Assembly: GCA_001599935.1 (NCBI GenBank)
Contig: BCIJ01000001.1
Span: 312,277-376,276, forward strand
DNA: 64,000 bases
Source of the DNA: Holtermannia corniformis
Lineage: Eukaryota > Basidiomycota > Tremellomycetes > Holtermanniales
Direction: 5' to 3'
Part shown: one piece after another, positions 1-64,000 of the stretch
How the letters are laid out: each line of letters opens with the position of its first letter
How positions within the stretch are numbered: position 1 is the first letter of the stretch
Program-made: the position numbers and the translations under genes
The notes under the pieces: model-generated
Seen by the model: only the letters and a program-made list of their open reading frames with translations
The model's database searches: none
What the model was told of the DNA's origin: nothing

Positions 1-1501
1 GCACAAGCTCACCACTTGACCAGAGCATCCTCCAAGCGTCCAACCACCCATTCATCGTCACCCTGCACCACTCGTTCCAATCCAACGAATACCTCTATCT
101 CTGCCTCGAGCTCTGCATGGGCGGCGAGTTCTTCAGAGCGCTCCAGACGCGCCCGGGAAAATGTCTGTCGGAAGACGCAGCACGCTTCTATGCGGCAGAA
201 GTCCTCTCGGCCCTCGAGTATCTGCACTTGATGGGCTATATCTATCGCGATCTCAAGCCGGAAAGTGAGTCTACGTGCATGACGAATGACTGTCAGTTGG
301 CTTCAAGCCCCGGCGGCGTGCCGCTGCCGAGCCTCGCGATATTGCTCGCAAGGCCGTCGCAGACTTGCCGCCGCCCGTGCAGTGATCCAACCCGAGCCAT
401 CGTATCACGCGCTGACGCCAACCCAGACATCTTGCTGCATCAGTCTGGACACATTATGCTGTCCGACTTTGATCTGTCAAAACAGTCTGGCGAACCGGGT
501 GGTGCACCCGCCATGATCAAGCAGAGCACGCAGAATGGGGTTCGTCGCCCATCCCGCTTGACGGTGTCGCTGATCAAGTCCAATCCAGATGATGCTCGTC
601 GATACCAAGTCGTGCATTGCAAACTTTCGGACCAACTCGTTTGTCGGGACAGAGGGTATGTCGTGGGCTCGGATGGCGGAGCTGATGCATCGCAGAATAC
701 ATTGCGCCAGAGGTGATCAGGGGTAACGGGCACACGGTAGCGGTCGATTGGTGGACGCTCGGGATCCTAATCTTTGAGATGATTGTTCGTCGAGTGTGTT
801 GGGACGCGTCGATCGCTGACGATGTACAGTTTGCAACGACACCCTTCAAGGGCGCGGATCGGAATGCGACGTTTTCAAACGTGCTCAAGCATGACGTTTC
901 GTTCCCGGACTCCGTGTCCATCTCTAGGTGCGTGCTGGGCCAAACCCGAAATCGCGCAGGCTGATGCCCCTTCAGCATGTGCAAGTCTGCCATCAAGAAG
1001 TTGCTGATCAAGGACGAGCACAAGCGGTTAGGATCCGGTTCGGGCGCGAGCGAGGTCAAGCAGCACAAGTGGTTTGCTTCGGTCCAATGGGGTTTGCTAC
1101 GTCACCAGACACCGCCCGTACGTCGGAAGATGCAACCGACTTCTCACGCTGACGTTGCAGATCGTCCCGGCCGAATCCAACGGCCTCGACACTGTCAATT
1201 TCCGAGCGATGCGCGAGAGCAAGAGTCTCGACTTTGACAAGCATGACATTGCGGTCCGTCGTCAATCTCGATCGACCGTGATTGAAGAAGACTGATCGGG
1301 TCCGTGCAGGACCTCATTCGGGCTCAAGCGGGAAACCCGTCGGCTGCCGAGCCGTCAACGCCCGGGATGCTGACCCCGAAAGAGCTGAGTGCAAACTATT
1401 CTGGCGATGATTCCCCAGCGAACGGGCAGCGGACCCCGCACGATCGCGAACGGAATCCGTTTGGCGAGTTTAGCAGCATCACGCGGCAATTTGAAGAGTG
1501 A
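1..1501 (+). CDS. AGC-family protein kinase, C-terminal part (NRC-2/Fpk1/Kin82-like), 5' truncated by window
   Basis: Ser/Thr kinase that lacks its N-terminus because the window starts inside it. Visible kinase elements are [28 protein letters not shown], a long activation segment with [26 protein letters not shown] and the AGC tail ending [15 protein letters not shown]. The DFDLSKQ sequence is typical of the NRC-2/Fpk1 group, whose yeast members activate plasma-membrane flippases. The coding exons I can join in phase are 1-264, 427-539, 589-655, 696-784, 830-927, 976-1117, 1161-1253 and 1310-1501. The first may begin at about 24 after an acceptor. The seven introns are 40-162 nt, mostly below 60. 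Family assignment is firm; the exact orthologue is not. Confidence 0.93.
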
Positions 1502-1657
1502 CGACGGCCTTGGCGCCGGCCAGTGTACGATTTGTAGACGCAACGTTGGTTCTCACACGTCCAGTGATGCGCATTATGCAACGATCTTTGTAGGCCTTCT
1601 CGCGTGGAGCCGGGAGCTTGGACCTAGGCCGATCCCTCCTTGGCTGCGTGTGCCAGG

Positions 1658-1663
1658 TATAAG
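1658..1663 (+). promoter_or_regulatory. TATA-like element of Cys-rich peptide 1
   Basis: TATAAG, 45 bp upstream of the ATG at 1703. The two paralogous peptide genes have comparable elements 37-41 bp upstream of their ATGs. Confidence 0.5.
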
Positions 1664-1702
1664 CTGCTCGCTGGAAAGCCCTTGGGCGCGCAAACGCTAG
1701 CA

Positions 1703-1919
1703 ATGCTTTCCATCATCGCTCTGATCCTCTTGCTCACAGGCGTATACGCGGGCTCGTGCGAGGAGGCATGCGAGTTGACATACCACTTTTGCTTGTCAGG
1801 TACGTCTTGCACACGATCCCAACACCACTGACTGACAAGCAGCCGGCGTCACTCAGTCCGCGTGCGGCGTTGAGCGCTGGGCATGTATGGTGGCGTGCGC
1901 GACCACCGGTCAGATCTAG
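1703..1919 (+). CDS. Small secreted cysteine-rich protein, family member 1 (57 aa)
   Basis: Two exons, 1703-1799 and 1843-1919, joined through a 43-nt phase-1 GT-AG intron. Residues 1-16 form a hydrophobic signal peptide with likely cleavage after VYA. The 41-residue mature peptide has exactly six cysteines: C19-x3-C23-x6-C30, a nine-residue loop, then C40-x6-C47-x3-C51. The intron falls in the loop. A TATAAG element lies at 1658-1663, 45 bp before the ATG. Two paralogues lie at 17374-17599 and 18100-18341. I know no named family with this pattern. A secreted effector, antimicrobial or signalling peptide is inference only. The signal peptide, splicing and paralogy make a real gene likely. Confidence 0.75.
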
Positions 1920-1960
1920 CAGGCTTGGCCCAAGAAAAACACCTGTGTACTGGATGCCAT

Positions 1961-3045
1961 CTATGCCTGCAGAATGTACGAGCTCCGGCGCCGGTTGTGC
2001 ACTGCTTCGTGCGCATTGGCTTCCTGCTGCTCTTGGACCTCTTTCGGGTTCTCGACCGAGAGATCGCGCGTCTGCAAGAGCCGATCAGCGTGCGTGTTCT
2101 GGCGCCAAAGCGAATCGGGGCAATGACGCACGATAAACGCTGCGAGCCACACGAAGATGACGGTGACGGGATTCAAGATGAAGACGTGCTTCAGGCTAGC
2201 GGCGTAGGCTGCGCGAGCTAGGCGCTTAATCCGCTTTGGGAGGATTGACAGACTTTCCGTGTTGGTACGGATCTCTCGGATGATCTGGAGATGGTTAGTG
2301 CGAGTGCCAAGGTCAAGATGCGCGATCGAGAAGTATCCTTGGATTCTCGATCCGCTTGGCGAGTTCGCTTGTCAACGACGTTTGGAAGATGGCGCTCGAT
2401 AAGCTGACGCCGACAAGCTGGCTGGTCGAGCGGAAAAGCCAGCTGAGACCGGTGGTGGCAGCTACATTGCCAGCTGAGCGCATGTCAGCTACCGAACTCG
2501 TCCAGCTGGTACTCGCGGTGCACCGTCATCAGTACGATCACGGCAGTGTTGGTCAAGCAGCCATGACCCAGGGCGAAAGGCAGATGTGCGGGCTATCAGT
2601 GGCTGCTACTCACGAGCCAGTATGGTCCACATACAACACTGAACCACGAGGCAAAGAAACCAGAGGCCGAGTCGAGCTCGTAAAGCGGTACAAGCCCGAC
2701 GATGAGCAGTGCCGAAAAGAACAGATTGAGGCCCCAGTATCTTCCACAGCGGTGCAGGAACTGAACGCGATGAGCGTTGACTGGTTTCTGGGAGCCGAGC
2801 ACTGACGCCAGCACCAAGAGTACTTCCGATCACTTGTCCCGCGGATATGACGGTCAGGTCCGCGCTGGAAAGGCGCCCTTGACAGTGATCAAGCAAAGCG
2901 GTAGGTGGTACATCTATGTGACTTCAGCCTGACGCTCTGCCGTGGCCGCGCAACGCACAATGGTAAAGTTACTCATTGTGAGGCCCGTAGTCATGATGCA
3001 CACAGCAATCGCCGTTCGGTCCTTGAGCAGATCAAATGCTAGAAC
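1961..3045 (-). pseudogene. Decayed MFS transporter copy, N-terminal half missing
   Basis: Reads as the C-terminal half of a DHA2-type MFS transporter paralogous to the intact gene at 5732-7844. Matching blocks include LAFDLLKDRTAI against LAFNLLRSRTAL, HRCGRYWGL against HRTGRYWKL, and TSELAKRIENP against TSELNKRIPDP. Lesions visible in the sequence are loss of everything upstream of about 3045, a deletion of about 10 nt near 2845-2870 that puts a stop after FPART and shifts frame, an intron near 2590 shrunk to about 20 nt, and loss of the GT donor of the last intron near 2330 (GA in place of GT). Two other introns keep the paralogue's positions. It is probably a tandem duplicate in decay. 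Expression of a spliced remnant cannot be excluded. Confidence 0.75.
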
Positions 3046-3403
3046 TGAAGCTGTCAGCACCGCCCCGTTCGTTGCCAACCGCGCAGACTCCCTCGCTCTC
3101 ACCTGCGCGCCTGCATCGATTGCATGGACTGGCAGCAACTTTTATACCTAGCGCCAAACCGCCTCGACACACGGGCGTGAAAAGAGGTATCATCTGTCCG
3201 TGGACGCACTTCGCCACTAGCGGACTTGACTGCCGAGGTATTATAATCAGATTCACATGAGTTGCTCGTGCTCCTATACAAAGATGGTGTTACTGACGCG
3301 CAGTTGACGTGGTCCCTCTGACTTGCTCGTCCTCGTCCTCTGTCTCACCTGGCCTTGTCTTTGTTCGTCCCGCTCACTCCTCAAGCATCCGTGGCGGTGG
3401 CGG
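3046..3403. other. Intergenic stretch, no gene seen
   Basis: I see no supported coding sequence here. The open frames lack MFS or other family motifs, so the missing N-terminal half of the neighbouring transporter copy is not simply displaced into this stretch. Confidence 0.4.
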
Positions 3404-4511
3404 CTATGTAGTCGACCTGCGCACGGGCTTAGTCGGTGAGTGTGTTGGGACTATGGCCGAACGAACGTGGGCCTTGTTCAGAATACGGTCCGATCGGCGA
3501 GTTAGGCGTTTATCGGGGGCTGGCATCAACAGAGGGAGGAAGTGATGCCTGCCATCAACGGTGACTCGCGTTCGCGTCGCGGCCATGGTGACATAGATGA
3601 ACGACTCGAACATACCGAACGCGGCAGATGGTGCCTCGCGAGCGACGACCGTCAGCGCGATCTGAAGTGTCTTGCCGTCAAGACAGACGTGCGTGACCGT
3701 GTCGAGTGTGAAGATGGACCCGAAGTCCAAATGGTTGTCGTGTAGGCTCACCACTACCTGTCAAATCAGTTTGCTAGCCCTGGGTTCTACACACCTACGC
3801 GCCGCAGGACATCCATTGTCTTGTCCAGAGTAGCCGCATCCGGTACCGCCTGTGCACCTACGCCAGCTTGACCCGACGTCGAAAGCTGCCACGACGAGCC
3901 CGAGAATGTAGCGAGATTCGTTGCAAGATGAGCGAGCGCGCCGGGGTCCAACTCGGCTTCGAAGAACACGCCAACCAAGTAGGGTGACTCGGTACAGTCG
4001 AGAGGCTTGTTGAAGCATTTGACTGGCATGGCAGAGAGCATGTAATCTGGGGTAGGCGCAGTACGCTGATCGACCTTGTGCCAAGCTCCTGCGCTCCGGC
4101 CGAAACGGGTGATGCTGTTTTGGCTTTCATTCACGTCGACACCCAAATCGAGCAGGGTGTCGACGCTGAAGTCGAACAGTGTCGCGCTGTAGAACTCGGC
4201 CAAGTTGCCGCGGAGACTACCGTGATCGGGCCAGAACGCGGCACTCGCCCTTTCACGCTGGCGTGCAGTATGGTCCTGCATGAATCGCCAACCATCATTT
4301 TGCGACGAGCGGAAGCGATCGTTGCTTTCGAGGGCCTCCTTTGCTGAGTTGATCATGCTTGGGCACCACTCGAGCTGAACGCCGCGAGCCCGCCGAGCGG
4401 CTGAGGATGCAAGCGGCTGCGGCCCGCGAATAGTGAGACGTGTTGAGTAAAAAGAAGCTCAGCCACGCTGTTCGCCTTTGAGGTAATCTCGAGGAATTCG
4501 CTTCCAGTCAT
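3404..4511 (-). CDS. Unrecognised protein-coding gene, boundaries uncertain
   Basis: A long open minus-strand segment from about 4390 to 3787 includes DFSVDTLLDLGVDV, KVDQRTAPTPDYMLSAMP and ESPYLVGVFFEAELD. It is followed by an in-phase join (donor after RR near 3790, acceptor near 3755) into VVVSLHDNHLDFGSIFTLDTV and AREAPSAAFGMFESFIY. Composition and the clean splice join look like real protein. The 5' exon is uncertain: MTGSEFLEITSKANSVAELL (ATG near 4511) is open in another frame, and I could not find a convincing splice into the main exon. The 3' end is also uncertain and could be the stop near 3404 or an earlier one after a short intron. I do not recognise the family. Confidence 0.5.
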
Positions 4512-4898
4512 GTTGCGCGATGGACGTCTGTAGAAGGCGGAGCCGATGATTGCATCGACTCGGCAAAACGCCAGCATTGCATCAAGTGATGGACGGTGAG
4601 AGCATGTGTTAGCGAGGCGCCAGGACCTGGCTAGCCGCATCCGTCTTTTTCTTTTGGCATTCCGCGCAGTTTCGCCAGAAGTGCCAAAGGGACGGTTTTC
4701 GAGATTGGCTCAATCGTCTTCGCCATCATCGAGGGCGGCTGCAACCTCCCCTTCTTCCTCCTCTTTGTTTGTGCTCCGTTTCAGTCGCCTACGAGTTGAT
4801 CTTTATGGCCTGTTGGAGCCACGTCCTGCGTCATGCATCACGTGTCTGCCGGCGTGGGTGTGTTGTGGCGCCGTTCGGATCTATTCAAGCTTAAACTA

Positions 4899-5576
4899 AT
4901 GGACCAGCTCATTTACAACGACCTGGTCGCGGCCGGCCGCGCGTACATCGACAGCCTCGTCCCGCTGGATGATCCCATCACATTCTTCAGGGCGGTATTG
5001 GATGTCCCGGCCCATAGGGACTACACCGCCGCCACTGGCTGGCTACTGCCGCCATAGGGCCAAGCGCAGACACAACTCGACCATTGCATCGCGCAGCACC
5101 CCGATGCTCGCAAGGCAGTCGTACAGCAGGCGCAAGGTGCACAAGCAGTGCATACTCAAGAAACCCTGTACCTCACCGTGCTGCTCAATCATCCGTTGCT
5201 CGTGCAGCCGCTCTGTAGCCGGCTGTGCAGGCAGGCTGCTCTTCGGAATGATCCTTGCTTCTCACAGAGTGCGGTGGTCACGACTACTGGTACATGTCAC
5301 ACGAGCGTCCCGACAACCGACTCTGACGCTTGGACGAATCCGAATGACATGGTGTGAACAGTGCTTGCCCGTCACCCGTCACCCGTGGCACTGCGAGTGA
5401 TATCGGATATTGCGACTCGTTCAGGGCGCTGGGAGCAGCAGCCCGAGCTCGCCATCACTCTTGCGCGCACTCTTCTGCGGCCAAGATGGTGCAATCGCGC
5501 CAGGCACGGTGAAATCGTCGCGCACGACGTCTACCCGAGCGGTCCAGCGCTGTGCGCCAGGCGTGTCATAGAGTAG
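4899..5576 (+). CDS. Unrecognised protein, about 155 aa, three exons
   Basis: The exons join in phase as 4899-4994, 5058-5214 and 5362-5576. An apparent in-frame TAG at 5055-5057 is the acceptor dinucleotide of the first intron (63 nt, phase 0). The second intron is 147 nt, phase 1. The product starts MDQLIYNDLVAAGRAYID and has a Gln/Ala-rich middle with the stretch ETLYLTVLLNHPLLVQPL and a helical C-terminal part (ALRVISDIATRSGRWEQQ). No signal peptide or membrane segment is evident and I recognise no domain. If the second intron is not used, the frame instead ends at 5357. It ends convergently with the MFS gene at 5732. Confidence 0.45.
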
Positions 5577-5731
5577 GCGCTCTGCAGACGTTTGTCTGGT
5601 ACAGATGCCATGCAATGCTGGAGATGCTACACTGATTCCTCCTGTTCTACAGGCGCCTCCTTTGGCTTGGTGTCGTTCACCTGCCGATCCTCCATCTGTC
5701 CAAGCGTCAGCCTTTGTCCGACTTGTGTAGA

Positions 5732-7844
5732 TCAACGCACCAAGAAAGCACAGATCCAAACAATGATCGTCACGAACAGCCCAAACAAGAACACAGTTCG
5801 CAAGCTGACAGCAAAGGCTTGTCGCGCGAGAACTTCAACGCTCTTGGGCAGCTTTGCCAGAGTGTTGACGTTGACGCGAATCTTTTCAACAATCTAGTGT
5901 GATCAGTACAGTGTCGAGATTGCGTTGTAGGTAGACGTACTTCTGGATCAGGAATACGTTTGTTGAGCTCGGAGGTGAGGGTCGCCTGGTAGATTGCCCC
6001 GGAAATGCCAACACCAGAGAGCTGACCGATAGCGCGCCAGAGCCAGAGCAGACCCGTTGTAGACGCAATCGCATCAGCTGTGAGAGGTCGGCACACTACA
6101 AGTCATACGGCGCCACGACGTACGATTGACAGTCATGAGCGCGACAAACGAGGTGTTGAGAACGAACCCATAGCCAAAGGCCTGCGGAACCTAGAGATTG
6201 CCGCGTGAGTCATGTGGACGCTGGTACGGATAATGAGACTCACCACTACCATCCATTGCACAAACGCAGAGGACTGCGCATTCATCTTCCCGAGCAGCAT
6301 CATGGTGACGATCGGCAGGATGGCAGCTGCCAAGCTGAGCTTCCAGTACCTACCAGTGCGATGCAGAACCTATCCCCTGGTCAGTGTGTGCCATGACTGT
6401 GACGTGACATGTACGATGCCGCCAGTCGTACTTCCGACAACTTGAGCGAGCGAGGTTGGCATCAGGTGCGCCCCTGCCTGCGCCGGAGTTGCACCCAAAA
6501 CGGTAATGAACAACAGGGGAAGCTGGTACAGCTACGGATCATAGTCAGCAGTATAACAGTAGAGAACAGCAAACGTACGACAGTGAAGTTTGCTATCGCT
6601 ACAAACGTGGCGATGACACAAGCGCACAAAGCCGTGCGGCTGCGCAAGAGGTTGAAGGCGAGGACTGCGCAATCTGAGCTCGCCTCTTGGGGATCAAGTG
6701 ATGAACGGAGCTGACCAGGCTCTTTGACGACGAAAGCCTCTAATAGGATGAAGAGGATACCAAACGCGATGGAAGATACGGTGAAGAGGATCACTGTGGT
6801 GTCGCGCATCTGAACTGTATCAGCCCCGCCTCAGCGTTACTCTAAACTACGTACAGGACGACCTTGGTTGGATGTGAGACTGAGCAATGACAGGACAGAC
6901 CCAAAACATCCAAGGAGCATTGACGGGCCGAGGTAGTCGATCCGGCCGAGCTTCTCCTTGAACGTATCGTCACGCTGGTTCTGGTAGTTGTAGTTGATCC
7001 GGAACAGGCCCGAGATACCGCACAGCAACAGCAGCGGGACCTGGACTGACAGGATCTCAGCAGATGCAGACTTGTACCGTTGTGAAACTCACAGCCGAAA
7101 GCAGAACGCCAGCCGAGTTTGTCATTGATGGCGCCGCCGATGAACCCACCGGTCGCCGCACCGACCTGATCCGTCAGTGTCGGCTCACCCATCCATCTCT
7201 CGGTTCGCTCACCGACCACAGAAGTCCAGAGATGGCCTGCACTACGCCTCGTTTCCGCAACGGGAACAGATCACTGGCGATGATCGAGCTGGTAGTCAAC
7301 ATGCCTCCTCCGCCGATCCCGGCGATGAAGCGAGCGGCCACAAACCAGCCGAATGTCGGGGCGGCGCTGCACATGAAGTTGCCGATAGCGAAGATGAGAA
7401 TGGCGGTAGCGTTGGATATTCTGCGACCAAACGCATCGCAGAGCCTGGAAGCGAACATTAGCTCACTCGTCGGCTAGTCATCTGTCACGCACCGACCGTA
7501 CAGCGGCGTGAAAGCCAAGCTGGAAAGCAGATACGCCGTCCCGAGCCATGATGCCTCATTGGAGGCGTCGAATGAACTTGAGATGCTCGAAGCAATGCTA
7601 GCCACAATAGTCGAATCAATCGCCTGATCGTACGTCAGAAAGGAGCTTGCGCGACCTCGCGCGTGAAGCGACTCACACCAAGAGCACCGGCTGTAAAAGT
7701 ACCGGCAAGGATGTGCACTTTGGCCGAGAGGGGTAGGTCGTATGGCGAGGACTTGATCGCCGGCACTCCAGCGAGTGTTACTTCAGAGGTGGAGCGTAGC
7801 AGTGGCGACCGCTCAGTCGCGTCGCGCGTGTTGACCGTCGACAT
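5732..7844 (-). CDS. MFS transporter, DHA2/vacuolar basic amino acid transporter-like
   Basis: Multi-exon major facilitator. The ATG at 7844 opens an acidic N-terminal tail (ERSPLLRSTSEV), followed by a spliced TM1 region with the family motif GAIDSTIVASIASSIS. Next come RLCDAFGRRISNATAI, GIGGGGMLTTSSIIASDL, AATGGFIGGAINDKLGWR, GRIDYLGPSML, NFTVVLYQLPLLFITV and HLMPTSLAQVVGS, ending in a last helix before FLVR and the stop. This fits the 14-TM DHA2 family (Fnx/Vba-like, often vacuolar amino-acid carriers). The substrate cannot be read from sequence. A degenerate copy of its C-terminal half lies at 1961-3045 in the same orientation. The intron after PDPE is 50 nt with normal GT-AG ends, unlike the matching site in the copy. 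Confidence 0.88.
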
Positions 7845-8510
7845 TGTTCGTCTGCTACCTCCCAGTGAGCTCGCGATGGGCGAATCTTGCCGACAAGTCT
7901 AGATAGAAGCAAGTGTTTACGATCTGCCGACCGATCAGTGTGCATGCGAGGATGCCAAAAATCTGACTTGACAATAGGCGATCTCCGAGAGGCGGCGCCG
8001 CCGGTCGGGCGATTCGGAAGTGTCACGCGCTGGCTCGTCAAGGTTTCGGCCCCTTTGAGCGTCTTTGCTGCTGCTGATGGAGATCGTCACCTTGGAGACA
8101 GGGCTCTTGTGATTGCGCAATCAGCAGTCATTATGCAGGCACAGTGTTTGGTTCCCTGACGACCACGGACGGATGCCGGACATGGCCGTGCAAGGCAAAC
8201 GGGGCAACACCAGTCAGCGCCAGCCGTCGGTGACGCCTGTGCGAGTCCGAAGCAATGCAACACCGACGATCTGATCAGCAAGACGCCAGGCCAGAGTGAC
8301 CATGACGAAGGATCACCTGAGGAGGGTTTCGGACAGTTGCCCTGCGTTTGTCGCGCATCCCTCAGAGCGTACAGGCTCAACACCTGACCACCCGTGCGCG
8401 AGAAGCAAGGCCAGCCAGCCTCGTTGACCTTATAACAAAGGGGAGCGAGTTGCGTCTGACCAAACTCCCCCACCCGTCCACAACCAACGTACATCAGACA
8501 TACAACTATC
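7845..8510. promoter_or_regulatory. Divergent intergenic region between MFS gene and small charged protein gene
   Basis: About 670 bp between two divergently transcribed genes. A TATAAC element at 8431-8436 lies about 80 bp upstream of the plus-strand ATG at 8511. No coding sequence is supported. Confidence 0.45.
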
Positions 8511-8749
8511 ATGCCCCACGTTCGCGGTCTGGGAGCCGACTGCGGCTACATGAATGCAGAGTGAGTCGTTGGCAGAGGCACCTGATGGTGTATCTCACCG
8601 AGTCCTCAAGGATTCAGCGGCGCGCGAGGGTCGAAGCCGAGCGCAAGAAGGAGCAGGAAAAGGCTCGCAAAGATGAAGAGAGCGCCAAGGAAAAGCAGGC
8701 CTCGGCGAGCGAGAAGGAGAGCGCCAAGTCCTCGAGCGAGAAGAAGTGA
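8511..8749 (+). CDS. Small highly charged protein, about 62 aa
   Basis: Two exons, 8511-8560 and 8611-8749, joined through a 50-nt phase-2 intron (donor GTGAGT, acceptor CTCAAG). The short N-terminus MPHVRGLGADCGYMNAE is followed by a strongly helical Lys/Glu/Ala/Ser-rich tail (RVEAERKKEQEKARKDEE and so on) that should form a coiled coil or stay disordered. No signal peptide or membrane segment is evident. I know of no named family. A TATA-like element lies 80 bp upstream. The in-phase splice and the sharp charge bias support a gene, but function is unknown. Confidence 0.55.
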
Positions 8750-9250
8750 TCATGGCCCCCTTCGTGACTTCATCCTAGCCCATCTTGTGAAGTGTTCCCA
8801 ACTGTCGGATGTTCCTGTGTATACGAGAGATGCCATACTTGTCAAACTGTGCTTGACGCAGCGATTGTAGCTGACCCCACCTGGATCACTGCGCCGGCTG
8901 GCTGACCACGCAAACCTAATTGACAGCCCGCATCGCTGGCTCGGCGTCAAAGTACGCACCTTGACATTGAAGTCGACCAGCGCCAGCAGTATATGAGTGC
9001 AAATCAAGACGAGCCAAGCGTCGCCTCGCTGTTTGGGTCAGTAAAGCTCAATCGCAAAGACAGCACGCACGGCCTCGGAGCTTATCGGGATCCCGACGTA
9101 CCCGACCGGGCTCCGATCGCCCTCGCTGTGGTCGGACCCATTGTCTGGAACGCTATGACCGCGTCGAGCAACAGCAGGGACCCAACTGTGAACAACGACG
9201 TCGTTCAAGCTTAATCAAACTGAGACGGGGCATAGCAGTACTTTAACAAA
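8750..9250. other. Intergenic stretch upstream of beta-adaptin
   Basis: About 500 bp with only unconvincing open frames. It presumably holds the 3' end of the small charged gene and the promoter of the beta-adaptin gene. Confidence 0.4.
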
Positions 9251-12035
9251 ATGGCGGACGCCAAGTTCTTCAGTGCGTACAGTAGTGTCCGAGGCGGTGA
9301 TGATGTAGGCCGTCGCTGACCAGGCATCATCTTCTCTTGCGTTGCCTCATGAAATCTCACCCTTGCATTGCATCATCTCGTCCTCTACCGTTGTGTTAAT
9401 CCTGCTCGGTCTCTCTTCAGCCCGAGGCAAGACGCAAGAGCTACGGCAGGAGCTACAGGCGGCGGACAAGAAGGACAAGGGCTTTGTGCGCAAGAAGACG
9501 GTCCTCAAGAAGATTGTCGCAAACATGACGATGGGCAATGATAGTGAGTGCTGTGTGACTGAGTGACAACGCCGTGTCGAGCCGATACCAATACAGTGTC
9601 ACCGCTCTTTGCCGACGTGGTTCAGTGTATGGCAATCCAAGTGTTAGAGATCAAGAAGAGTATGTATCGGCCACTGTCAGCAATCTATGACTTACACTTT
9701 ACTCCAGTGGTGTACCTATATCTCGTCAACTATGGGCGAGCTAAACCGGAGGAAGTCGCATATGCCATCTCTGGCTTTCTCTCTGTAAGCTGCGCTTCCT
9801 TTATCAACGGCCCAACGCTGAGACCGCGACAGGATTGTGCGGACCGTAATGCGTTGATTCGAGCGTTGGCGATCCGGACAATGTCGAGTATACCTCTTCC
9901 AGCCATCATTTCGGCACTTGTGGACCCGCTTCGACACGCTTTGGAGGACCAGGACCCTTATGTGCGGAAAACGGGCGCTATCGCGTAAGTACGAGGTGCT
10001 CGCGACGATCCCTACCTGATTTCCGTCACTCCAGTGTGGCAAAGCTATACGCCACGGACATTGGACGACGAGTAGTCGAGAAGGAAGGCTTTGTAGCTAT
10101 GCTCCGGTACGCCCGCGGTCATGTCATGTGCTCGCGGCTGACCTACTCTCTCACAGAGACCTGTTGGCCGACTCGAACCCAACAGTCGTCGCCAATGCCG
10201 TCGCGGCCCTCGTCGAGATCTCCGACCGGAGCAACGACATTTCACTACGGCTCAACGCGGTCGTCGCGGGCAAGCTCGTGGCTGCGCTCGGCGAGTGCTC
10301 GGAATGGGGTCAGATTTACATCCTCGACTCGTTGCTGTCATTCGTACCGCAAACGGCCCTCGACGCCGAGACGCTGGCTGAGCGGATCAGTGTCCGATTA
10401 CAGCATGCCAACAGTGCGGTCGTCTTGACGACAATCAAGGTCGTGCTGTACTTGATGAACTACATGGAGGACGAGAGTCTAATCAGGAGCTTGGAGAGGA
10501 AGATGGGCCCGCCGCTGGGTATGTGATCGATCCGGTGATGGACGATACTGACCCTGTTCAGTGACACTGCTGTCATCAGGGCCGGAAGTGCAATACGTCG
10601 GCCTGCGCAACATCTTGCTCATCATCCAGCGCCGACCAGCAATCCTTCAGAACGAGGTCAAGGTCTTCTTCTGCAAGTACAACGATCCGATCTACGTCAA
10701 GCTTGCAAAGCTTGAGATCATGTACCGGCTAGCACGGGACGACAACGTCAGCGAAGTCCTAGCAGAGTTGAAAGAGTCAGTGCTTTTCCCGAAGCCAGGG
10801 CGTCAAACTGACTGCTGTAGGTACGCGTCCGAAGTCGATGTCGACTTTGTCCGAAAGGCCGTCCGGTCGATCGGTCGGCTCGCGATCAAAATCTCCTCGG
10901 CCTCGGATCAATGCATCACGACACTGCTCACACTCATGCAGACCAAGATCTCGTACGTAGTCCAAGAGGCCATTGTCGTCATCAAGGACATTTTCCGGCG
11001 TTATCCAAACCAGTACGAGAGCATCATCGGCACGCTGTGCGAAAACTTGGACGCTCTGGACGAACCTGAAGCCAAGGCTGCCATGATCTGGATCGTGGGG
11101 CAGTACGCGGACAGGATCGAGAACAGTGATGAGCTGTTGGAAGACTTTATGTTTACGTTCAAGGAGGAGCCCGCAGAGGTGGGTTGTTGGAGGTGGATGG
11201 CAGAGAGCTGACGCGCTCTAGGTTCAACTTGCATTGCTCACGGCGACCGTCAAGTTGTTTATCAAGCGACCGACCGTTGCGCAGGAGCTACTGCCGAACG
11301 TCCTGAAGCTCGCCACGGAGGAAGCAGAAAACCCAGACCTGAGAGATCGCGTAGGTATTCGCTTATAACCCGTGCGCCCGCTGATCAGCGCTAGGGCTTC
11401 ATGTACTGGCGTCTGCTCACCGCCAACCCGACCGCAGCACGCGATATCGTGCTGGCTGACAAGCCGGTCATCTCGACCGAGACTGATCGAATGGACAAAG
11501 GCATGCTTGATCAGGTGGGTTGATTGGCATCAAGCGGACTATACTGACTGCCTGCCTACAGTTGTTGCTGCACACCGGCACCCTCGGCAGCATCTACCAC
11601 AAGAGTCCACAGGTGCGACCTGTGCTTGTCTTGCCGTTGAGCGTTCTCTGATCACGTATACAGACCTTCATCCGGACGGCGAAAGCACGATATCTGCCTG
11701 GTACGTCGTTCATATCTCACAGCGCCAGACTAAACGCCTCAGACTCGCCGGCACTCAACGCGTCATCTCGCCGACATCTCATCACTGCATCGGGCACCAG
11801 CGTACCCGCGGCGTTTGCCAAACCCAGCGTACCGACAAACTCGACCTCTCAGCGACCACCGACATCAGCCGCCGAGCCGGTCACGCCGGTCACGGGTGGC
11901 GCTGGCGATGACCCGTACGACCAGCTGGGCGAGTTTGAGTTCTCCGGTAAAGGCGGCGGAGTGGGGACCGGCGGAGGCTACCAGGCAGACGCACCGCAGC
12001 CTCGAGGTGTAGGCGAGGAGGAGTTGCTATTCTGA
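9251..12035 (+). CDS. APL2: AP-1/AP-2 clathrin adaptor complex beta subunit (beta-adaptin)
   Basis: Large subunit of a clathrin adaptor that sorts cargo at the trans-Golgi/endosome (AP-1) or plasma membrane (AP-2). The spliced start reads [20 protein letters not shown], with a 148-nt first intron (9273-9420) and a GT-AG phase-1 join. The helical trunk then contains [73 protein letters not shown] and [16 protein letters not shown], all hallmark beta-adaptin blocks. The C-terminal part is a Ser/Thr/Pro linker ending [11 protein letters not shown] and GEEELLF. There is no appendage (ear) domain, as in many fungal beta-1 adaptins, so AP-1 is preferred. About a dozen short introns interrupt it. 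Confidence 0.95.
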
Positions 12036-12653
12036 CTCTGGCTATGGATCGTAATCATTGTCTTGAATGGCTTGTCGTCACCCTCGCTGCCATCGTCATC
12101 CCCAGCTGATAGTATGAGGACATCGCAGACAATACAGATAGGATGTGCAAATCGCAGACTCTCGTGCGCCTCGTGCATCCTGCGCCAGGGGGTCGAGGTG
12201 ATATTCCATGTCGCGCATTTGGTTGAGCAGTCGCTGCCCGTAAAGCTTGCCTTTTCCTGGGCTTTACGCATCTGATTGACCTGGATGCCTCGGCCTGTCT
12301 CCTGGAGGCTCTCAAAACCATAGACCGCTGTCTTGCTCGTGTACATCACGGCTGCACCATGCCATAGCCGTCCCTTTCCAGCTGTATGCTATACCTGAGC
12401 TGGATGAGCTCATGATCACAGACTGGGCCCAACGAGAGTACATGATCTTGGCATGGGGCGTTGACGCGCCTTTGCATGGAATCGCGATGGTCACGTTTCC
12501 TGCAGAGCGCCTTGACGAGCAACCATCCTTTCAGAACTGTCATCCGACGTCTTCGATGGCTAGAGAGAACTAGCAAGACCATCCCACGCGGCCATCTGCA
12601 CCAGCACGCGTCCAAGCAGGGAGGATCCCGGGTCACCGGGGCTGAGCGTCAAG
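12036..12653. other. Unresolved stretch, possible short intron-rich gene on minus strand
   Basis: 620 bp between beta-adaptin and the transporter. Minus-strand frames contain helix-like pieces (ESLQETGRGIQ near 12300, LYGQRLLNQMRDMEYHL near 12230) and an uninterrupted 97-codon frame from about 12636 to 12346. I could not assemble one convincing spliced protein or recognise a family. Treat as unannotated rather than empty. Confidence 0.25.
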
Positions 12654-14406
12654 ATGGTTGAGCACGGACGTCAGACGGCGTTCGCGTTGGAGGACGAGGA
12701 TGAGGAACTGCACCGCCGACCAGAGCCTTCTCGAGGCCGTACGCTCTCCAGTGGATCAACGCGTCAAGCCGAGCGATTACCTTCGTTCGGTGCAGCAGAG
12801 GATACGCAAGCTCTCTTGGGGTCGTCACGGCAGACCTCGACAAGCAAGATCACTGAGGACGAGGACGGCTACACGGGTGAAGGCGAGAGTCATGCTCAGC
12901 GAGTAGCGACGAGAGAGCAAAAGGCAGCGTTGTGGTGGAGAAACTTCTTCATCACTGGTATCTTTGTCTTACTCTGGTGAGCATGTTGCCTGATTACCGA
13001 CTTGCATTAACGTCTCTGGCAGGTACACATTCGCAACCCTGCTCTCGGTCTACAACAAGTGGATGTTCTCCCCGCAGTACTATGGTTTCTCCTTCCCACT
13101 CTTCGTCACCTTTTGTCATATGCTGGTCCAGTTCACCTTGGCTGCGTCCGTTCGAGCGATCTGGCCGCGGCACTTTGTTCCTCCAGAACGGCCAAGCTGG
13201 AGAGACTATTGGTGAGTCCAACGCATGATCCTGTCGAGCAGGCCATCGACTGACGGTGCTTGTAGGACAAAGATTCTGCCGACGGCTGTCTCGACGGGTG
13301 GTGATATCGGCCTATCGAATCTGAGCTTGAAGACTATCACGCTCACTCTCTATAGTGAGTTTGCGCGGACCTGCCTGGTCTAACCCAAACAGCAATGTGC
13401 AAATCCTCCGCCCTCATCTTCGTCCTCGGCTTCGCCTTCCTGTTCAAGCTCGAATCCTTTTCTCTGCGCCTCGTCGGCGTCATCTCCTTCATCAGCGTCG
13501 GCGTCTTCTTCATGGTCTTCAACGTCACAGCCGTCTCGATCCCCGGCATCCTCATGGTGTTCTCCGCATCCTTCCTCGGGGGACTTCGCTGGGCGTTGAC
13601 TTCACTGCTCATGCACAAGCGCGAGATGGGCATGTCAAACCCGTTTGCGACAATCTACTGGCTCGCACCTTTGATGGCACTCAGCCTGGCCGTCGTCAGC
13701 ATCGGCATCGAGGGCTGGGGTACAGTCTTCGGCAGTGGCTACTTTGACGGCATCGGCTCCATCTGGACGATTCTGGTGATCATGTTCCCTGGCGGTCTAG
13801 CGTTCGCAATGGTCGCCAGTGAATACTAGTACGTTCACCTCGCACTATCATGGCCTATACTTACGCCCTGGCGCAGCATCATCCAACGTGCCGGAGTCGT
13901 GCCATTGTCGATCGCGGGCATCTTCAAAGAAGTCACGACCATCAGCATATCCGCATGGGTGTTTGGAGACCGCCTGACAGAGCTCAATATTGTTGGTGTC
14001 ATCATCACCATCTTTGGTCAGTTCACTTTCAAGCCCTCAACCATCACTGACGCCGGCAGGCATTGCATTGTATTCATACCACAAGTACACCAAATCGCTT
14101 GAATCGACCGTGCCGCTTGACGCGCACGGCAACCCGCTGCTGCCAGATCCAGATACACTCGGATCATCACCCGAAAACATGTCACTTGTCCACTCACGAT
14201 CCCATTCTCGTACTCATTCTGTCGCCAACTCGGTTCGGCATGCCTACCCGCCGCACCTGACCCAAGAGGAAGAGATTACTCAGCGTCGAGATGATTTCGA
14301 AGGCTTCAACCAGCGTTACGACGACGATGACGAGGCTGAGATTGAGCGCCGAGAGCGTGAGCAGTCTGAGGGATTCTGGAGTTGGCTGAGGCCCGTGTCA
14401 AAGTAG
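12654..14406 (+). CDS. SLC35-type nucleotide-sugar/triose-phosphate translocator family protein
   Basis: Polytopic membrane transporter of the drug/metabolite superfamily. An acidic, Ser-rich cytosolic N-terminus of about 100 residues precedes some ten helices. Recognisable blocks are LLSVYNKWMFS, the second helix FPLFVTFCHMLVQFT, GGDIGLSNLSLKTITLTLYT, MCKSSALIFVLGFAFLFKLE, GLRWALTSLLMHK and FKEVTTISISAWVFGDRLT. The C-terminus is an unusually long cytosolic tail with HSRSHSRTHS and an acidic RYDDDDEAEIERRERE stretch ending in FWSWLRPVSK. The family resembles SLC35C2/Ymd8 proteins of the Golgi or ER. The substrate is unknown. Splices such as that near 12976 (GIFVLLW into YTFATLLS) are standard short introns. 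Confidence 0.88.
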
Positions 14407-14486
14407 TCTGATCGTGTGTAATGCATAGATGGGTTCGAGACACAACACGAGTATACAACGCTCTCATCCTCCTTTATCTTGCGACT

Positions 14487-15338
14487 TCATCTCCATCCAC
14501 CTCCGGCAGACTTCCATTCGGATGCTGAAGTCGCCCACGGTCGATCGGGACCGACGCCGATGGCGGGTGGACGCGCTTGCACCCACCGCGGTCCCGCGGG
14601 TTTCTTGGCCATCTCCTCAAGAGTCTTGCCAATGGGCAGTCCGTACACCATCTGCTTCTGAATGGGTGCGGTAGTTGGAGGTGGCGGTGTGGCAACGACG
14701 GTGCAGGGCGAGTGTACCGCCGGCGAGTCAAAGTAGTGTGTTGGCTCGGTAGGCGAGATGTAGCCCGAAGGTCGGGTCGGCGTCTTCATGGGTGCATGCG
14801 TGCTCACTCCGGATCCGGTCGAGTGTACCGAGTAGTATGAAGAAGGTGCATAACCGCTCACCGCCGACTTGTAGTGTGTGCGCGGCGGTAACTGGATCTT
14901 CATGTTGGGTTTGGGCTGCTTGTGCTCTCGGATCGTGCCGAGCGACACGGGGGTCGAGTGAGTGCGCTTGCCCAAGGTTGGACGGTGAGGGGCTGCCGCC
15001 GTGCTTGGCGGTTGGACGACTGATGGTGGCAAGGTGTCAGCTCTTTGACGTTCTTGCATAATCGGCGCGAATCGCGGCGGCACCGTGCCACACGCTGACG
15101 GTGTGTATGCACTTCCTCCGTCGTACCAGGCAGGCCCAGGCGAAGCAGGACTGCAGGTAAAGTATGACGTCGGCGCGGCGGCATAGCTGTGGCGGGGCGA
15201 AGCCTGGCTCATGGCCATCGAGATGCTGGCAGCTTGTAGGTGCGGGGGCTGGGCAAGACTTCCAGGAGGCTGCCACCCACCGCCACGGGATAACGAGGGC
15301 ACGTCACCTGCCATGTAGCGATCTGGTTCGATGGGCAT
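14487..15338 (-). CDS. Pro/Ser-rich hypothetical protein, 283 aa, single exon
   Basis: One uninterrupted frame, unusual in this intron-rich window, starting MPIEPDRYMAGDV. It is rich in Pro, Ser, Thr, Ala and Tyr, and predicted disordered over nearly its whole length, with SP/TP sites (SPASPGPAWYD, SPTEPTHYFDSP, PTRPSGYISP) typical of phosphorylated regulators. A short C-terminal block (QKQMVYGLPIGKTLEEMAKK) is the only stretch that looks folded or linear-motif-like. No domain, signal peptide or membrane helix is seen. It is a real gene on length and composition; its function cannot be inferred. Confidence 0.65.
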   Translation of the reverse strand: MPIEPDRYMAGDVPSLSRGGGWQPPGSLAQPPHLQAASISMAMSQASPRHSYAAAPTSYFTCSPASPGPAWYDGGSAYTPSACGTVPPRFAPIMQERQRADTLPPSVVQPPSTAAAPHRPTLGKRTHSTPVSLGTIREHKQPKPNMKIQLPPRTHYKSAVSGYAPSSYYSVHSTGSGVSTHAPMKTPTRPSGYISPTEPTHYFDSPAVHSPCTVVATPPPPTTAPIQKQMVYGLPIGKTLEEMAKKPAGPRWVQARPPAIGVGPDRPWATSASEWKSAGGGWR

Positions 15339-15647
15339 TGCAAGACGAAGCTAAGCACCCGTACGAGGTGCAAGCGGAGGTTTGGGTGACCGGGAGAAGG
15401 CCGATGCCAAACGGGTAGCCTATAGGTCCTTCCTTATCAGCGCTCTTGCATCAGCCTCCGTCCGGAGCTCAAAAGACATGTGTCGTCGAGTGATAAGTGC
15501 ACAAAGGAGTCAGGCACTCGCCATCGCCGTCGTCTCTGACGCGATAAGGCAAACGCGCGGCTGCACAAAGGAGGCAGCGCGATGCGCGTGTAACCAGGGG
15601 TCCAAGAAAAGACGTACATGCACCCGCATCTCATCTTGCACACCCCA
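15339..15647. other. Intergenic stretch between two minus-strand genes
   Basis: About 310 bp that must hold the 3' end of NTA1 and the promoter of the Pro/Ser-rich gene. No supported gene. Confidence 0.4.
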
Positions 15648-16999
15648 TCAAGATACAGTAGCAAACAGCACCATCTCCTCGGACTGGTTGAGGCAATCGA
15701 CGAGCTCGATCCGACTTGGATCGCTCGACATGGTCATGACAGCCGATGTGCCCACAAAGGTCGTCCCTAGCGTCACAGGCGTGAGCGCGCTATGTGACAG
15801 AAAAGAAGAATACGCGCACCATTCTCGAACCCAACTCGATTGCAAGCCACAAAGATCACTTCTCCCTCTTTGCGCAGCGGCGTGGTGGCTGCGGCCGTGG
15901 TCTCCGCTTGGGAGTAGCCAGGGGTAGGATCATGGAGCGGGCTCAGTCGCGCCGCCCAGTAATTCAACGTTGATTCTGACGGTCGGCTAGTGTCGACACG
16001 CGGCGCGTCTTCACCTGCACTGGGCGGTGGATCTAGCCAATTCATGCTGATCGAAGGTCAGAAGGTCAACATGAGATCAAGCACCGACTCACGGGACAAC
16101 GAGGATGTCCGCGCGATTATCCCGAGCGAACGTAGCCAGTTCGTATGCGTCCCATGGCGCCACAAAGTCCTTTGGATTCATGTCTGTGGCCGTGAGCAGG
16201 CGTCAGGTCAAAACGCAGAGCACTCACCCATGCAAATCCCTACCGCTACTCTACCAAGAGGCCGCGGTAATTCAAACAGCCTGAAGCCATCACCTAGTCC
16301 GATTAGTCAATGCACGCCGCTAGTGGACACATATACCTTCCCGTGCCCAATTCAGGTCAGTCTCGAATCTGAATGTTTTCCGATAGTTGCCAATAATATC
16401 CCCGTGCGGTCCCACCACCACGGCCGAGTTGTAGCCCACGCCCTCGCCCTCCTTGGCGACGGCACTGCTCTGCGATTGTGCAGCTACGTCGTCTGGCAAG
16501 TCCGTGGGCTCGGGTTGGGCGGCTTCCGGATAGCCACAGATAACAGAGCACCGGAGTCTTTGCGCCAGTGATCTACAGAAGAGCGAGGTCGGGCCGACGC
16601 GAGGCTGTTCGAGGTATGGCTGGATTGATGCCGGGGTCGTGAAGACGTATCCTGCCGCATCGTCAGTACATGCGTAGTCGGCTACGGTCCGGGTCGTACC
16701 GGACATGGCCATTTCTGGTAGTACTATCAAATCTACAGAGCCTGGTTGTAGGCTTCCAGGCGTTAGTTGCACTCAAGCAGGAGCGCTGAACCGACTTTCG
16801 TGTCATAGCCTCGACCTTGGCGATGTTGGCTTGGACCTGCCCAATCTATCTGTTGTAAGTGATCTACGCCCTTGCATATACTGCTGTCAGCTACCTTGGC
16901 ATCGAATTGAACGCATGCTATCCGCACTGGCGTGGATCTGTACAGAGGTGCTGGAGATCTTGGCCTGCTAGGAGGTCCTAGTTCGTTCGCACCGCTCAT
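15648..16999 (-). CDS. NTA1: Protein N-terminal asparagine/glutamine amidase (carbon-nitrogen hydrolase)
   Basis: Deamidates N-terminal Asn/Gln to Asp/Glu, the first step of the tertiary branch of the N-degron pathway. The ATG at 16999 opens a short Pro/Ser leader before strand VRIACVQFDAK. The nitrilase-fold triad is visible: Glu in LIVLPEMAMSG, Lys in IGNYRKTFRF, and Cys in VAVGICMDMNPKDF, which is restored by splicing near 16200-16260. Downstream blocks are PWDAYELATF, DILVVPMNWLDPPP, LNYWAARLSPL, EVIFVACNRVG ahead of a short intron, and TFVGTSAVMTM, as in Nta1. The gene ends at the stop 15648-15650. Length and motif order match the family, so the assignment is firm. Confidence 0.93.
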
Positions 17000-17373
17000 T
17001 CTGGGAATTGCGCTTCCAAACAGTCTCGGCGAGTGTATCGTCAACCGCGACGAAGCCTTGCGACCCACCAGCAGTGACCTTACTAACAACGACACGTTGA
17101 CCAGTGGGGACTGGTAGGCCCCGGAACGCAACAACCTCATTCCTGAAACGTTCACGTCACGACTTTTTCCAATGTGGCAAGTGGCGGAAGGGAGGTGGGA
17201 GGTTTGCGGTTTGCGGTTACGCACTTGCAACGGGAGAGCACGCCAAGGGGCCTGGTTGGTGACAAAGAAGCCTACCAATCTGATGATTCAGAGCAGGAGG
17301 TGACGTTGAAGAGACTCAGTCATGACAAGATACATCTCCATGCTGCAGCGCAGCGACGTCGCGGGCTCGGTCT
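17000..17373. other. Intergenic stretch upstream of NTA1
   Basis: About 370 bp between the NTA1 start and the stop of Cys-rich peptide 2. No supported coding sequence; probably the NTA1 promoter. Confidence 0.4.
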
Positions 17374-17599
17374 TCACCTGTAGTGCACGCAAGACATCAA
17401 GCAGTTTCTAAGCGACTCGTCGCAGATGTCCTGTACTGTGCTCGTCAGCGCGTATCACAGCTCCCTCGTACTGCAACTCACTGGTCTTGGGACAAGTCCA
17501 ATACGCCGCCCAGCATGCCGCCACACACATTGATTGCTGCGCTTCAACAACGCAGACGCAGACGGCTGCAAGAGCCAGTAGGGTGATTGTAGAGTGCAT
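17374..17599 (-). CDS. Small secreted cysteine-rich protein, family member 2 (59 aa)
   Basis: Two exons on the minus strand, 17482-17599 and 17374-17435, joined by a 46-nt phase-1 intron (donor GTGAGT). Residues 1-20 are a signal peptide with likely cleavage after VEA. The mature part has C25-x3-C29-x6-C36, a seven-residue loop, then C44-x6-C51-x3-C55, the same mirror-image pattern as at 1703-1919. Overall identity to its paralogues is low; what is kept is the Cys spacing, the aromatic residues between C2 and C3, the intron position and the phase. It is transcribed divergently from family member 3 across about 500 bp. Function unknown. Confidence 0.75.
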
Positions 17600-18099
17600 G
17601 ATTCTTGCAGGCAAAGGGCCCGCCGGGCGCAGCTGTATACTATCCACCGGTGGATCATCGCGCCGTCTGAGGCTCGCCACCGTGCGCTGCCTGCACATCA
17701 TCGAATGACACCATGATCCACTAGACGGCTAAAGCACCAGTGAAGCGTGCGACGCCTTGTGTGCTCGCTGATGGGCTCGACGACTAGTCCGCCGGAAACG
17801 GTCCGATCTTGGCCAATATGCGCTTGCGTAGCGATGGTGCGATCGCTAGGAAAAACGTCGCTGAAGCCACCACGAGGCGCAGTCGATGCACAGCATCTGC
17901 ACGAAACAGGCTGCAGAGCGCGCAATCGTCTGCCGGATCAGCAAGTATTGGCCAAAGGGACCCAAAAGGAGTCCCTTTCTCATGGCTTCTCTTGACGATG
18001 CTTCTTGCGTGCCGCATCGTTACCGAACATACATGTGCGCATTGTCCGACTGGCAAGCTGCTTATAACCGTGCTGGGTCGCCACCGACGCACGCCAAAC
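17600..18099. promoter_or_regulatory. Bidirectional promoter region of the paired Cys-rich peptide genes
   Basis: 500 bp separating family members 2 (minus) and 3 (plus). A TATAAC at 18063-18068 lies 37 bp before the plus-strand ATG. A weaker TATACA on the minus strand at about 17636-17641 lies roughly 37-42 bp before the other ATG. No gene is supported inside it. Confidence 0.5.
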
Positions 18100-18341
18100 A
18101 TGCTCCGTTCACTTGTTATCACGCTCGCGCTGATGGCCACGCTAGTCGCCGCGCAGCACTACGTCCTCCAACACAAGAGCAAGAAATGCATCAAAGCGTG
18201 CGCCAGCATCTACTACGCCTACCTTGCCAACGGTCAGCGACACACAAGCACGCCTTCGCGCTTCGCTAACCTCGCCTCGGCGCAGGGTGGGACGAGACGA
18301 TCGCCTCGATCAACTATCAAGTGTGCTGCTCGCTTTGCTAG
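18100..18341 (+). CDS. Small secreted cysteine-rich protein, family member 3 (62 aa), two Cys replaced
   Basis: Two exons, 18100-18232 and 18286-18341, joined by a 53-nt phase-1 intron. The signal peptide is residues 1-18 (likely cleavage after VAA). The mature part begins QHYVLQHKSKK, then C30-x3-C34-x6-Y41, a nine-residue loop, A51-x6-C58-x3-C62 and an immediate stop. So the third and fourth family cysteines, which flank the loop, are Tyr and Ala here, while C1, C2, C5 and C6 are kept; an extra Cys follows C5. The frame in exon 2 is the only one that gives the family pattern. It may be a diverged functional copy or an early pseudogene; the intact splice sites favour function. Confidence 0.68.
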
Positions 18342-18742
18342 CGTGGTGCGATGGACTTGTAGCGATACAGGACAAGCGCGAGGTCCGCCCGAGCGCACCC
18401 ATTGGCTTCTGGCGTCGAGTCGAAGTGCAAAGGACCTAGCCTGGAAACGCTCTAGTCGATCGCCGTCTCCTGAGCGATGATCACGGCGCGGTGATCACCA
18501 TTGCTGCTCTGTCCTTGCTGAATCCAGCACCCAATTCGTCGGCACGACTGCAGCAGGTTTCTGAAGTTGGCACTGACGGGAGGCACGAGGTCGGCACATT
18601 AGTCAACTCCGCAGCTGGGTGATTCTTACTGTATGTTACTCTATACATACCTTCGCCAGCTATGCTACAGTCGCCGACACCCGACGTGTAATACTCTATA
18701 GACGACCAACGATCCCACACATCGGATCAAACACCAGCGGTA
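18342..18742. other. Intergenic stretch, no gene seen
   Basis: About 400 bp between two convergent genes. It contains a short inverted repeat (TGATCAC...GTGATCA near 18478-18498) of unknown meaning. No supported ORF. Confidence 0.4.
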
Positions 18743-20333
18743 TTATAGCACCACGAGTCCGAACCCGCCCAGAACGCCCGCGAGCAAAACAGCCGCCCAT
18801 CCGAGGCCTCGCCCAGAGCCCGCGATCGAACCAGCACCACCGCTCGGATTGGTTTGTAATGACCCGCCGGCGCTCGTCTGCGTCGTCGTCTGCGTTTGTG
18901 GCACTTTGGAGACGTGGACCGAGGATGTGATTGTCTGGGGGTGGGGATCAGTCTGTAAGTACGATGGAATCGGGCCAGTGGACTGACCTGGATCACGAGC
19001 TGGCCGTTGGACGAGTCTGTGCCTGTCTGGGTAAGAGTCACGAGCACGATCCCGCCGTCGGTTGGCTGGGTCACGTCGGATGCTGTCAGTGTCACGACGG
19101 CCGCTGTGGTCCGTGTCAGCTCCAGCTCTCGAGGCAGTGATGCAAACGTCGACTTGCGTGCAGTGTTGGAAGCCGTGACGGCGACGACGACCGTCGCGAC
19201 GTTTTCACCGGTACTTTGGGACCTGAAGATGGTCTATTAGTACAGTGGAGAAGACGCGAGCAGGCCAGAGCGGACTGATGCGCAGGGAGCCAACGTACCC
19301 ATCTGCACCAGTCGATGTGAACGCCTGCGTCTGCGTCTGCGTGACGACGATCACGCCCGGTTCCGAGCTCTGAGCGGCTGATGACGAGGGTGCAGCGACG
19401 GATGATGATGGCGCGGCTGATGATGACGGTTGGGCAGAGGATGAAGACGGGGCGGCAGCAGATGAGGATGACGGGGTGGCTGACGAGGGTGCAGCGCTGG
19501 ATGAAGAGGAGGAAGGCGGCGTCGAGGCACTTGAAGAAGCGGGTGCTGATGAGGATGGCGGCAGCGAAGACGAAGGCTCAGCCGAGGTGGAGGCAGAAGC
19601 AGAGGATGGTGCTGCGGAGGATGACGGTGCCGGTGCCACAGAAGAAGACGGCGCGGCTGCAGAGCTGGATGATGGTGCGGGTTGCGATGAGGTAGAAAGC
19701 GCAGCCGTCGACGTGGCGGATGTTTCACTGGGATACCATCAGCTAAATGTCTGTGTTGCGCCGTTCGCAGCACGTACACGGATGAGTTCACCGAAGCAGC
19801 GGCCGATGTCGAATCATCACCGGCAGAAGCCGTCGATACACTGCTTGAGGAGCTACATCAGAACTCTGGAATACTACGGGACAGTCGTGAAGACTGACGG
19901 TGATGAATCGGAAGAGATCGGATCAGGCGTGGCGGAAGAGGTAGGATCAGAAGGAGAAGCAGGAGCAGACGTGAGTGAGCTATAATCGGCGAGCGCTGAG
20001 CTCTCGGCGGGATGGAGGATGATGAGATTGTACGCACGAGGATGGAATAGCTGAGCTTGGTGAAAGGGAGGCCGAGCCAGGTGGAGCTGAGGCTGGAAAG
20101 GAGTCAGCTAGAGTCCGACGAGAGCTGCTTGATTGTCCTAGACGAGAGCCGTGGTCTCACAACCATCCACACTCAGGTCCACGGCTGCACTCACCCGACG
20201 CACTGCTCTCGATAGCCTGCCTCCTCCAATCGACCGCTAGCTCGCGACCCCTGGCAACGGGACCCGCCTGAACGTGCGCAGTCGCCAGGACGCCGATGAT
20301 CACGAGCGTCCCCAGCCCGATCGATGCGTGCAT
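18743..20333 (-). CDS. Secreted Ser/Ala-rich GPI-anchored surface protein
   Basis: The start at 20333 opens a signal peptide (MHASIGLGTLVIIGVLATAHVQAG). Several short exons follow, coding for a long Ser/Ala/Pro/Thr-rich stalk likely to be O-mannosylated. It then reaches a Thr/Val-rich part (VVVTQTQTQAFTSTGADG-like, TLTQTGTDSSNGQLVIQV) and the C-terminal signal SIAGSGRGLGWAAVLLAGVLGG ending in VVL, typical of a GPI-attachment sequence. The stop is TAA at 18743-18745. The exon borders in 19700-20160 are not fully resolved. The architecture resembles fungal cell-wall mannoproteins or adhesin stalks; no ligand-binding domain is evident. Confidence 0.72.
19370..19700 (-). repeat. Low-complexity Ser/Ala/Pro codon repeat inside the GPI protein
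   Basis: Near-continuous alternation of Ser and Ala/Pro codons on the minus strand (PSSSAAPSS-like units repeated over about 110 codons). Such tracts expand and contract easily, so the length probably varies among strains. Confidence 0.75.
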
Positions 20334-20873
20334 GTTGGTTGTGGGCTCGTGAGCACTCGACAACGGTCGTGTCGGTGAAAAGGACAAGTTTGGTGCTCAG
20401 GGAGTGACGAGAGGGTGGTCACGCTCAGACTAGCGTGCTGCGGAAAAGGAGAGGGTGGCTAAGGGATGTACAGGAGCTGATGAGTGTACAAAGAGTAGAG
20501 CAGGGAGCGTGAGAGCATGCAGAGAGGCTGCCAACAAGCCCAGACGAGCCGCAAAGGTGCAGAGCGGGAATCAGAGCTCTCAAGATCAAAGGGATGTCGC
20601 CACGCGGCTTCCACGTGAATTGCTACAATGACGTGCTGATGATCTCCCACGGGTTTACTTTCATGTGGTAAACCACGATATCAATCCAAAAGTTGGATCA
20701 CTCTAAGCAGCACCAACCGACACAGTAACCATAGTCCAGCGCGACAACGGCACCATCAGATTGCATCGCCGGGGGAGAGCAGGAAGTTAAGCCGGTAACA
20801 GTAAAAGACCGAGTCGCTAGGCTGCAACGGGACTTCCTTTCCGTATTCTCCCGCCTCCAACACCCTTGGCACC
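20334..20873. promoter_or_regulatory. Divergent intergenic region, GPI protein / ENP2
   Basis: 540 bp between two divergent start codons. I see no supported gene in it; it should hold both promoters. Confidence 0.45.
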
Positions 20874-23411
20874 ATGGTCGGCCCTACCGCGTTCCCAAAA
20901 GTCTACACCGTCAACGGCCCATCCTCAACGTCCTCTCCCTCGCTCCCAACATGGCTCACAACCAAGACGCGCCCCACAAAGACGGCCAAGAAGCGTCAAA
21001 AGACGCAGCACACGCTCGGCCAGCTCGAACTCATCCAAGACTTTGCGTTTCCCGAATCCGCCATCAAGATCAAGACGACGCCAGATGGATTGCATGCGAT
21101 CGGGACGGGCGCGTACAAGCCGATGATGAAGGTCTGGGATCTAGAGCAGTTGACTGTCAAGTTTGAGCGTGTGACGGACGCTGAGAACGTAGACTTTGCG
21201 GTATGTCGGTGCGGCACGCGAGCGTTGGGAGACTAAGGGGTCGTACAGATCCTCTCAAATGACTGGACAAAGACTCTTCACTTGCAGCGTGACCGCTCGC
21301 TTTCGCTGCACACCCAAGGCGGCCTGCACCACTCGCTCCGGTTACCGCGCTACGGTCGTGCACTAGCCTACCATTCGCCCTCATGCGACGCCCTCGTTGC
21401 CTGTACCGGACTCGAAGTCTTCAGACTCAACCTCGAACAGGGGCGCTTCATGACCCCCCTCACCATCGGTCAAGGGCCCAGCGAAGACGTCGGGGGCGTA
21501 AACTGCGTCGACGTCAACCCGCGCCACGGTCTCTGGAGTCTGGGTCTCGAAGGCGGCGGCGGGACGGTTGAATTCTGGGACCCACGCTCAAGAACGGCTT
21601 TGACCCGGTTGCAACTGCCGGCGGCTGACTTGCTGCCGACGCAGGGCCTCAGCACGGGCTCGCTGTACGCGCCCAACCCGTTGAGTGTCAGCGCTCTCAA
21701 GAGTCATCCAACCGACGGGCTCTCGTTGGCCGTCGGGACGAGCTCGGGACATACGCTGCTGTATGATCTACGGTCGCCAAAGGCGTTTGCAGTCAAGGAC
21801 CAAGGTTACGGCGAGGCCGTCAAGGTGGTTGATTGGCTGCGTGGCGGCGGTCCGCAAGAGGACATGGGCCGCGTCGTCAGTGCCGACAGCAAGGTCGTCA
21901 AGGTCTGGGGCAAGGAGGATGTGCGTTGTGCCTGTACCGTTTGGTTTGCGACCTGTGTTAATCACTCACAGCCATCTACAAATCACCTGTCGCTTCACCC
22001 ACCCGCGCCTTTGGTCGACCTCCATCCCGTGCCAGAAACAGGCTTGATCATGGTTGCATGCGATGCCGCCGCCCTGTCCTCATACTATGTGCCCGAGATT
22101 GGGCCGGCACCAAAGTGGGCCAGCTTCCTCGACAATGTCACCGAGGAGCTCGCCGACGACCCCGCGGCTGGGGGTGCCAGCAAAGGCGCATACAGCGACT
22201 TCAAGTTTGTCGACCGAGCCGAGCTGGACACGTACGTAAACATCGTCTTCTTTACCGCGCCGCTAACGCATCGCTCAGCCTCGGCCTCACTCACCTCATT
22301 GGCACGCCAACGCTCAAACCGTACATGCACGGCTACTTTCTCTCTCTCAAGCTCTACTCTGCCGCCCGGCTCATTGCCAACCCGCAATCGTACACCGAGC
22401 ACCGCGAGCGCATCCTCACCGAGCGCCTGGCCGCACAGCACGAATCCAGGATCAGAGCGAAAAAGGATCAACCAAAAGTCAACCGGGCGCTCGCAGAGCG
22501 CGTGCGGAAGAACGAGGAGAAGGACAAAGACCGGGCGAGGCAGAAGCGGGAACGATTGGGCGAAGAGGCGGAGGCGGTGGAGGGCGAGCAAGGCACGATC
22601 CTCGAAGACCCGCGATTCAAAGAACTGTGGGAGAACCCGGATTTCGAGGTCGACGAGGACAGTCGCGAGTTTGGCATGCTCAACCCGGCGACTGTACACA
22701 ATGTGAGTTGGCACGGTCGAGCGCGACTGGCGGCCGATGCTGACATCCTGCAGGCTCGCAAGAAGACGGCCGTCGAGGAGGAAGAGGACGAGAGCGCGAG
22801 CGCGTCTTCGGACGGTCTGGGCGAGAGCAGCGAAGACGACGTGGACAGCGACGAGAGCGACGATGGCGGTGAGTTTTCGTTGGTGCTCAGATGGAACCAC
22901 GGCTGACCTCTCAGATCTACGCCAATACGACCCACGCAATTTCAAACCGTCCGAACGCCCGACCCAAGGCGGCTCTCTTGCACGCGTCGGTGCCAAACAG
23001 CGCGATCGCCCCCGTCTCGTCTCGGGCACAGGCGAGATCGACGACTCTCGACCCCGTCCGTCCTCGACCTTTGGTCAACGTCTCTCGAGCCAGCCACAAC
23101 GGTCTGGCAAGTCACGCGAGCGCGACGGGAAACCCGAGGGTGTGCTCGCGATGCGCAAGCAGGCCGACGGCGGGATGGAGATGTCATTCATCCCATCCGG
23201 ACCAAGTGGTGCTGCCGAAGACGGGCGCGATTTCGATGGCGAGGGTGGAGCCAAGGAACGGCGGAGGAAGAAGCCAGAGACGTTCGGTGCCGGCCTCGAA
23301 AAGGGTGGCGATGAGCCTGAGCACGAGCTCGATGGCGACGCGAAGAGCGGGCGCACGAAACGGAGAGAGGTTGGGCGCAGCGCGTCCAAGAATGTCTTTA
23401 GGAAGCGATAG
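20874..23411 (+). CDS. ENP2: ENP2/NOL10-like WD-repeat ribosome biogenesis protein
   Basis: Nucleolar WD40 protein of the small-subunit processome needed for 18S rRNA maturation. The N-terminal block VYTVNGPSS followed by KTQHTLGQLELIQDFAFPE and TPDGLHAIGTGAYKP matches the family. It continues with MMKVWDLEQLTVKFERV and the beta-propeller (NCVDVNPRHGLWSLGLEGG, VEFWDPRSRTAL, VVSADSKVVKVWG). The conserved DVKF-like segment YSDFKFVDRAELD precedes the NUC153-type region FKELWENPDFEVDEDSREF. A charged tail has GEMSFIP-like MEMSFIPSGP, RRRKKPETFGAGLEKG and a basic C-terminus. Introns are near 21200-21250, 21920-21972, 22230-22278, 22704-22752 and 22870-22914. It ends only 25 bp from the stop of the convergent gene. 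Confidence 0.94.
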
Positions 23412-23436
23412 GAGCCAGTACATGTATGTATCATCA

Positions 23437-24332
23437 TCAATGCGCCTTTTGCGCCTTTTTCCACTGCTCCTTTTGGTACGATGCACTCGACGTGTTTCTG
23501 AACGGGAAGCTTGACGTGTGCTTGTCTGCGCCCTGGCCGAGAGAGATTCGTCAGCGCCGACGTCTCGTCGATGCTACGCACCGTCTTGCGACTTCTCAAC
23601 CCATCGTTGCCGAACGCGGCGACCCACCACCCCCACGCGGCGATAGCTGCGTGGCCAAACGAGAGCGTGGTGCTCAAGCCGCCGCCGATGGCTTTAGCTT
23701 GCGTGTTGTAGCAGATGAACGACAGCAGCGTGAACAATGCTGTGATGATGAACAGCAACGGCAAGCGGAGCGGGTTGGCTGGGATATGCGTTGGGACCTG
23801 GATATGCGTCAGCATGTTGACTGTCAGCTGGGACGGCTGGCTGCTGTACCACGGCCAACGCACCGTGATCAGACAGACGGCGGCAAAAGTCAGACAACCC
23901 CAGCCGAGCATGGAGCACAAGAAAGCCTCGAGCGGGGTTAGAGTATCGAAATGGTCTCCGGACCCGCGGTTGGAGCGCGCCGAAGCGGTTGCGGACGCTG
24001 TGAAATCGGCGAGCGAGGCCGTTTGGGTGAAGAAGAGGAGTAGGCGCGGGAAGAGAAGGAGCGGGAGTGCTTGGACAAACAGCCTGGCAGTTTCAGCTCT
24101 CCGCGATGAAAGGACGGATAGAGTCGATGTACCAGCTAGCGGCTCCAAGCCCCCACGCACTGATACTGTCCATGTTCCCCTCTTCGTACGCTTGGACCGC
24201 CGCTCGCGCCTTGTCGGAGGCGTGTGCGAACCCGGCTGAGAGTGAGGTCGCCGCTGGCTCGGCCGAGGCCGCGGCTGATGCGCCAACAGGCTGTAGCTCG
24301 ATGTTGTCTTGCTTAGCTGCCCTTCGCGACAT
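23437..24332 (-). CDS. Multipass membrane protein of unknown function
   Basis: The ATG at 24332 begins MSRRAAKQDNIELQPVG, a soluble N-terminus of about 60 residues. A 48-nt intron then restores the frame from GLGAAS into WLFVQALPLLLFPRLLLFF, the first of four to five hydrophobic helices (FLCSMLGWGCLTFAAVCLI, LLFIITALFTLLSFICY, LSFGHAAIAAWGWWVAAFG). A last short intron gives the basic end QAHEQWKKAQKAH and the stop at 23437. It looks like a conserved fungal membrane protein, but I cannot name it. A long minus-strand frame reading through the intron and into ENP2 is not the real product. Confidence 0.75.
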
Positions 24333-24892
24333 GGTTGACCTGTTGCACTCGAGGCGGCGAGGTAGGCGACCTGCTTGGAGGCGACTGCGCGTGGCACGGT
24401 CGACTACGCGTCATCGATTTGCCACCCCCGGCAATGTGGCACTCGAACGAAGACATGGGCTTGACCGAGAGTGCTCTTCATGGCCTGATCAGTGTCTGCA
24501 AGCGTCAGAGATCTTCAGGTTCTACCATGTAGTAGGCAGCTCGCTCTCAGCAGTGATCGTCCGACGCTCACATCTACATCGATGTCGCGGCGAGTCAAGG
24601 CATCTCAGTTCCGTGGACGATGCGGCCTGCAGCTCTCTTCATCTCAGTGCGCACCAACAGCCTCTCGCATGTATCTAGACACCTGCACTGCAGAAGGCAG
24701 ACCCCGTAGTGCTTGCCCATGCTCGCGCATGTCCGCCAGTTATCGGATAACGCCAACCCCCTCGTTAACGCCGTAACCCCGCGATCGGACTCCACCGCCG
24801 CCCCTGACTCGCTCTTTTGGGAGCGGCCAACGACAGCCCATCGTTCACACAGCAACGACCACCCCACAAAGCCGTCAAACAAAATTGCAATC
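24333..24892. promoter_or_regulatory. Divergent intergenic region, membrane protein / ISU1
   Basis: 560 bp between divergent ATGs. No supported coding sequence. Confidence 0.45.
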
Positions 24893-25895
24893 ATGCGCTC
24901 AACAGTCCTCCGAACAGTCTTTGCGTCCTCGTCGATGGCTCGACCAGTCTTGCGCGCAGGCGTCGCTGCGAGGCCCGTGGTCCAGGTGGCGAAGCGCGGA
25001 TACCACGAAAAGGTCATTGACCACTATGAGAACCCGCGAAACGTGAGTTTACATCTGTGGAGACGCGCAGAGATCGTCCTGCCGAGGTGTTGTAGCGCGA
25101 CTGGCGTTACACGCTCTCAGGGGGCGGTCATCTGTGCTGATCTAGACCGAGACTCGAGACTGACTTGGCTCGCAGGTCGGCAACATGCCCAAGGCAGACT
25201 TTGACGTCGGGACAGGTCTTGTCGGTGCACCAGGTAGGTCCATATGCTCGTTCTGCTGCAGTATGTACTCAGTCTGACCTCGTCTCAGCCTGTGGCGAGT
25301 AAGTCCGATCTGATCGGGATTCGCATCCGATCTCGACTGACGTGATCCTTTCTTCTACCAGCGTGATGAAGCTGCAGATCCGTGTCGGTGAAGATGGCAC
25401 GTCGTGCTTCAGCGACATTCGCATTGGGCTGACCAACGTCGGATATAGGCATCATCTCGGATGTCAAGTTCAAGACGTTTGGTTGTGGCTCGGCCATCGC
25501 TTCGTCGTCTTACATGACAGAGCGTGTCAAGGGCATGACGCTCGAACAGGCTGGCGCCGTCAAGAACACCGAGATTGCAAAGGAGCTGTGCTTGCCGCCC
25601 GTCAAGCGTGCGTCCAGGTGTCGAGCACCCGAAGCCGACGACTGACGATCTCTTCAACACATAGTGCACTGCTCGCTGCTGGCCGAGGACGCAATCAAGG
25701 TATGTCGGCTGTCATCAACTGCAAACTTAGCAACGCTGACAATCGACAGTCTGCGATCAAAGACTACCAGATCAAGCGCTCCAAGCGGCTCGCGGTACGT
25801 TGTACCATCTCTTTCTCACAATGCAGGACGGGCTAACCATCTCTCAGTCTGCCGGCCCTGCCAAGATTGAAACCACCGTCTCGGCCTCTGCCTGA
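24893..25895 (+). CDS. ISU1: Mitochondrial iron-sulfur cluster scaffold protein ISU1
   Basis: Scaffold on which the Nfs1/Isd11 desulfurase builds 2Fe-2S clusters in the matrix. It has an Arg-rich presequence (MRSTVLRTVFASSSMARPVL) and then YHEKVIDHYENPRN. Downstream are VGNMPKADFDVGTGLVGAPACGD with the first cluster Cys, ISDVKFKTFGCGSAIASSS with the second, the chaperone-binding motif LPPVK and LHCSLLAEDAIK with the third. It ends IKDYQIKRSK and a short acidic-polar tail. The gene is highly fragmented: residues of PACGD are encoded by a 10-nt micro-exon at 25289-25298. The following intron has two candidate donors 9 nt apart, GT at 25388 or GC at 25397, with one acceptor at 25447-25448. Confidence 0.96.
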
Positions 25896-26165
25896 GCAAT
25901 GCAGGATGCCGGAAAGGGCAGATGGAGGGTTTGTAGCTGTACTTTGGCCACGAGGGCCGTGTATACATTGTATGGGAGGCGACCTTGCACTCGATGATAT
26001 GAGATTGCGACGTGAGACTGAGCACCGGGCGGGTTCACCTAGCAGAGCACTCGAGGCAGAGGGGTTGCGGCGTTTGAACAAATCCCGCCACGCGACGGCT
26101 CACAGTGCTCGTCTTGACTTTTGGCTATCCAAGCTCTGGCCTGTCAGCACTCAACAAGACTCAGA

Positions 26166-26816
26166 ATGCTGTCCAATACTGCACGAGCAGGCGGCAGCCG
26201 CGCAAGTCAAGCCATTGCATCCTCATCTCGCACCCCCTCCGCCCGTGCCTCCTCATCTACCGCAAAACCACACCTCCCAAACGGCCGCCTCCCCGCCTCA
26301 ACCCTCCGCACTCTCATCGACCTACACCACACCTCGTCCTCCTTCCTGCACAACCCCGCGACGCTCCCGATCGGTATCACGCGCACGTTCCGAGACTACG
26401 ACAAGGATTCATGCGAATCGTACGCTTCGTTTGCAGCGCGCGTCAAATCGCTCCAGGCGACCCCTGGTTCAGCTCGTCTAGTCGGCCGCGGGGTTGGCTA
26501 TGATTCGATCGGCGAGGCTGGTGATCGGAACCTGGCGGCTTTCAAGCAGCGTCCGAGGGTGAATGATCTGTTCAAGCCGGTCGTCGAGGGAGATGAAGCC
26601 AAGCCGAGTTGGTCGGCGGCGGTCACGAGAGCGTATTACGATCAGCCTAGTCCGCGCGAGAGGGCCGTGAGAGAGGCCATGTATGGCAGCTGGGAGGAAG
26701 GCAACTCGATCCAGCCGGGTTTGGAGGGTGTGCTGGAGTATCTCGAGATCGAGGCCGGTGAGCCGCAGTCGGCCCAGGTGCAGGAGTCGGCGCAGGAGAC
26801 CGAGAACGCGCAATAG
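26166..26816 (+). CDS. Putative mitochondrial protein of unknown function, 216 aa, single exon
   Basis: Starts MLSNTARAGGSRASQAIASS, an Arg/Ser/Ala-rich leader typical of a matrix presequence. This is followed by LRTLIDLHHTSSSFLHNP, the block RTFRDYDKDSCESYASFAAR, DLFKPVVEGDEAKPSWSAAV and PSPRERAVREAMYGSWEEGN. The C-terminus is Glu/Gln-rich (QVQESAQETENAQ). It may be a fungal mitochondrial ribosomal or respiratory accessory protein, but I cannot match it to a named family. The frame is open upstream to 26121 without an ATG, so 26166 is the likely start. Confidence 0.7.
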   Translation: MLSNTARAGGSRASQAIASSSRTPSARASSSTAKPHLPNGRLPASTLRTLIDLHHTSSSFLHNPATLPIGITRTFRDYDKDSCESYASFAARVKSLQATPGSARLVGRGVGYDSIGEAGDRNLAAFKQRPRVNDLFKPVVEGDEAKPSWSAAVTRAYYDQPSPRERAVREAMYGSWEEGNSIQPGLEGVLEYLEIEAGEPQSAQVQESAQETENAQ

Positions 26817-26985
26817 CATGACGCATGTATCACCATCCAGCACTATCTCCATGACGCGACTGACAGCGCGGTTGATGGTGGGATCCGCAGGCACAGTCGA
26901 GCTTCTTATGGTGGAGCGAGCAACTGATCGACATGACGTCTACGCAGCTACCTCCTTTGCGCTCACAACGTCATGTTCTGTATAG

Positions 26986-26991
26986 TATAAA
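26986..26991 (+). promoter_or_regulatory. TATA box of the small basic protein gene
   Basis: Perfect TATAAA, 38 bp upstream of the ATG at 27024, the same geometry as the secreted Cys-rich peptide genes. Confidence 0.6.
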
Positions 26992-27023
26992 GAGAGCCGC
27001 CTGCCGCGGACACGACCACAATC

Positions 27024-27443
27024 ATGTTCGGCTCACGTACCCGTCACTCGCACCACCAGCCCCTCGTGGCCACCGCACCATCAACGCGCACAACCCCAAT
27101 GTTCCGTCAGACTCGCCACTCACGGACCACTCCGAGACGCACCAACCGCATTCGAGGGCTACGCGCGGTACGTCTCGAAGCGTGCGTGTTGCAATGCGCC
27201 TGATGTGCGAAAAGGCAATCTCGAACCCGCGGACGACGACGCATGGCCGTCACAAGGCTCAGCGTGATCTCGTGAGCATGGGAGCCAAGCCGACCCGGTG
27301 CGTGATTGCATCGAACCGGTAGAGGGTAGAAGGGCTGACGGACTTGCAGGCCATCACTTGGCACGCGGATTCGCCACTGGCTGCACTTGCCGGCAAAGTC
27401 GCACCGCCGTCGCACAACGGCCGCGACGGTACACAGCTATTAA
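27024..27443 (+). CDS. Small Arg/His/Thr-rich basic protein with Con-6-like motif, 106 aa
   Basis: Three exons, 27024-27167, 27215-27297 and 27350-27443, with phases 0 and 2, all GT-AG. The N-terminus is very basic and Thr-rich (TRHSRTTPRRTNRIRGLRA). The centre AISNPRTTTHGRHKAQRDL resembles the short repeat of conidiation-6-type proteins (G-Y/L-x-A-A-x-x-N-P-x-T). The C-terminus SLGTRIRHWLHLPAKSHRRR is amphipathic and basic. A TATAAA box lies 38 bp upstream, suggesting sharply regulated expression. The resemblance to Con-6 is from memory of the motif and is moderate; a stress- or spore-induced role is inference. Confidence 0.65.
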
Positions 27444-27669
27444 TCGTGTGCGAGGTTGAGATGGCAAGAGAATATAGTGAATGTGTAGCAAGCAATGACG
27501 AGAGACACGACATGTAATGATGAGGATGAACGATGAAACTGCGCTTTTCAGTGTCAGCGGATGCCTAGTGTACACGCCTTCTGCATTGAAGCGTCTGTCA
27601 ACAGGAATCGTGTACTCGTGACATGACGCGCAGACGTGCAGAGAACGCAGGCACTATAAACTACTACCA

Positions 27670-29954
27670 TCACTGATCCTTTTTCGAATCCTTGTTCAAC
27701 TGGAGTTCCGGCACCTCGCCATCAACGGCCGACGCTCCCAGCGCAAGCGGGCTCGTATCCAGCCCCGAGGCAGGCTTGCGAAGCGTCGCGGGGGAATCAG
27801 AGGAACCCTCAGGGCTAGGCGGTTGCGTGCTAGCCGTTGATGCGGACGATGAGATCGTCTCCATCTCTTTACGCAAACGCTCGAGCTCGCGTTCGAATCT
27901 GTGGTGGTAAGCTCGGGGTGTGCTGGTCGACTACCATCACTCACTTGCGACCAAAGACTTCGACATAGAACGTCGCACCGTTCCAGGCTGAGACACTGAA
28001 GATGGTGATGAGGAAGGCACCGCTCCACCGCGGGCTGTGGATAAACAGACACGCAGGTGGGATCATGTAGATGATCGAATAAACTGGCGCGTTGTCAGCG
28101 TACTGTCCGGTACCTGATAGCATCACTGACCAAGCTGACCGGCCATGAAAGACACTTCGCGATACTGCGGCGGGATCCCTTGCAGCATCTTGCCGATTGT
28201 GCCGCGCTTGTCGTTGAGCATGCTGTCGTTCATATCAGTGCTTGAAAATACGAGAAACTGCTGCGAACTCACTAGCGGAAGCTTGTTTGGCGTTCCCCGG
28301 ATTCGACCTTGGTCTTGCGATCTACCAAGATGAACTATGTCACATCAGCGCCGCTCAGACTATAGTCAGGACGGGGCTTACCTTCCAGTAGAGACCCTGC
28401 CAGATCATATCTGCGATACAGTCAGAACTTTGCACCGCATTGCCGAGCTACGTACAGGGTACGGCACTGAGGAGAATCATCTGCCACCACTTGTAGTCGT
28501 CCACACCCCTGAGAGCCGGATAGCGTTCCTCGGCGTTTTTGTAAACATGTCTATCTGTGGTCAGCTCGGGATCAGGTTCAAAATCGGAGGATCAAACCTG
28601 ATCACGGTGAGGACGAGCGGCGGATACCTGTGTTGCTCTTTAGCTCGTCTCCATCATCCAGCAGTGATCTAACATACATATGGATGAAGAGACTGGTGAC
28701 CTTGTCGAGCGAGTGGAAGACGAGGGAATTGCGCCATGTGATGATTGCACTAGCAATTGGGCCTGGTGCACTTAGCGGCGCTTACACAGTGAGAGAAGGC
28801 AGCCTACCCAGAGTCAAGAGATAGCAGCAGATGTAGAATGCAGTGCTGGACGGGAAGATCCATATCCACACGAGGTCGAGAATGTTCACAAAGTAGCACA
28901 GGCTATGTGCGGTGAGCGCTCGACTTGGCATGTTATACGTCACTCACTCTGTCAGATCGTCAGTCGGGCTTCACGACGCTTTAGGGTGATGGAACCTACC
29001 GAATAGAAAGTAGTGATACGCCTTGCGCTTGTAGCTCCAAATCCGCGTCGGCAGGTAGAAAGCCGACTGAACAGTGTACGCAAAGGGTAGCCATTCTGGC
29101 GCCATACCAAACAGCAGACAGGTGAAGGTGAGGGACAGAACACCAAAGAGAAAGGCTGAGCGTAGGGTCAGCGTGACCAGGCGTAGCCCGGCGTGCTTGA
29201 ACGCACAGACTTTGTCCCTGGTCCGGACAATCTGGGCAGACTGCCATGTTGTGGACAGGTGCGTGACCTTGGCAGCGAGCTGGTGTTATCAGTACCCATG
29301 TCTGAAAACGAGCACACTGACCTTGAGACGGATGCGCTCGACATCGCGCTCAACCTCGAGCCGATAGCGCCGCTTCTCCCGTCCCTCGGCCGTACTAGCC
29401 TGCTCCTCTTCGTTGTCCTCGACGTAGAGGATCGTACTACCCCCACCACGGGGTGTACGAAGACCCTTTGGAATCAGTTCAGCGGCCTTGTTCTTGAGCC
29501 TCGCCGACTGCGCCTTGAGTCTGCGTTCGAGGAGATCGATTCGGGAGTCTGAGGGGTGCCATGAGAGGAAGATGAGCACCGTGGTCAGCACATGGCGTAG
29601 CTGCATGACTGATGGGTCGACCGAGTGCTCACCAAAGTACGTCTCGACGACATCTGAGCGCAGGCAAGGGCGAGGTCATGACGTGTATGCGCAAAGGAGA
29701 GAGGAGTGCAGATCCGGGGTATAGCAAAGGTAAATACAACAAACTTTGTCAGCTACCGATACACTGGAGCAGGGGTAGCTTGACCCACCGAACAGCGTCA
29801 TGGCGCCAGCCCAGTCATCACCGGCCCATCTCTCGTATTTCTCAATTCCGCCCTTGAAGACGTTGCCAAAGCTTGACGGGGACCGGTGCAGCGCCGGCCG
29901 AGGAGACGCTGGCGGCTGGCCATCCGCCTGTGGAGGTGACAGCAGCGGGTCCAT
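27670..29954 (-). CDS. GPC1: Glycerophosphocholine acyltransferase GPC1
   Basis: ER membrane enzyme acylating glycerophosphocholine to lysophosphatidylcholine (yeast YGR149W family, formerly DUF2838). The N-terminal soluble part has FGNVFKGGIEKYERWAGDDW and a helical Arg/Lys-rich segment (RIDLLERRLKAQSARLKNK). Membrane blocks follow: AFLFGVLSLTFTCLLFGMAPEW, FYLPTRIWSYKRKAYHYFLFDLCYFVN, and the signature TWRNSLVFHSLDKVTSLFIH reaching YPP. Downstream are DDYKWWQMILLSAVPY, QGLYWK, GNAERQ-like residues before SFR, PACLFIHSPRWSGAFLI and WNGATFYVEVFGRKFERELE. The tail is Ser/Pro-rich and acidic. It is split by about ten short introns; motif order and length match the family. Confidence 0.93.
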
Positions 29955-30151
29955 AGCTCAGTATCGTGCAGTGTGCAGTTGCGCGTCGTTGTAGCTGATG
30001 AGAATCTCGCTCAGTGCAGTGCGGGGCTGCACACATGACGCGTGTTTCAGATTCCGTGGCGCCGCAAGCACTATCGACCGGTCGGGCACTACGAGATACA
30101 TACATGGCCTGTAGAGCTATACAATCAATTACCTATAAATACGAGAGATCC

Positions 30152-32980
30152 TCAAGCCATAGCTTCCAGCTCATCCACGTTGATGGGCTTCAAGATATCC
30201 TCCAAACCTAGCTCGACGACGCCCAGCCACCGCCGCATCTCATCAACAGTCTGCTCGAGCTCCCTGTATACGTCTTCAGAGCTGTTCAGCCGTCCTAGAT
30301 CCAGTGGTCGGATTGGCGGGCCCATGCGGAAGGAAGGTGAAGGCGGTTGGATATTGACAGCGGCTGATGGCGGAGGGTTTGGGAGCGACTGCGTTGACGC
30401 CTTTTGGCCGATGAAGGATGGTGTGGCAGGCGCGAGGTTGGGCAGGGATGAGAGTGGCGAGGGGATGGGTGCGAAAAAGCGTTGGTTCTGAGTCATTGTG
30501 GACGGCGAGGGCGGGAGTAGATCGGCGACGTCTGGCACCGCTGGCGCTAGTTGCGTCTGGGAATAGTCAGCACGTAGGAGCCAAGCAGTCAGCACGTCGA
30601 CTGACCTTGAGAGCATCCTTGAGGCCAAGTCCTCCACCACGAGCCGGTATATGACCACCGGCAATCGGATACTCTCCATCTGCCCGACTGCCACTTCGTG
30701 TCCGCATCATTGCCATCCCAGTGGCGAGCATGGGCGTCGTCCGTCCGTTACTTGCAGTACCCGCTTGCGACGGGCCTGTAGGGCTCAGAGGGTAGGTGTC
30801 GCTGCGTTCCATGACAGCGTTGACCGACGCTTGTCGCATCATGCCGGGCCGGGGGTGCAGACCACCACCACGGGGCGGCGACTCGGCAGGTCCCGGGACA
30901 GTCGGTGCAGCCGAGTGCATACGGTTGAGCGACGGAGCGCCAGTCCGCGAAGGTGCAAACGGTCGGTTTGGTGGCTCGAGACCCAAGCTAAAGCTGGCCA
31001 TTGACGCATTCGCCTCGTCTCGGAATGCACGCAGTCCGCCACCGTTACTGCCCACCCCCGGTTCATCTCGCGCCGCAGAATTCGACGGTCTTCTCAGTCC
31101 GGGCGCGTGTTGTGGCGATTCCAAGCCCGTCGAGTCGACCGATGCTTTGCGCGGCCCAGGCATTCTCCGGGACGCAGTTGGCGAGCTCATCACCTGATGA
31201 CCAGGAACCGGCGTTGCCTGTTGTGATTCTGGTCCTGATGTCGCAGCGCTCAAACCAGCGCTACCCGTCGTATTCTGCGAAAAGGTAGCAGCCGATGGGA
31301 TCGAGATTGGTTGCAGGCCCTTGGAATCACGAACATCTCGATAGGTTGAGCCACCGCGCGATGGCGAGTCACGCGCAAAGTCGGTGCGCTTGATCGTACG
31401 TGGGTCGTACTCGTCTGCGTCCGAGTCGAGATCGGTGGTGCGCAGCGCGAGGTTGCTGAAGCTGCCCTGTGGTTGCTCTGAATGTGACCGGAATGGGTCC
31501 GGCTCATCCGAAGCTTCGTCGTGGAAGAGTCGCCGCAGCGACTGAGGTGCATTGACGCCGCTCGCAGGCGGTTGCAAGTTGGCGAGTGCTGAGGTCACCC
31601 TCAGCTATGTGTCGCTTCCGAGTCTACCTGCTTACCAGACTCGTCGAGGTCCGGGTCAGTTGGCGGGAACATACCGGATCGCATGGTCTGTACTACGTCA
31701 GTTTCATGCCGACGGTCACCAACATACGCACGTTGAATTGCCATTCGTCATTCTGCATCCCGAACGAGTCGTCGCCATCGTCATCATAGCCCTCATCGGC
31801 ACCTACACCGGGCGCAAGCGACATGCGCTGCCCACCGCTCTCCTTCCAGTGATCGTACTTGACGAGGAGCTCGTTGAGATGGTGCAGTGGGGTTTTTGCG
31901 CTCTGCTTGATCCACTTTGTCCGAGACAACTCTTCCGCAGGAAGGCGCTGTGTCGTCAGCATGTTGGAACAAACCCGGCTCAAGACACACATCCGCTGGC
32001 TCCTCGTTCAGGCATCCGACGACAAAGTCGCGCATCTCTCGGCTCCAGTTGCCGCCCTCGAGTCTTGGTGCTCGACTTTTCGGGATGACCATGATCGCGT
32101 GTCCTGCGGGCTGCCCACTCAGAGGTGGTTCGCCGTGCGCCATCTCGAGCGTAGTGATGCCCAACGACCAAATATCGGCTTTCGAGTCGTACAGCCGACC
32201 TTCAGTGATGACTTCGGGAGCCATCCAGTAGGGTGTTCCCACCAGAGTCGACCGCTTGCCGGACGCCGAGGGCAGCAGGGCCGATACGCCAAAGTCGCAG
32301 AGCAGCACGCGATTCGGTTGAGACGTCAGGAGGATGTTTGCGGCTGTTCCACTGTCAGCACTCGACAGTTCTACTCTGACGAACACACCTTTGAGATCTC
32401 GATGGATCACGCCGTTCTTGTGCAGAAAAGCAAGCGCAATGAGAACCTCGCGGACGATCAAGCAGACTTGCAATTCGGTGAGTGGTTGCGCACGGGACTG
32501 AGCATCGTCAGTAGAGGGAGAGATCACGATTGAAGGACTGACCAGTGTGCGTATGCTCCCACCCTCGGCATACTCCATGACGATCCAGACCCGCGGGCCT
32601 TCGGTCCAGCACCCATAGTACTTGATTACGTTTGGCACGCCATAGCCTCCCCCACCGCTCCCCTTTTCACTCTGGCCCAGCATGAGCTGTTGCAGTAGAG
32701 AGACTTCTTTCTGAATGTCGCCGACATCATCATCGGCCGTGTCGAGGTTGATGATCTTGAGTGCCACGATATGACCTGTTTGGATGTGCTTGCCCTGGTA
32801 GACGGCTCCGTATGCACCCTTTCCTACAATCTGGAGTTTCTAGAGCAGAGGTCAGCCACGCCCACGCTCGGCAGCAGCACTTGCCTCATAGATCCTCTCT
32901 GGGTTGATATCCTTTGGCTGGGCAACGAGGGAATTGACATAGGCCAGCTCGCGCGTGTTGATCACTGTCTGCGGTGCCAT
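30152..32980 (-). CDS. STE20/GCK-family kinase, Nak1/Kic1-like (RAM pathway)
   Basis: The N-terminal kinase domain starts after a 30-residue leader: LQIVGKGAYGAVYQGK (P-loop), ALKI Lys, IVMEYAEGGSIRTLV, VIHRDLK, LLCDFGVSALL, STLVGTPYWMAPEVI and WSLGITTLEMAHGEPPL. This is followed by LNELLVKYDHW and a long disordered Ser/Pro-rich region. The C-terminal helical segment (EDVYRELEQTVDEMRRWLGV) probably binds a partner such as the Mo25/Hym1 scaffold. The family drives polarity and septation in fungi. The first intron (32840-32884) is of GC-AG type, GAG|GCAAGT, between INPERIYE and KLQIVGKG. It is transcribed divergently from the dihydroorotate dehydrogenase gene. Confidence 0.93.
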
Positions 32981-33404
32981 CTCGCCCTCGCCGAGCGTGA
33001 ACAGTGCAAGCAAGATGCAGCAACAGGTTCGAGCTCGTCGCTATTCTCGTGTTGCTTTCTTGGCGCCGCGTTGTGCACCGTACGCACGACCGGTTCGGTG
33101 TATCGTGTTGCGTTTTGTGACAGGGTCGTTATACTGCGTCTCTCAGACCATCACTGCCTCCCCTGAGCCGCTAGAGAACGTGCACGAGTCGTTGAGAGCG
33201 ATTGTCGTCAGGTCAAAGTGGGCAGGAGGAGGAGGGCAAACCATCTTCTTGGACGATTTACTACTGTCGAGATTGACGACAAGAGTGTCCATCCTTCTCT
33301 CTTCATCCCACCAGGCATACAATCTCAAAAGGTGCAGCCGAGAGCGTCGAGGTGGGTGTGTACATCGATGCAGATGCAGCGGCAAGCTGATCTCGCAAGT
33401 GAGC
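32981..33404. promoter_or_regulatory. Divergent promoter region, kinase / dihydroorotate dehydrogenase
   Basis: 424 bp between the two ATGs. The plus strand is open in the DHODH frame for much of this stretch, but it lacks a presequence-like start before 33405. No separate gene is supported. Confidence 0.45.
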
Positions 33405-35468
33405 ATGCCCTCGAGCCGTCTTTTCACCTCTGTCCAAACGTCGGCTCTCGCTGCCTCTGCCCGTCGACTGCAGCATGTAGCACCGCCAGCTCAAGCTCGG
33501 TTCGCATCATCCAAGGCAGCTCCCTCACTGCCGCGCCGTATCCTCAGTAGCACCATCCTCCTCGTCTCCGGCGCCGTGCTCGCAACCTACTACTATGACG
33601 CCAACTCGTTGCTGCATGAGCACGTCGTCATGCCGCTCGTTCGCTACGTTGCTGATCCGGAAGAGGGCCATCAACTAGCTGTCAGAATGCTCGCTATGGG
33701 TGCTTGGGCCAGGCCACGGGATATGGACGAGGATGGGACGGAACTGGGTGCACAGGCAAGTCGGCAGGTTGTTGCTGGCATCCAAGCTGACTGTGTTCAG
33801 ATCTGGGACAAGCAACTCAAGAACCCTGTCGGGCTCGCTGCTGGCTTTGACAAGGATGCGTTGGCTATCGATGGTGAGAGAATGAGGGATGACACCGCTC
33901 GGCAGCTTACGCCGATTCGTAGGCCTCTTTGACCTCGGGTTCGGCTATGTCGAGATCGGTAGTGTCACTCCTGAAGCCCAGGTCAGTGTTGTGGAAGCCT
34001 ACCGCCAGCATGCTCATGCGTACACAGCCAGGTAACCCTAAACCGCGCTTCTTCCGGCTCGAGGAGGACCAAGCGGCCATCAACCGCTACGGCTTCAATT
34101 CACTTGGACACCGCCAAGCTCTGTACCGACTGCAAGCCCGGATCCGAGACTATGCCTTTTCACACCCATCCGAGTTTCCCAACCCACTTCCACTGATCCC
34201 GCTTCCTCCACCGGGTGTTCCTCGTTCACTCCGCCCGGGCCAGCTCCTCGGCGTCAACCTAGGCAAGAACAAGGCGTCGGCCGCCGACTCGAATGAAGAC
34301 TATATCCAGGGGGTGCGGCTGCTCGGGCCGTATGCCGACGTTCTCGTCGTCAATGTCTCATCACCCAACACTCCTGGACTGCGCGGCCTGCAGGGCAAAG
34401 ACTTTCTCGGCCGGCTTTTGCGTGAAGTCGTCGAGGAGCGGGACAAGCTCAAGGTCGCGGCCGACATGAGGCCAAAGGTCGTGGTCAAGGTCGCTCCCGA
34501 CCTCGACCCGGACGAGTTGGCAGACGTCGCGCAAGCGGTACGAGCTAGCGGTGTTGAGGGCGTCATCATCAGCAACACGACCATCAAGCGGAACGAGCTC
34601 AACCTGCAGTCGGGTGAGTGCGTCAGGCGTCGAAGAAGCCAAGCTGATCTCTGCAGCGAACGCTTCGCAAGTCGGCGGCCTGTCCGGAGCGCCCCTGTTC
34701 CCGCACTCGCTCGCTGCGCTCAAGATCCTGCGCCACAACCTCCCACCATCAATTCCCATCATCGGCTGCGGCGGCATCACCTCTGGCGCCGATGCACTCG
34801 AGATGGCGCGCGCCGGCGCCTCTTTCGTCCAGCTCTACACGGCTTTCGGGTACCGCGGCGTCGGCTGTGCCCGTGGCATCAAAGACGAGATCTCTGAGCA
34901 GCTGCAAGACAAGACGTGGAAGAGCCAAGTTGGCGCCGAGGCGGGCGAATGGGTCGATACGTTTGCCAGAGTTGAGACCGAGCTCAAGCGCGAGGCGGCG
35001 AGCCTGGCGGACGTTTTGAGCAAGTTGAAAGACGCTGAACGGGCGCAGAGCGGCAAGGAGGCTGGTCGGGTTGAAGGTGGTGCGCGGGATTTGGTGCGTG
35101 CGGCAGAGCAGGCATTGGGTCTGCCGGCTTCACAATGGTCTGGTTCGTCTGTCGAGGCGGCTCGGGATGCTACGCCAGCCATTGCTGCGCCTGCACACAC
35201 ATCCGCACCCCCACCAGTCGCGAACACGGCTTGGTCGCCGCCAGACGTACTGGCGGCTCTGGAAGCCGGTCCATCACCAGCAGCCGCGACCGCGACGCAC
35301 TCGACAGCTCAGCAAAACCCGCTCGTCGAACCGCCAGCCAACGCAACGCTGAGCGACGCGCTGCAACCCATCGTCGTGCCCGTCTCAGCCCCGGTCACGT
35401 CTCTCGACACTCCCCTCCAGCCAACCTGGAGCAAAGAGGTGCGCGAAGGGTCCCGACGATTCGTCTAG
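33405..35468 (+). CDS. URA9: Dihydroorotate dehydrogenase (quinone), class II, mitochondrial
   Basis: Fourth step of pyrimidine synthesis, at the inner membrane. An Arg/Ser/Ala presequence (to about residue 40) precedes the single helix [19 protein letters not shown] and the class-II N-terminal domain. Catalytic-domain blocks are [70 protein letters not shown] (with the class-II Ser base), [15 protein letters not shown] and [13 protein letters not shown]. The intron at 33756-33800 is GC-AG (CAG|GCAAGT) and has no stop, so retention would insert 15 residues. After the normal end ([14 protein letters not shown]) the frame runs about 180 residues further as a helical then Ala/Pro-rich tail, unusual for the family. 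It stops 10 bp before the convergent gene. Confidence 0.95.
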
Positions 35469-35478
35469 GTCTATGCAT

Positions 35479-36340
35479 CTACATGTCATCCGCAACCTCG
35501 TCTGCCATCTTGAGCCTCGCCTGCTTGGCTTCAGCTTCACTAGCGACTTTCAAATGCGTGACGTCGGCCCAGCTCGTGACAGTGCCCGTCAGCATCTCTT
35601 GCTCCCCCAGAGTCGCGCCCGGCTCGATCCAGATGTCGACTTGAGAGATTGAAGTGTTCCAGCATGAACTGAGCGGGAATTTGACATTATCGCTCGCGCC
35701 GAACCGGAACGGGCCATTGGGCATCAACAGCATCTGTACGAATGCGTGGATCATGGCGCCATGGGACGCGACGAGCACGGTCCAGGTTATCTCGGGCGAG
35801 GAGACGAGAGGGTTGATGATCGAGTATTTGAGGAACCGGATCGCACGCTGTTGCATCCTGTGTCGTGTCAGCAGCTACAGTAGCCGGCCACAGCAGCACC
35901 AACGCACGCGTTACCCGTCTCCATCGTCTCGAGCACCGCTTTCCGATCGCCCGAGTCTTTAGACCACCGCTTGCCCGTCAGCACGCCCATGTCGCGCTCG
36001 CGCAGGTCTTGGCTCAGCTCGAGCTTGATCCCAGGATGGAAGCGTAGCACGGCGAGGGCCGTCTGTGGCTCGTCAGCCCAGTTTCTGCTTCGCTGGACGC
36101 AGACCCACATCTCTCGCCCTCTCTGAATCTGATGAATACGCGGCATCGAACGAGACATGCTTGAGAGCGTCGCCGAGGAGCTGGGCTTGATGTCGGCCCT
36201 TTGCGTTCAACGGGGTATCGAGGTGGCCTTGGATGATGCCGTTGACGTTACTGTTCTCCAGTGTTAGCTCTGGTTATCGAGAGAAAGGGGACACACCAGT
36301 CTGTTTGACCGTGTCGAACGATGTAGAGCTTGACGGGCAT
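35479..36340 (-). CDS. Histidine phosphatase (phosphoglycerate mutase-like) family protein
   Basis: The start at 36340 gives MPVKLYIVRHGQTDCNVNG, spliced over a short intron. It carries the catalytic RHG at residues 9-11, then GHLDTPLNAKGRHQAQLLGDAL and the aspartate/serine block FDAAYSSDSERA. Further on are the acid residue in LRERDMGVLTGKRW and the second catalytic His in WTVLVASHGAMIHAFVQML. The C-terminal part (VDIWIEPGATLGEQEMLTG) is typical of small fungal phosphatases of this branch. The substrate is not predictable. A stop at 35479 lies 10 bp from the end of the dihydroorotate dehydrogenase gene. Confidence 0.88.
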
Positions 36341-36671
36341 CGTTGTCGCGCGCAGCTCGAGCTACAAGGTCATTTGTTATCCTGCTCCGACGATGCCTTC
36401 CTCGAAGTTTGGATGCAAAGGACGGTGCGGAGAGGACGGTGGTGTTGAAAGTCAATGTGCGGTGGTCTGCTGCAGTGGAGGTGACATCATTACGAGCTCG
36501 GGAGGAAGTCAAGTGTACAGTAAACTGCTGGCTAGAATATACACCATGCATGCATCCTTGATTGCTTTGACTGCCCACACGTTTGTACGAATCTGATAGC
36601 CTAGCCTAGCCTAACCGGATCCCAAGCGCCAACCCCGCCAAGAAGCTCGCGCGCTCTGTGCGATGGTCGGA
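36341..36671. other. Intergenic stretch between two minus-strand genes
   Basis: 330 bp, presumably the promoter of the histidine phosphatase gene and the 3' end of the FUN14 gene. A short direct repeat (GCCTAGCCTAGCCTAAC) lies near 36600. No gene supported. Confidence 0.4.
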
Positions 36672-37398
36672 TCAGCTCAACTCGGCACCTGCCGCAGCAC
36701 GACTCGACTCACGCTGAAAGTTGGCCGTCAAAAAGTCGACAAACCAGGCGTACAGCCTGACGGCGCTGTTCTTGCCTTGGGTCGAGGCCGAGACGGAGGA
36801 TGAGGATGTGCCGAACGCGGCGTCGTACTTCTGCGAGAGCCGGGCCCAGTCGACCGACACGAGTGATTTCGACGACATGTACTGTCGCGCGTAAGCAGCT
36901 GAGATGAAGGAAGTCTATACTGACTTGGAGGAGGACGAAGACGCCACCGAGGAGAAAGGCGATCGCACGTAGACCCTTTTTGAGGAAGACGCCGCTGCAG
37001 ACACCGCACACTGCACCAAAGCTGAGCTGGTACAGGTTCAACATTGATTCCGGCGGCGGGTTCCCACTGCCCACGGTCGGTCCCGAGCGTGCATCGTTGG
37101 TCTGCAGCGGGTTGGCGACCTCGCAGTAGACGGTATTGGACGGTTTCAGCACATTGTACGTCGCCCACGACACGCCGAGTCCTACGCCGGCCATGAGGAT
37201 GCCTCGTGAGGGCAGCTGGAAGCGCTTTGCCTGTGCGACGCGTGAGAGCACATAGGACCCTGCCGGGGGAGTACGCGTGTGCGATCGGAGGGGTGCGGAC
37301 GGGGTTGATGGGGGGAGAAAGTGGAAGCCGCGGCGGAGGGTGGCCTTGGGAGCTGTTGCTGGTAGCAGGGTGTGTAGGAGGGGAGCGCGGAATGACAT
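36672..37398 (-). CDS. FUN14-family mitochondrial membrane protein
   Basis: The Arg/Pro/Thr-rich leader (MSFRAPLLHTLLPATAPKAT) suggests mitochondrial import. A helix near GILMAGVGLGVSWATYNVL precedes the FUN14 domain: LNLYQLSFGAVCGVCSGVFLKKG and RAIAFLLGGVFVLLQ, then after a short intron YMSSKSLVSVDW, and a last helix RLYAWFVDFLTANFQ. FUN14/FUNDC1 proteins sit in the outer membrane and in animals act in mitophagy and lipid handling. The fungal role is less clear. Order and spacing of the helices fit the family. Confidence 0.88.
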
Positions 37399-37685
37399 TG
37401 TAAGAGGCAGGGGGATGGTACGGGTTGGACGACTGCAGCTCGGTCGATGACGGCGGCGACGATTGCCACCCGGCCGAACGATTGTGTCACGTACACGTCA
37501 TTACTTGAGCCACGCAAAACCCCTGCCTCCACGCGACTGACTTTACGTTTGTTTGGTTCCGGTAGATTGTCGATCAGCATGCTCAGTCTGGACATGACCG
37601 CAGCCGCAGAGCCGGGAGATTACTGATCCCGCAGCTCCACGGTAGGACCGCTAGCGCACAGAAGCGCCTAGATACAACAAGCATC

Positions 37686-38193
37686 ATGCACACCACGCAA
37701 CCTAGAGCAGGACCTTCAACCCCGCCAAAGTCACGCAATGCAGCAACTGCGTCCCCCCCGATCACACCGGTAACACCACTCCGACGTCTCAACTTCACCT
37801 CGAGCAATGGTATCCTCACGCCCAGGAGGACGCTGACTGCAGTCAAGGCGGTCAGTGCCAAGCAGCGCGAGAAGCGCAAGAGTCTCTGGGCGGGTGTCGA
37901 CGCGCTCGAGCAGTCGATGCTGCAGCTCAGTGTGGGACAGGTGCAAGCGCGAAATCACATCAGCCAGACAACGTACGTTTTGCGGAGAAAACTCGGTTCG
38001 GGATTCGTCTGTGCTGACGACCCCTCTTGATCAGTCACACTGCCTCTCGGTCGACAAGTCAAGACAACCTCGAACAGTCCTTGTACGCTCCTCGGCACCA
38101 TAGGCTATAGGCACTCACTAATAGTTCTATAGCAACATTGATAATAGGGGTGACTTGCAGACACCAGCCGACGATTACATCCTTTCGTTGTAG
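37686..38193 (+). CDS. Small Ser/Thr-Pro-rich protein of unknown function, about 134 aa
   Basis: The ATG at 37686 begins an unstructured N-terminus with several TP/SP sites (PSTPPKSRN, ASPPITPVTPLRRLNFTSSN, ILTPRRT), which resemble cyclin-dependent-kinase substrate sites. A helical block EKRKSLWAGVDALEQSMLQL follows. Two introns (donors at 37973 and about 38082) join in phase to the acidic C-terminus NIDNRGDLQTPADDYILSL, stop 38191-38193. No domain is recognised. A cell-cycle-regulated factor is a guess from the TP sites only. Confidence 0.55.
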
Positions 38194-38215
38194 GTTTGCG
38201 ATCGCTTCACCAGAG

Positions 38216-39920
38216 ATGGCCACTAATGTTCCTCACCGTAGTTCACCTACCAGACCCATCGCAGACTCACCGGACAGCACCGACTCGGACGAAGCGCCCA
38301 TCCGCCGATTCGGGACATACAGAGGGCGCATCATCGAATCAAACTCAAACGACGAGTCCATCCACGCCCCTATTGACGGGCACGAGTCCGAGGAAGAACT
38401 CGATGGAGAATTTCATGAGAACACGGAAGATGAGGGTCTGGCTGCAATCATACCGGCTCTACAGATCGCCGAGTCCAACTCGAATACGGACGAGGAAGAG
38501 GCGATTGTGGTGCGGCCGCCGCGGCATCGACGACCGAGGATCGTTGCATCCGATGACGAGGATGAGGGCGTTACGAGTCCTCGGCTTAGCACAAACATGG
38601 CCACGAGATACGACTCGAGCTCAGAAGAAGACCAAGAGCCAAAGCGGTCAGCCCCAAAGCTGAACGCAAACCAAGTCATCATCATCAGCGACGACGAGAG
38701 CCAAGATGAATCAGCGAACAACGTTCCAGGTTATATCATCAGCTATTCTCCCTCGCCCCCCGCCCGACCGATCAGTCTTCCACAACCGCCATCACCGGCA
38801 CCAACGCCTCGCAACCAGGCTCCCAAACCGCGCCGCGGCGCGAAAAAGGCATGGGCAAGCGAGCGTGCTCGGATCGCATCCGAGCTGTTCGCCGAGCTCG
38901 ATGCTGCTTGCTTTCAGGGCAGACTGACCGAGGTCGGGACGACGCTCGAGTGGAGCAAGAGGCTGTTGACGACGGCGGGCACGGCCAGTCATTCGCGGTG
39001 AGTCGCACGCTGGAGGCGGACGATAGAGGTTTGACAGGTAGGAAACGCGATGTGGACGGTAATTACACGCATACCGCCAAGATCCTGCTGTCTGAAAAGG
39101 TGTTGGACGAAGAGGGTTCGTCTTGCAGCGCATGGGTGATAGAATGCAGCTGACACTACACAGAGAAGATCCTGAGCACTGTCGCGCACGAAATGTGTCA
39201 CTGTGAGCCATCTCTGCTCTCGCTATCGACTGGAGCTGATGCGCAAAGTGGCCGCGTTCATCATCAGCGATGAGCGCTCGAACCCGCATGGGAGAGTCTT
39301 CCGCAGCTGGTTAGTCCCCTAGACAGCCCACCGACGGAGCTAAAGCCGCGACACAAGGGGTCGACGTGTGATGCGCGCGAGACCAGACATTGAAGTCACG
39401 GTGAGTTGAACGACCATCATGCGCATGTTGGGTTACTAACACTAGCGTAGACCAAGCACGACTATGAGATCGCGTACAAGTTTAGCTGGCGGTGTGTTGA
39501 TGAGCAATGTGGCAAGATGTACGTGCTGCCCCGTTGACGATGGAGAATGTGGGAGTTGCTGACGTCCGTGCAGCTACAAGCGACAATCCAAGTGTAAGAA
39601 GACATGGAATGATGGATGTTGACTGACGTATATAGCGATCGACGTAAACAGACATGCCTGCGGGGCATGCCGGGGCAAGCTTGAGCCCATGTTCGCTACG
39701 AAAGCTGCCAGTCCTTTCCAAGGTTCGTGTTGTATATGCTCCATACCCGATTCTCACGTCCGCAGACTACCTCAAAGCCAACATGGCGCATGCCAAGCAA
39801 GCGCTACCAGGCGCTTCGCACGGAGACGTCATGCGCGAGCTATCGGCGCGATGGAAAGCCGGTGGCGTCGACCACGATACGTACTGGGCCGAACGAGCGG
39901 CAGCCGCGCGGTCAATGTGA
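38216..39920 (+). CDS. SprT-like metalloprotease, GCNA/ACRC-type
   Basis: The N-terminal 220 residues are acidic and Ser-rich with SUMO-interaction-like patches (VIIISDDESQDE, AIVVRPP, RIVASDDEDEG), as in germ cell nuclear antigen proteins. The SprT domain follows: IASELFAELDAACFQGRL, NYTHTAKILLSEKVL, and the zinc-protease motif HEMCH in STVAHEMCH. After short introns come AFIISDERSNPHG, KHDYEIAYKFSWRCVDEQCGK and a Cys-rich zinc ribbon HACGACRGKLEPM. The tail is an HMG-like block (FQDYLKANMAHAKQALP). This family removes DNA-protein crosslinks, so a genome-maintenance role is expected. It ends 18 bp from the convergent esterase. Confidence 0.87.
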
Positions 39921-39938
39921 CGCATACGTACGTATGCA

Positions 39939-41011
39939 TCACAAGTATTCTGCTAGAAAGTCTCGTAGACCCTGGGCACGCGGCCACCAGCCCTCATCCT
40001 CATCATATGCGTGTCCCTGACCCTTTTCTTCGTGTACGACAACGGCGGATTTACCATTGGCCGCTTTTTGAAGCGCAGTGACGAGTTCGTCGAACGGATT
40101 GACGGCATCGTCTTCAGGATCGTATGTGATGTAGACAGGCGGAAGGGTTTTCTGCGGTTCGAGACGTGCTAGTCGTTGGGGTATGGAGTACAGCTCGGCC
40201 TGTGCCGGGATCGACGTGTCAAAGCCGTAACGCTCGGATCGAGGTCGTTGCGTCGCGGGCGGAAGGAGGAGCGAGGCTAGAATGCCATGTTGCAGCATGT
40301 AACCGTACAGACAGGACCTTGCTGACCCCGGGGCGGAAGACGTGGACGTTGGGTCTGCCGGGTTCAAGTGGGGAAGAGCTTGCTCATCGGTCACCCTGCC
40401 GCAGTCAGCGCACACTCTGCCAAGACTTTGCTCGCTCACGCCTCCTTGAGCCATGATGGTCGACTTTGTTTCGTCGTCCAGAACGGATCGACAAGGTTGG
40501 TGATGGGATAGTACGGTGCGAGGCACTTGATCGCAATCGATGATTCGCCAGCGTACACGCCACTCGACGGATCGGCAGGAAGTCCCGCAACGAGCGCCAG
40601 GTAGCCACCGGCCGAGCCGCCAGAGACTGCTATCCGGCCCGTGTCGATGGTCGTGCCAGTCTTTGCCAACTCGGATCGGAACGTGTCGCTTTGGATATAG
40701 GCGAACAGTGTTGACACATCGTCCAGGATGTCCGGCAGAGCCGTCTGCGGTGCGAGGCGATAGTCGGGTGTGAGCACCGCTATCGGCTCCAGACCGGCCG
40801 TAGGTGTGGGCGGATCCGCAAGCTGCTTGAAGTGTAAAGGTAGGTTGACTTTGGATCCTTGCAGCAGACCGCCGCCATGGAACCATATGAGCAGTGGGTG
40901 TCCTTTGACATTGCTTGGCGCTGCTGAAGGAATGTAGAGGTCAAACGTGAGCTCAACACCAGCTACCTTGCGATAGGTGAAGGTACCCGAAGCTGGGACT
41001 GAGCTCGGCAT
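39939..41011 (-). CDS. Alpha/beta-hydrolase, hormone-sensitive-lipase-type esterase
   Basis: The start at 41011 (MPSSVPASGTFTYRKV) leads into ELTFDLYIP, the oxyanion-hole motif PLLIWFHGGGLLQGSK, VLTPDYRLAPQTALPD and the nucleophile elbow IAVSGGSAGGYLAL. Downstream blocks are LAPYYPITNLVDPFW, a cap segment, PVYITYDPEDDAVNPFDE with the acid residue and GQGHAYDEDEGWW with the catalytic His. All triad elements are present. No signal peptide is seen, so it is probably cytosolic. The substrate is unknown. Confidence 0.88.
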
Positions 41012-41948
41012 GGTCGTGAGCGAGTCAGAACACCGATGCACACGTTTGGCTAGCAATCTGCTATGCGATTGCTAGAGGTTGCTTCGCAGCCGCCCACAAC
41101 CGTGCCCGCCGCCGATCGCGGCCAGTTGTTGAGCATCCCCATGCCATCCAAGCTCTGCCCCCGAGTGCAACCTTGACTGCGTCAATTGCTCGTGTGAATC
41201 CATTGTCAGCAATCGACACCACCAACGTCACTTGCCAAGTCAGCTGTCCGGGTAAAGTGTGGGGAACGATCGCGTACCATGCGGTAACGAGCAGAACGCG
41301 TGGGGCAACAAACGAGCAACGTCTCGCACTGCGCACGGCCGGGACTTGAAGCATCGGACGCGGTGAGACCGAATGCCGGCGTTTGCGGCCACGATGCAGA
41401 CAAGTTCCGCCCGAAGTCTACGAATGTTCAAGCGCGAAGCCCTGCCCCTCAGTCGCCCCTTGGGCCTCCAACCGGCGGGACGTGCTGCGTGTCTGCCAGC
41501 AAACCCTGGAATGCCGTCTTTGCTTCCGGCAACTCGCTCTAACCGGCAGGGCTGAACGCCACCGTGTGATCAGCTGTTGGCAATTGCTTCACACATGGGT
41601 CGAGTTGCCGCCACGCGCAAGCTATTTCGGGTATTTTTGCGCCAAGCGGCGAGCCCAGCCGGTCCCGCAGGAGAAGTCATGCAGTCCCCGCGGGTCTCGC
41701 CAGGTCCGCACTGTGCCAGGCCCGGCCCCGGTCTGTCGTTCGCAAAGCCAAAGCCAAACGATCGGGAAAGGTATAAAGTCTGGTCAACTGACAGGCCCAA
41801 CCCTCCACCCTTCCAGATCACAACCCGTGACTGTCAACACTGGTACGTACCAGCGTCTTGGGACGTTGCCACCCGACTTACATCCGCCTTCAGCTGCATC
41901 CATTCATCCACATCCCTTTCATTTCTGCATCCTATCAATCGCGCCAAC
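41012..41948. promoter_or_regulatory. Long divergent promoter region of the glucose transporter
   Basis: The largest intergenic gap in the window, 937 bp. TATAAA lies at 41772-41777, 177 bp before the transporter ATG. A Mig1/CreA-like CCCCGC lies at 41686-41691, and other C-rich runs occur at 41440-41720. Open frames in it look like noise. Regulation by a glucose repressor is inference. Confidence 0.45.
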
Positions 41949-43968
41949 ATGCCTGGAGGAGCTGTACTGTCGGGCACGGCCGACACGTCTCGTGTCGAGG
42001 CGCCCGTCACTGTCAAGGTGTGTGGCAATCAGCCGAGCTGCTTGGCCTTTGTTGACCGCAAACTCAGGCCTACATGATGTGCGCCTTTGCCGCCTTTGGT
42101 GGTGTGAGTAGCACGCAGAGGAGTTCGAGAAGCGTACTGATCGTCGCCTTCTTCTCGTGTTGCGCAGATTTTCTGTGAGTAGTCCGCGTGCCTCACCTGG
42201 AACACGAAGCTAACCCCTCATAGTCGGTTATGATTCCGGATACATTTCGGGTGTCATGGGCATGAAGTACTTCATTCAGCTCTACACCGGCCTCGACCCG
42301 AATACGACCAACAGCGATGACTTTGTCCTTCCCTCGTGGCAAAAGTCGCTCATCACTTCGATTCTTTCGGCAGGCACTTTCTTTGGTGCCCTGATCGCCG
42401 GTGATCTTGCCGATTGGTTCGGTCGCCGGACCACTGTCATTGGCGGTTGTGGCATCTTCCTCGTCGGTGTTGCGCTGCAGACCGCTTCGCACGGTCTCGG
42501 TCTTATGGTCGCTGGTCGTCTTGTTGCTGGTTTCGGTGTCGGCTTTGTCTCAGCGTGCGTCTACCAGCTGCCATCCTGACAGTCTGCTGACTTTTCCTCA
42601 GTATCATCATCCTTTACATGAGCGAGATTGGTGAGCATGGCGATCTCTGTCCTAAGCATGTCCGAGGCTGACGGTCTTGGTAGCCCCTAGAAAGATTCGC
42701 GGCGCCATCGTGTCCGGCTACCAACAGTGCATTACCATCGGTCTCCTGCTCGCCTCTTGCGTCGACTATGCGACCGAGAACCGCACCGACAGCAGCTCGT
42801 ACCGTATTCCCGTCGGTCTTCAGATGCTCTGGGCCCTCATCCTTGCCGGTGGCCTCTTCTTCTTGCCCGAATCGCCCCGTTACTTTGTCAAGAAGAACGA
42901 GATGGAGAAGGCTGCCCACGCTCTTGCCCGCGTTCGTGGTCAGCCCGCCGACTCCAAGTACATCGAGGATGAGCTCTCCGAGATCATCGCCAACCACGAG
43001 TACGAGACCCAGCAAATTCCATCGGGCGGCTACTTCCAATCGTGGGCTGCTTGCTTCACCGGCGGCCTCCGCAACCCGGGCTCCAACCTTCGCCGTACCA
43101 TCCTCGGTACCTCGCTTCAGATGATGCAGCAGTGGACCGGTGTCAACTTCATCTTCTAGTGAGTATGGATGCAGCAACGCATGAACCACGTACTGACACT
43201 TTAGCTTCGGTACCACTTTCTTCCAGGACCTCGGCACCATCAGCAACCCCTTCTTGATCGGTCTGATCACCACTTTGATCAACGTCTGCTCGACTCCTAT
43301 CTCGTTCTGGACCATTGAGCGCTTCGGTCGCCGCCCCCTCCTCATCTGGGGTGCTCTCGGCATGGTTGTCTGCCAGTTCATCGTCGCCATCATTGGCACG
43401 ATTGACCAGTCGAACCCAATGGTTGTCAAGGCCATGATTGCTTTCATCTGCGTGAGCTCGCTTGCCGTGACTGTGGCTGCAGAGCTAACCCAGTTCAGAT
43501 TTACATCTTCTTCTTTGCTTCCACTTGGGGCCCTGGTGCTTGGGTCGTCATCGGCGAGATCTTCCCTCTCCCTATCCGTTCGCGCGGTGTCGGTCTCTCG
43601 ACCGCCTCAAACTGGCTTTGGAACTGCATCATCGGTGTCATCACTCCTGTGAGTCGTTTCGGTCCACGCGGAGAGCTGCGCTGACACCAACGCAGTACCT
43701 CGTTGGCAAGGACAAGGCCAACCTCGGTGCCAAGGTCTTCTGGCTCTGGGGCTCGCTCTGCTGCCTCTGCTTCATCTACGCCTACTTCCTCATCTACGAG
43801 ACCAAGGGCCTTACTCTCGAGCAGGTCGACAAGCTCATGGAGGAGACCACGCCTCGCACCTCGGCCAAGTGGGTTCCTCACACCACCTTTGCCAAGGAGA
43901 TGGGCTTCACCGAGGTCAAGCCCGAGGCCGAACACAAGGAGAAGCTGCACCAAGAGGTCTCGGTCTGA
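41949..43968 (+). CDS. MFS sugar porter, high-affinity glucose/hexose transporter-like
   Basis: Twelve-helix sugar porter. Motifs in order: FFGYDSGYISGVMGM, LADWFGRRTTVIGG, AGFGVGFVSAIIILYMSEIAPRK, GLLLASCVDYAT, FLPESPRYFVKKNEMEKA, SLQMMQQWTGVNFIFYFGT, WTIERFGRRPLLI, WGPGAWVVIGEIFPLPIRSRG and YETKGLTLEQVDKLMEE. All signature blocks of the family are intact. Codon use is strongly C-ending (GTC, CTC, ACC), unlike most neighbours, which suggests high expression. Short introns at 42015-42061, 42095-42168, 42554-42600 and further on split it. The upstream region is long with a TATA box and a possible Mig1 site. Confidence 0.95.
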
Positions 43969-44103
43969 GCTTCAGCTTTGGTATGATAGGACGATCGTGG
44001 TATCTTGGGTTACACAATGCTCTGGCATGTATTATATGCGCCATTCAATCATACATTCAGCTTGCCATGACCGTGACCACATCTTTGCGACGAACTACAT
44101 AGG

Positions 44104-45312
44104 TCATCGTCGCCTGAATTCCACAGAATCCATAAAGCGCCTTCCAAACATCTCCGCCGGTCCCTGGTATCGCGCATCCTTGTGCCTCTCGAGTTCATCC
44201 CGCCCGCGCTCAGTATAAGGTGTACTCGACACTGACGCAGAAGAAGGGGTAGCCTCCCACACCCTACGTTTCTTCTTCTCCTCGGCTGCGATCAGGTCTA
44301 GGGCGCGCTGCCGCTCTGACGTTTCACGCGATAAACGTGCTGCGCGGGCCGGGTCCACACCCTGCGGAGCTGGATGGTGTCTTGGTACCGGGCGAGCTAT
44401 TGCAGCCGGGTGTGATGCTAGCAGTGTATTGACGTGCGTCAATGGGTCGTGACGATTCTTCGACCGCTCGTCTTTCCGCCTAACCGACAGTTCAGCTCAG
44501 TCCATCATGCAAGCAAAACCACGAACTTGTCACGTTGCCGCCGGCGCTCCCATTCCTCACCATCGGCTTTGTCTTCTGGGCGTTTGAAATCCTTGTCGGT
44601 ATACCAAGGCTTTGTCTCTCGGTCTGGACGACCGAGATACATGGTAAATGGGTCCTTCTCCCTGGCATCTTGATCCTTGAGCACATCGCCCGTTGACATC
44701 CCTTCAGTACTCTTCGGCGCCTGCGATCGTGAACAACTGTCTGTGCTACTTGAAATCAACTCACTGTCTTCTCGACCTCGGCCCAAAAGTTCACGTGCTC
44801 TCCCTCTCGCAATCCCATAGGGATCTCTTCCTCTCGTTCCTTCTCAAGCTCCTTGCCCTTATTCTTTGCAGCCCTGCGCTCCTCTTTCGCCTTTGTGATG
44901 CTCGGCCACTCAAAGTTCATGATCTCCTTGTCCTTCTTCTTCTCTGCCTTGGCCTTGGCTGTTCGATGTGACTCAATCAAGCGTGATGGTCCAGCGGAGC
45001 TGCTTGTGCCTGCGAAGCCCTCGTATGAAGGATCGGCTGCTTTACGACGCATATGCTCCAGCCGAGCGCCAGCATCCTACATACAAGCCTCAGGTTTATG
45101 ACAAGTGTCCAACGTACTACTCACATGCTCAATCGCTGCTTTCTCTCGCAGCTCCTCGTCCAATGCCGCACGCGCTTCATCGTCTCGAACCTTTTGCTTG
45201 TTCGACTCTAGGTACGGGTGATAGGACTTGTGTCTGAGCGGTTTCAGAGTATATACAGTAGCATAACTGTCAACACTTCAGGCACTTACTGGAGGATCTG
45301 CAGGCGCGGCAT
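44104..45312 (-). CDS. LENG1-like pre-mRNA splicing-associated protein (CIR N-terminal domain)
   Basis: The start at 45312 (MPRLQILQ) splices to HKSYHPYLESNKQKVRDDEA, the CIR N-terminal signature (short basic helix with W/Y-H-x-x-x-x-x-N-x-x-x-V). It then continues ALDEELREKAAIEH and RRKAADPSYEGF. The middle part is a Lys/Glu-rich coiled coil (TKAKEERRAAKNKGKELEKE), then VNFWAEVEKT. The block MYLGRPDRETKPWYTDKDF matches LENG1-type proteins and is followed by a C-terminal ERQRALDLIAAEEKKKR and RDELERHKDARYQGP. Homologues associate with spliceosomal complexes. The specific role is not known. Confidence 0.83.
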
Positions 45313-45533
45313 CTTGCACCAACCCCGATACACTCAGCAAGCAGCAACAGGACGTGCTGAGGTCGGTGGCAATTCTCGCGGAGGACTGGGCTGAAACGCC
45401 GGCGTCATAAACCCCCACTGTGATGAAACGCCGAACCCCCTTACTGTTCGGATGGAGTTTAGCCGGAAAGGACCACCAACGAGCTTGTCAAGCACAGGTG
45501 CACCACTGTACAACTCGACAAACAGCTCTCATA

Positions 45534-46402
45534 ATGTCGGACATCAAGGAAGCGGGCTTCAGGGCGAGTTTACTCATGATATGTGAGGCCTGACTGACTG
45601 GTCGCAGACTGGGGATGTGCTCGACGTGTGTCTTGCTCAGCGCCACGGTTGCGATACCTGACTTGAGTGTGACCAGACACTCAACAATGTCTTCGAGAAG
45701 ATGCCAGCAGCAGAGAAGAAGTCTCAAATCAGCAAGGTCTTATCTATACATATAGTGGCACGGATCGCGCTGACGGTTTGAGCAGACAAAGGGCACATTC
45801 CTGCTGAACGTCAAGAATGCCGAGGGCAAGGAGGCTTCTTGGGTGTACGTTGTGCACCTGAAGGAGTCTTGTGCTCATTGATGGCCATCAGGATTGATAT
45901 GAAAGAGAAGGGCAACGTAACGAAGGGTTCGATCAAGAAAGCCGGTGCGTATACCGTTGCGGAGGATGAGCTCGCTTAAATAATTAGATGTGACCATCAA
46001 CCTGAGCGATGGTCCGTACTCTCTCTCATCAGTCGAGAGCAGAACCGAACACTAACTTGGCCAAGACACCTTTATTGGCTTGGCGGACGGCAAGGTCAAC
46101 GCGCAAAAGGCATTTATGACAGGTAGTCTAAAGGTTTGTGGATAGGGGGTGCCCGGGCAGATCACTGACAGCATATGCTCCCAGGTCAAAGGCAACGTAA
46201 GTCTCGAAGCAACTTTTGAGAACTGATCCCGACGATCATACAGGTCATGCTCGCTGTACGTCACTAGACGGACCACGCTCCGAATCGTGGTCTTATACTG
46301 ACTTCGCTCAGACAAAGCTCGACAATATTCTCAAGGTTTGTAGTTTTTCCTCGCAAATTGATTGCCGCTGATGAGCGGCAGGCTGCCAAAGCAAAGTTGT
46401 AG
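45534..46402 (+). CDS. SCP2-domain sterol/lipid carrier protein, extremely fragmented gene
   Basis: Small lipid-binding SCP2 protein of roughly 120 residues: MSDIKEAGFR, VFEKMPAAEKKSQISK, KGTFLLNVKNAEGKEASWVIDM, KEKGNVTKG, ADVTINLSDDTFIGLADGKVN, AFMTGSLKVKGNVMLATKLD and a Lys-rich end. The coding sequence is cut into about ten exons. The last five joins include two 12-nt micro-exons (46185-46196 and 46244-46255, coding VKGN and VMLA), a 24-nt exon (46312-46335) and a 21-nt terminal exon (46382-46402). All are in phase 0 with GT-AG ends. The first junction is unclear: the only phase-compatible donor is a GC (AGG|GCGAGT near 45563). The family works in peroxisomal or cytosolic lipid transfer. 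Confidence 0.88.
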
Positions 46403-46523
46403 TATCTCCCCAGCTCGTGTTACCCGTTGTCATGGCCGAAGTCCCATTTTGTACACTCACATCGACTTATCATGGCAGACCACTGCGTTTACAGCATCTG
46501 TACACATATCGCTACATATCGTG

Positions 46524-48041
46524 CTATCGCCGTTCTTCTGCGCCTGATTCACCGTCTGTGCTCAACGCGTCTGGAGTGGAATTTGCCGCCGTACTGGTAG
46601 ATGCCGCAGGGGAGGTATCGGCTCCGGCCACCACTGCGGCCCCATTGCCCCATTTGAGCATGACCATATCCTAGCCAATCATCAGTGTTATGCACACGCC
46701 AGGTGAGATGAACCCACCTTGAGGAAACCGTTCTCCCGCCGAAGGTCATGAACGTCGCGTTCCAACTCTGCGTGCCGACTCTCGAGCTCATCAATCCCTC
46801 GCTGCAACGTCAAGCTCTGTTGCTTCTTTTTTGCACGAAAGCGCGCCGCTGTTGCCGTTTCAACACTTGCGCGGTACGCAGCTAGCACGACGACTCACAC
46901 GCCTGGGTATTCCGACTGCGCTTATCCTCTGCATCCTCATCTGCAATCCCGTAGTTGGCACTCGCGCTTCGACTTGGTCCCGCTGGACGTGGCTGCGGAA
47001 GCCCGCTCGAGCCTGATGCGAGCCCGGACAGGTCGGCGGTGCTGACATCTTGAAGCTGGGTTGGTGAGTACGCGGCGTAGCGCGTACTGGCAGGCAGTGG
47101 CACGCTTTGTGGCGCGGGTGAGCTTCGCCTGCTGCCGGTCGGCGTGGACGTCGTTGACGAGCCTATCACGCATCAGTACAATGACAGCAGTACCTTAGCG
47201 ACCAACCTCTACTACGGCCTCTGGCGGAACGACTGCGAGGCTCGTGCATAGCCCGCGGGGCATACCCCGTGGGATCATACGTCAAAGTAGCTGTTCCAGG
47301 TTGGCTGACGCCCGCGCTCTCCTGTGGAGGATACCCACGCCACGCAGGCGTAGGTGGCGGGACGCTCGGTGGTGGACCGAGTGGCTGAACAGCAACGGCC
47401 GGAGGGAATAGCCACTCGGGCAAGCCGCCGAAAGCGCCATCGCCCTGCTGCGAGGTCTGCTGCGGCGTCGGAGGTTGCGACAGGTTGTGCGTGTGAGACG
47501 TCAAGAAGTTTGGCGCGTACGGATGACTTGATGATTGCGGCGGAGGCTGATGACCTAGGTAGGCAAACAAGTCGGAAGGGTGCGTTGGAGCAAGCGGCGG
47601 CGGCGGTGGTGGCCATGGTTCCGAAGACGATGCGGAGAAGGCCGAGTTCGGCGGCGTAGACGAGTGCGAAGGTGGTTGCTGCTGGGTGTTTGAATTCTGG
47701 TGAGAATACAAGGCCGCCAGTAGATGCGCTGGTGGGCTCGAATGGGTATACCCTTGGGTCAAGTTGGCGACGGAGATCTGTTGCGCCCGGTCGTGTAGCA
47801 ACTGCTGTTGAGCGCCATGGTTTTGCTCGACAACCGGGCTCAGTCCGTCTCCACCCCGTTGGGACTGATCAACGCGGTCGCGCTCGTTCGTCCCATTGAG
47901 CACGGACCACCAATCGATATTGTCCATAAGCTCGTTGAGGCTCGGACGGCCAGACGTCTGATCGTCTGCGAGTTTCTTGATCTGCGATTCAAGTGTCAAC
48001 TCTGCCGGGCCCAGAGCAACCGTTGAAGCGGGCGAGTCCAA
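46524..48041 (-). CDS. bZIP transcription factor, Cys3/Met4-like
   Basis: The N-terminal half is rich in Pro, Gln and Ser (PSLNELMDNIDWWSVLNG near the start, then poly-Pro stretches), a likely activation region. The bZIP is assembled by splicing: DKRSRNTQ plus ASARFRAKKKQQ gives the N-x7-R core with a 50-nt intron inside the basic region. The zipper ELESRHAELERDVHDLRRENGFLK and, after another intron, DMVMLKWGNG follow. The K-x-M-V-x-L ending resembles the sulfur regulator Cys-3. The C-terminus is Ser/Ala-rich. The 5' end is uncertain: the frame has no ATG at 48041, and an upstream exon with an ATG near 48222 is possible. Confidence 0.85.
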
Positions 48042-48549
48042 CGGTGCGGGCCTGGCAGGCGAGCTCGCGAGCGCAATCGTGATGAGCGCTCACTCTGGCC
48101 GTCGCTCGCGACGGCTCAGCGTGCTGGCGTGCTTGGCTCCAAGAAACGGCTTCGACCGTGACAGCAGCAGAGAAAGCCGTTGCGCACACACCACGCAAAC
48201 AGAGCGATGGGCGCGAGCACATCGCTAGCCTGCCGTAGAAACCAATTGGTGGCGAGATGATGCAGTGATGGCGTGCTCCCTGTGAATGGTGTAAAGGGCG
48301 TCCACCGCAGGAACGACGACCCCTACATCGGCCACGGCAAGCCGACCCAATCACGGCAGATGTATAGCTCGGGCTTGGATGCAACCGAGTTTGGACTGAC
48401 GCACAGAGCTTCCAGCGCGCAGCAAAACGCAAAAAGGCGAGCTGAACAAGAGGATGGCGTGATCGAAGATCGCCACTGTTTGGTTCGCCTTACGTGATCT
48501 CGGCAAATCGTGAGGGCCGTGGCGCTGGCACATGGCGTTCATCCCGATC
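48042..48549. other. Intergenic stretch, may hold the first exon of the bZIP gene
   Basis: 508 bp. A minus-strand ATG near 48222 could be joined to the bZIP frame by an intron ending near 48056 (TGCCAG acceptor), but the donor is weak. Otherwise no gene is seen. Confidence 0.35.
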
Positions 48550-49901
48550 CTAGGAGCGTAAGAGCGCACCTTTGGTCGCCCAGGCGACGCAGTAATGCGA
48601 AAGAACAAGCTCAAGCTCCTCCAACTCGTCGAGCATCTCGAGCTGCGCTATCCTGCAGTGACGTGAGCCGCCGGCCCAACGGCAACGGGTGCAGCGTACC
48701 TGTTCATTTCGGCCTCGGGGATCCACTCTTTGCGGATTTGCCAGAGTGTCAGGGCGTCGGCCTCGTCAAAGGCAGCACCGTCCGGCAAAGCGGGACGGCG
48801 GAAACGCCTCGCTTGATCGGCCGCATTCGCGAAGGGTTCGGCACCTGGCAGCGAGAGCCCGCGAGCCTGTGACCTCTTTAGCGCCGTTATTCAATAGAGA
48901 TCCAACTCACCGCCAAGTTGCGCTTCATGACGGCCCCGAACTGATCACTGTCACAGATCAGCATTGGTTCGTAGGAACTCCACAGGAGTGTACGCACCTC
49001 AACCCGCACATTTCATAGATCACGACCATGGCGTCACTATACCGTTCGCCGAACCACGACAATATGCCGCTTGACTCTTCAGGCGTCATGTAGCACAGGA
49101 CGCATTCGGCCAGAAACAGCGTCGGCAGGGCTGGGTCAAGCAACGGTACGAGCGCAGCTTGCAGCGGGTGCGCGCGATCTGTCTGATCTTTTGGCGTGCG
49201 GATGTCAAGTGGTAGGAGCGAATACAGTGGTGATGAGAGCTGTGTGCCACCTTTGGCGATCGTAGGGCGTTGCGGTTGGTCTAGGGTGTCGGTAGTATCG
49301 GAGGCGGGGAAAAGAGCTTGAGAGAGGACCGCGTTCTGCGCGATACGCCTCGCTTTAGCAGATGTGATGGCTGGGAAGTCTATCTCGACGTAGTGCGCTA
49401 TGCGATCTCGGTACGCGGGACTGCTCTAGCTCATGTCAGCTAACAAACAAGGGAGTCGACCACTCACCATCAACCGCCAGAATCGGGTATCGCTCCCCGC
49501 GCCCAAGCTGACAATCTGCTTCTTGCCATCCCCTGCTTTCAGGAAGCAATCTACAAGCCGGTCTATAGCCCACGTTCGATGGTGAGTGCCGACGTTGATC
49601 AGAGGTGCTCGCCGGGTCTGTGCGCCCCGAGCAGGTCGATGCAGCAATGACACGTAGGGATCAGCGAGGTAGCCTTGTGTCACGGCCGAGCTACGAGGAA
49701 CATGACATCAGCCGCTTGATAGGTTTGTGAAGATGCGACGTACAGACGAGATCCGGCGGCATCACTGTCGGTTTCGCGGATCGCGTCGTCGGCGGTCAAG
49801 CTCGGTGCTGGGCGGGAACTCCCGCTTGGGACTGCGCCGCGTCCCAATGGCCTTCTGGGCGGCTCGTCTGGCTCTGCGAACGGGTTGCGAGGCTGTTGCA
49901 T
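48550..49901 (-). CDS. PPM1: Leucine carboxyl methyltransferase 1 (PP2A methyltransferase)
   Basis: Methylates the C-terminal Leu of the PP2A catalytic subunit, controlling holoenzyme assembly. The start at 49901 (MQQPRNPFAEPDEPP) leads to AIRETDSDAAGSRLYAV, GYLADPYVSLLHRP and INVGTHHRTWAIDRLVDCFL. The SAM-binding loop IVSLGAGSDTRFWRLM and VEIDFPAITSAKARRI follow, then TLFLAECVLCYMTPEESSGIL, YEMCGLSDQFGAVMKRNL and the C-terminal block ALTLWQIRKEWIPEAEMNR ending VLSHYCVAWATKGAL. All family landmarks are present across about six exons. Confidence 0.94.
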
Positions 49902-50179
49902 CTTGAGGCACGTACGAAGACGGTCGGTGCTACGAGTGAAAGCAACGCTGGTGGAGGCGAGGTTTCTCACGAGGCAGAGGCAGATTTCAACCCTCCAGTG
50001 TATACGTGAGCTGTGTGCGATGCAGTATCAAGTTTGGCAGATCCTCCAGTCTCAGTGTATGGAAATAGATTCATCTCTGACGGAACAAGGCCGCGAGGTA
50101 ACAAAGGTAGATAGATCAAAACCGAAAGCCCGCCTGGCAAACACCCACTCTCTCTACGCTCGAACTGTTCGGCCGACGC

Positions 50180-50647
50180 TTAGGCGCCGAAACCGTAAAG
50201 GGTACGGCCGGAGCGCTTGAGGGCGTAGACGACGTCGACTGGGATGAGCGTCAGCGAGGTATGTGCAACAAGGGGGTAAACTAACGCGATGTGACAGTCT
50301 TGCGCTTGGCGTGCTCAGTGTAGGTGACCGAGTCGCGGATGACGCCCTCGAGGAAGATCTTGAGCACACCACGGGTCTCTGATGAGGCGTCAGCCCTGCG
50401 AGTTGACTAACGAGCGTACGACTCACCCTCGTAGATAAGACCCGAGATACGCTTGACACCGCCACGACGAGCGAGACGGCGGATAGCAGGCTTGGTGATA
50501 CCCTGGATGTTGTCACTGATGGGCGAGACTTGATCAGCACTGTTCCCTTGTCCTACGCCCATCTCAGTCAACTCACCGCAAGACCTTGCGGTGGCGCTTA
50601 GCACCGCCCTTGCCGAGACCCTTGCCACCTTTTCCGCGACCAGACAT
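50180..50647 (-). CDS. HHF1: Histone H4
   Basis: Core histone of 103 codons. It starts [20 protein letters not shown] with the acetylatable tail lysines, then [53 protein letters not shown] and ends [14 protein letters not shown]. Three introns interrupt it (joins LR|DN, YE|ET and TS|LD). This means the transcript is probably spliced and polyadenylated, as is common for basidiomycete histone genes. It is read divergently from TAD1. No H3 gene lies next to it in this window. Confidence 0.98.
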
Positions 50648-51221
50648 TGTTGTAGAGTGTGTTTAAAGTGGGGTAGGTGGTAGAGAGCGAGAGTGGGTTG
50701 CTGAAAGCGGATGGAGGAAGACGGGTCGAGCTCGGCCGCTATAAAGGACGACGCGGGCGGTGGCGAAATCAGCGTCACGTGATGACAACAGTCAAAGGGA
50801 AACGCCGAAACGCCGTCACTCGGGAGTGATCCGCGAGGGCAAGGGGGTTGAGCACGGTCCCTGTTGTGATTGTGCGCAACAAGGGAGACAGACGCACGCT
50901 GAGATGGTCCGAGCGTGAGTGATGCAGCAAGGCTTGCGGAGCGTTGCCATGACGCGTCGTCTCCCAACCGTAGACTATGCATGCTTTCATCGAACGGTAT
51001 CTGACCATGTTGTCGACGAGTCGACCAACTGACGCGTCTGATGTATCCTGATGACCATGACCGTATGAGAGATTGTGCATCGTCTAGCTGACTGCACATG
51101 TATGTCTTTGCACTGCAGCTGTAGATTGACCTGATGGCAAATCTGATCAAGACTTGGTCAACGACTCCACGAATCAGCCATCACGTTCATCACCCATGAA
51201 CGACCACACGAACCTGACCTC
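50648..51221. promoter_or_regulatory. Divergent promoter region, histone H4 / TAD1
   Basis: 574 bp between the two start codons, with a CTATAAAG element near 50735. No gene supported. Confidence 0.45.
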
Positions 51222-52890
51222 ATGGCCTTCCTTCCCGCCCCCCATCCGCTGACAGCCGCCGACGCGATCGCACAAGCGTGCCTGACCACCTATCACCCTC
51301 TAGCAGCAAAGTACAAGCCGAAAATTCGAAGTAACGGTCTGCGCGAATGGACCGTGCTTGCTGGGATCGTACTGTCCACGCCCTCTGGCCAATTCACCTG
51401 CGCATCCCTCGCGTCTGGCGTCAAGGTCCTCCCAGAAGACCTACTGCCTGTACACGGCGATACGTTGCATGACTCGCATGCGGAGATCCTGGCTCGCCGA
51501 GGGTTCGTGCGCTTCCTGCTCGACGACGCAAAGTCGGTGCATGCCGGGGAACCCTCGCAATGGGTGGACTGGGATGAACGTGATCGGACGTTGCGAGTGC
51601 GGGATGGTGTACAGGTACATCTCTATGTATCGACATTGCCTGTGCGTCACTTGATGTCCATCGCGAGGACCCTGCTGAGACGAGAATTGACAGTGCGGCG
51701 ACGCGTCCACACTCTACACGGCGCTGTCACAACCAGCCGATATGGCAGCTCTTAAGGCTGGCTCCGATACAGCTGGTAGCCCAGTCGCCGGTCCATCAAT
51801 GAGCAATGGCAACACCACAGCAAGAGGACGCAGCGGCTATGGTGTTTTTGGCGCGCTTCGCACCAAGCCTGGTACGTCACCGTCTCTCACCGCTGCGGCC
51901 TCGTATCGATCACCACAGGCCGCGCCGACTCGATCCCGTCGACCTCGCACTCATGTTCCGACAAGATCGCAACATGGTCTGTGCTCGGCTTGCAAGGCGC
52001 GCTCCTTGCCAAGCTGTACCCATCGCCAATCTACCTCGATTCCATCGTCATAGGCGACGTTTACGATACGCCGCCTCAGGAAGTCGACATGACGCGATAC
52101 GCAGGCGACAGGGGAAGCTGGCGGGATCTGATGCGGCGAGAGTGTGAGCGAGCGTTCTGGGGCAGGCTCGAGACGGTCCAAGGTAGCCATCGTCGTGTAG
52201 GATGGAAACGTTGCCCTGACTGACGTTGAACTCAGATCGACTTGCACCGCCATATCATTTACAGCGCCCCCGGATCAGCTTTACCTCCCTGTCATTCCCG
52301 TACGGAAAATGGCAGGTGCTGCCAGTTAGTATGAAAACATCAGATGGCATTTCGGCCGTCACGGACGTGCGAGGTGTGTCGCACCGACGCTCCTACTATA
52401 CTCGGCTGACGTTGATCAGGCATGCTCTACGTACTGGGCATGACGGAGCCGGAGCCGCTCAACAACGGCTGCAAAGGCAATGCTGTGTGCAAGCCGGATC
52501 GCCAGGTTGCCGTGGAGTTACGCTTCCAGTACGTTGTTGCTGTGGTTGTGCGCTTGGCAATTGATCAGCCGCTAGATCGCAATGCTGTCGTTTGGCACTG
52601 TTCCGTGACCTACAGTCACTCGCTTCCCGGGAGCCCAAAGCAAGGTATGCCGATGACGTGGGTGCCGGATGACGCTCATATATTCAAGCAACAATCTCAC
52701 GTATTTTGACGGGAAGCACTCGATGGGGGTGGAGAGCTATCAGCGCGCCAAGGCGGTCCTGCGGGGAAGTCTCCGCGCACAGACCGATGGGCTCTACAAG
52801 CCACCATTCGAAGGCTGGCTGGTGAGCGGCCGGCGTTGGGAATCTTTCGATGCTCAAGGCCAGCTAGCGGGTGTACAACATTGTACATGA
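51222..52890 (+). CDS. TAD1: tRNA-specific adenosine deaminase 1 (A37 of tRNA-Ala)
   Basis: Converts A37 to inosine in tRNA-Ala. The ADAR-type deaminase domain is clear: [19 protein letters not shown], the zinc/active-site motif [16 protein letters not shown], and after a 62-nt intron [18 protein letters not shown] with the second zinc ligand. Then come the spliced lysine/Cys block [46 protein letters not shown], and the C-terminal [19 protein letters not shown] and [15 protein letters not shown]. It ends at 52890, 43 bp from the convergent mini-Myb gene. Motif order matches yeast Tad1. Confidence 0.92.
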
Positions 52891-52933
52891 CACGACGTAT
52901 CCATACGATGACTGCTCCGACACCTGTAGTCGA

Positions 52934-53290
52934 CTACCTCAGCCGCTTGCTCTGAGCGGCGTCAGCTTCCAAGACGCATAGAACAGCACCGGCAACGCGC
53001 CCGACTCACCACACTGTCCCAGTGGCGTCGCACCCCGTTGGCGCCTCGCTCCTTTAATCGACCGTCTGCATTCGCTGCGGCCGAAATGTGTTCTCGCACG
53101 ACTTTGTCGACTAGCTCGAAGAAGATTGCTTCCTCTTGTGCCGTCCACTCTTTCCGCTACAAGGCGTCAATTTGTCCGGACCGTCGGTGCGCACCCCGCC
53201 ACAGGGACCTACGTTCGATGCAGCCCGTTTTCTGGGGCTCTTGATATCCTCATCGTCTGACAGCTCCCGCTTCGCCTGAGCTTTGGGCAT
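52934..53290 (-). CDS. Mini-Myb/SANT-like protein, 80 aa
   Basis: Three exons on the minus strand, 53213-53290, 53010-53156 and 52934-52951, all phase 0. The last exon is only 18 nt (SKRLR and stop). The first 26 residues are charged (KRELSDDEDIKSPRKRAASN, a likely nuclear localisation signal). A single Myb/SANT-like unit follows: RKEWTAQEEAIFFELVDKV, a longer loop, and GANGVRRHWDSVSKRLR. The tryptophans of helices 1 and 3 (EWTAQEE and RRHWDSV) are in place. It has no other domain, so it may be a DNA-binding subunit or competitor protein. I do not know a named orthologue. Confidence 0.62.
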
Positions 53291-53891
53291 GATAGCTAGC
53301 CGCTTGCTGTCCCTAGACGCTGTCAATGTCGACCGCGTCCGCTTCAGTGTGTTGGTAGTGTGCGTAATGATGGTCTTTGACCTATCAGTCCAATTGAAGT
53401 TGAAGTTGAGGTTCATCTCTGGCAGATACATAGGTCGTAGCCGCACTGAGATGACATCGGTTTCACGTCGGTGCCTAGCGTAGATGTTGCTCGGACACGT
53501 TTCATGCATGCCTTTGACTCCGCACGAGCGAGCTGTGACACAGCCACCTGTGTTGCACCGATACTGTGACGGGCTCGGGGATATGGGACAGCTTGGAGCT
53601 GTGCGAACCGAGTTGAGAGACGATCGGCTATCAGGCACGTCGCATCTGCTCCACTCGCATCAAATTTTCCTGACCGCCGATATTCCTCGTACATAAGTCT
53701 AGCGGCGCTTCCCAGGCTTCTGCATGATGTAGACACAAGTGTACACATTGTAGACAATCAGCTCTGCTGCATACCCATGCGCTCGAGCTGATTTGGATGT
53801 CCTCGACTTGCTGACGTAAGCATACCGCGTCGCTTCCGAGCGTTACAGAACCATAAGCGAGCACCGACTACAATTGAGATCCTTGCCCACC
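53291..53891. promoter_or_regulatory. Divergent intergenic region, mini-Myb / Zn2Cys6 factor
   Basis: 600 bp between divergent ATGs. Frames in it are unconvincing; no gene supported. Confidence 0.4.
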
Positions 53892-56545
53892 ATGACTCAC
53901 TACGGGGCGATGGAGCACCAGTCGCAGGTGTCCAACGAACGTACAAATCTCGACGGCGCACTACCCTCTTTCCATTACCCGCCATTGTTCGAGACACAAG
54001 CACCGGCACCGACGACACCGGTCGGTCATGATAGCCTTATCGATGCAATCCACCAGCATCCATCACCACAACGTACCTTGACTCGATCCCAGTCTCCGCA
54101 GAATGAAGCCGAGAGCAGCACAGCTGGTGCAGCTAGGAAGAGCAAAAAGTTTAGTAGGACGCGTCAAGGGTGTCTGACTTGCAGGCAACGCAAGGTCAAG
54201 TGCAGCGAGGAGAAGCCCGTCTGCCGCAAGTGTCACATAGGCGGGCGTGAGGTGCGTAGTAAATCGTATGCTTCCTGCGGCATCTCGTTGATCCCCAACA
54301 GTGCGCTTGGCAGGATGAGGCAGGCTCGCCAAATACTCGCATCATCTATCGCTACAGTCCCATCGCCATCCGCCCAGCGCCCGACAGGTCCAAAATCATG
54401 TCACCCGATAGTATGTCAGCTTCACTGCCTTCTGCGTACCCCACTGGACTGGATGATGCGATGTTTGCACCGTCGATGCACCAGCAAGATCACTCCCAAT
54501 CCGCTCTTGCGTACCCTCAACCACCGTCAACCATCGATAGCACCCTACATCAGACACATGCAGTGCAGCCCCATATCAAGAGCATACATGTACCCGTCGA
54601 AGAACGGCCAGGTCAATACATGCCTTTTCCACGCGGCTACCACCCCGTCGCGATCCCAAGTAAACCGATAGGTGGGTCAGCCGCCCGCTGAAAGAGGCAA
54701 ATCGCTCATCCTATGTACCAGATGCATTGGATGTTGTCAGAGACATGCTTCCGGGCAACATGCGATTGTCATTGATCAGCAGTCCGTGAGTTGCCCTTCA
54801 TACTGAATTCTGCATGCCTGACAAGCCACTCAGGGAGTTTCTGCGACCGTATTTCCCTTCAGCGTACGTGCACGCACTCCAATTCCTATGAGACTGATGT
54901 GAGGATATCAGCGACGAACGTATGATCATCCGCCACTACTTTCATCACACAATCAACATCATCATGGCGTTTCATCCGGAACGCAAGCCTTGGAATCCGT
55001 GGCTAAACGTGCATGCCGCTATGGCGTTCAACAATGTGCCAGGGTGCGCAACACCCGTGGTCGATAAGCGCGATAAGCACGCTGACATTGTTCAGGCAAT
55101 GCGATGTGTCTGACGCACTGCGCCTTGGCATGCTGACAGTTGGGTCGGTCCACCTGCATTACCTTTCAAACCCCCGTGATCAGCCCAAAGCACTGCAAAT
55201 GGTCCGCACGGCGCGTAAAACGGCAATGACGCTATTGCAGAAGGTTGTCGGACAGCGCGTGGCAGATGTCACCGAGCGGCAGGAGCCCGTGGATAAGTGT
55301 GACATTGCTTTGGCGGCGCTTCTGAGCTTCACCATCGCAAGTGTGAGTTGCCGGTGCTTGCAGACACCCAGGCTGATCTTTTCAGAGTTTGGTCGGAGAT
55401 GACGCTTGGCAAGATGTCCTCACGACTGGCATCAACCTCATCAACCACAACGGCGGCGCTCACAACCTCCTGCTGTATGCTTCGCGCAAGTACATGTCTC
55501 CCTACCGCTTTTGCCTTGAGCAAATGGCCGTGCGCGACGTCTTTGGGTGCATGACGACTGGCAAGCCACCATCAATACTCAACAGTGCCTTCACGCCATG
55601 GTTCTTCGAGGCTGAGACGTGGTCCAAGGATGCGGGCGAATGGGAAAGTGTAGAGCGCATGTTTGGCGTCTCGCGCGGCGTAGTGGACTTGATTGCCCGG
55701 GTATGTGCCCTCACTGCTATAACATCTACATAGCTGACGTCTTGTAGGCGTGTGCCATCGGGTCCAAAGTCCGCGACTCTGGGATCCGGGTCGTCGAGCA
55801 CGAGTCCGAGCAAACTGACACTGATCGTGCTTATGCCAAAGCATCCGACGCGTTCCAACTCAAGCTCCCAGCCAAGTTCGCCCTTTCGCGCTCTTTCGTC
55901 TCAGGGTCCTCTCCGCAAATCTCAGCCTCATCGGACAGAATGGACGAAGACCACGACCGGGAATCGTCTGATCCGCATCGAGAAGAGGTCGAGCAGGCTG
56001 CCAACCAGCTCATGGCTGAGATCCGAATTTGGCAAGAGTCGACCAACTTTATGAGCCATTCGCCGAGAACCCAGTATGGGAACCACGCCCACCGTCATGC
56101 CATGCGCATCTATCTCCTGCGCAATGTGTTCGGTGCCTCGAAGAACGATCATCGGGTGCAGACGTCGGCGAATGCCATCCTGGAGCTGGCGAAGGAGCTC
56201 CTGTCGTGCTTTGGCAAGATCGTCTGGTGCGTTACCTTTACGGACGACTCGCTACTTGCTGAACGGGGTCAGGTTCACATGGCCTGTCTTGATTGCGGGA
56301 GTACACATACCTAAAGGCCATCCAGGACGTAAATCAGCAATGGAGCTCATGGGCGAATTCAGGTACGTCAAGCCGGCTCGCTAAGTATTTGGTATTGACT
56401 TTGCAGCCCTCACGCTTGCTTCGACAATGAAAAGGCTGGACGGGTTCTGCAGGAGTTCTGGAAGACGTACGATGCCGATCCGGATCTCGACCCAAGCTGG
56501 TGGAGCATGATGGACGCCATCGGCATGAAGGCGTTCTTCGATTGA
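53892..56545 (+). CDS. Zn2Cys6 fungal transcription factor
   Basis: An N-terminal Ser/Pro-rich region is followed by the binuclear zinc cluster RTRQGCLTCRQRKVKCSEEKPVC, RKC and, after a 50-nt intron, the sixth Cys in GGRECAWQDE. A disordered linker (MSPDSMSASLPSAYPTGLDD) leads to the regulatory half, which resembles fungal_trans_2 domains: LRPYFPSATNERMIIRHYFHH, VDKCDIALAALLSFTIAS, WQDVLTTGINLINHNGG, YRFCLEQMAVRDVFGCMTTG and NAILELAKELLSCFGKI. It ends WWSMMDAIGMKAFFD, stop 56543-56545. About ten introns. It sits beside a permease, a dehydrogenase and an amidase, so it may be their regulator; that is inference from position. Confidence 0.88.
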
Positions 56546-56735
56546 TTGGTAGATAACTTGTGAGGGATGTATTTACACCGTGGTATCATTTCAAAGGAAC
56601 ATATGCCGAGAAGATTGTTTGCGAGATGGCACACGGACTGTGTGCATCCCGCAGTAACTACAACTGACTGTAAACCTTTGATCTCATCTATACTCTCCGA
56701 ACATGGTTGCCCCTCCTTGCCGTCTACGAAGGCAC

Positions 56736-59010
56736 TTATGCATTCAAAGTAGAGACCGGGTGAATGTTGACGGACGACGGCTCAATGTGATCCTTCGAAT
56801 CGATGCCTTCTCGCGAGGCCCCGTCGTCACCGACATACGCGTCCATTTTGTGGTCTTCGATCTCCGGCAGGGGAGGTGGCCATTTCCTCGCGCAGAAGAC
56901 GATCGCGCAAGCGATAAGAAGCTAAAGTAGTCAGTTCAAGCGCATACCAGATGGTGACGATACGTACGCCACCGACAGCAGTGCTGATTGTGGCGATTTG
57001 ACCGATGCGGAAGCGCGGTGCTGTGGATACCTTGAAGAATGCGATTTGATACCAAAGGGTCCTGTACCGTGTCATCAGTGTCAATACTGGTAGAAAGCTT
57101 GGATCCTACCAGAGATTGGAGAAGAGGTTCATGCCTGCAAGTGTGATGGACCGCAGCGCTTCGTCGTCTCGACACAACTGATTCGCCCATGCGAACTGGG
57201 ATCGTAAGCGCCACTACGGATGGCCATGCTGCTGACTCACGTTACTTGCTTGGCCAGCGTAGCCCACTCCACTCGCTATATAGGCGTAGAACTTGGCGCT
57301 TGTGGGAACATTCCAGATGAGGATGATGATAGCCGAGATCATTGTGACGACAAACATGATCGGGTTGACGATGAAACGGTTGTTGGTCTCGTCGCTGTAC
57401 GCTGTGAGGAGGTACGTCGTGACGATTGAGACTGCAGTGAGGCAGCATGGCAAGTAGTTAATCTGACGATGGTCATCCTTGATTCACAAAGAAATGATAT
57501 ATTCTCCTGCTTACCTGCTGAAGCGTGTACGTCCCAGTTGACTTCAAATAGAGATTAAATTGGGCAAATATTCCAAACGATTCGTAGCGGGAGAAGAGTT
57601 AGCTAGTAGCTTGTGTGCAGGGCCGACTTACCTGCTGGCGGAGACCATCCACAAGGCACAGAACATGTAAAATCGCCAACCCAAAAGTGCCTTGCGGAGG
57701 GTGACCTTGAACGTTTTCCATGTCATCTTGTGATGCTCGACGTGCGGCAAGCGCTTGAGACAGAGCTGACGCTCTTCCTCAGTCAACCACCAAGCCTTGG
57801 TCGTCGCAGGGGTGTCAGGGAAGCAAGCGAAACCGTAGCTGCAAGGGCGTCAGATCACGTGCCCTTCTTTAGTGGTCTGCGACTCACAGAGCGACTGGAA
57901 CTGCAGACAGGAGAGCGCGATCAGTATCATGTATGAGCACCAAGCGTGAACATACTCGTAACTGCAGGAAAAATGTCAGTGTGTCTCGTGAACCGTGTCC
58001 GCAGAGCCACTTACTGCAAAAGTCGATGACGAACAGCCACTTGAGGCGATATGTCAGTGATCTGTGCATGCGAAAGCCTGCTTACATACCTGCCAACCGC
58101 TCAGGCCGCTCTTCCCTGCCAAAGTTGAAATGATACCGCCCTGCATGACTCCCGAGAACAGAGTGCCAAATTGGGCTGCAGACGTGAAAACAGCCGTGCG
58201 CTTGCCAAGTTCTTCGTCCTTGTACCAGCAACCGAGCAGGTAGTGCGTGCCAGAGAACGTCGAAGCCTCGAAGAATCCCTGAATGAATCGAATGGCCCAG
58301 ACTTGGTGGTACGTCTTCACAACTAGAGCACTGTTAGTAAATGCCACCTTGGACCGTACAGGTCGACTCACATGCAAGCGCGATCGTGAGAACACCCCAC
58401 ATCAAGCCTACAGAGGCGTCAGCTGCGTCCGATCTTCGTGCACGACACGAACAGCAGAAGGGGAACCAGATGCCTGGGCGGATCCTTGATACTTCAGCGG
58501 AATCCTTGGACTGTAGGTTCAACGTACCGTCCAGAAGCCAGGATCAAGGCACTTGGCCACTGCCCAAGGACGTAGCCGGCGGTGAACATGCTACCAGCGT
58601 ACGTGAAAGCGTTCCCGACAACTAGGTATGGTTTCAGCTTGGTTTAGTAGGCAATGAGGCTCCGACGCACATCCGATATCCTCCTTCATGCCTGAAACAT
58701 AGGCATTGTTGAGGTTGGACCTGAGATTATCTTAGATCGATCGCTGGGAAGCTTTGGCAATAGAGCTGACCTGTCGAGGTAGTTGGTGAAGTCTGGCAAA
58801 TGAGTGTTACGCTAGCAAACCGTGTCAAAGTACTCACAAGAGAGGCAGACATCTACATGGAAGCCAATCAGCAAGAGACGCTGCAAGAATGCGCTTCGAC
58901 GCACAGGACAGGATAACGCAGTCCAGCTTGATGAGAAGCTTCCTCTCTGCTGGGTCCGCTGGTGGTTTACCCCAGCAGAGGGTCTCGATACGGTGCCGAA
59001 GAGAAGGCAT
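56736..59010 (-). CDS. MFS anion:cation symporter family permease (Dal5/Liz1/Tna1-like)
   Basis: Twelve-helix carrier of the allantoate/pantothenate/nicotinate permease family. The spliced N-terminus reads DPAERKLLIKLDCVILSYVC, then YFTNYLDRSNLNNAYVSGMKED, the family signature. It continues IRFIQGFFEASTFSGTHYLLG, ELGKRTAVFTSAAQFGTLFSG, GWQWLFVIDF, TPATTKAWWLTEEERQLCL, YSDETNNRFIVNP, GYAGQASNFAWANQLCRDD, EALRSITLAGMNLFSNLW and a tail CARKWPPPLPEIEDHKMD. One exon is only 15 nt (58838-58852), coding inside YVCLSY. Many introns are present. The substrate is not determinable; ureido acids, vitamins or small carboxylates are usual for the family. Confidence 0.9.
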
Positions 59011-59368
59011 GGCGAACGGTAAAGACAGGAACGAGGCAACAACGTCTGCTTTATGTACTTTGGACGCGCTGATTGGCAGCTACGCTCGTTGCCGGACAGG
59101 CCGGAGTGCGATAAGCTCGACGAGAGCTCGGTAGACTGCCGACGTGCGAGGACTGATAATTTGGGCGCGTGACGGCAGAAGTGGCGCTCACCACCTGACG
59201 ACGGCCGACGGAGCGCGTTTCCGGCTCGCCTAGTGCCGAGTCCAGCGCCGTATCAAGTGTCGGTGTCGGTACCTTGCTCTCTTGCGAACCGAGAGGCGCT
59301 GTGTTTTCCGAGGACAATGTGACATGAGCAGCTCACCTTTGTGCTGCGTCCTACTCTGCCTCACCACA
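59011..59368. promoter_or_regulatory. Divergent promoter region, permease / semialdehyde dehydrogenase
   Basis: 358 bp separate the two divergent start codons, allowing shared control of the permease and dehydrogenase. An upstream in-frame ATG at 59324 would add a hydrophobic, non-presequence-like leader, so 59369 is preferred as start. Confidence 0.45.
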
Positions 59369-61382
59369 ATGCTCACGAAAATCGTCCGTGCTTCCCCTCT
59401 TTGTCTCTCCCGTGGCTACGCCAGTGCAAGTAGCCTCGATTCTTTCAGGCAGCTGAGCAAGCGTCCGTGGCGCGGTACGACGACAGACGGCAGCCTTACC
59501 AAGAACTTCATTGGTGGGCAATTCATCGACAGTTCGGCGGTCACCTCGTATGAAGTCCGGGATCCAGTGAGCCACACGACCAACGCCGCGTGGACCTACT
59601 AACTGCTCAAGGCAACACAAGCGCTTGTCACGCGAACCCCGCAGACCACGCCCGAGGAGCTAAAGCAGGCTGTCGACGTTGCTCAAACCGCCTTCCAGTC
59701 ATGGCGTGGTACCAGCCTACTGTCTCGCCAAACAATCATGCTCAGGTGAGCTCCCCGCGCGTCAACACCGCACTGCTGACAAGCCCAGATACCAAGCCCT
59801 CATCCGCCAATATCAAGCAGAGATTGCCGCCTCGATCGTGCTCGAACAGGGCAAGACACATGCAGATGCCATGGGTGATGTCTTTCGTGGTCTCCAGGTC
59901 GTGGATACTGCATGCGGTATTGCGTCGTCCATGATGGGCGAGCATGTCGAGGTCGCCAAGAACATGGACACCATGAATGTGCGGACCCCATTAGGTGTGA
60001 CCGCAGCCATCTGCCCATTCAACTTCCCCGCCATGAGTATGTTCTCTCCGTGACAATGTTTTAACTGACATCCATAGTCCCCTTGTGGTCCCTACCTATT
60101 GCCATCGCAACAGGCAACACCTTGATTCTCAAGCCATCCGAGCGCACGCCTGGGGCATCCATGTTGTTGGCAGAGCTCGCTCAGGAAGCCGGAGTTCCAG
60201 ACGGAGTCCTTTCAGTCGTGCACGGAGCGCACGATACCGTCAACTTCCTCCTTGATGAGCCTCGCATCAAGGCGATCAGTTTCGTCGGTGGCGACAACGC
60301 CGGCAAGTATATCCACCAGCGCGGCACCACCAACGGCAAGCGGGTGCAAGCAAACCTTGGCGCCAAGAACCACTGTGTAAGTCATGGTGTAAATCAACAG
60401 CAAGCGCTGATAGGACTCAGGTGGTCCTGCCAGACGCCAATAAGAATGACGCCCTCAACGCTATTTCTGGGGCGGCGTTCGGTGCCGCCGGCCAACGTTG
60501 CATGGCCCTCTCAGTGTGTGAGTCACCTCGACTTTAATTGAACGCCGCGCTGACGTCGACAGTGATTACTGTCGGTCAATCATCCGACTGGCTGCCTGAC
60601 CTGATCGAGCGCGCCAAAGCGCTGAAGGTGTCCAATGGGTTCGATACATCCGCTGACGTGTGAGTCCGATGTTAGAGCTCACTCCTCGCTGATCGTACCT
60701 TAGTGGGCCTGTCATCTCTCCGGCAGCTCGTGATCGCATCAATGGTTTGATCGCTAGCGCAGTAGACGAAGGCGGGGACATCCTCTTGGATGGGCGATCA
60801 CCAGATATCGCTGGTTTCCCAGATGGCAACTGGGTGGCGCCGACGGTCATTCGAGGGACACCGAGTATGACCGCGTATAAGTAGGTTCCAAATAGGATAA
60901 AGGACGGTGCTGAAACTAACAACTCTCAGAAATGAGATTTTCGGACCAGTACTATTCGTCATCGAGGTATGCCGGCGGCCGCCACGTAGCTACTTCTGCT
61001 GACTTGTCCCAGGCTAGCACTCTTGACGAAGCCATCTCAGTCATCAACGAGAACCCATATGGCAACGGTGCCGCAATCTTCACCCAGTCTGGAGCGTCAG
61101 CCCGCAAATTTTCCTCGGAGGTCGAGCCGGGACAAATCGGTGTCAATGTCCCGATCCCGGTCCCAATCCCCAGCTTCAACTGGAGTGGCAACAAAGCCAG
61201 CTTCCGGGGTGATGTCCCGTTCTGTGGGTATTCAACGTCCAGTGAGCCCGCGCGCTGACTTGTCCTTAGATGGCAAGCAAGGTCTCAACTTCTACACGCA
61301 GAACAAAACCATCACTTCGCTCTGGAAAGCGAGTGATGCCACCGGCAACGTGAGCTCGGTCGCCATGCCCGTTCAGTCGTAG
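59369..61382 (+). CDS. Methylmalonate/malonate-semialdehyde dehydrogenase (acylating), mitochondrial
   Basis: CoA-acylating aldehyde dehydrogenase that converts (methyl)malonate semialdehyde to propionyl- or acetyl-CoA in valine, thymine, uracil and beta-alanine breakdown. A presequence ([19 protein letters not shown]) precedes [13 protein letters not shown] 45-nt intron with a perfect TACTAAC branch site follows RDP. Then come [99 protein letters not shown], the catalytic Cys in [12 protein letters not shown], and the C-terminal [24 protein letters not shown]. The N-H-C and VP-x-PVP motifs are specific for this ALDH family. About nine exons. Confidence 0.95.
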
Positions 61383-61675
61383 AGTACTATGTAGCACATG
61401 CAACATATCACGCATGTGAGAGATTCCACCGTTGCTGTTTGTTCGGCAGTGATGATTTCAGCCGCGAACCTAGTACGATGGCCACTTAAGCCCGACTCCC
61501 CTCATTCGCATACATTGTGGTGTGTTGGAAGAAGGTCACCACGCCCATTGGATGCTTACGGTCATTCGCTCATGAGAATCAGTCGGTAGAGGGCGCAGAG
61601 CTGTTTCGCCAGGTTCAGATACATGAAACCCGAGCCTATGTACCATCTCTGATGTAGTATAACACAGCTCACAGC
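61383..61675. other. Intergenic stretch between two convergent genes
   Basis: About 290 bp with no supported gene; 3' ends of the dehydrogenase and the amidase. Confidence 0.4.
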
Positions 61676-63845
61676 TCAAACCTTGAGAGCGGCGGCAACC
61701 ACCTCCACAAGCGCAAGAATCTTCTCCTCCTCAAGCTTTTGGCCAATGAGTTGCAGCGCCACTGGCGCACCAACAACCTCCTTCGGATCATCTATAACGA
61801 ATCAGTCAGTGAGCCTATCATTATGCAGAATACGCACATCGCTGCCAGATCTTCGCTTCCACGTCGTTACGGCTCTTGAAGTCGGCGGGCACCACATCGT
61901 CGGCGGTGGCGCTGGTAACTGGGAAGATGCATGACGTTTGATCTAGATCGTGTCAGACTTTCGTTGCTCCCTGGAAGCTCACTTACCCGTGATGTTCCAC
62001 AAGCAAGTGTACCCAACGTGATCGAACGTATACCTGAAGGGGAGGGTCAGCGCGGGAGCAGGTACGAAACCTCGAGAGAGACTCACTGGGGGCAGGCAGA
62101 GTAGGCCGTAGCCGGGCTGATGACCGCATCAAACGCCCGGCCCGTGCTAGTGAGCTTTTCAGTCGCGAACCACTTTTGAAGCATCTTCTTGCAGTAGGCC
62201 GTCCGCTCCGATTGCAAGCTCCACAAGTCGCCGACTGTCCGAGGGACGTGTTTGGACGCCTCGTAGGCTTCCGCGTAAGCCTCCAGGCCAAGCGGCCAGT
62301 CTTCGCCCGATGCCGCAATGCCAGAGCCAATCTTGACACCGCCATCACCAACGAAGAATCGCTCAAGAAGGTTGACACCAGCAGCTGGATTGTACCTGAT
62401 TGAAATGAGACGTTGTTAGTCAAGACGCGATTCAGTCAAGCGACGCACGCTTGCCACTCGATGACTTCGTGGCCGGCAGCTTCGAGCGCCGTCTTGACTT
62501 GCTCGAGTGCGCGTTGCACTGGCGGGGTTGGCTTGACCATACCATCGTCCAGAATGAGGCCTTGCAACAAATCAGCACGAAGATGGGTGACTTGCGCGCA
62601 CGCGTGCGGCTTACCGAATGATAGCTTCTTGCCTGTCACGTCCACCTCGCGCCACGGAATAGGAATCATACCCGGGTCACGCTCCCATGGCTTCTTGTCC
62701 ACTACAGTCTTTGCCCACAGCTTGACCGCATCGAGGGAAGCAGACATCGGCCCATTGATGGAGCGCACTGCCTCCTGACCGGGCATGCCTGAGCGGGCGC
62801 CGAGCGTCGCAAATCGTCCGTACGAGGGCTTCAGGCCGTACAGACCTGGTCTCGTCAGCCCCATGACGGCAGATTTACATGCCGACTTACCGCAGAAAGC
62901 AGCTGGGATGCGGATAGAGCCGCCAATGTCGGTGCCAACGCCGAGGGGCGACCCTTGCAGCTCCTTCAGCTTGACTTCGATCCTGATGGGAGTATAACTC
63001 ACCCTTAAGAGCCAAAAGAGCACCTTCTCCGCCCGATGAACCTCCAGAAGACAACGCTCGGTTGTAAGGATTGCAGGTGTAACCCCAAACGTTGTTGTAG
63101 CTCTCGGCAATCATCATAGCGGTGCTGCCTTCGGTGTCAGAAGGCTATATCTCCCTGTGAGGTCGACTCACGGCACGTTGCTGCAAAATGTTGTTAGCCT
63201 ACGGTCAGTCGTATGCATCTGCCCACTCACGTCTTGCAGAACAGGATGGCGCCCGACTCGCGCATGATCTTAGTCATCTCACTCTCCCGAAGCCCTTCAC
63301 CCTCCTCGTCATCGGCTTTGCATTTTTCTCCGACCCATGCGACAAAGCCGACGCTGGTGTCAACGCCGGCAATGTTGAAGTTGTCCTTCAAGGAGACCGG
63401 AAGCCCATGCAATGCACCCACTGGCTCGCCCGTCTTTTCAAGGTGGGCATCAACCTTGGCTGCCGTCTCGAGCGCAACATCGAAGAAGATTTCGGTCAGA
63501 CAGTTGGTCTAGGCGGGTAAGCTGAGCCAGATACAACCAAAGGCTTGCACGTACAAGTTGGTGAGCTACCGTGGCCCGCTTGCAGAACGCGCGGGTGACA
63601 TCGACACTTTTCAGTTCACCAGTGATCATCTTGCGCACAAGAGCGGGCCCGTCGGTCTCGGTGATGTCGATCTCGGCCGGGGACAGGACGCCGGCGGACT
63701 TTGGGAAGTTGATGACATTGAGCTGTGACTTTGGCGGCAGCTTGTCATCGGGCACGAGGTATTCCTTCGGGAACAGCGCATCGCGCTTCGCCTTGTTATC
63801 GGCGACGACGGTGGTCCAGTGGGTTTTAGGAGCAGCAGAAGGCAT
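61676..63845 (-). CDS. Amidase-signature hydrolase (acetamidase/fatty-amide-hydrolase-like)
   Basis: The start at 63845 (MPSAAPKTHWTTVVADNKAK) is followed by the family N-terminal helix LVRKMITGELKSVDVTRAFCKR. The Ser-cisSer-Lys triad is intact: Lys in GLPVSLKDNFNIAGVDTS, cis-Ser and the nucleophile in the spliced blocks SSGGSSGGEGALLALKGS and GTDIGGSIRIPAAFCG. Downstream are LKPSYGRFATLGARSG, GPMSASLDAVKLWAKTV, a C-terminal ISPATAYSACPQYTFDHVGY and CLWNITDQTSCIFPVT, ending APVALQLIGQKLEEEKILALVE. This is the usual layout of fungal AmdS-type enzymes of about 560 residues. The substrate amide is unknown. Its position next to the semialdehyde dehydrogenase and permease suggests a catabolic role. 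Confidence 0.92.
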
Positions 63846-64000
63846 TGTAGGTAACGCGACAGGTCAATGAACAATGGCGACTGCGTTCCGATAACGCCAG
63901 CAGTCTATAAGGTGGCCCAGAGGCCGCCCCGGCAACGTCGGCACCAACTTAGTGAGCTTATCGCCTGACCTTCGGTCTGTATGCGAGAGTGGTGAGTCCG
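63846..64000. other. Upstream region of the amidase, window end
   Basis: 155 bp of promoter-like sequence up to the end of the window. It contains CTATAAGG near 63905 in plus orientation; no gene visible. Confidence 0.35.

Follow-up and report, generated by a model that had tools for sequence, protein, structure and literature searches.

Three genes for small cysteine-rich peptides in the window

The window, i.e., the whole stretch of 64,000 nucleotides of Holtermannia corniformis DNA that was analysed, contains 3 genes predicted to encode precursors of 57 to 62 residues with a hydrophobic leader (Table 1). In position, length, and leader these gene models agree with the first-pass annotation, the leaders being called from hydropathy only and the introns being those of predicted gene models. 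Member 1 encodes a 57 aa precursor with the cysteine pattern C-x3-C-x6-C-x9-C-x6-C-x3-C, and member 2 a 59 aa precursor with the pattern C-x3-C-x6-C-x7-C-x6-C-x3-C. The mirrored spacing is exact in these 2 members and, as had been stated, carries 2 substitutions in member 3 (62 aa), where Y and A occupy the C3 and C4 positions; an additional Cys adjoins C5 (CC) in this protein. Members 2 and 3 are divergently oriented, with their start codons 500 bp apart. The predicted splice sites also uphold the claim that each gene has a single phase-1 intron placed in the loop between the 2 cysteine halves (43, 46, and 53 nt in members 1, 2, and 3, respectively). Member 1 has a second usable AG that would give a 40-nt alternative intron, and the choice between the two AGs sets its loop at 9 or 10 residues (intron of 43 or 40 nt, respectively). 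The 3 window introns have GT..AG borders and contain CTGAC or CTAAC 11–20 nt upstream of the intron end.

Table 1. Coordinates of the predicted genes and TATA-like elements in the window.
Feature	Position	Strand	Details
Member 1 gene	1703..1919	+	exon 1 1703-1799, intron 1800-1842, exon 2 1843-1919
TATA-like TATAAGC	1658..1664	+	45 bp upstream of member 1 ATG
Member 2 gene	17374..17599	-	exon 1 17599-17482, intron 17481-17436, exon 2 17435-17374
TATA-like TATACAG	17633..17639	-	40 bp upstream of member 2 ATG
Member 3 gene	18100..18341	+	exon 1 18100-18232, intron 18233-18285, exon 2 18286-18341
TATA-like TATAACC	18063..18069	+	37 bp upstream of member 3 ATG

The family comprises at least seven genes on the contig

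The family had been described as three-membered, which is too small a number: 4 additional members, 3 of them in tandem, were found on the same contig beyond the window, bringing the family to at least 7 genes on this contig. All 7 introns are of phase 1, 43–53 nt long as modelled, and located in the loop, which is 7–10 residues long across the 7 members. The strict pattern is exact in 6/7 members; C2-to-C3 is 6 in these, and the C2-to-C5 interval is 21–24 (23 in member 3). One member (C1:282179-282413) appeared in the scans without a branch-point motif. A TATA-like element 37–45 bp before the ATG is indeed present in the 3 window members; however, inspection of the 160 bp upstream of the ATG of all 7 members found TATA in only 4/7, and it was therefore rejected as a family mark. 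A further candidate (C1:400652-400873) contains C-x3-C-x6-C without the second half-motif and was dropped.

The specificity of the spacing was analysed in the window together with a further 250 kb of its assembly (304,297 bases once most masked N were removed), using filters that were fixed before the sequence beyond the window was examined. Within the window, the (3,6) spacing produced 2 loci and 69 other mirrored spacings produced 0. In the window plus 250 kb, the (3,6,6,3) spacing resulted in 6 gene models and 2400 other spacing combinations in 4 loci altogether, and 60 first-order Markov surrogates contained 0 loci. In 234 kb, the half-motifs alone occurred 14 and 15 times on one strand and 16 and 17 times on the other, and 6 close half-motif pairs were observed versus about 0.5 expected by simple arithmetic. 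These 6 pairs are the 6 strict members, all of which have an ATG, a leader, an intron, and a stop. A control with C-xa-C..C-xa-C (a = 1 to 9), run with a strict intron score that 3 of the 7 members escaped, detected 4 intron-bearing genes at a = 3, one gene at a = 6, one intronless frame at a = 2, and none at the other values. A relaxed scan of 314 kb for at least 4/6 cysteines, a leader, a phase-1 intron, and a loop of 7–10, for which the allowed donors, the phase, and the range of loop lengths were chosen after the members were known, returned exactly 7 genes, one of them degenerate (mask CC--CC). No family members were present in 50 kb of contig C2. Because of the spacing specificity, the surrogates, and the half-motif pairing counts, the pattern is not attributable to chance, and the alternative that the 7 genes are chance open reading frames, to which their shortness and their prediction from sequence lend some colour, is contradicted by the spacing controls and surrogates and is extremely improbable.

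Sequence divergence and database searches

Any 2 members share 1–4 of 18 non-cysteine helix positions. A protein search with member 2 as query found no relatives, and a search with the seven-member alignment, in which candidates had to have short words in common, yielded 218 scored candidates, none of them at E<=1. Protein searches of the fungus's own genome matched only exons of the query genes. A Zn2Cys6 domain detected in the analysis is indicative of a fungal genome. The Pfam-A curated cut-off was reached by 0/7 members, and a PDB profile search with the family found no relatives, its sole match being a prostaglandin synthase (E 5.8) that we took as chance. The shared positions and empty protein searches are as anticipated by the first-pass annotation, according to which identity is low and homology searches would miss the family. 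In the literature on the motif, the aphid BCR3 peptides were found, and among the matches listed in open papers, most of which were unrelated, there was no fungal family. The family is real and uncatalogued.

The proposed helical hairpin

The peptides had been proposed to form 2 antiparallel helices joined by disulfides, an arrangement that is compatible with idealised geometry and favoured by it, though other pairings fit too. On an ideal helix, the 3 cysteines lie within 40 degrees, which is so for 6 of 100 spacings. When 2 rigid helices were fitted, the nested antiparallel pairing was satisfied exactly, and the helix ends came to lie 13.0 A apart. The fit was just as good for the parallel pairing C1-C4/C2-C5/C3-C6, which however sets the helix ends 25.6 A apart, a gap out of reach for a 7-residue loop and barely reachable for a 10-residue one in this model. 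The shifted antiparallel pairing C1-C5/C2-C6/C3-C4 is nearly satisfied (C-beta 5.6, 5.8, and 4.2 A) and also joins C3 to C4. The degenerate member 3 lacks both C3 and C4, which would be a partner pair in the antiparallel hairpin; this joint loss is one event, and 2 random losses strike a nested partner pair in 3/15 cases.

From the gene models, the spacing, the common place and phase of the intron, the divergence, and one member's lack of both C3 and C4, all read from the sequence, we infer that the family probably consists of small secreted peptides that fold as disulfide-stapled helical hairpins with hypervariable surfaces. Each peptide would consist of 2 antiparallel alpha-helices connected by the 7–10 residue loop, with nested disulfides C1-C6, C2-C5, and C3-C4 holding the hairpin together. 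The cysteines on one face of each helix would carry the fold; nearly every non-cysteine residue could vary, resulting in a stable scaffold with hypervariable surfaces. The gene set would have multiplied by duplication, including one tandem of three.

Relation to long-loop cysteine-rich proteins

The pattern had been presented as new, which does not hold. The CX3CX6C and CX6CX3C half-motifs occur in 63/70 proteins retrieved with a 'zygote-specific' query, as well as in the published motif of aphid BCR3, CX3CX6CX21-25CX6CX3C (PMC9604261 Table 3). The family shows this cysteine arrangement, known from other eukaryotes, in a short-loop form. The named sources of the long-loop set are fungal, charophyte, rotifer, mite, and other eukaryotic, and its loops span 21–40 residues (23 residues in 49/63). 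Pfam cut-offs were reached by 0/7 long-loop proteins scanned, a PDB profile search with the set found no match, and 314 kb of the fungal assembly contained no long-loop genes when loops of 4–45 were allowed.

The similarity is suggestive of homology of the family to the long-loop proteins and BCR3. Besides the identical half-motifs in those 63/70 proteins, hhalign aligned all 6 cysteines of the family and the long-loop set (E 0.0029), although with a probability of only 10.8% and in an alignment dominated by cysteines. The non-cysteine columns resembled each other more when kept in register than when their order was permuted (p about 0.006 overall, 0.011–0.014 within halves), and reversed or half-swapped column orders scored lower; common helix-capping preferences may, however, produce this column signal. 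The comparison set was, moreover, picked for having the pattern, the Gly/Ala-rich loop is missing in the short-loop family, and the seven-member alignment search brought up no relatives. That the peptides are true homologues of the CX3CX6C-x(21-40)-CX6CX3C proteins, which include proteins named 'cysteine-rich protein' and 'zygote-specific protein', and that they evolve fast, have a short loop, and are no separate invention, is possible, with the doubts somewhat prevailing.

Possible function

Tentatively, and at somewhat less than even odds, we propose an extracellular action of the peptides on other organisms, either microbial competitors or a host, in the way that aphid BCR3, which shares the half-motifs, acts on bacteria. 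Since the mature net charges are -3 to +2 (cut sites by eye), a classical cationic or membrane-lytic peptide is unlikely. These near-neutral charges would also suit the organism's own signalling or developmental peptides (e.g., mating or wall-associated) that are not antagonists, as would the presence of the same half-motifs in a Chara braunii 'Zygote-specific protein'. However, a conserved internal signal would not usually be expected to have at least 7 highly divergent paralogues, and we consider this alternative unlikely. Helical Cx3C pairs are able to bind metals, and the one-face cysteines could in principle hold Zn or Cu in a metallothionein- or chaperone-like manner with no disulfides. 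This is very unlikely because the predicted leader peptide would direct the peptides into the oxidising secretory route, and disulfides better suit both the mirrored spacing and the loss of C3 together with C4.

Returning to the proposed outward-acting hairpins, a broader and rather doubtful proposal is that CX3CX6C-loop-CX6CX3C marks a secreted helical-hairpin fold of ancient eukaryotic origin whose loop is adjustable, that the fungus minimised this loop to 7–10 residues and made a hypervariable multigene set of secreted weapons or effectors of it, and that 'zygote-specific' proteins and aphid symbiosis peptides belong to the same superfamily. The signature of spacing plus intron detects a family for which our searches of protein sequences, Pfam, and PDB established no link, and places it next to the antimicrobial peptides of an insect symbiosis. 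If it holds in related genomes, it would bring to light a group of secreted fungal peptides that may be missed in annotation because their exons are very short and their sequences barely similar.

Comparison with known systems

Twin CX9C (CHCH) proteins are disulfide-stapled helical hairpins that are mitochondrial and made without a leader peptide; the 2 CX9C motifs that define them are absent from the spacing of the 7 members. The long-loop proteins (from Glomeromycotina, Chara, Schizophyllum, rotifers, and others) have half-motifs identical to those of this family, and many have a leader-like start (by eye) while some begin without a leader. Their loop is Gly/Ala-rich, whereas the loop of 7–10 residues found here contains no Gly/Ala-rich stretch.

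Plant alpha-hairpinins are small proteins described as 2 antiparallel helices with nested disulfides (PMC7191063); the counterpart proposed here comes from idealised geometry, which permits other pairings. Table 1 of PMC11591084 gives their motifs as CX3CX4-20CX3C (4C) and CX3CX3CX4-20CX3CX3C (6C), from both of which this family differs in having x6 between C2 and C3 and a C2-to-C5 interval of 21–24. The bacteriocyte-specific cysteine-rich peptides BCR3 have a signal peptide, 6 cysteines, and the half-motifs found here, and are reported in PMC9604261 as aphid-restricted and with bonding 'Unknown'. Their loop is 21–25 residues versus 7–10 in this family, which accordingly lacks the full BCR3 motif (PMC9604261). 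BCR3 at 5 uM is reported to have stopped E. coli colony formation (PMC6594739).

The mirrored cysteine spacing defines a peptide family

An intron-aware scan of the window (C1:312277-376276 of the 20.2 Mb assembly) for mirrored spacings of the form C-xa-C-xb-C..C-xb-C-xa-C turned up 2 loci with the (3,6) spacing, and each of the 69 further (a,b) spacings drew a blank. Extra sequence was also scanned: 170 kb of contig C1 abutting the window (100 kb on the upstream side, 70 kb beyond), 30 kb from the start of contig C1, and 50 kb of contig C2, the extra contig C1 sequence being partly masked. Among 2401 spacing combinations in the window plus extra sequence, (3,6,6,3) occurred at 6 loci, 4 others at 1 locus each and 2396 at none; (3,6,6,3) loci were absent from 60 Markov surrogates of equal length. 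The spacing control is the stronger because the surrogates preserve dinucleotide content only. Together, the two controls rule out a chance origin of the pattern. The peptide family is real and cleanly defined, and the spacing scans and gene models bear out the cysteine pattern described in the first-pass annotation.

Gene models read from the sequence likewise upheld the existence, coordinates and single predicted introns of the three window genes (see table). Donors of the modelled introns in members 1-3 are GTACGT, GTGAGT and GTCAGC, and a branch-point-like motif lies 11-20 nt upstream of the intron ends. Numerous alternative in-frame splicings are possible per gene and the modelled ones retain the cysteines, so the predicted splice choice rests partly on the cysteine pattern. 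Leaders were predicted from hydropathy alone. Members 1 and 2 read C-x3-C-x6-C, a loop (9 and 7 residues, respectively) and C-x6-C-x3-C; numbering the cysteines C1 to C6, member 3 has C3 replaced by Y, C4 by A, and an extra cysteine adjoining C5.

Coordinates of family genes and of other frames observed in the window or elsewhere on contig C1
Feature	Position	Strand	Description
Member 1	window 1703-1919	+	ATG, hydrophobic leader, stop; one 43-nt GT..AG intron, phase 1
Member 2	window 17599-17374	-	ATG, hydrophobic leader, stop; one 46-nt GT..AG intron, phase 1
Member 3	window 18100-18341	+	ATG, hydrophobic leader, stop; one 53-nt GT..AG intron, phase 1
New member	C1:260512-260753	+	intron-aware pattern scan
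New member	C1:281547-281784	-	pattern scan; in tandem of three; 3 candidate in-frame start codons
New member	C1:282179-282413	-	pattern scan; in tandem of three; branch-point motif not found in scans
New member	C1:282720-282955	-	pattern scan; in tandem of three
Enp2/NOL10-like exon	window 21237-22706	+	ribosome biogenesis protein (Pfam PF23098; best PDB match Enp2)
Protein kinase exon	window 31793-32839	-	best PDB matches serine/threonine kinase 24, MST4
Zn(2)-Cys(6) domain	window 53820-54671	+	fungal binuclear cluster
Small frame	C1:400652-400873	+	outside window; leader-like start, C-x3-C-x6-C-x3-C-x5-C
Two-exon frame	C1:401190-401560	+	outside window; predicted; leader-like start, 10 cysteines

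The annotation had counted three members; these are genuine, and four more on contig C1, each with a single predicted phase-1 intron of 44-53 nt within the loop, bring the family to at least seven genes. A relaxed scan, allowing any 2 of the 6 cysteines to be absent and requiring a leader, a phase-1 intron and a loop of 7-10, returned only these seven; the donors, phase and loop lengths it accepted had been chosen once the members were known. Loss of C3 and C4 was seen once, and the other 14 of 15 two-cysteine losses were absent. No member was found in the 50 kb of contig C2, and protein searches of the own genome with member queries returned the query genes only. Pairwise, the seven share 1-4 residues at 18 non-cysteine helix positions, and 6/7 carry Tyr at the fourth residue past C2. 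The small frame at C1:400652-400873 lacks the second half-motif; it may encode a further secreted cysteine peptide or have arisen by chance.

Proposed helical-hairpin geometry

On an ideal helix (approximate C-beta positions), C1, C2 and C3 fall within 40 degrees on one face, as do C4, C5 and C6, a clustering found for 6 of 100 spacings. A rigid two-helix fit covered six inter-helix pairings. The nested antiparallel pairing (C1-C6, C2-C5, C3-C4) and the parallel pairing (C1-C4, C2-C5, C3-C6) were strain-free, with 13.0 and 25.6 A between helix ends; the shifted antiparallel pairing (C1-C5, C2-C6, C3-C4) was nearly satisfied (5.6, 5.8 and 4.2 A), and the other three were strained. With two residues per end modelled as helix, the 7-10-residue loop would barely span the parallel form, or not at all. 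Member 3, which lacks both C3 and C4, is as compatible with the shifted pairing as with the nested one; a single two-cysteine loss would strike a nested pair by chance in 3/15 cases.

Possible homology to long-loop proteins

No relative was found in Pfam (seven members), NCBIfam (2 members) or PDB (seven-member alignment). A lead came from the 'zygote-specific class V copy B' proteins of fungi: of 324 candidates, 70 proteins matched a query modelled on them at E<=0.001. The matches listed include proteins named as cysteine-rich in Gigaspora, Jimgerdemannia and Schizophyllum amplum, one from Chara braunii named 'Zygote-specific protein', proteins from rotifers and one mite, and many unnamed metagenome entries. 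In 63/70, loops of 21-40 residues (23 in 49 of them) separate CX3CX6C from CX6CX3C, a count that describes the retrieved set and is no independent test because the query itself bore the pattern; 19 other mirrored spacings occur in 0/70. With these half-motifs present there and in the aphid bacteriocyte-specific peptides BCR3, the annotation's claim of an unprecedented pattern is not upheld. Of these long-loop proteins (P0003, P0065, P0066 and others), the seven scanned reached no Pfam cut-off, and the set's alignment found no relative in PDB, though the matches listed cover several eukaryotic groups.

Profile comparison of the family with this long-loop set aligned six of six cysteines at E 0.0029, although with a probability of 10.8%. 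The 18 non-cysteine columns in register gave p about 0.006 against 20000 column permutations, and p 0.011-0.014 when permuted inside halves; the test used 64 long-loop sequences, because loops <=45 were admitted (25 after thinning), with member 3 columns entered by hand. These likenesses are suggestive of homology, and we do not class the family as a member of the set; shared helix preferences could also produce the in-register column likeness.

Function and comparison with known systems

Peptides that target other organisms commonly combine a leader with a stapled scaffold, tandem copies and near-total non-cysteine divergence. An antagonistic or host-directed role is our tentative reading, somewhat short of probable; self-signalling or wall-associated roles are less likely. 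The net charges of the seven peptides (-3, 0, +2, -1, 0, 0, -2) speak against a plain membrane-lytic peptide.

In the literature, a hypoxia transcriptome study (PMC9548574) gives the name 'zygote-specific class v copy b gene protein' only as an entry in its list of genes raised in acute hypoxia, and the available text of the Chlamydomonas ZYS3 paper (PMC4889651) does not contain the word cysteine. The 4C and 6C motifs defining alpha-hairpinins, as given in PMC7191063 (a review) and PMC11591084, are absent from the family peptides. BCR3 has the motif CX3CX6CX21-25CX6CX3C according to the aphid BCR4 paper, which lists its bonding as unknown (PMC9604261, Table 3); it has both half-motifs in common with the family, whereas its loop is 21-25 residues and the family's 7-10. 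BCR3 is reported to kill E. coli strongly and to increase membrane permeability (PMC6594739, 2019), which shows that such half-motifs can serve an antimicrobial.
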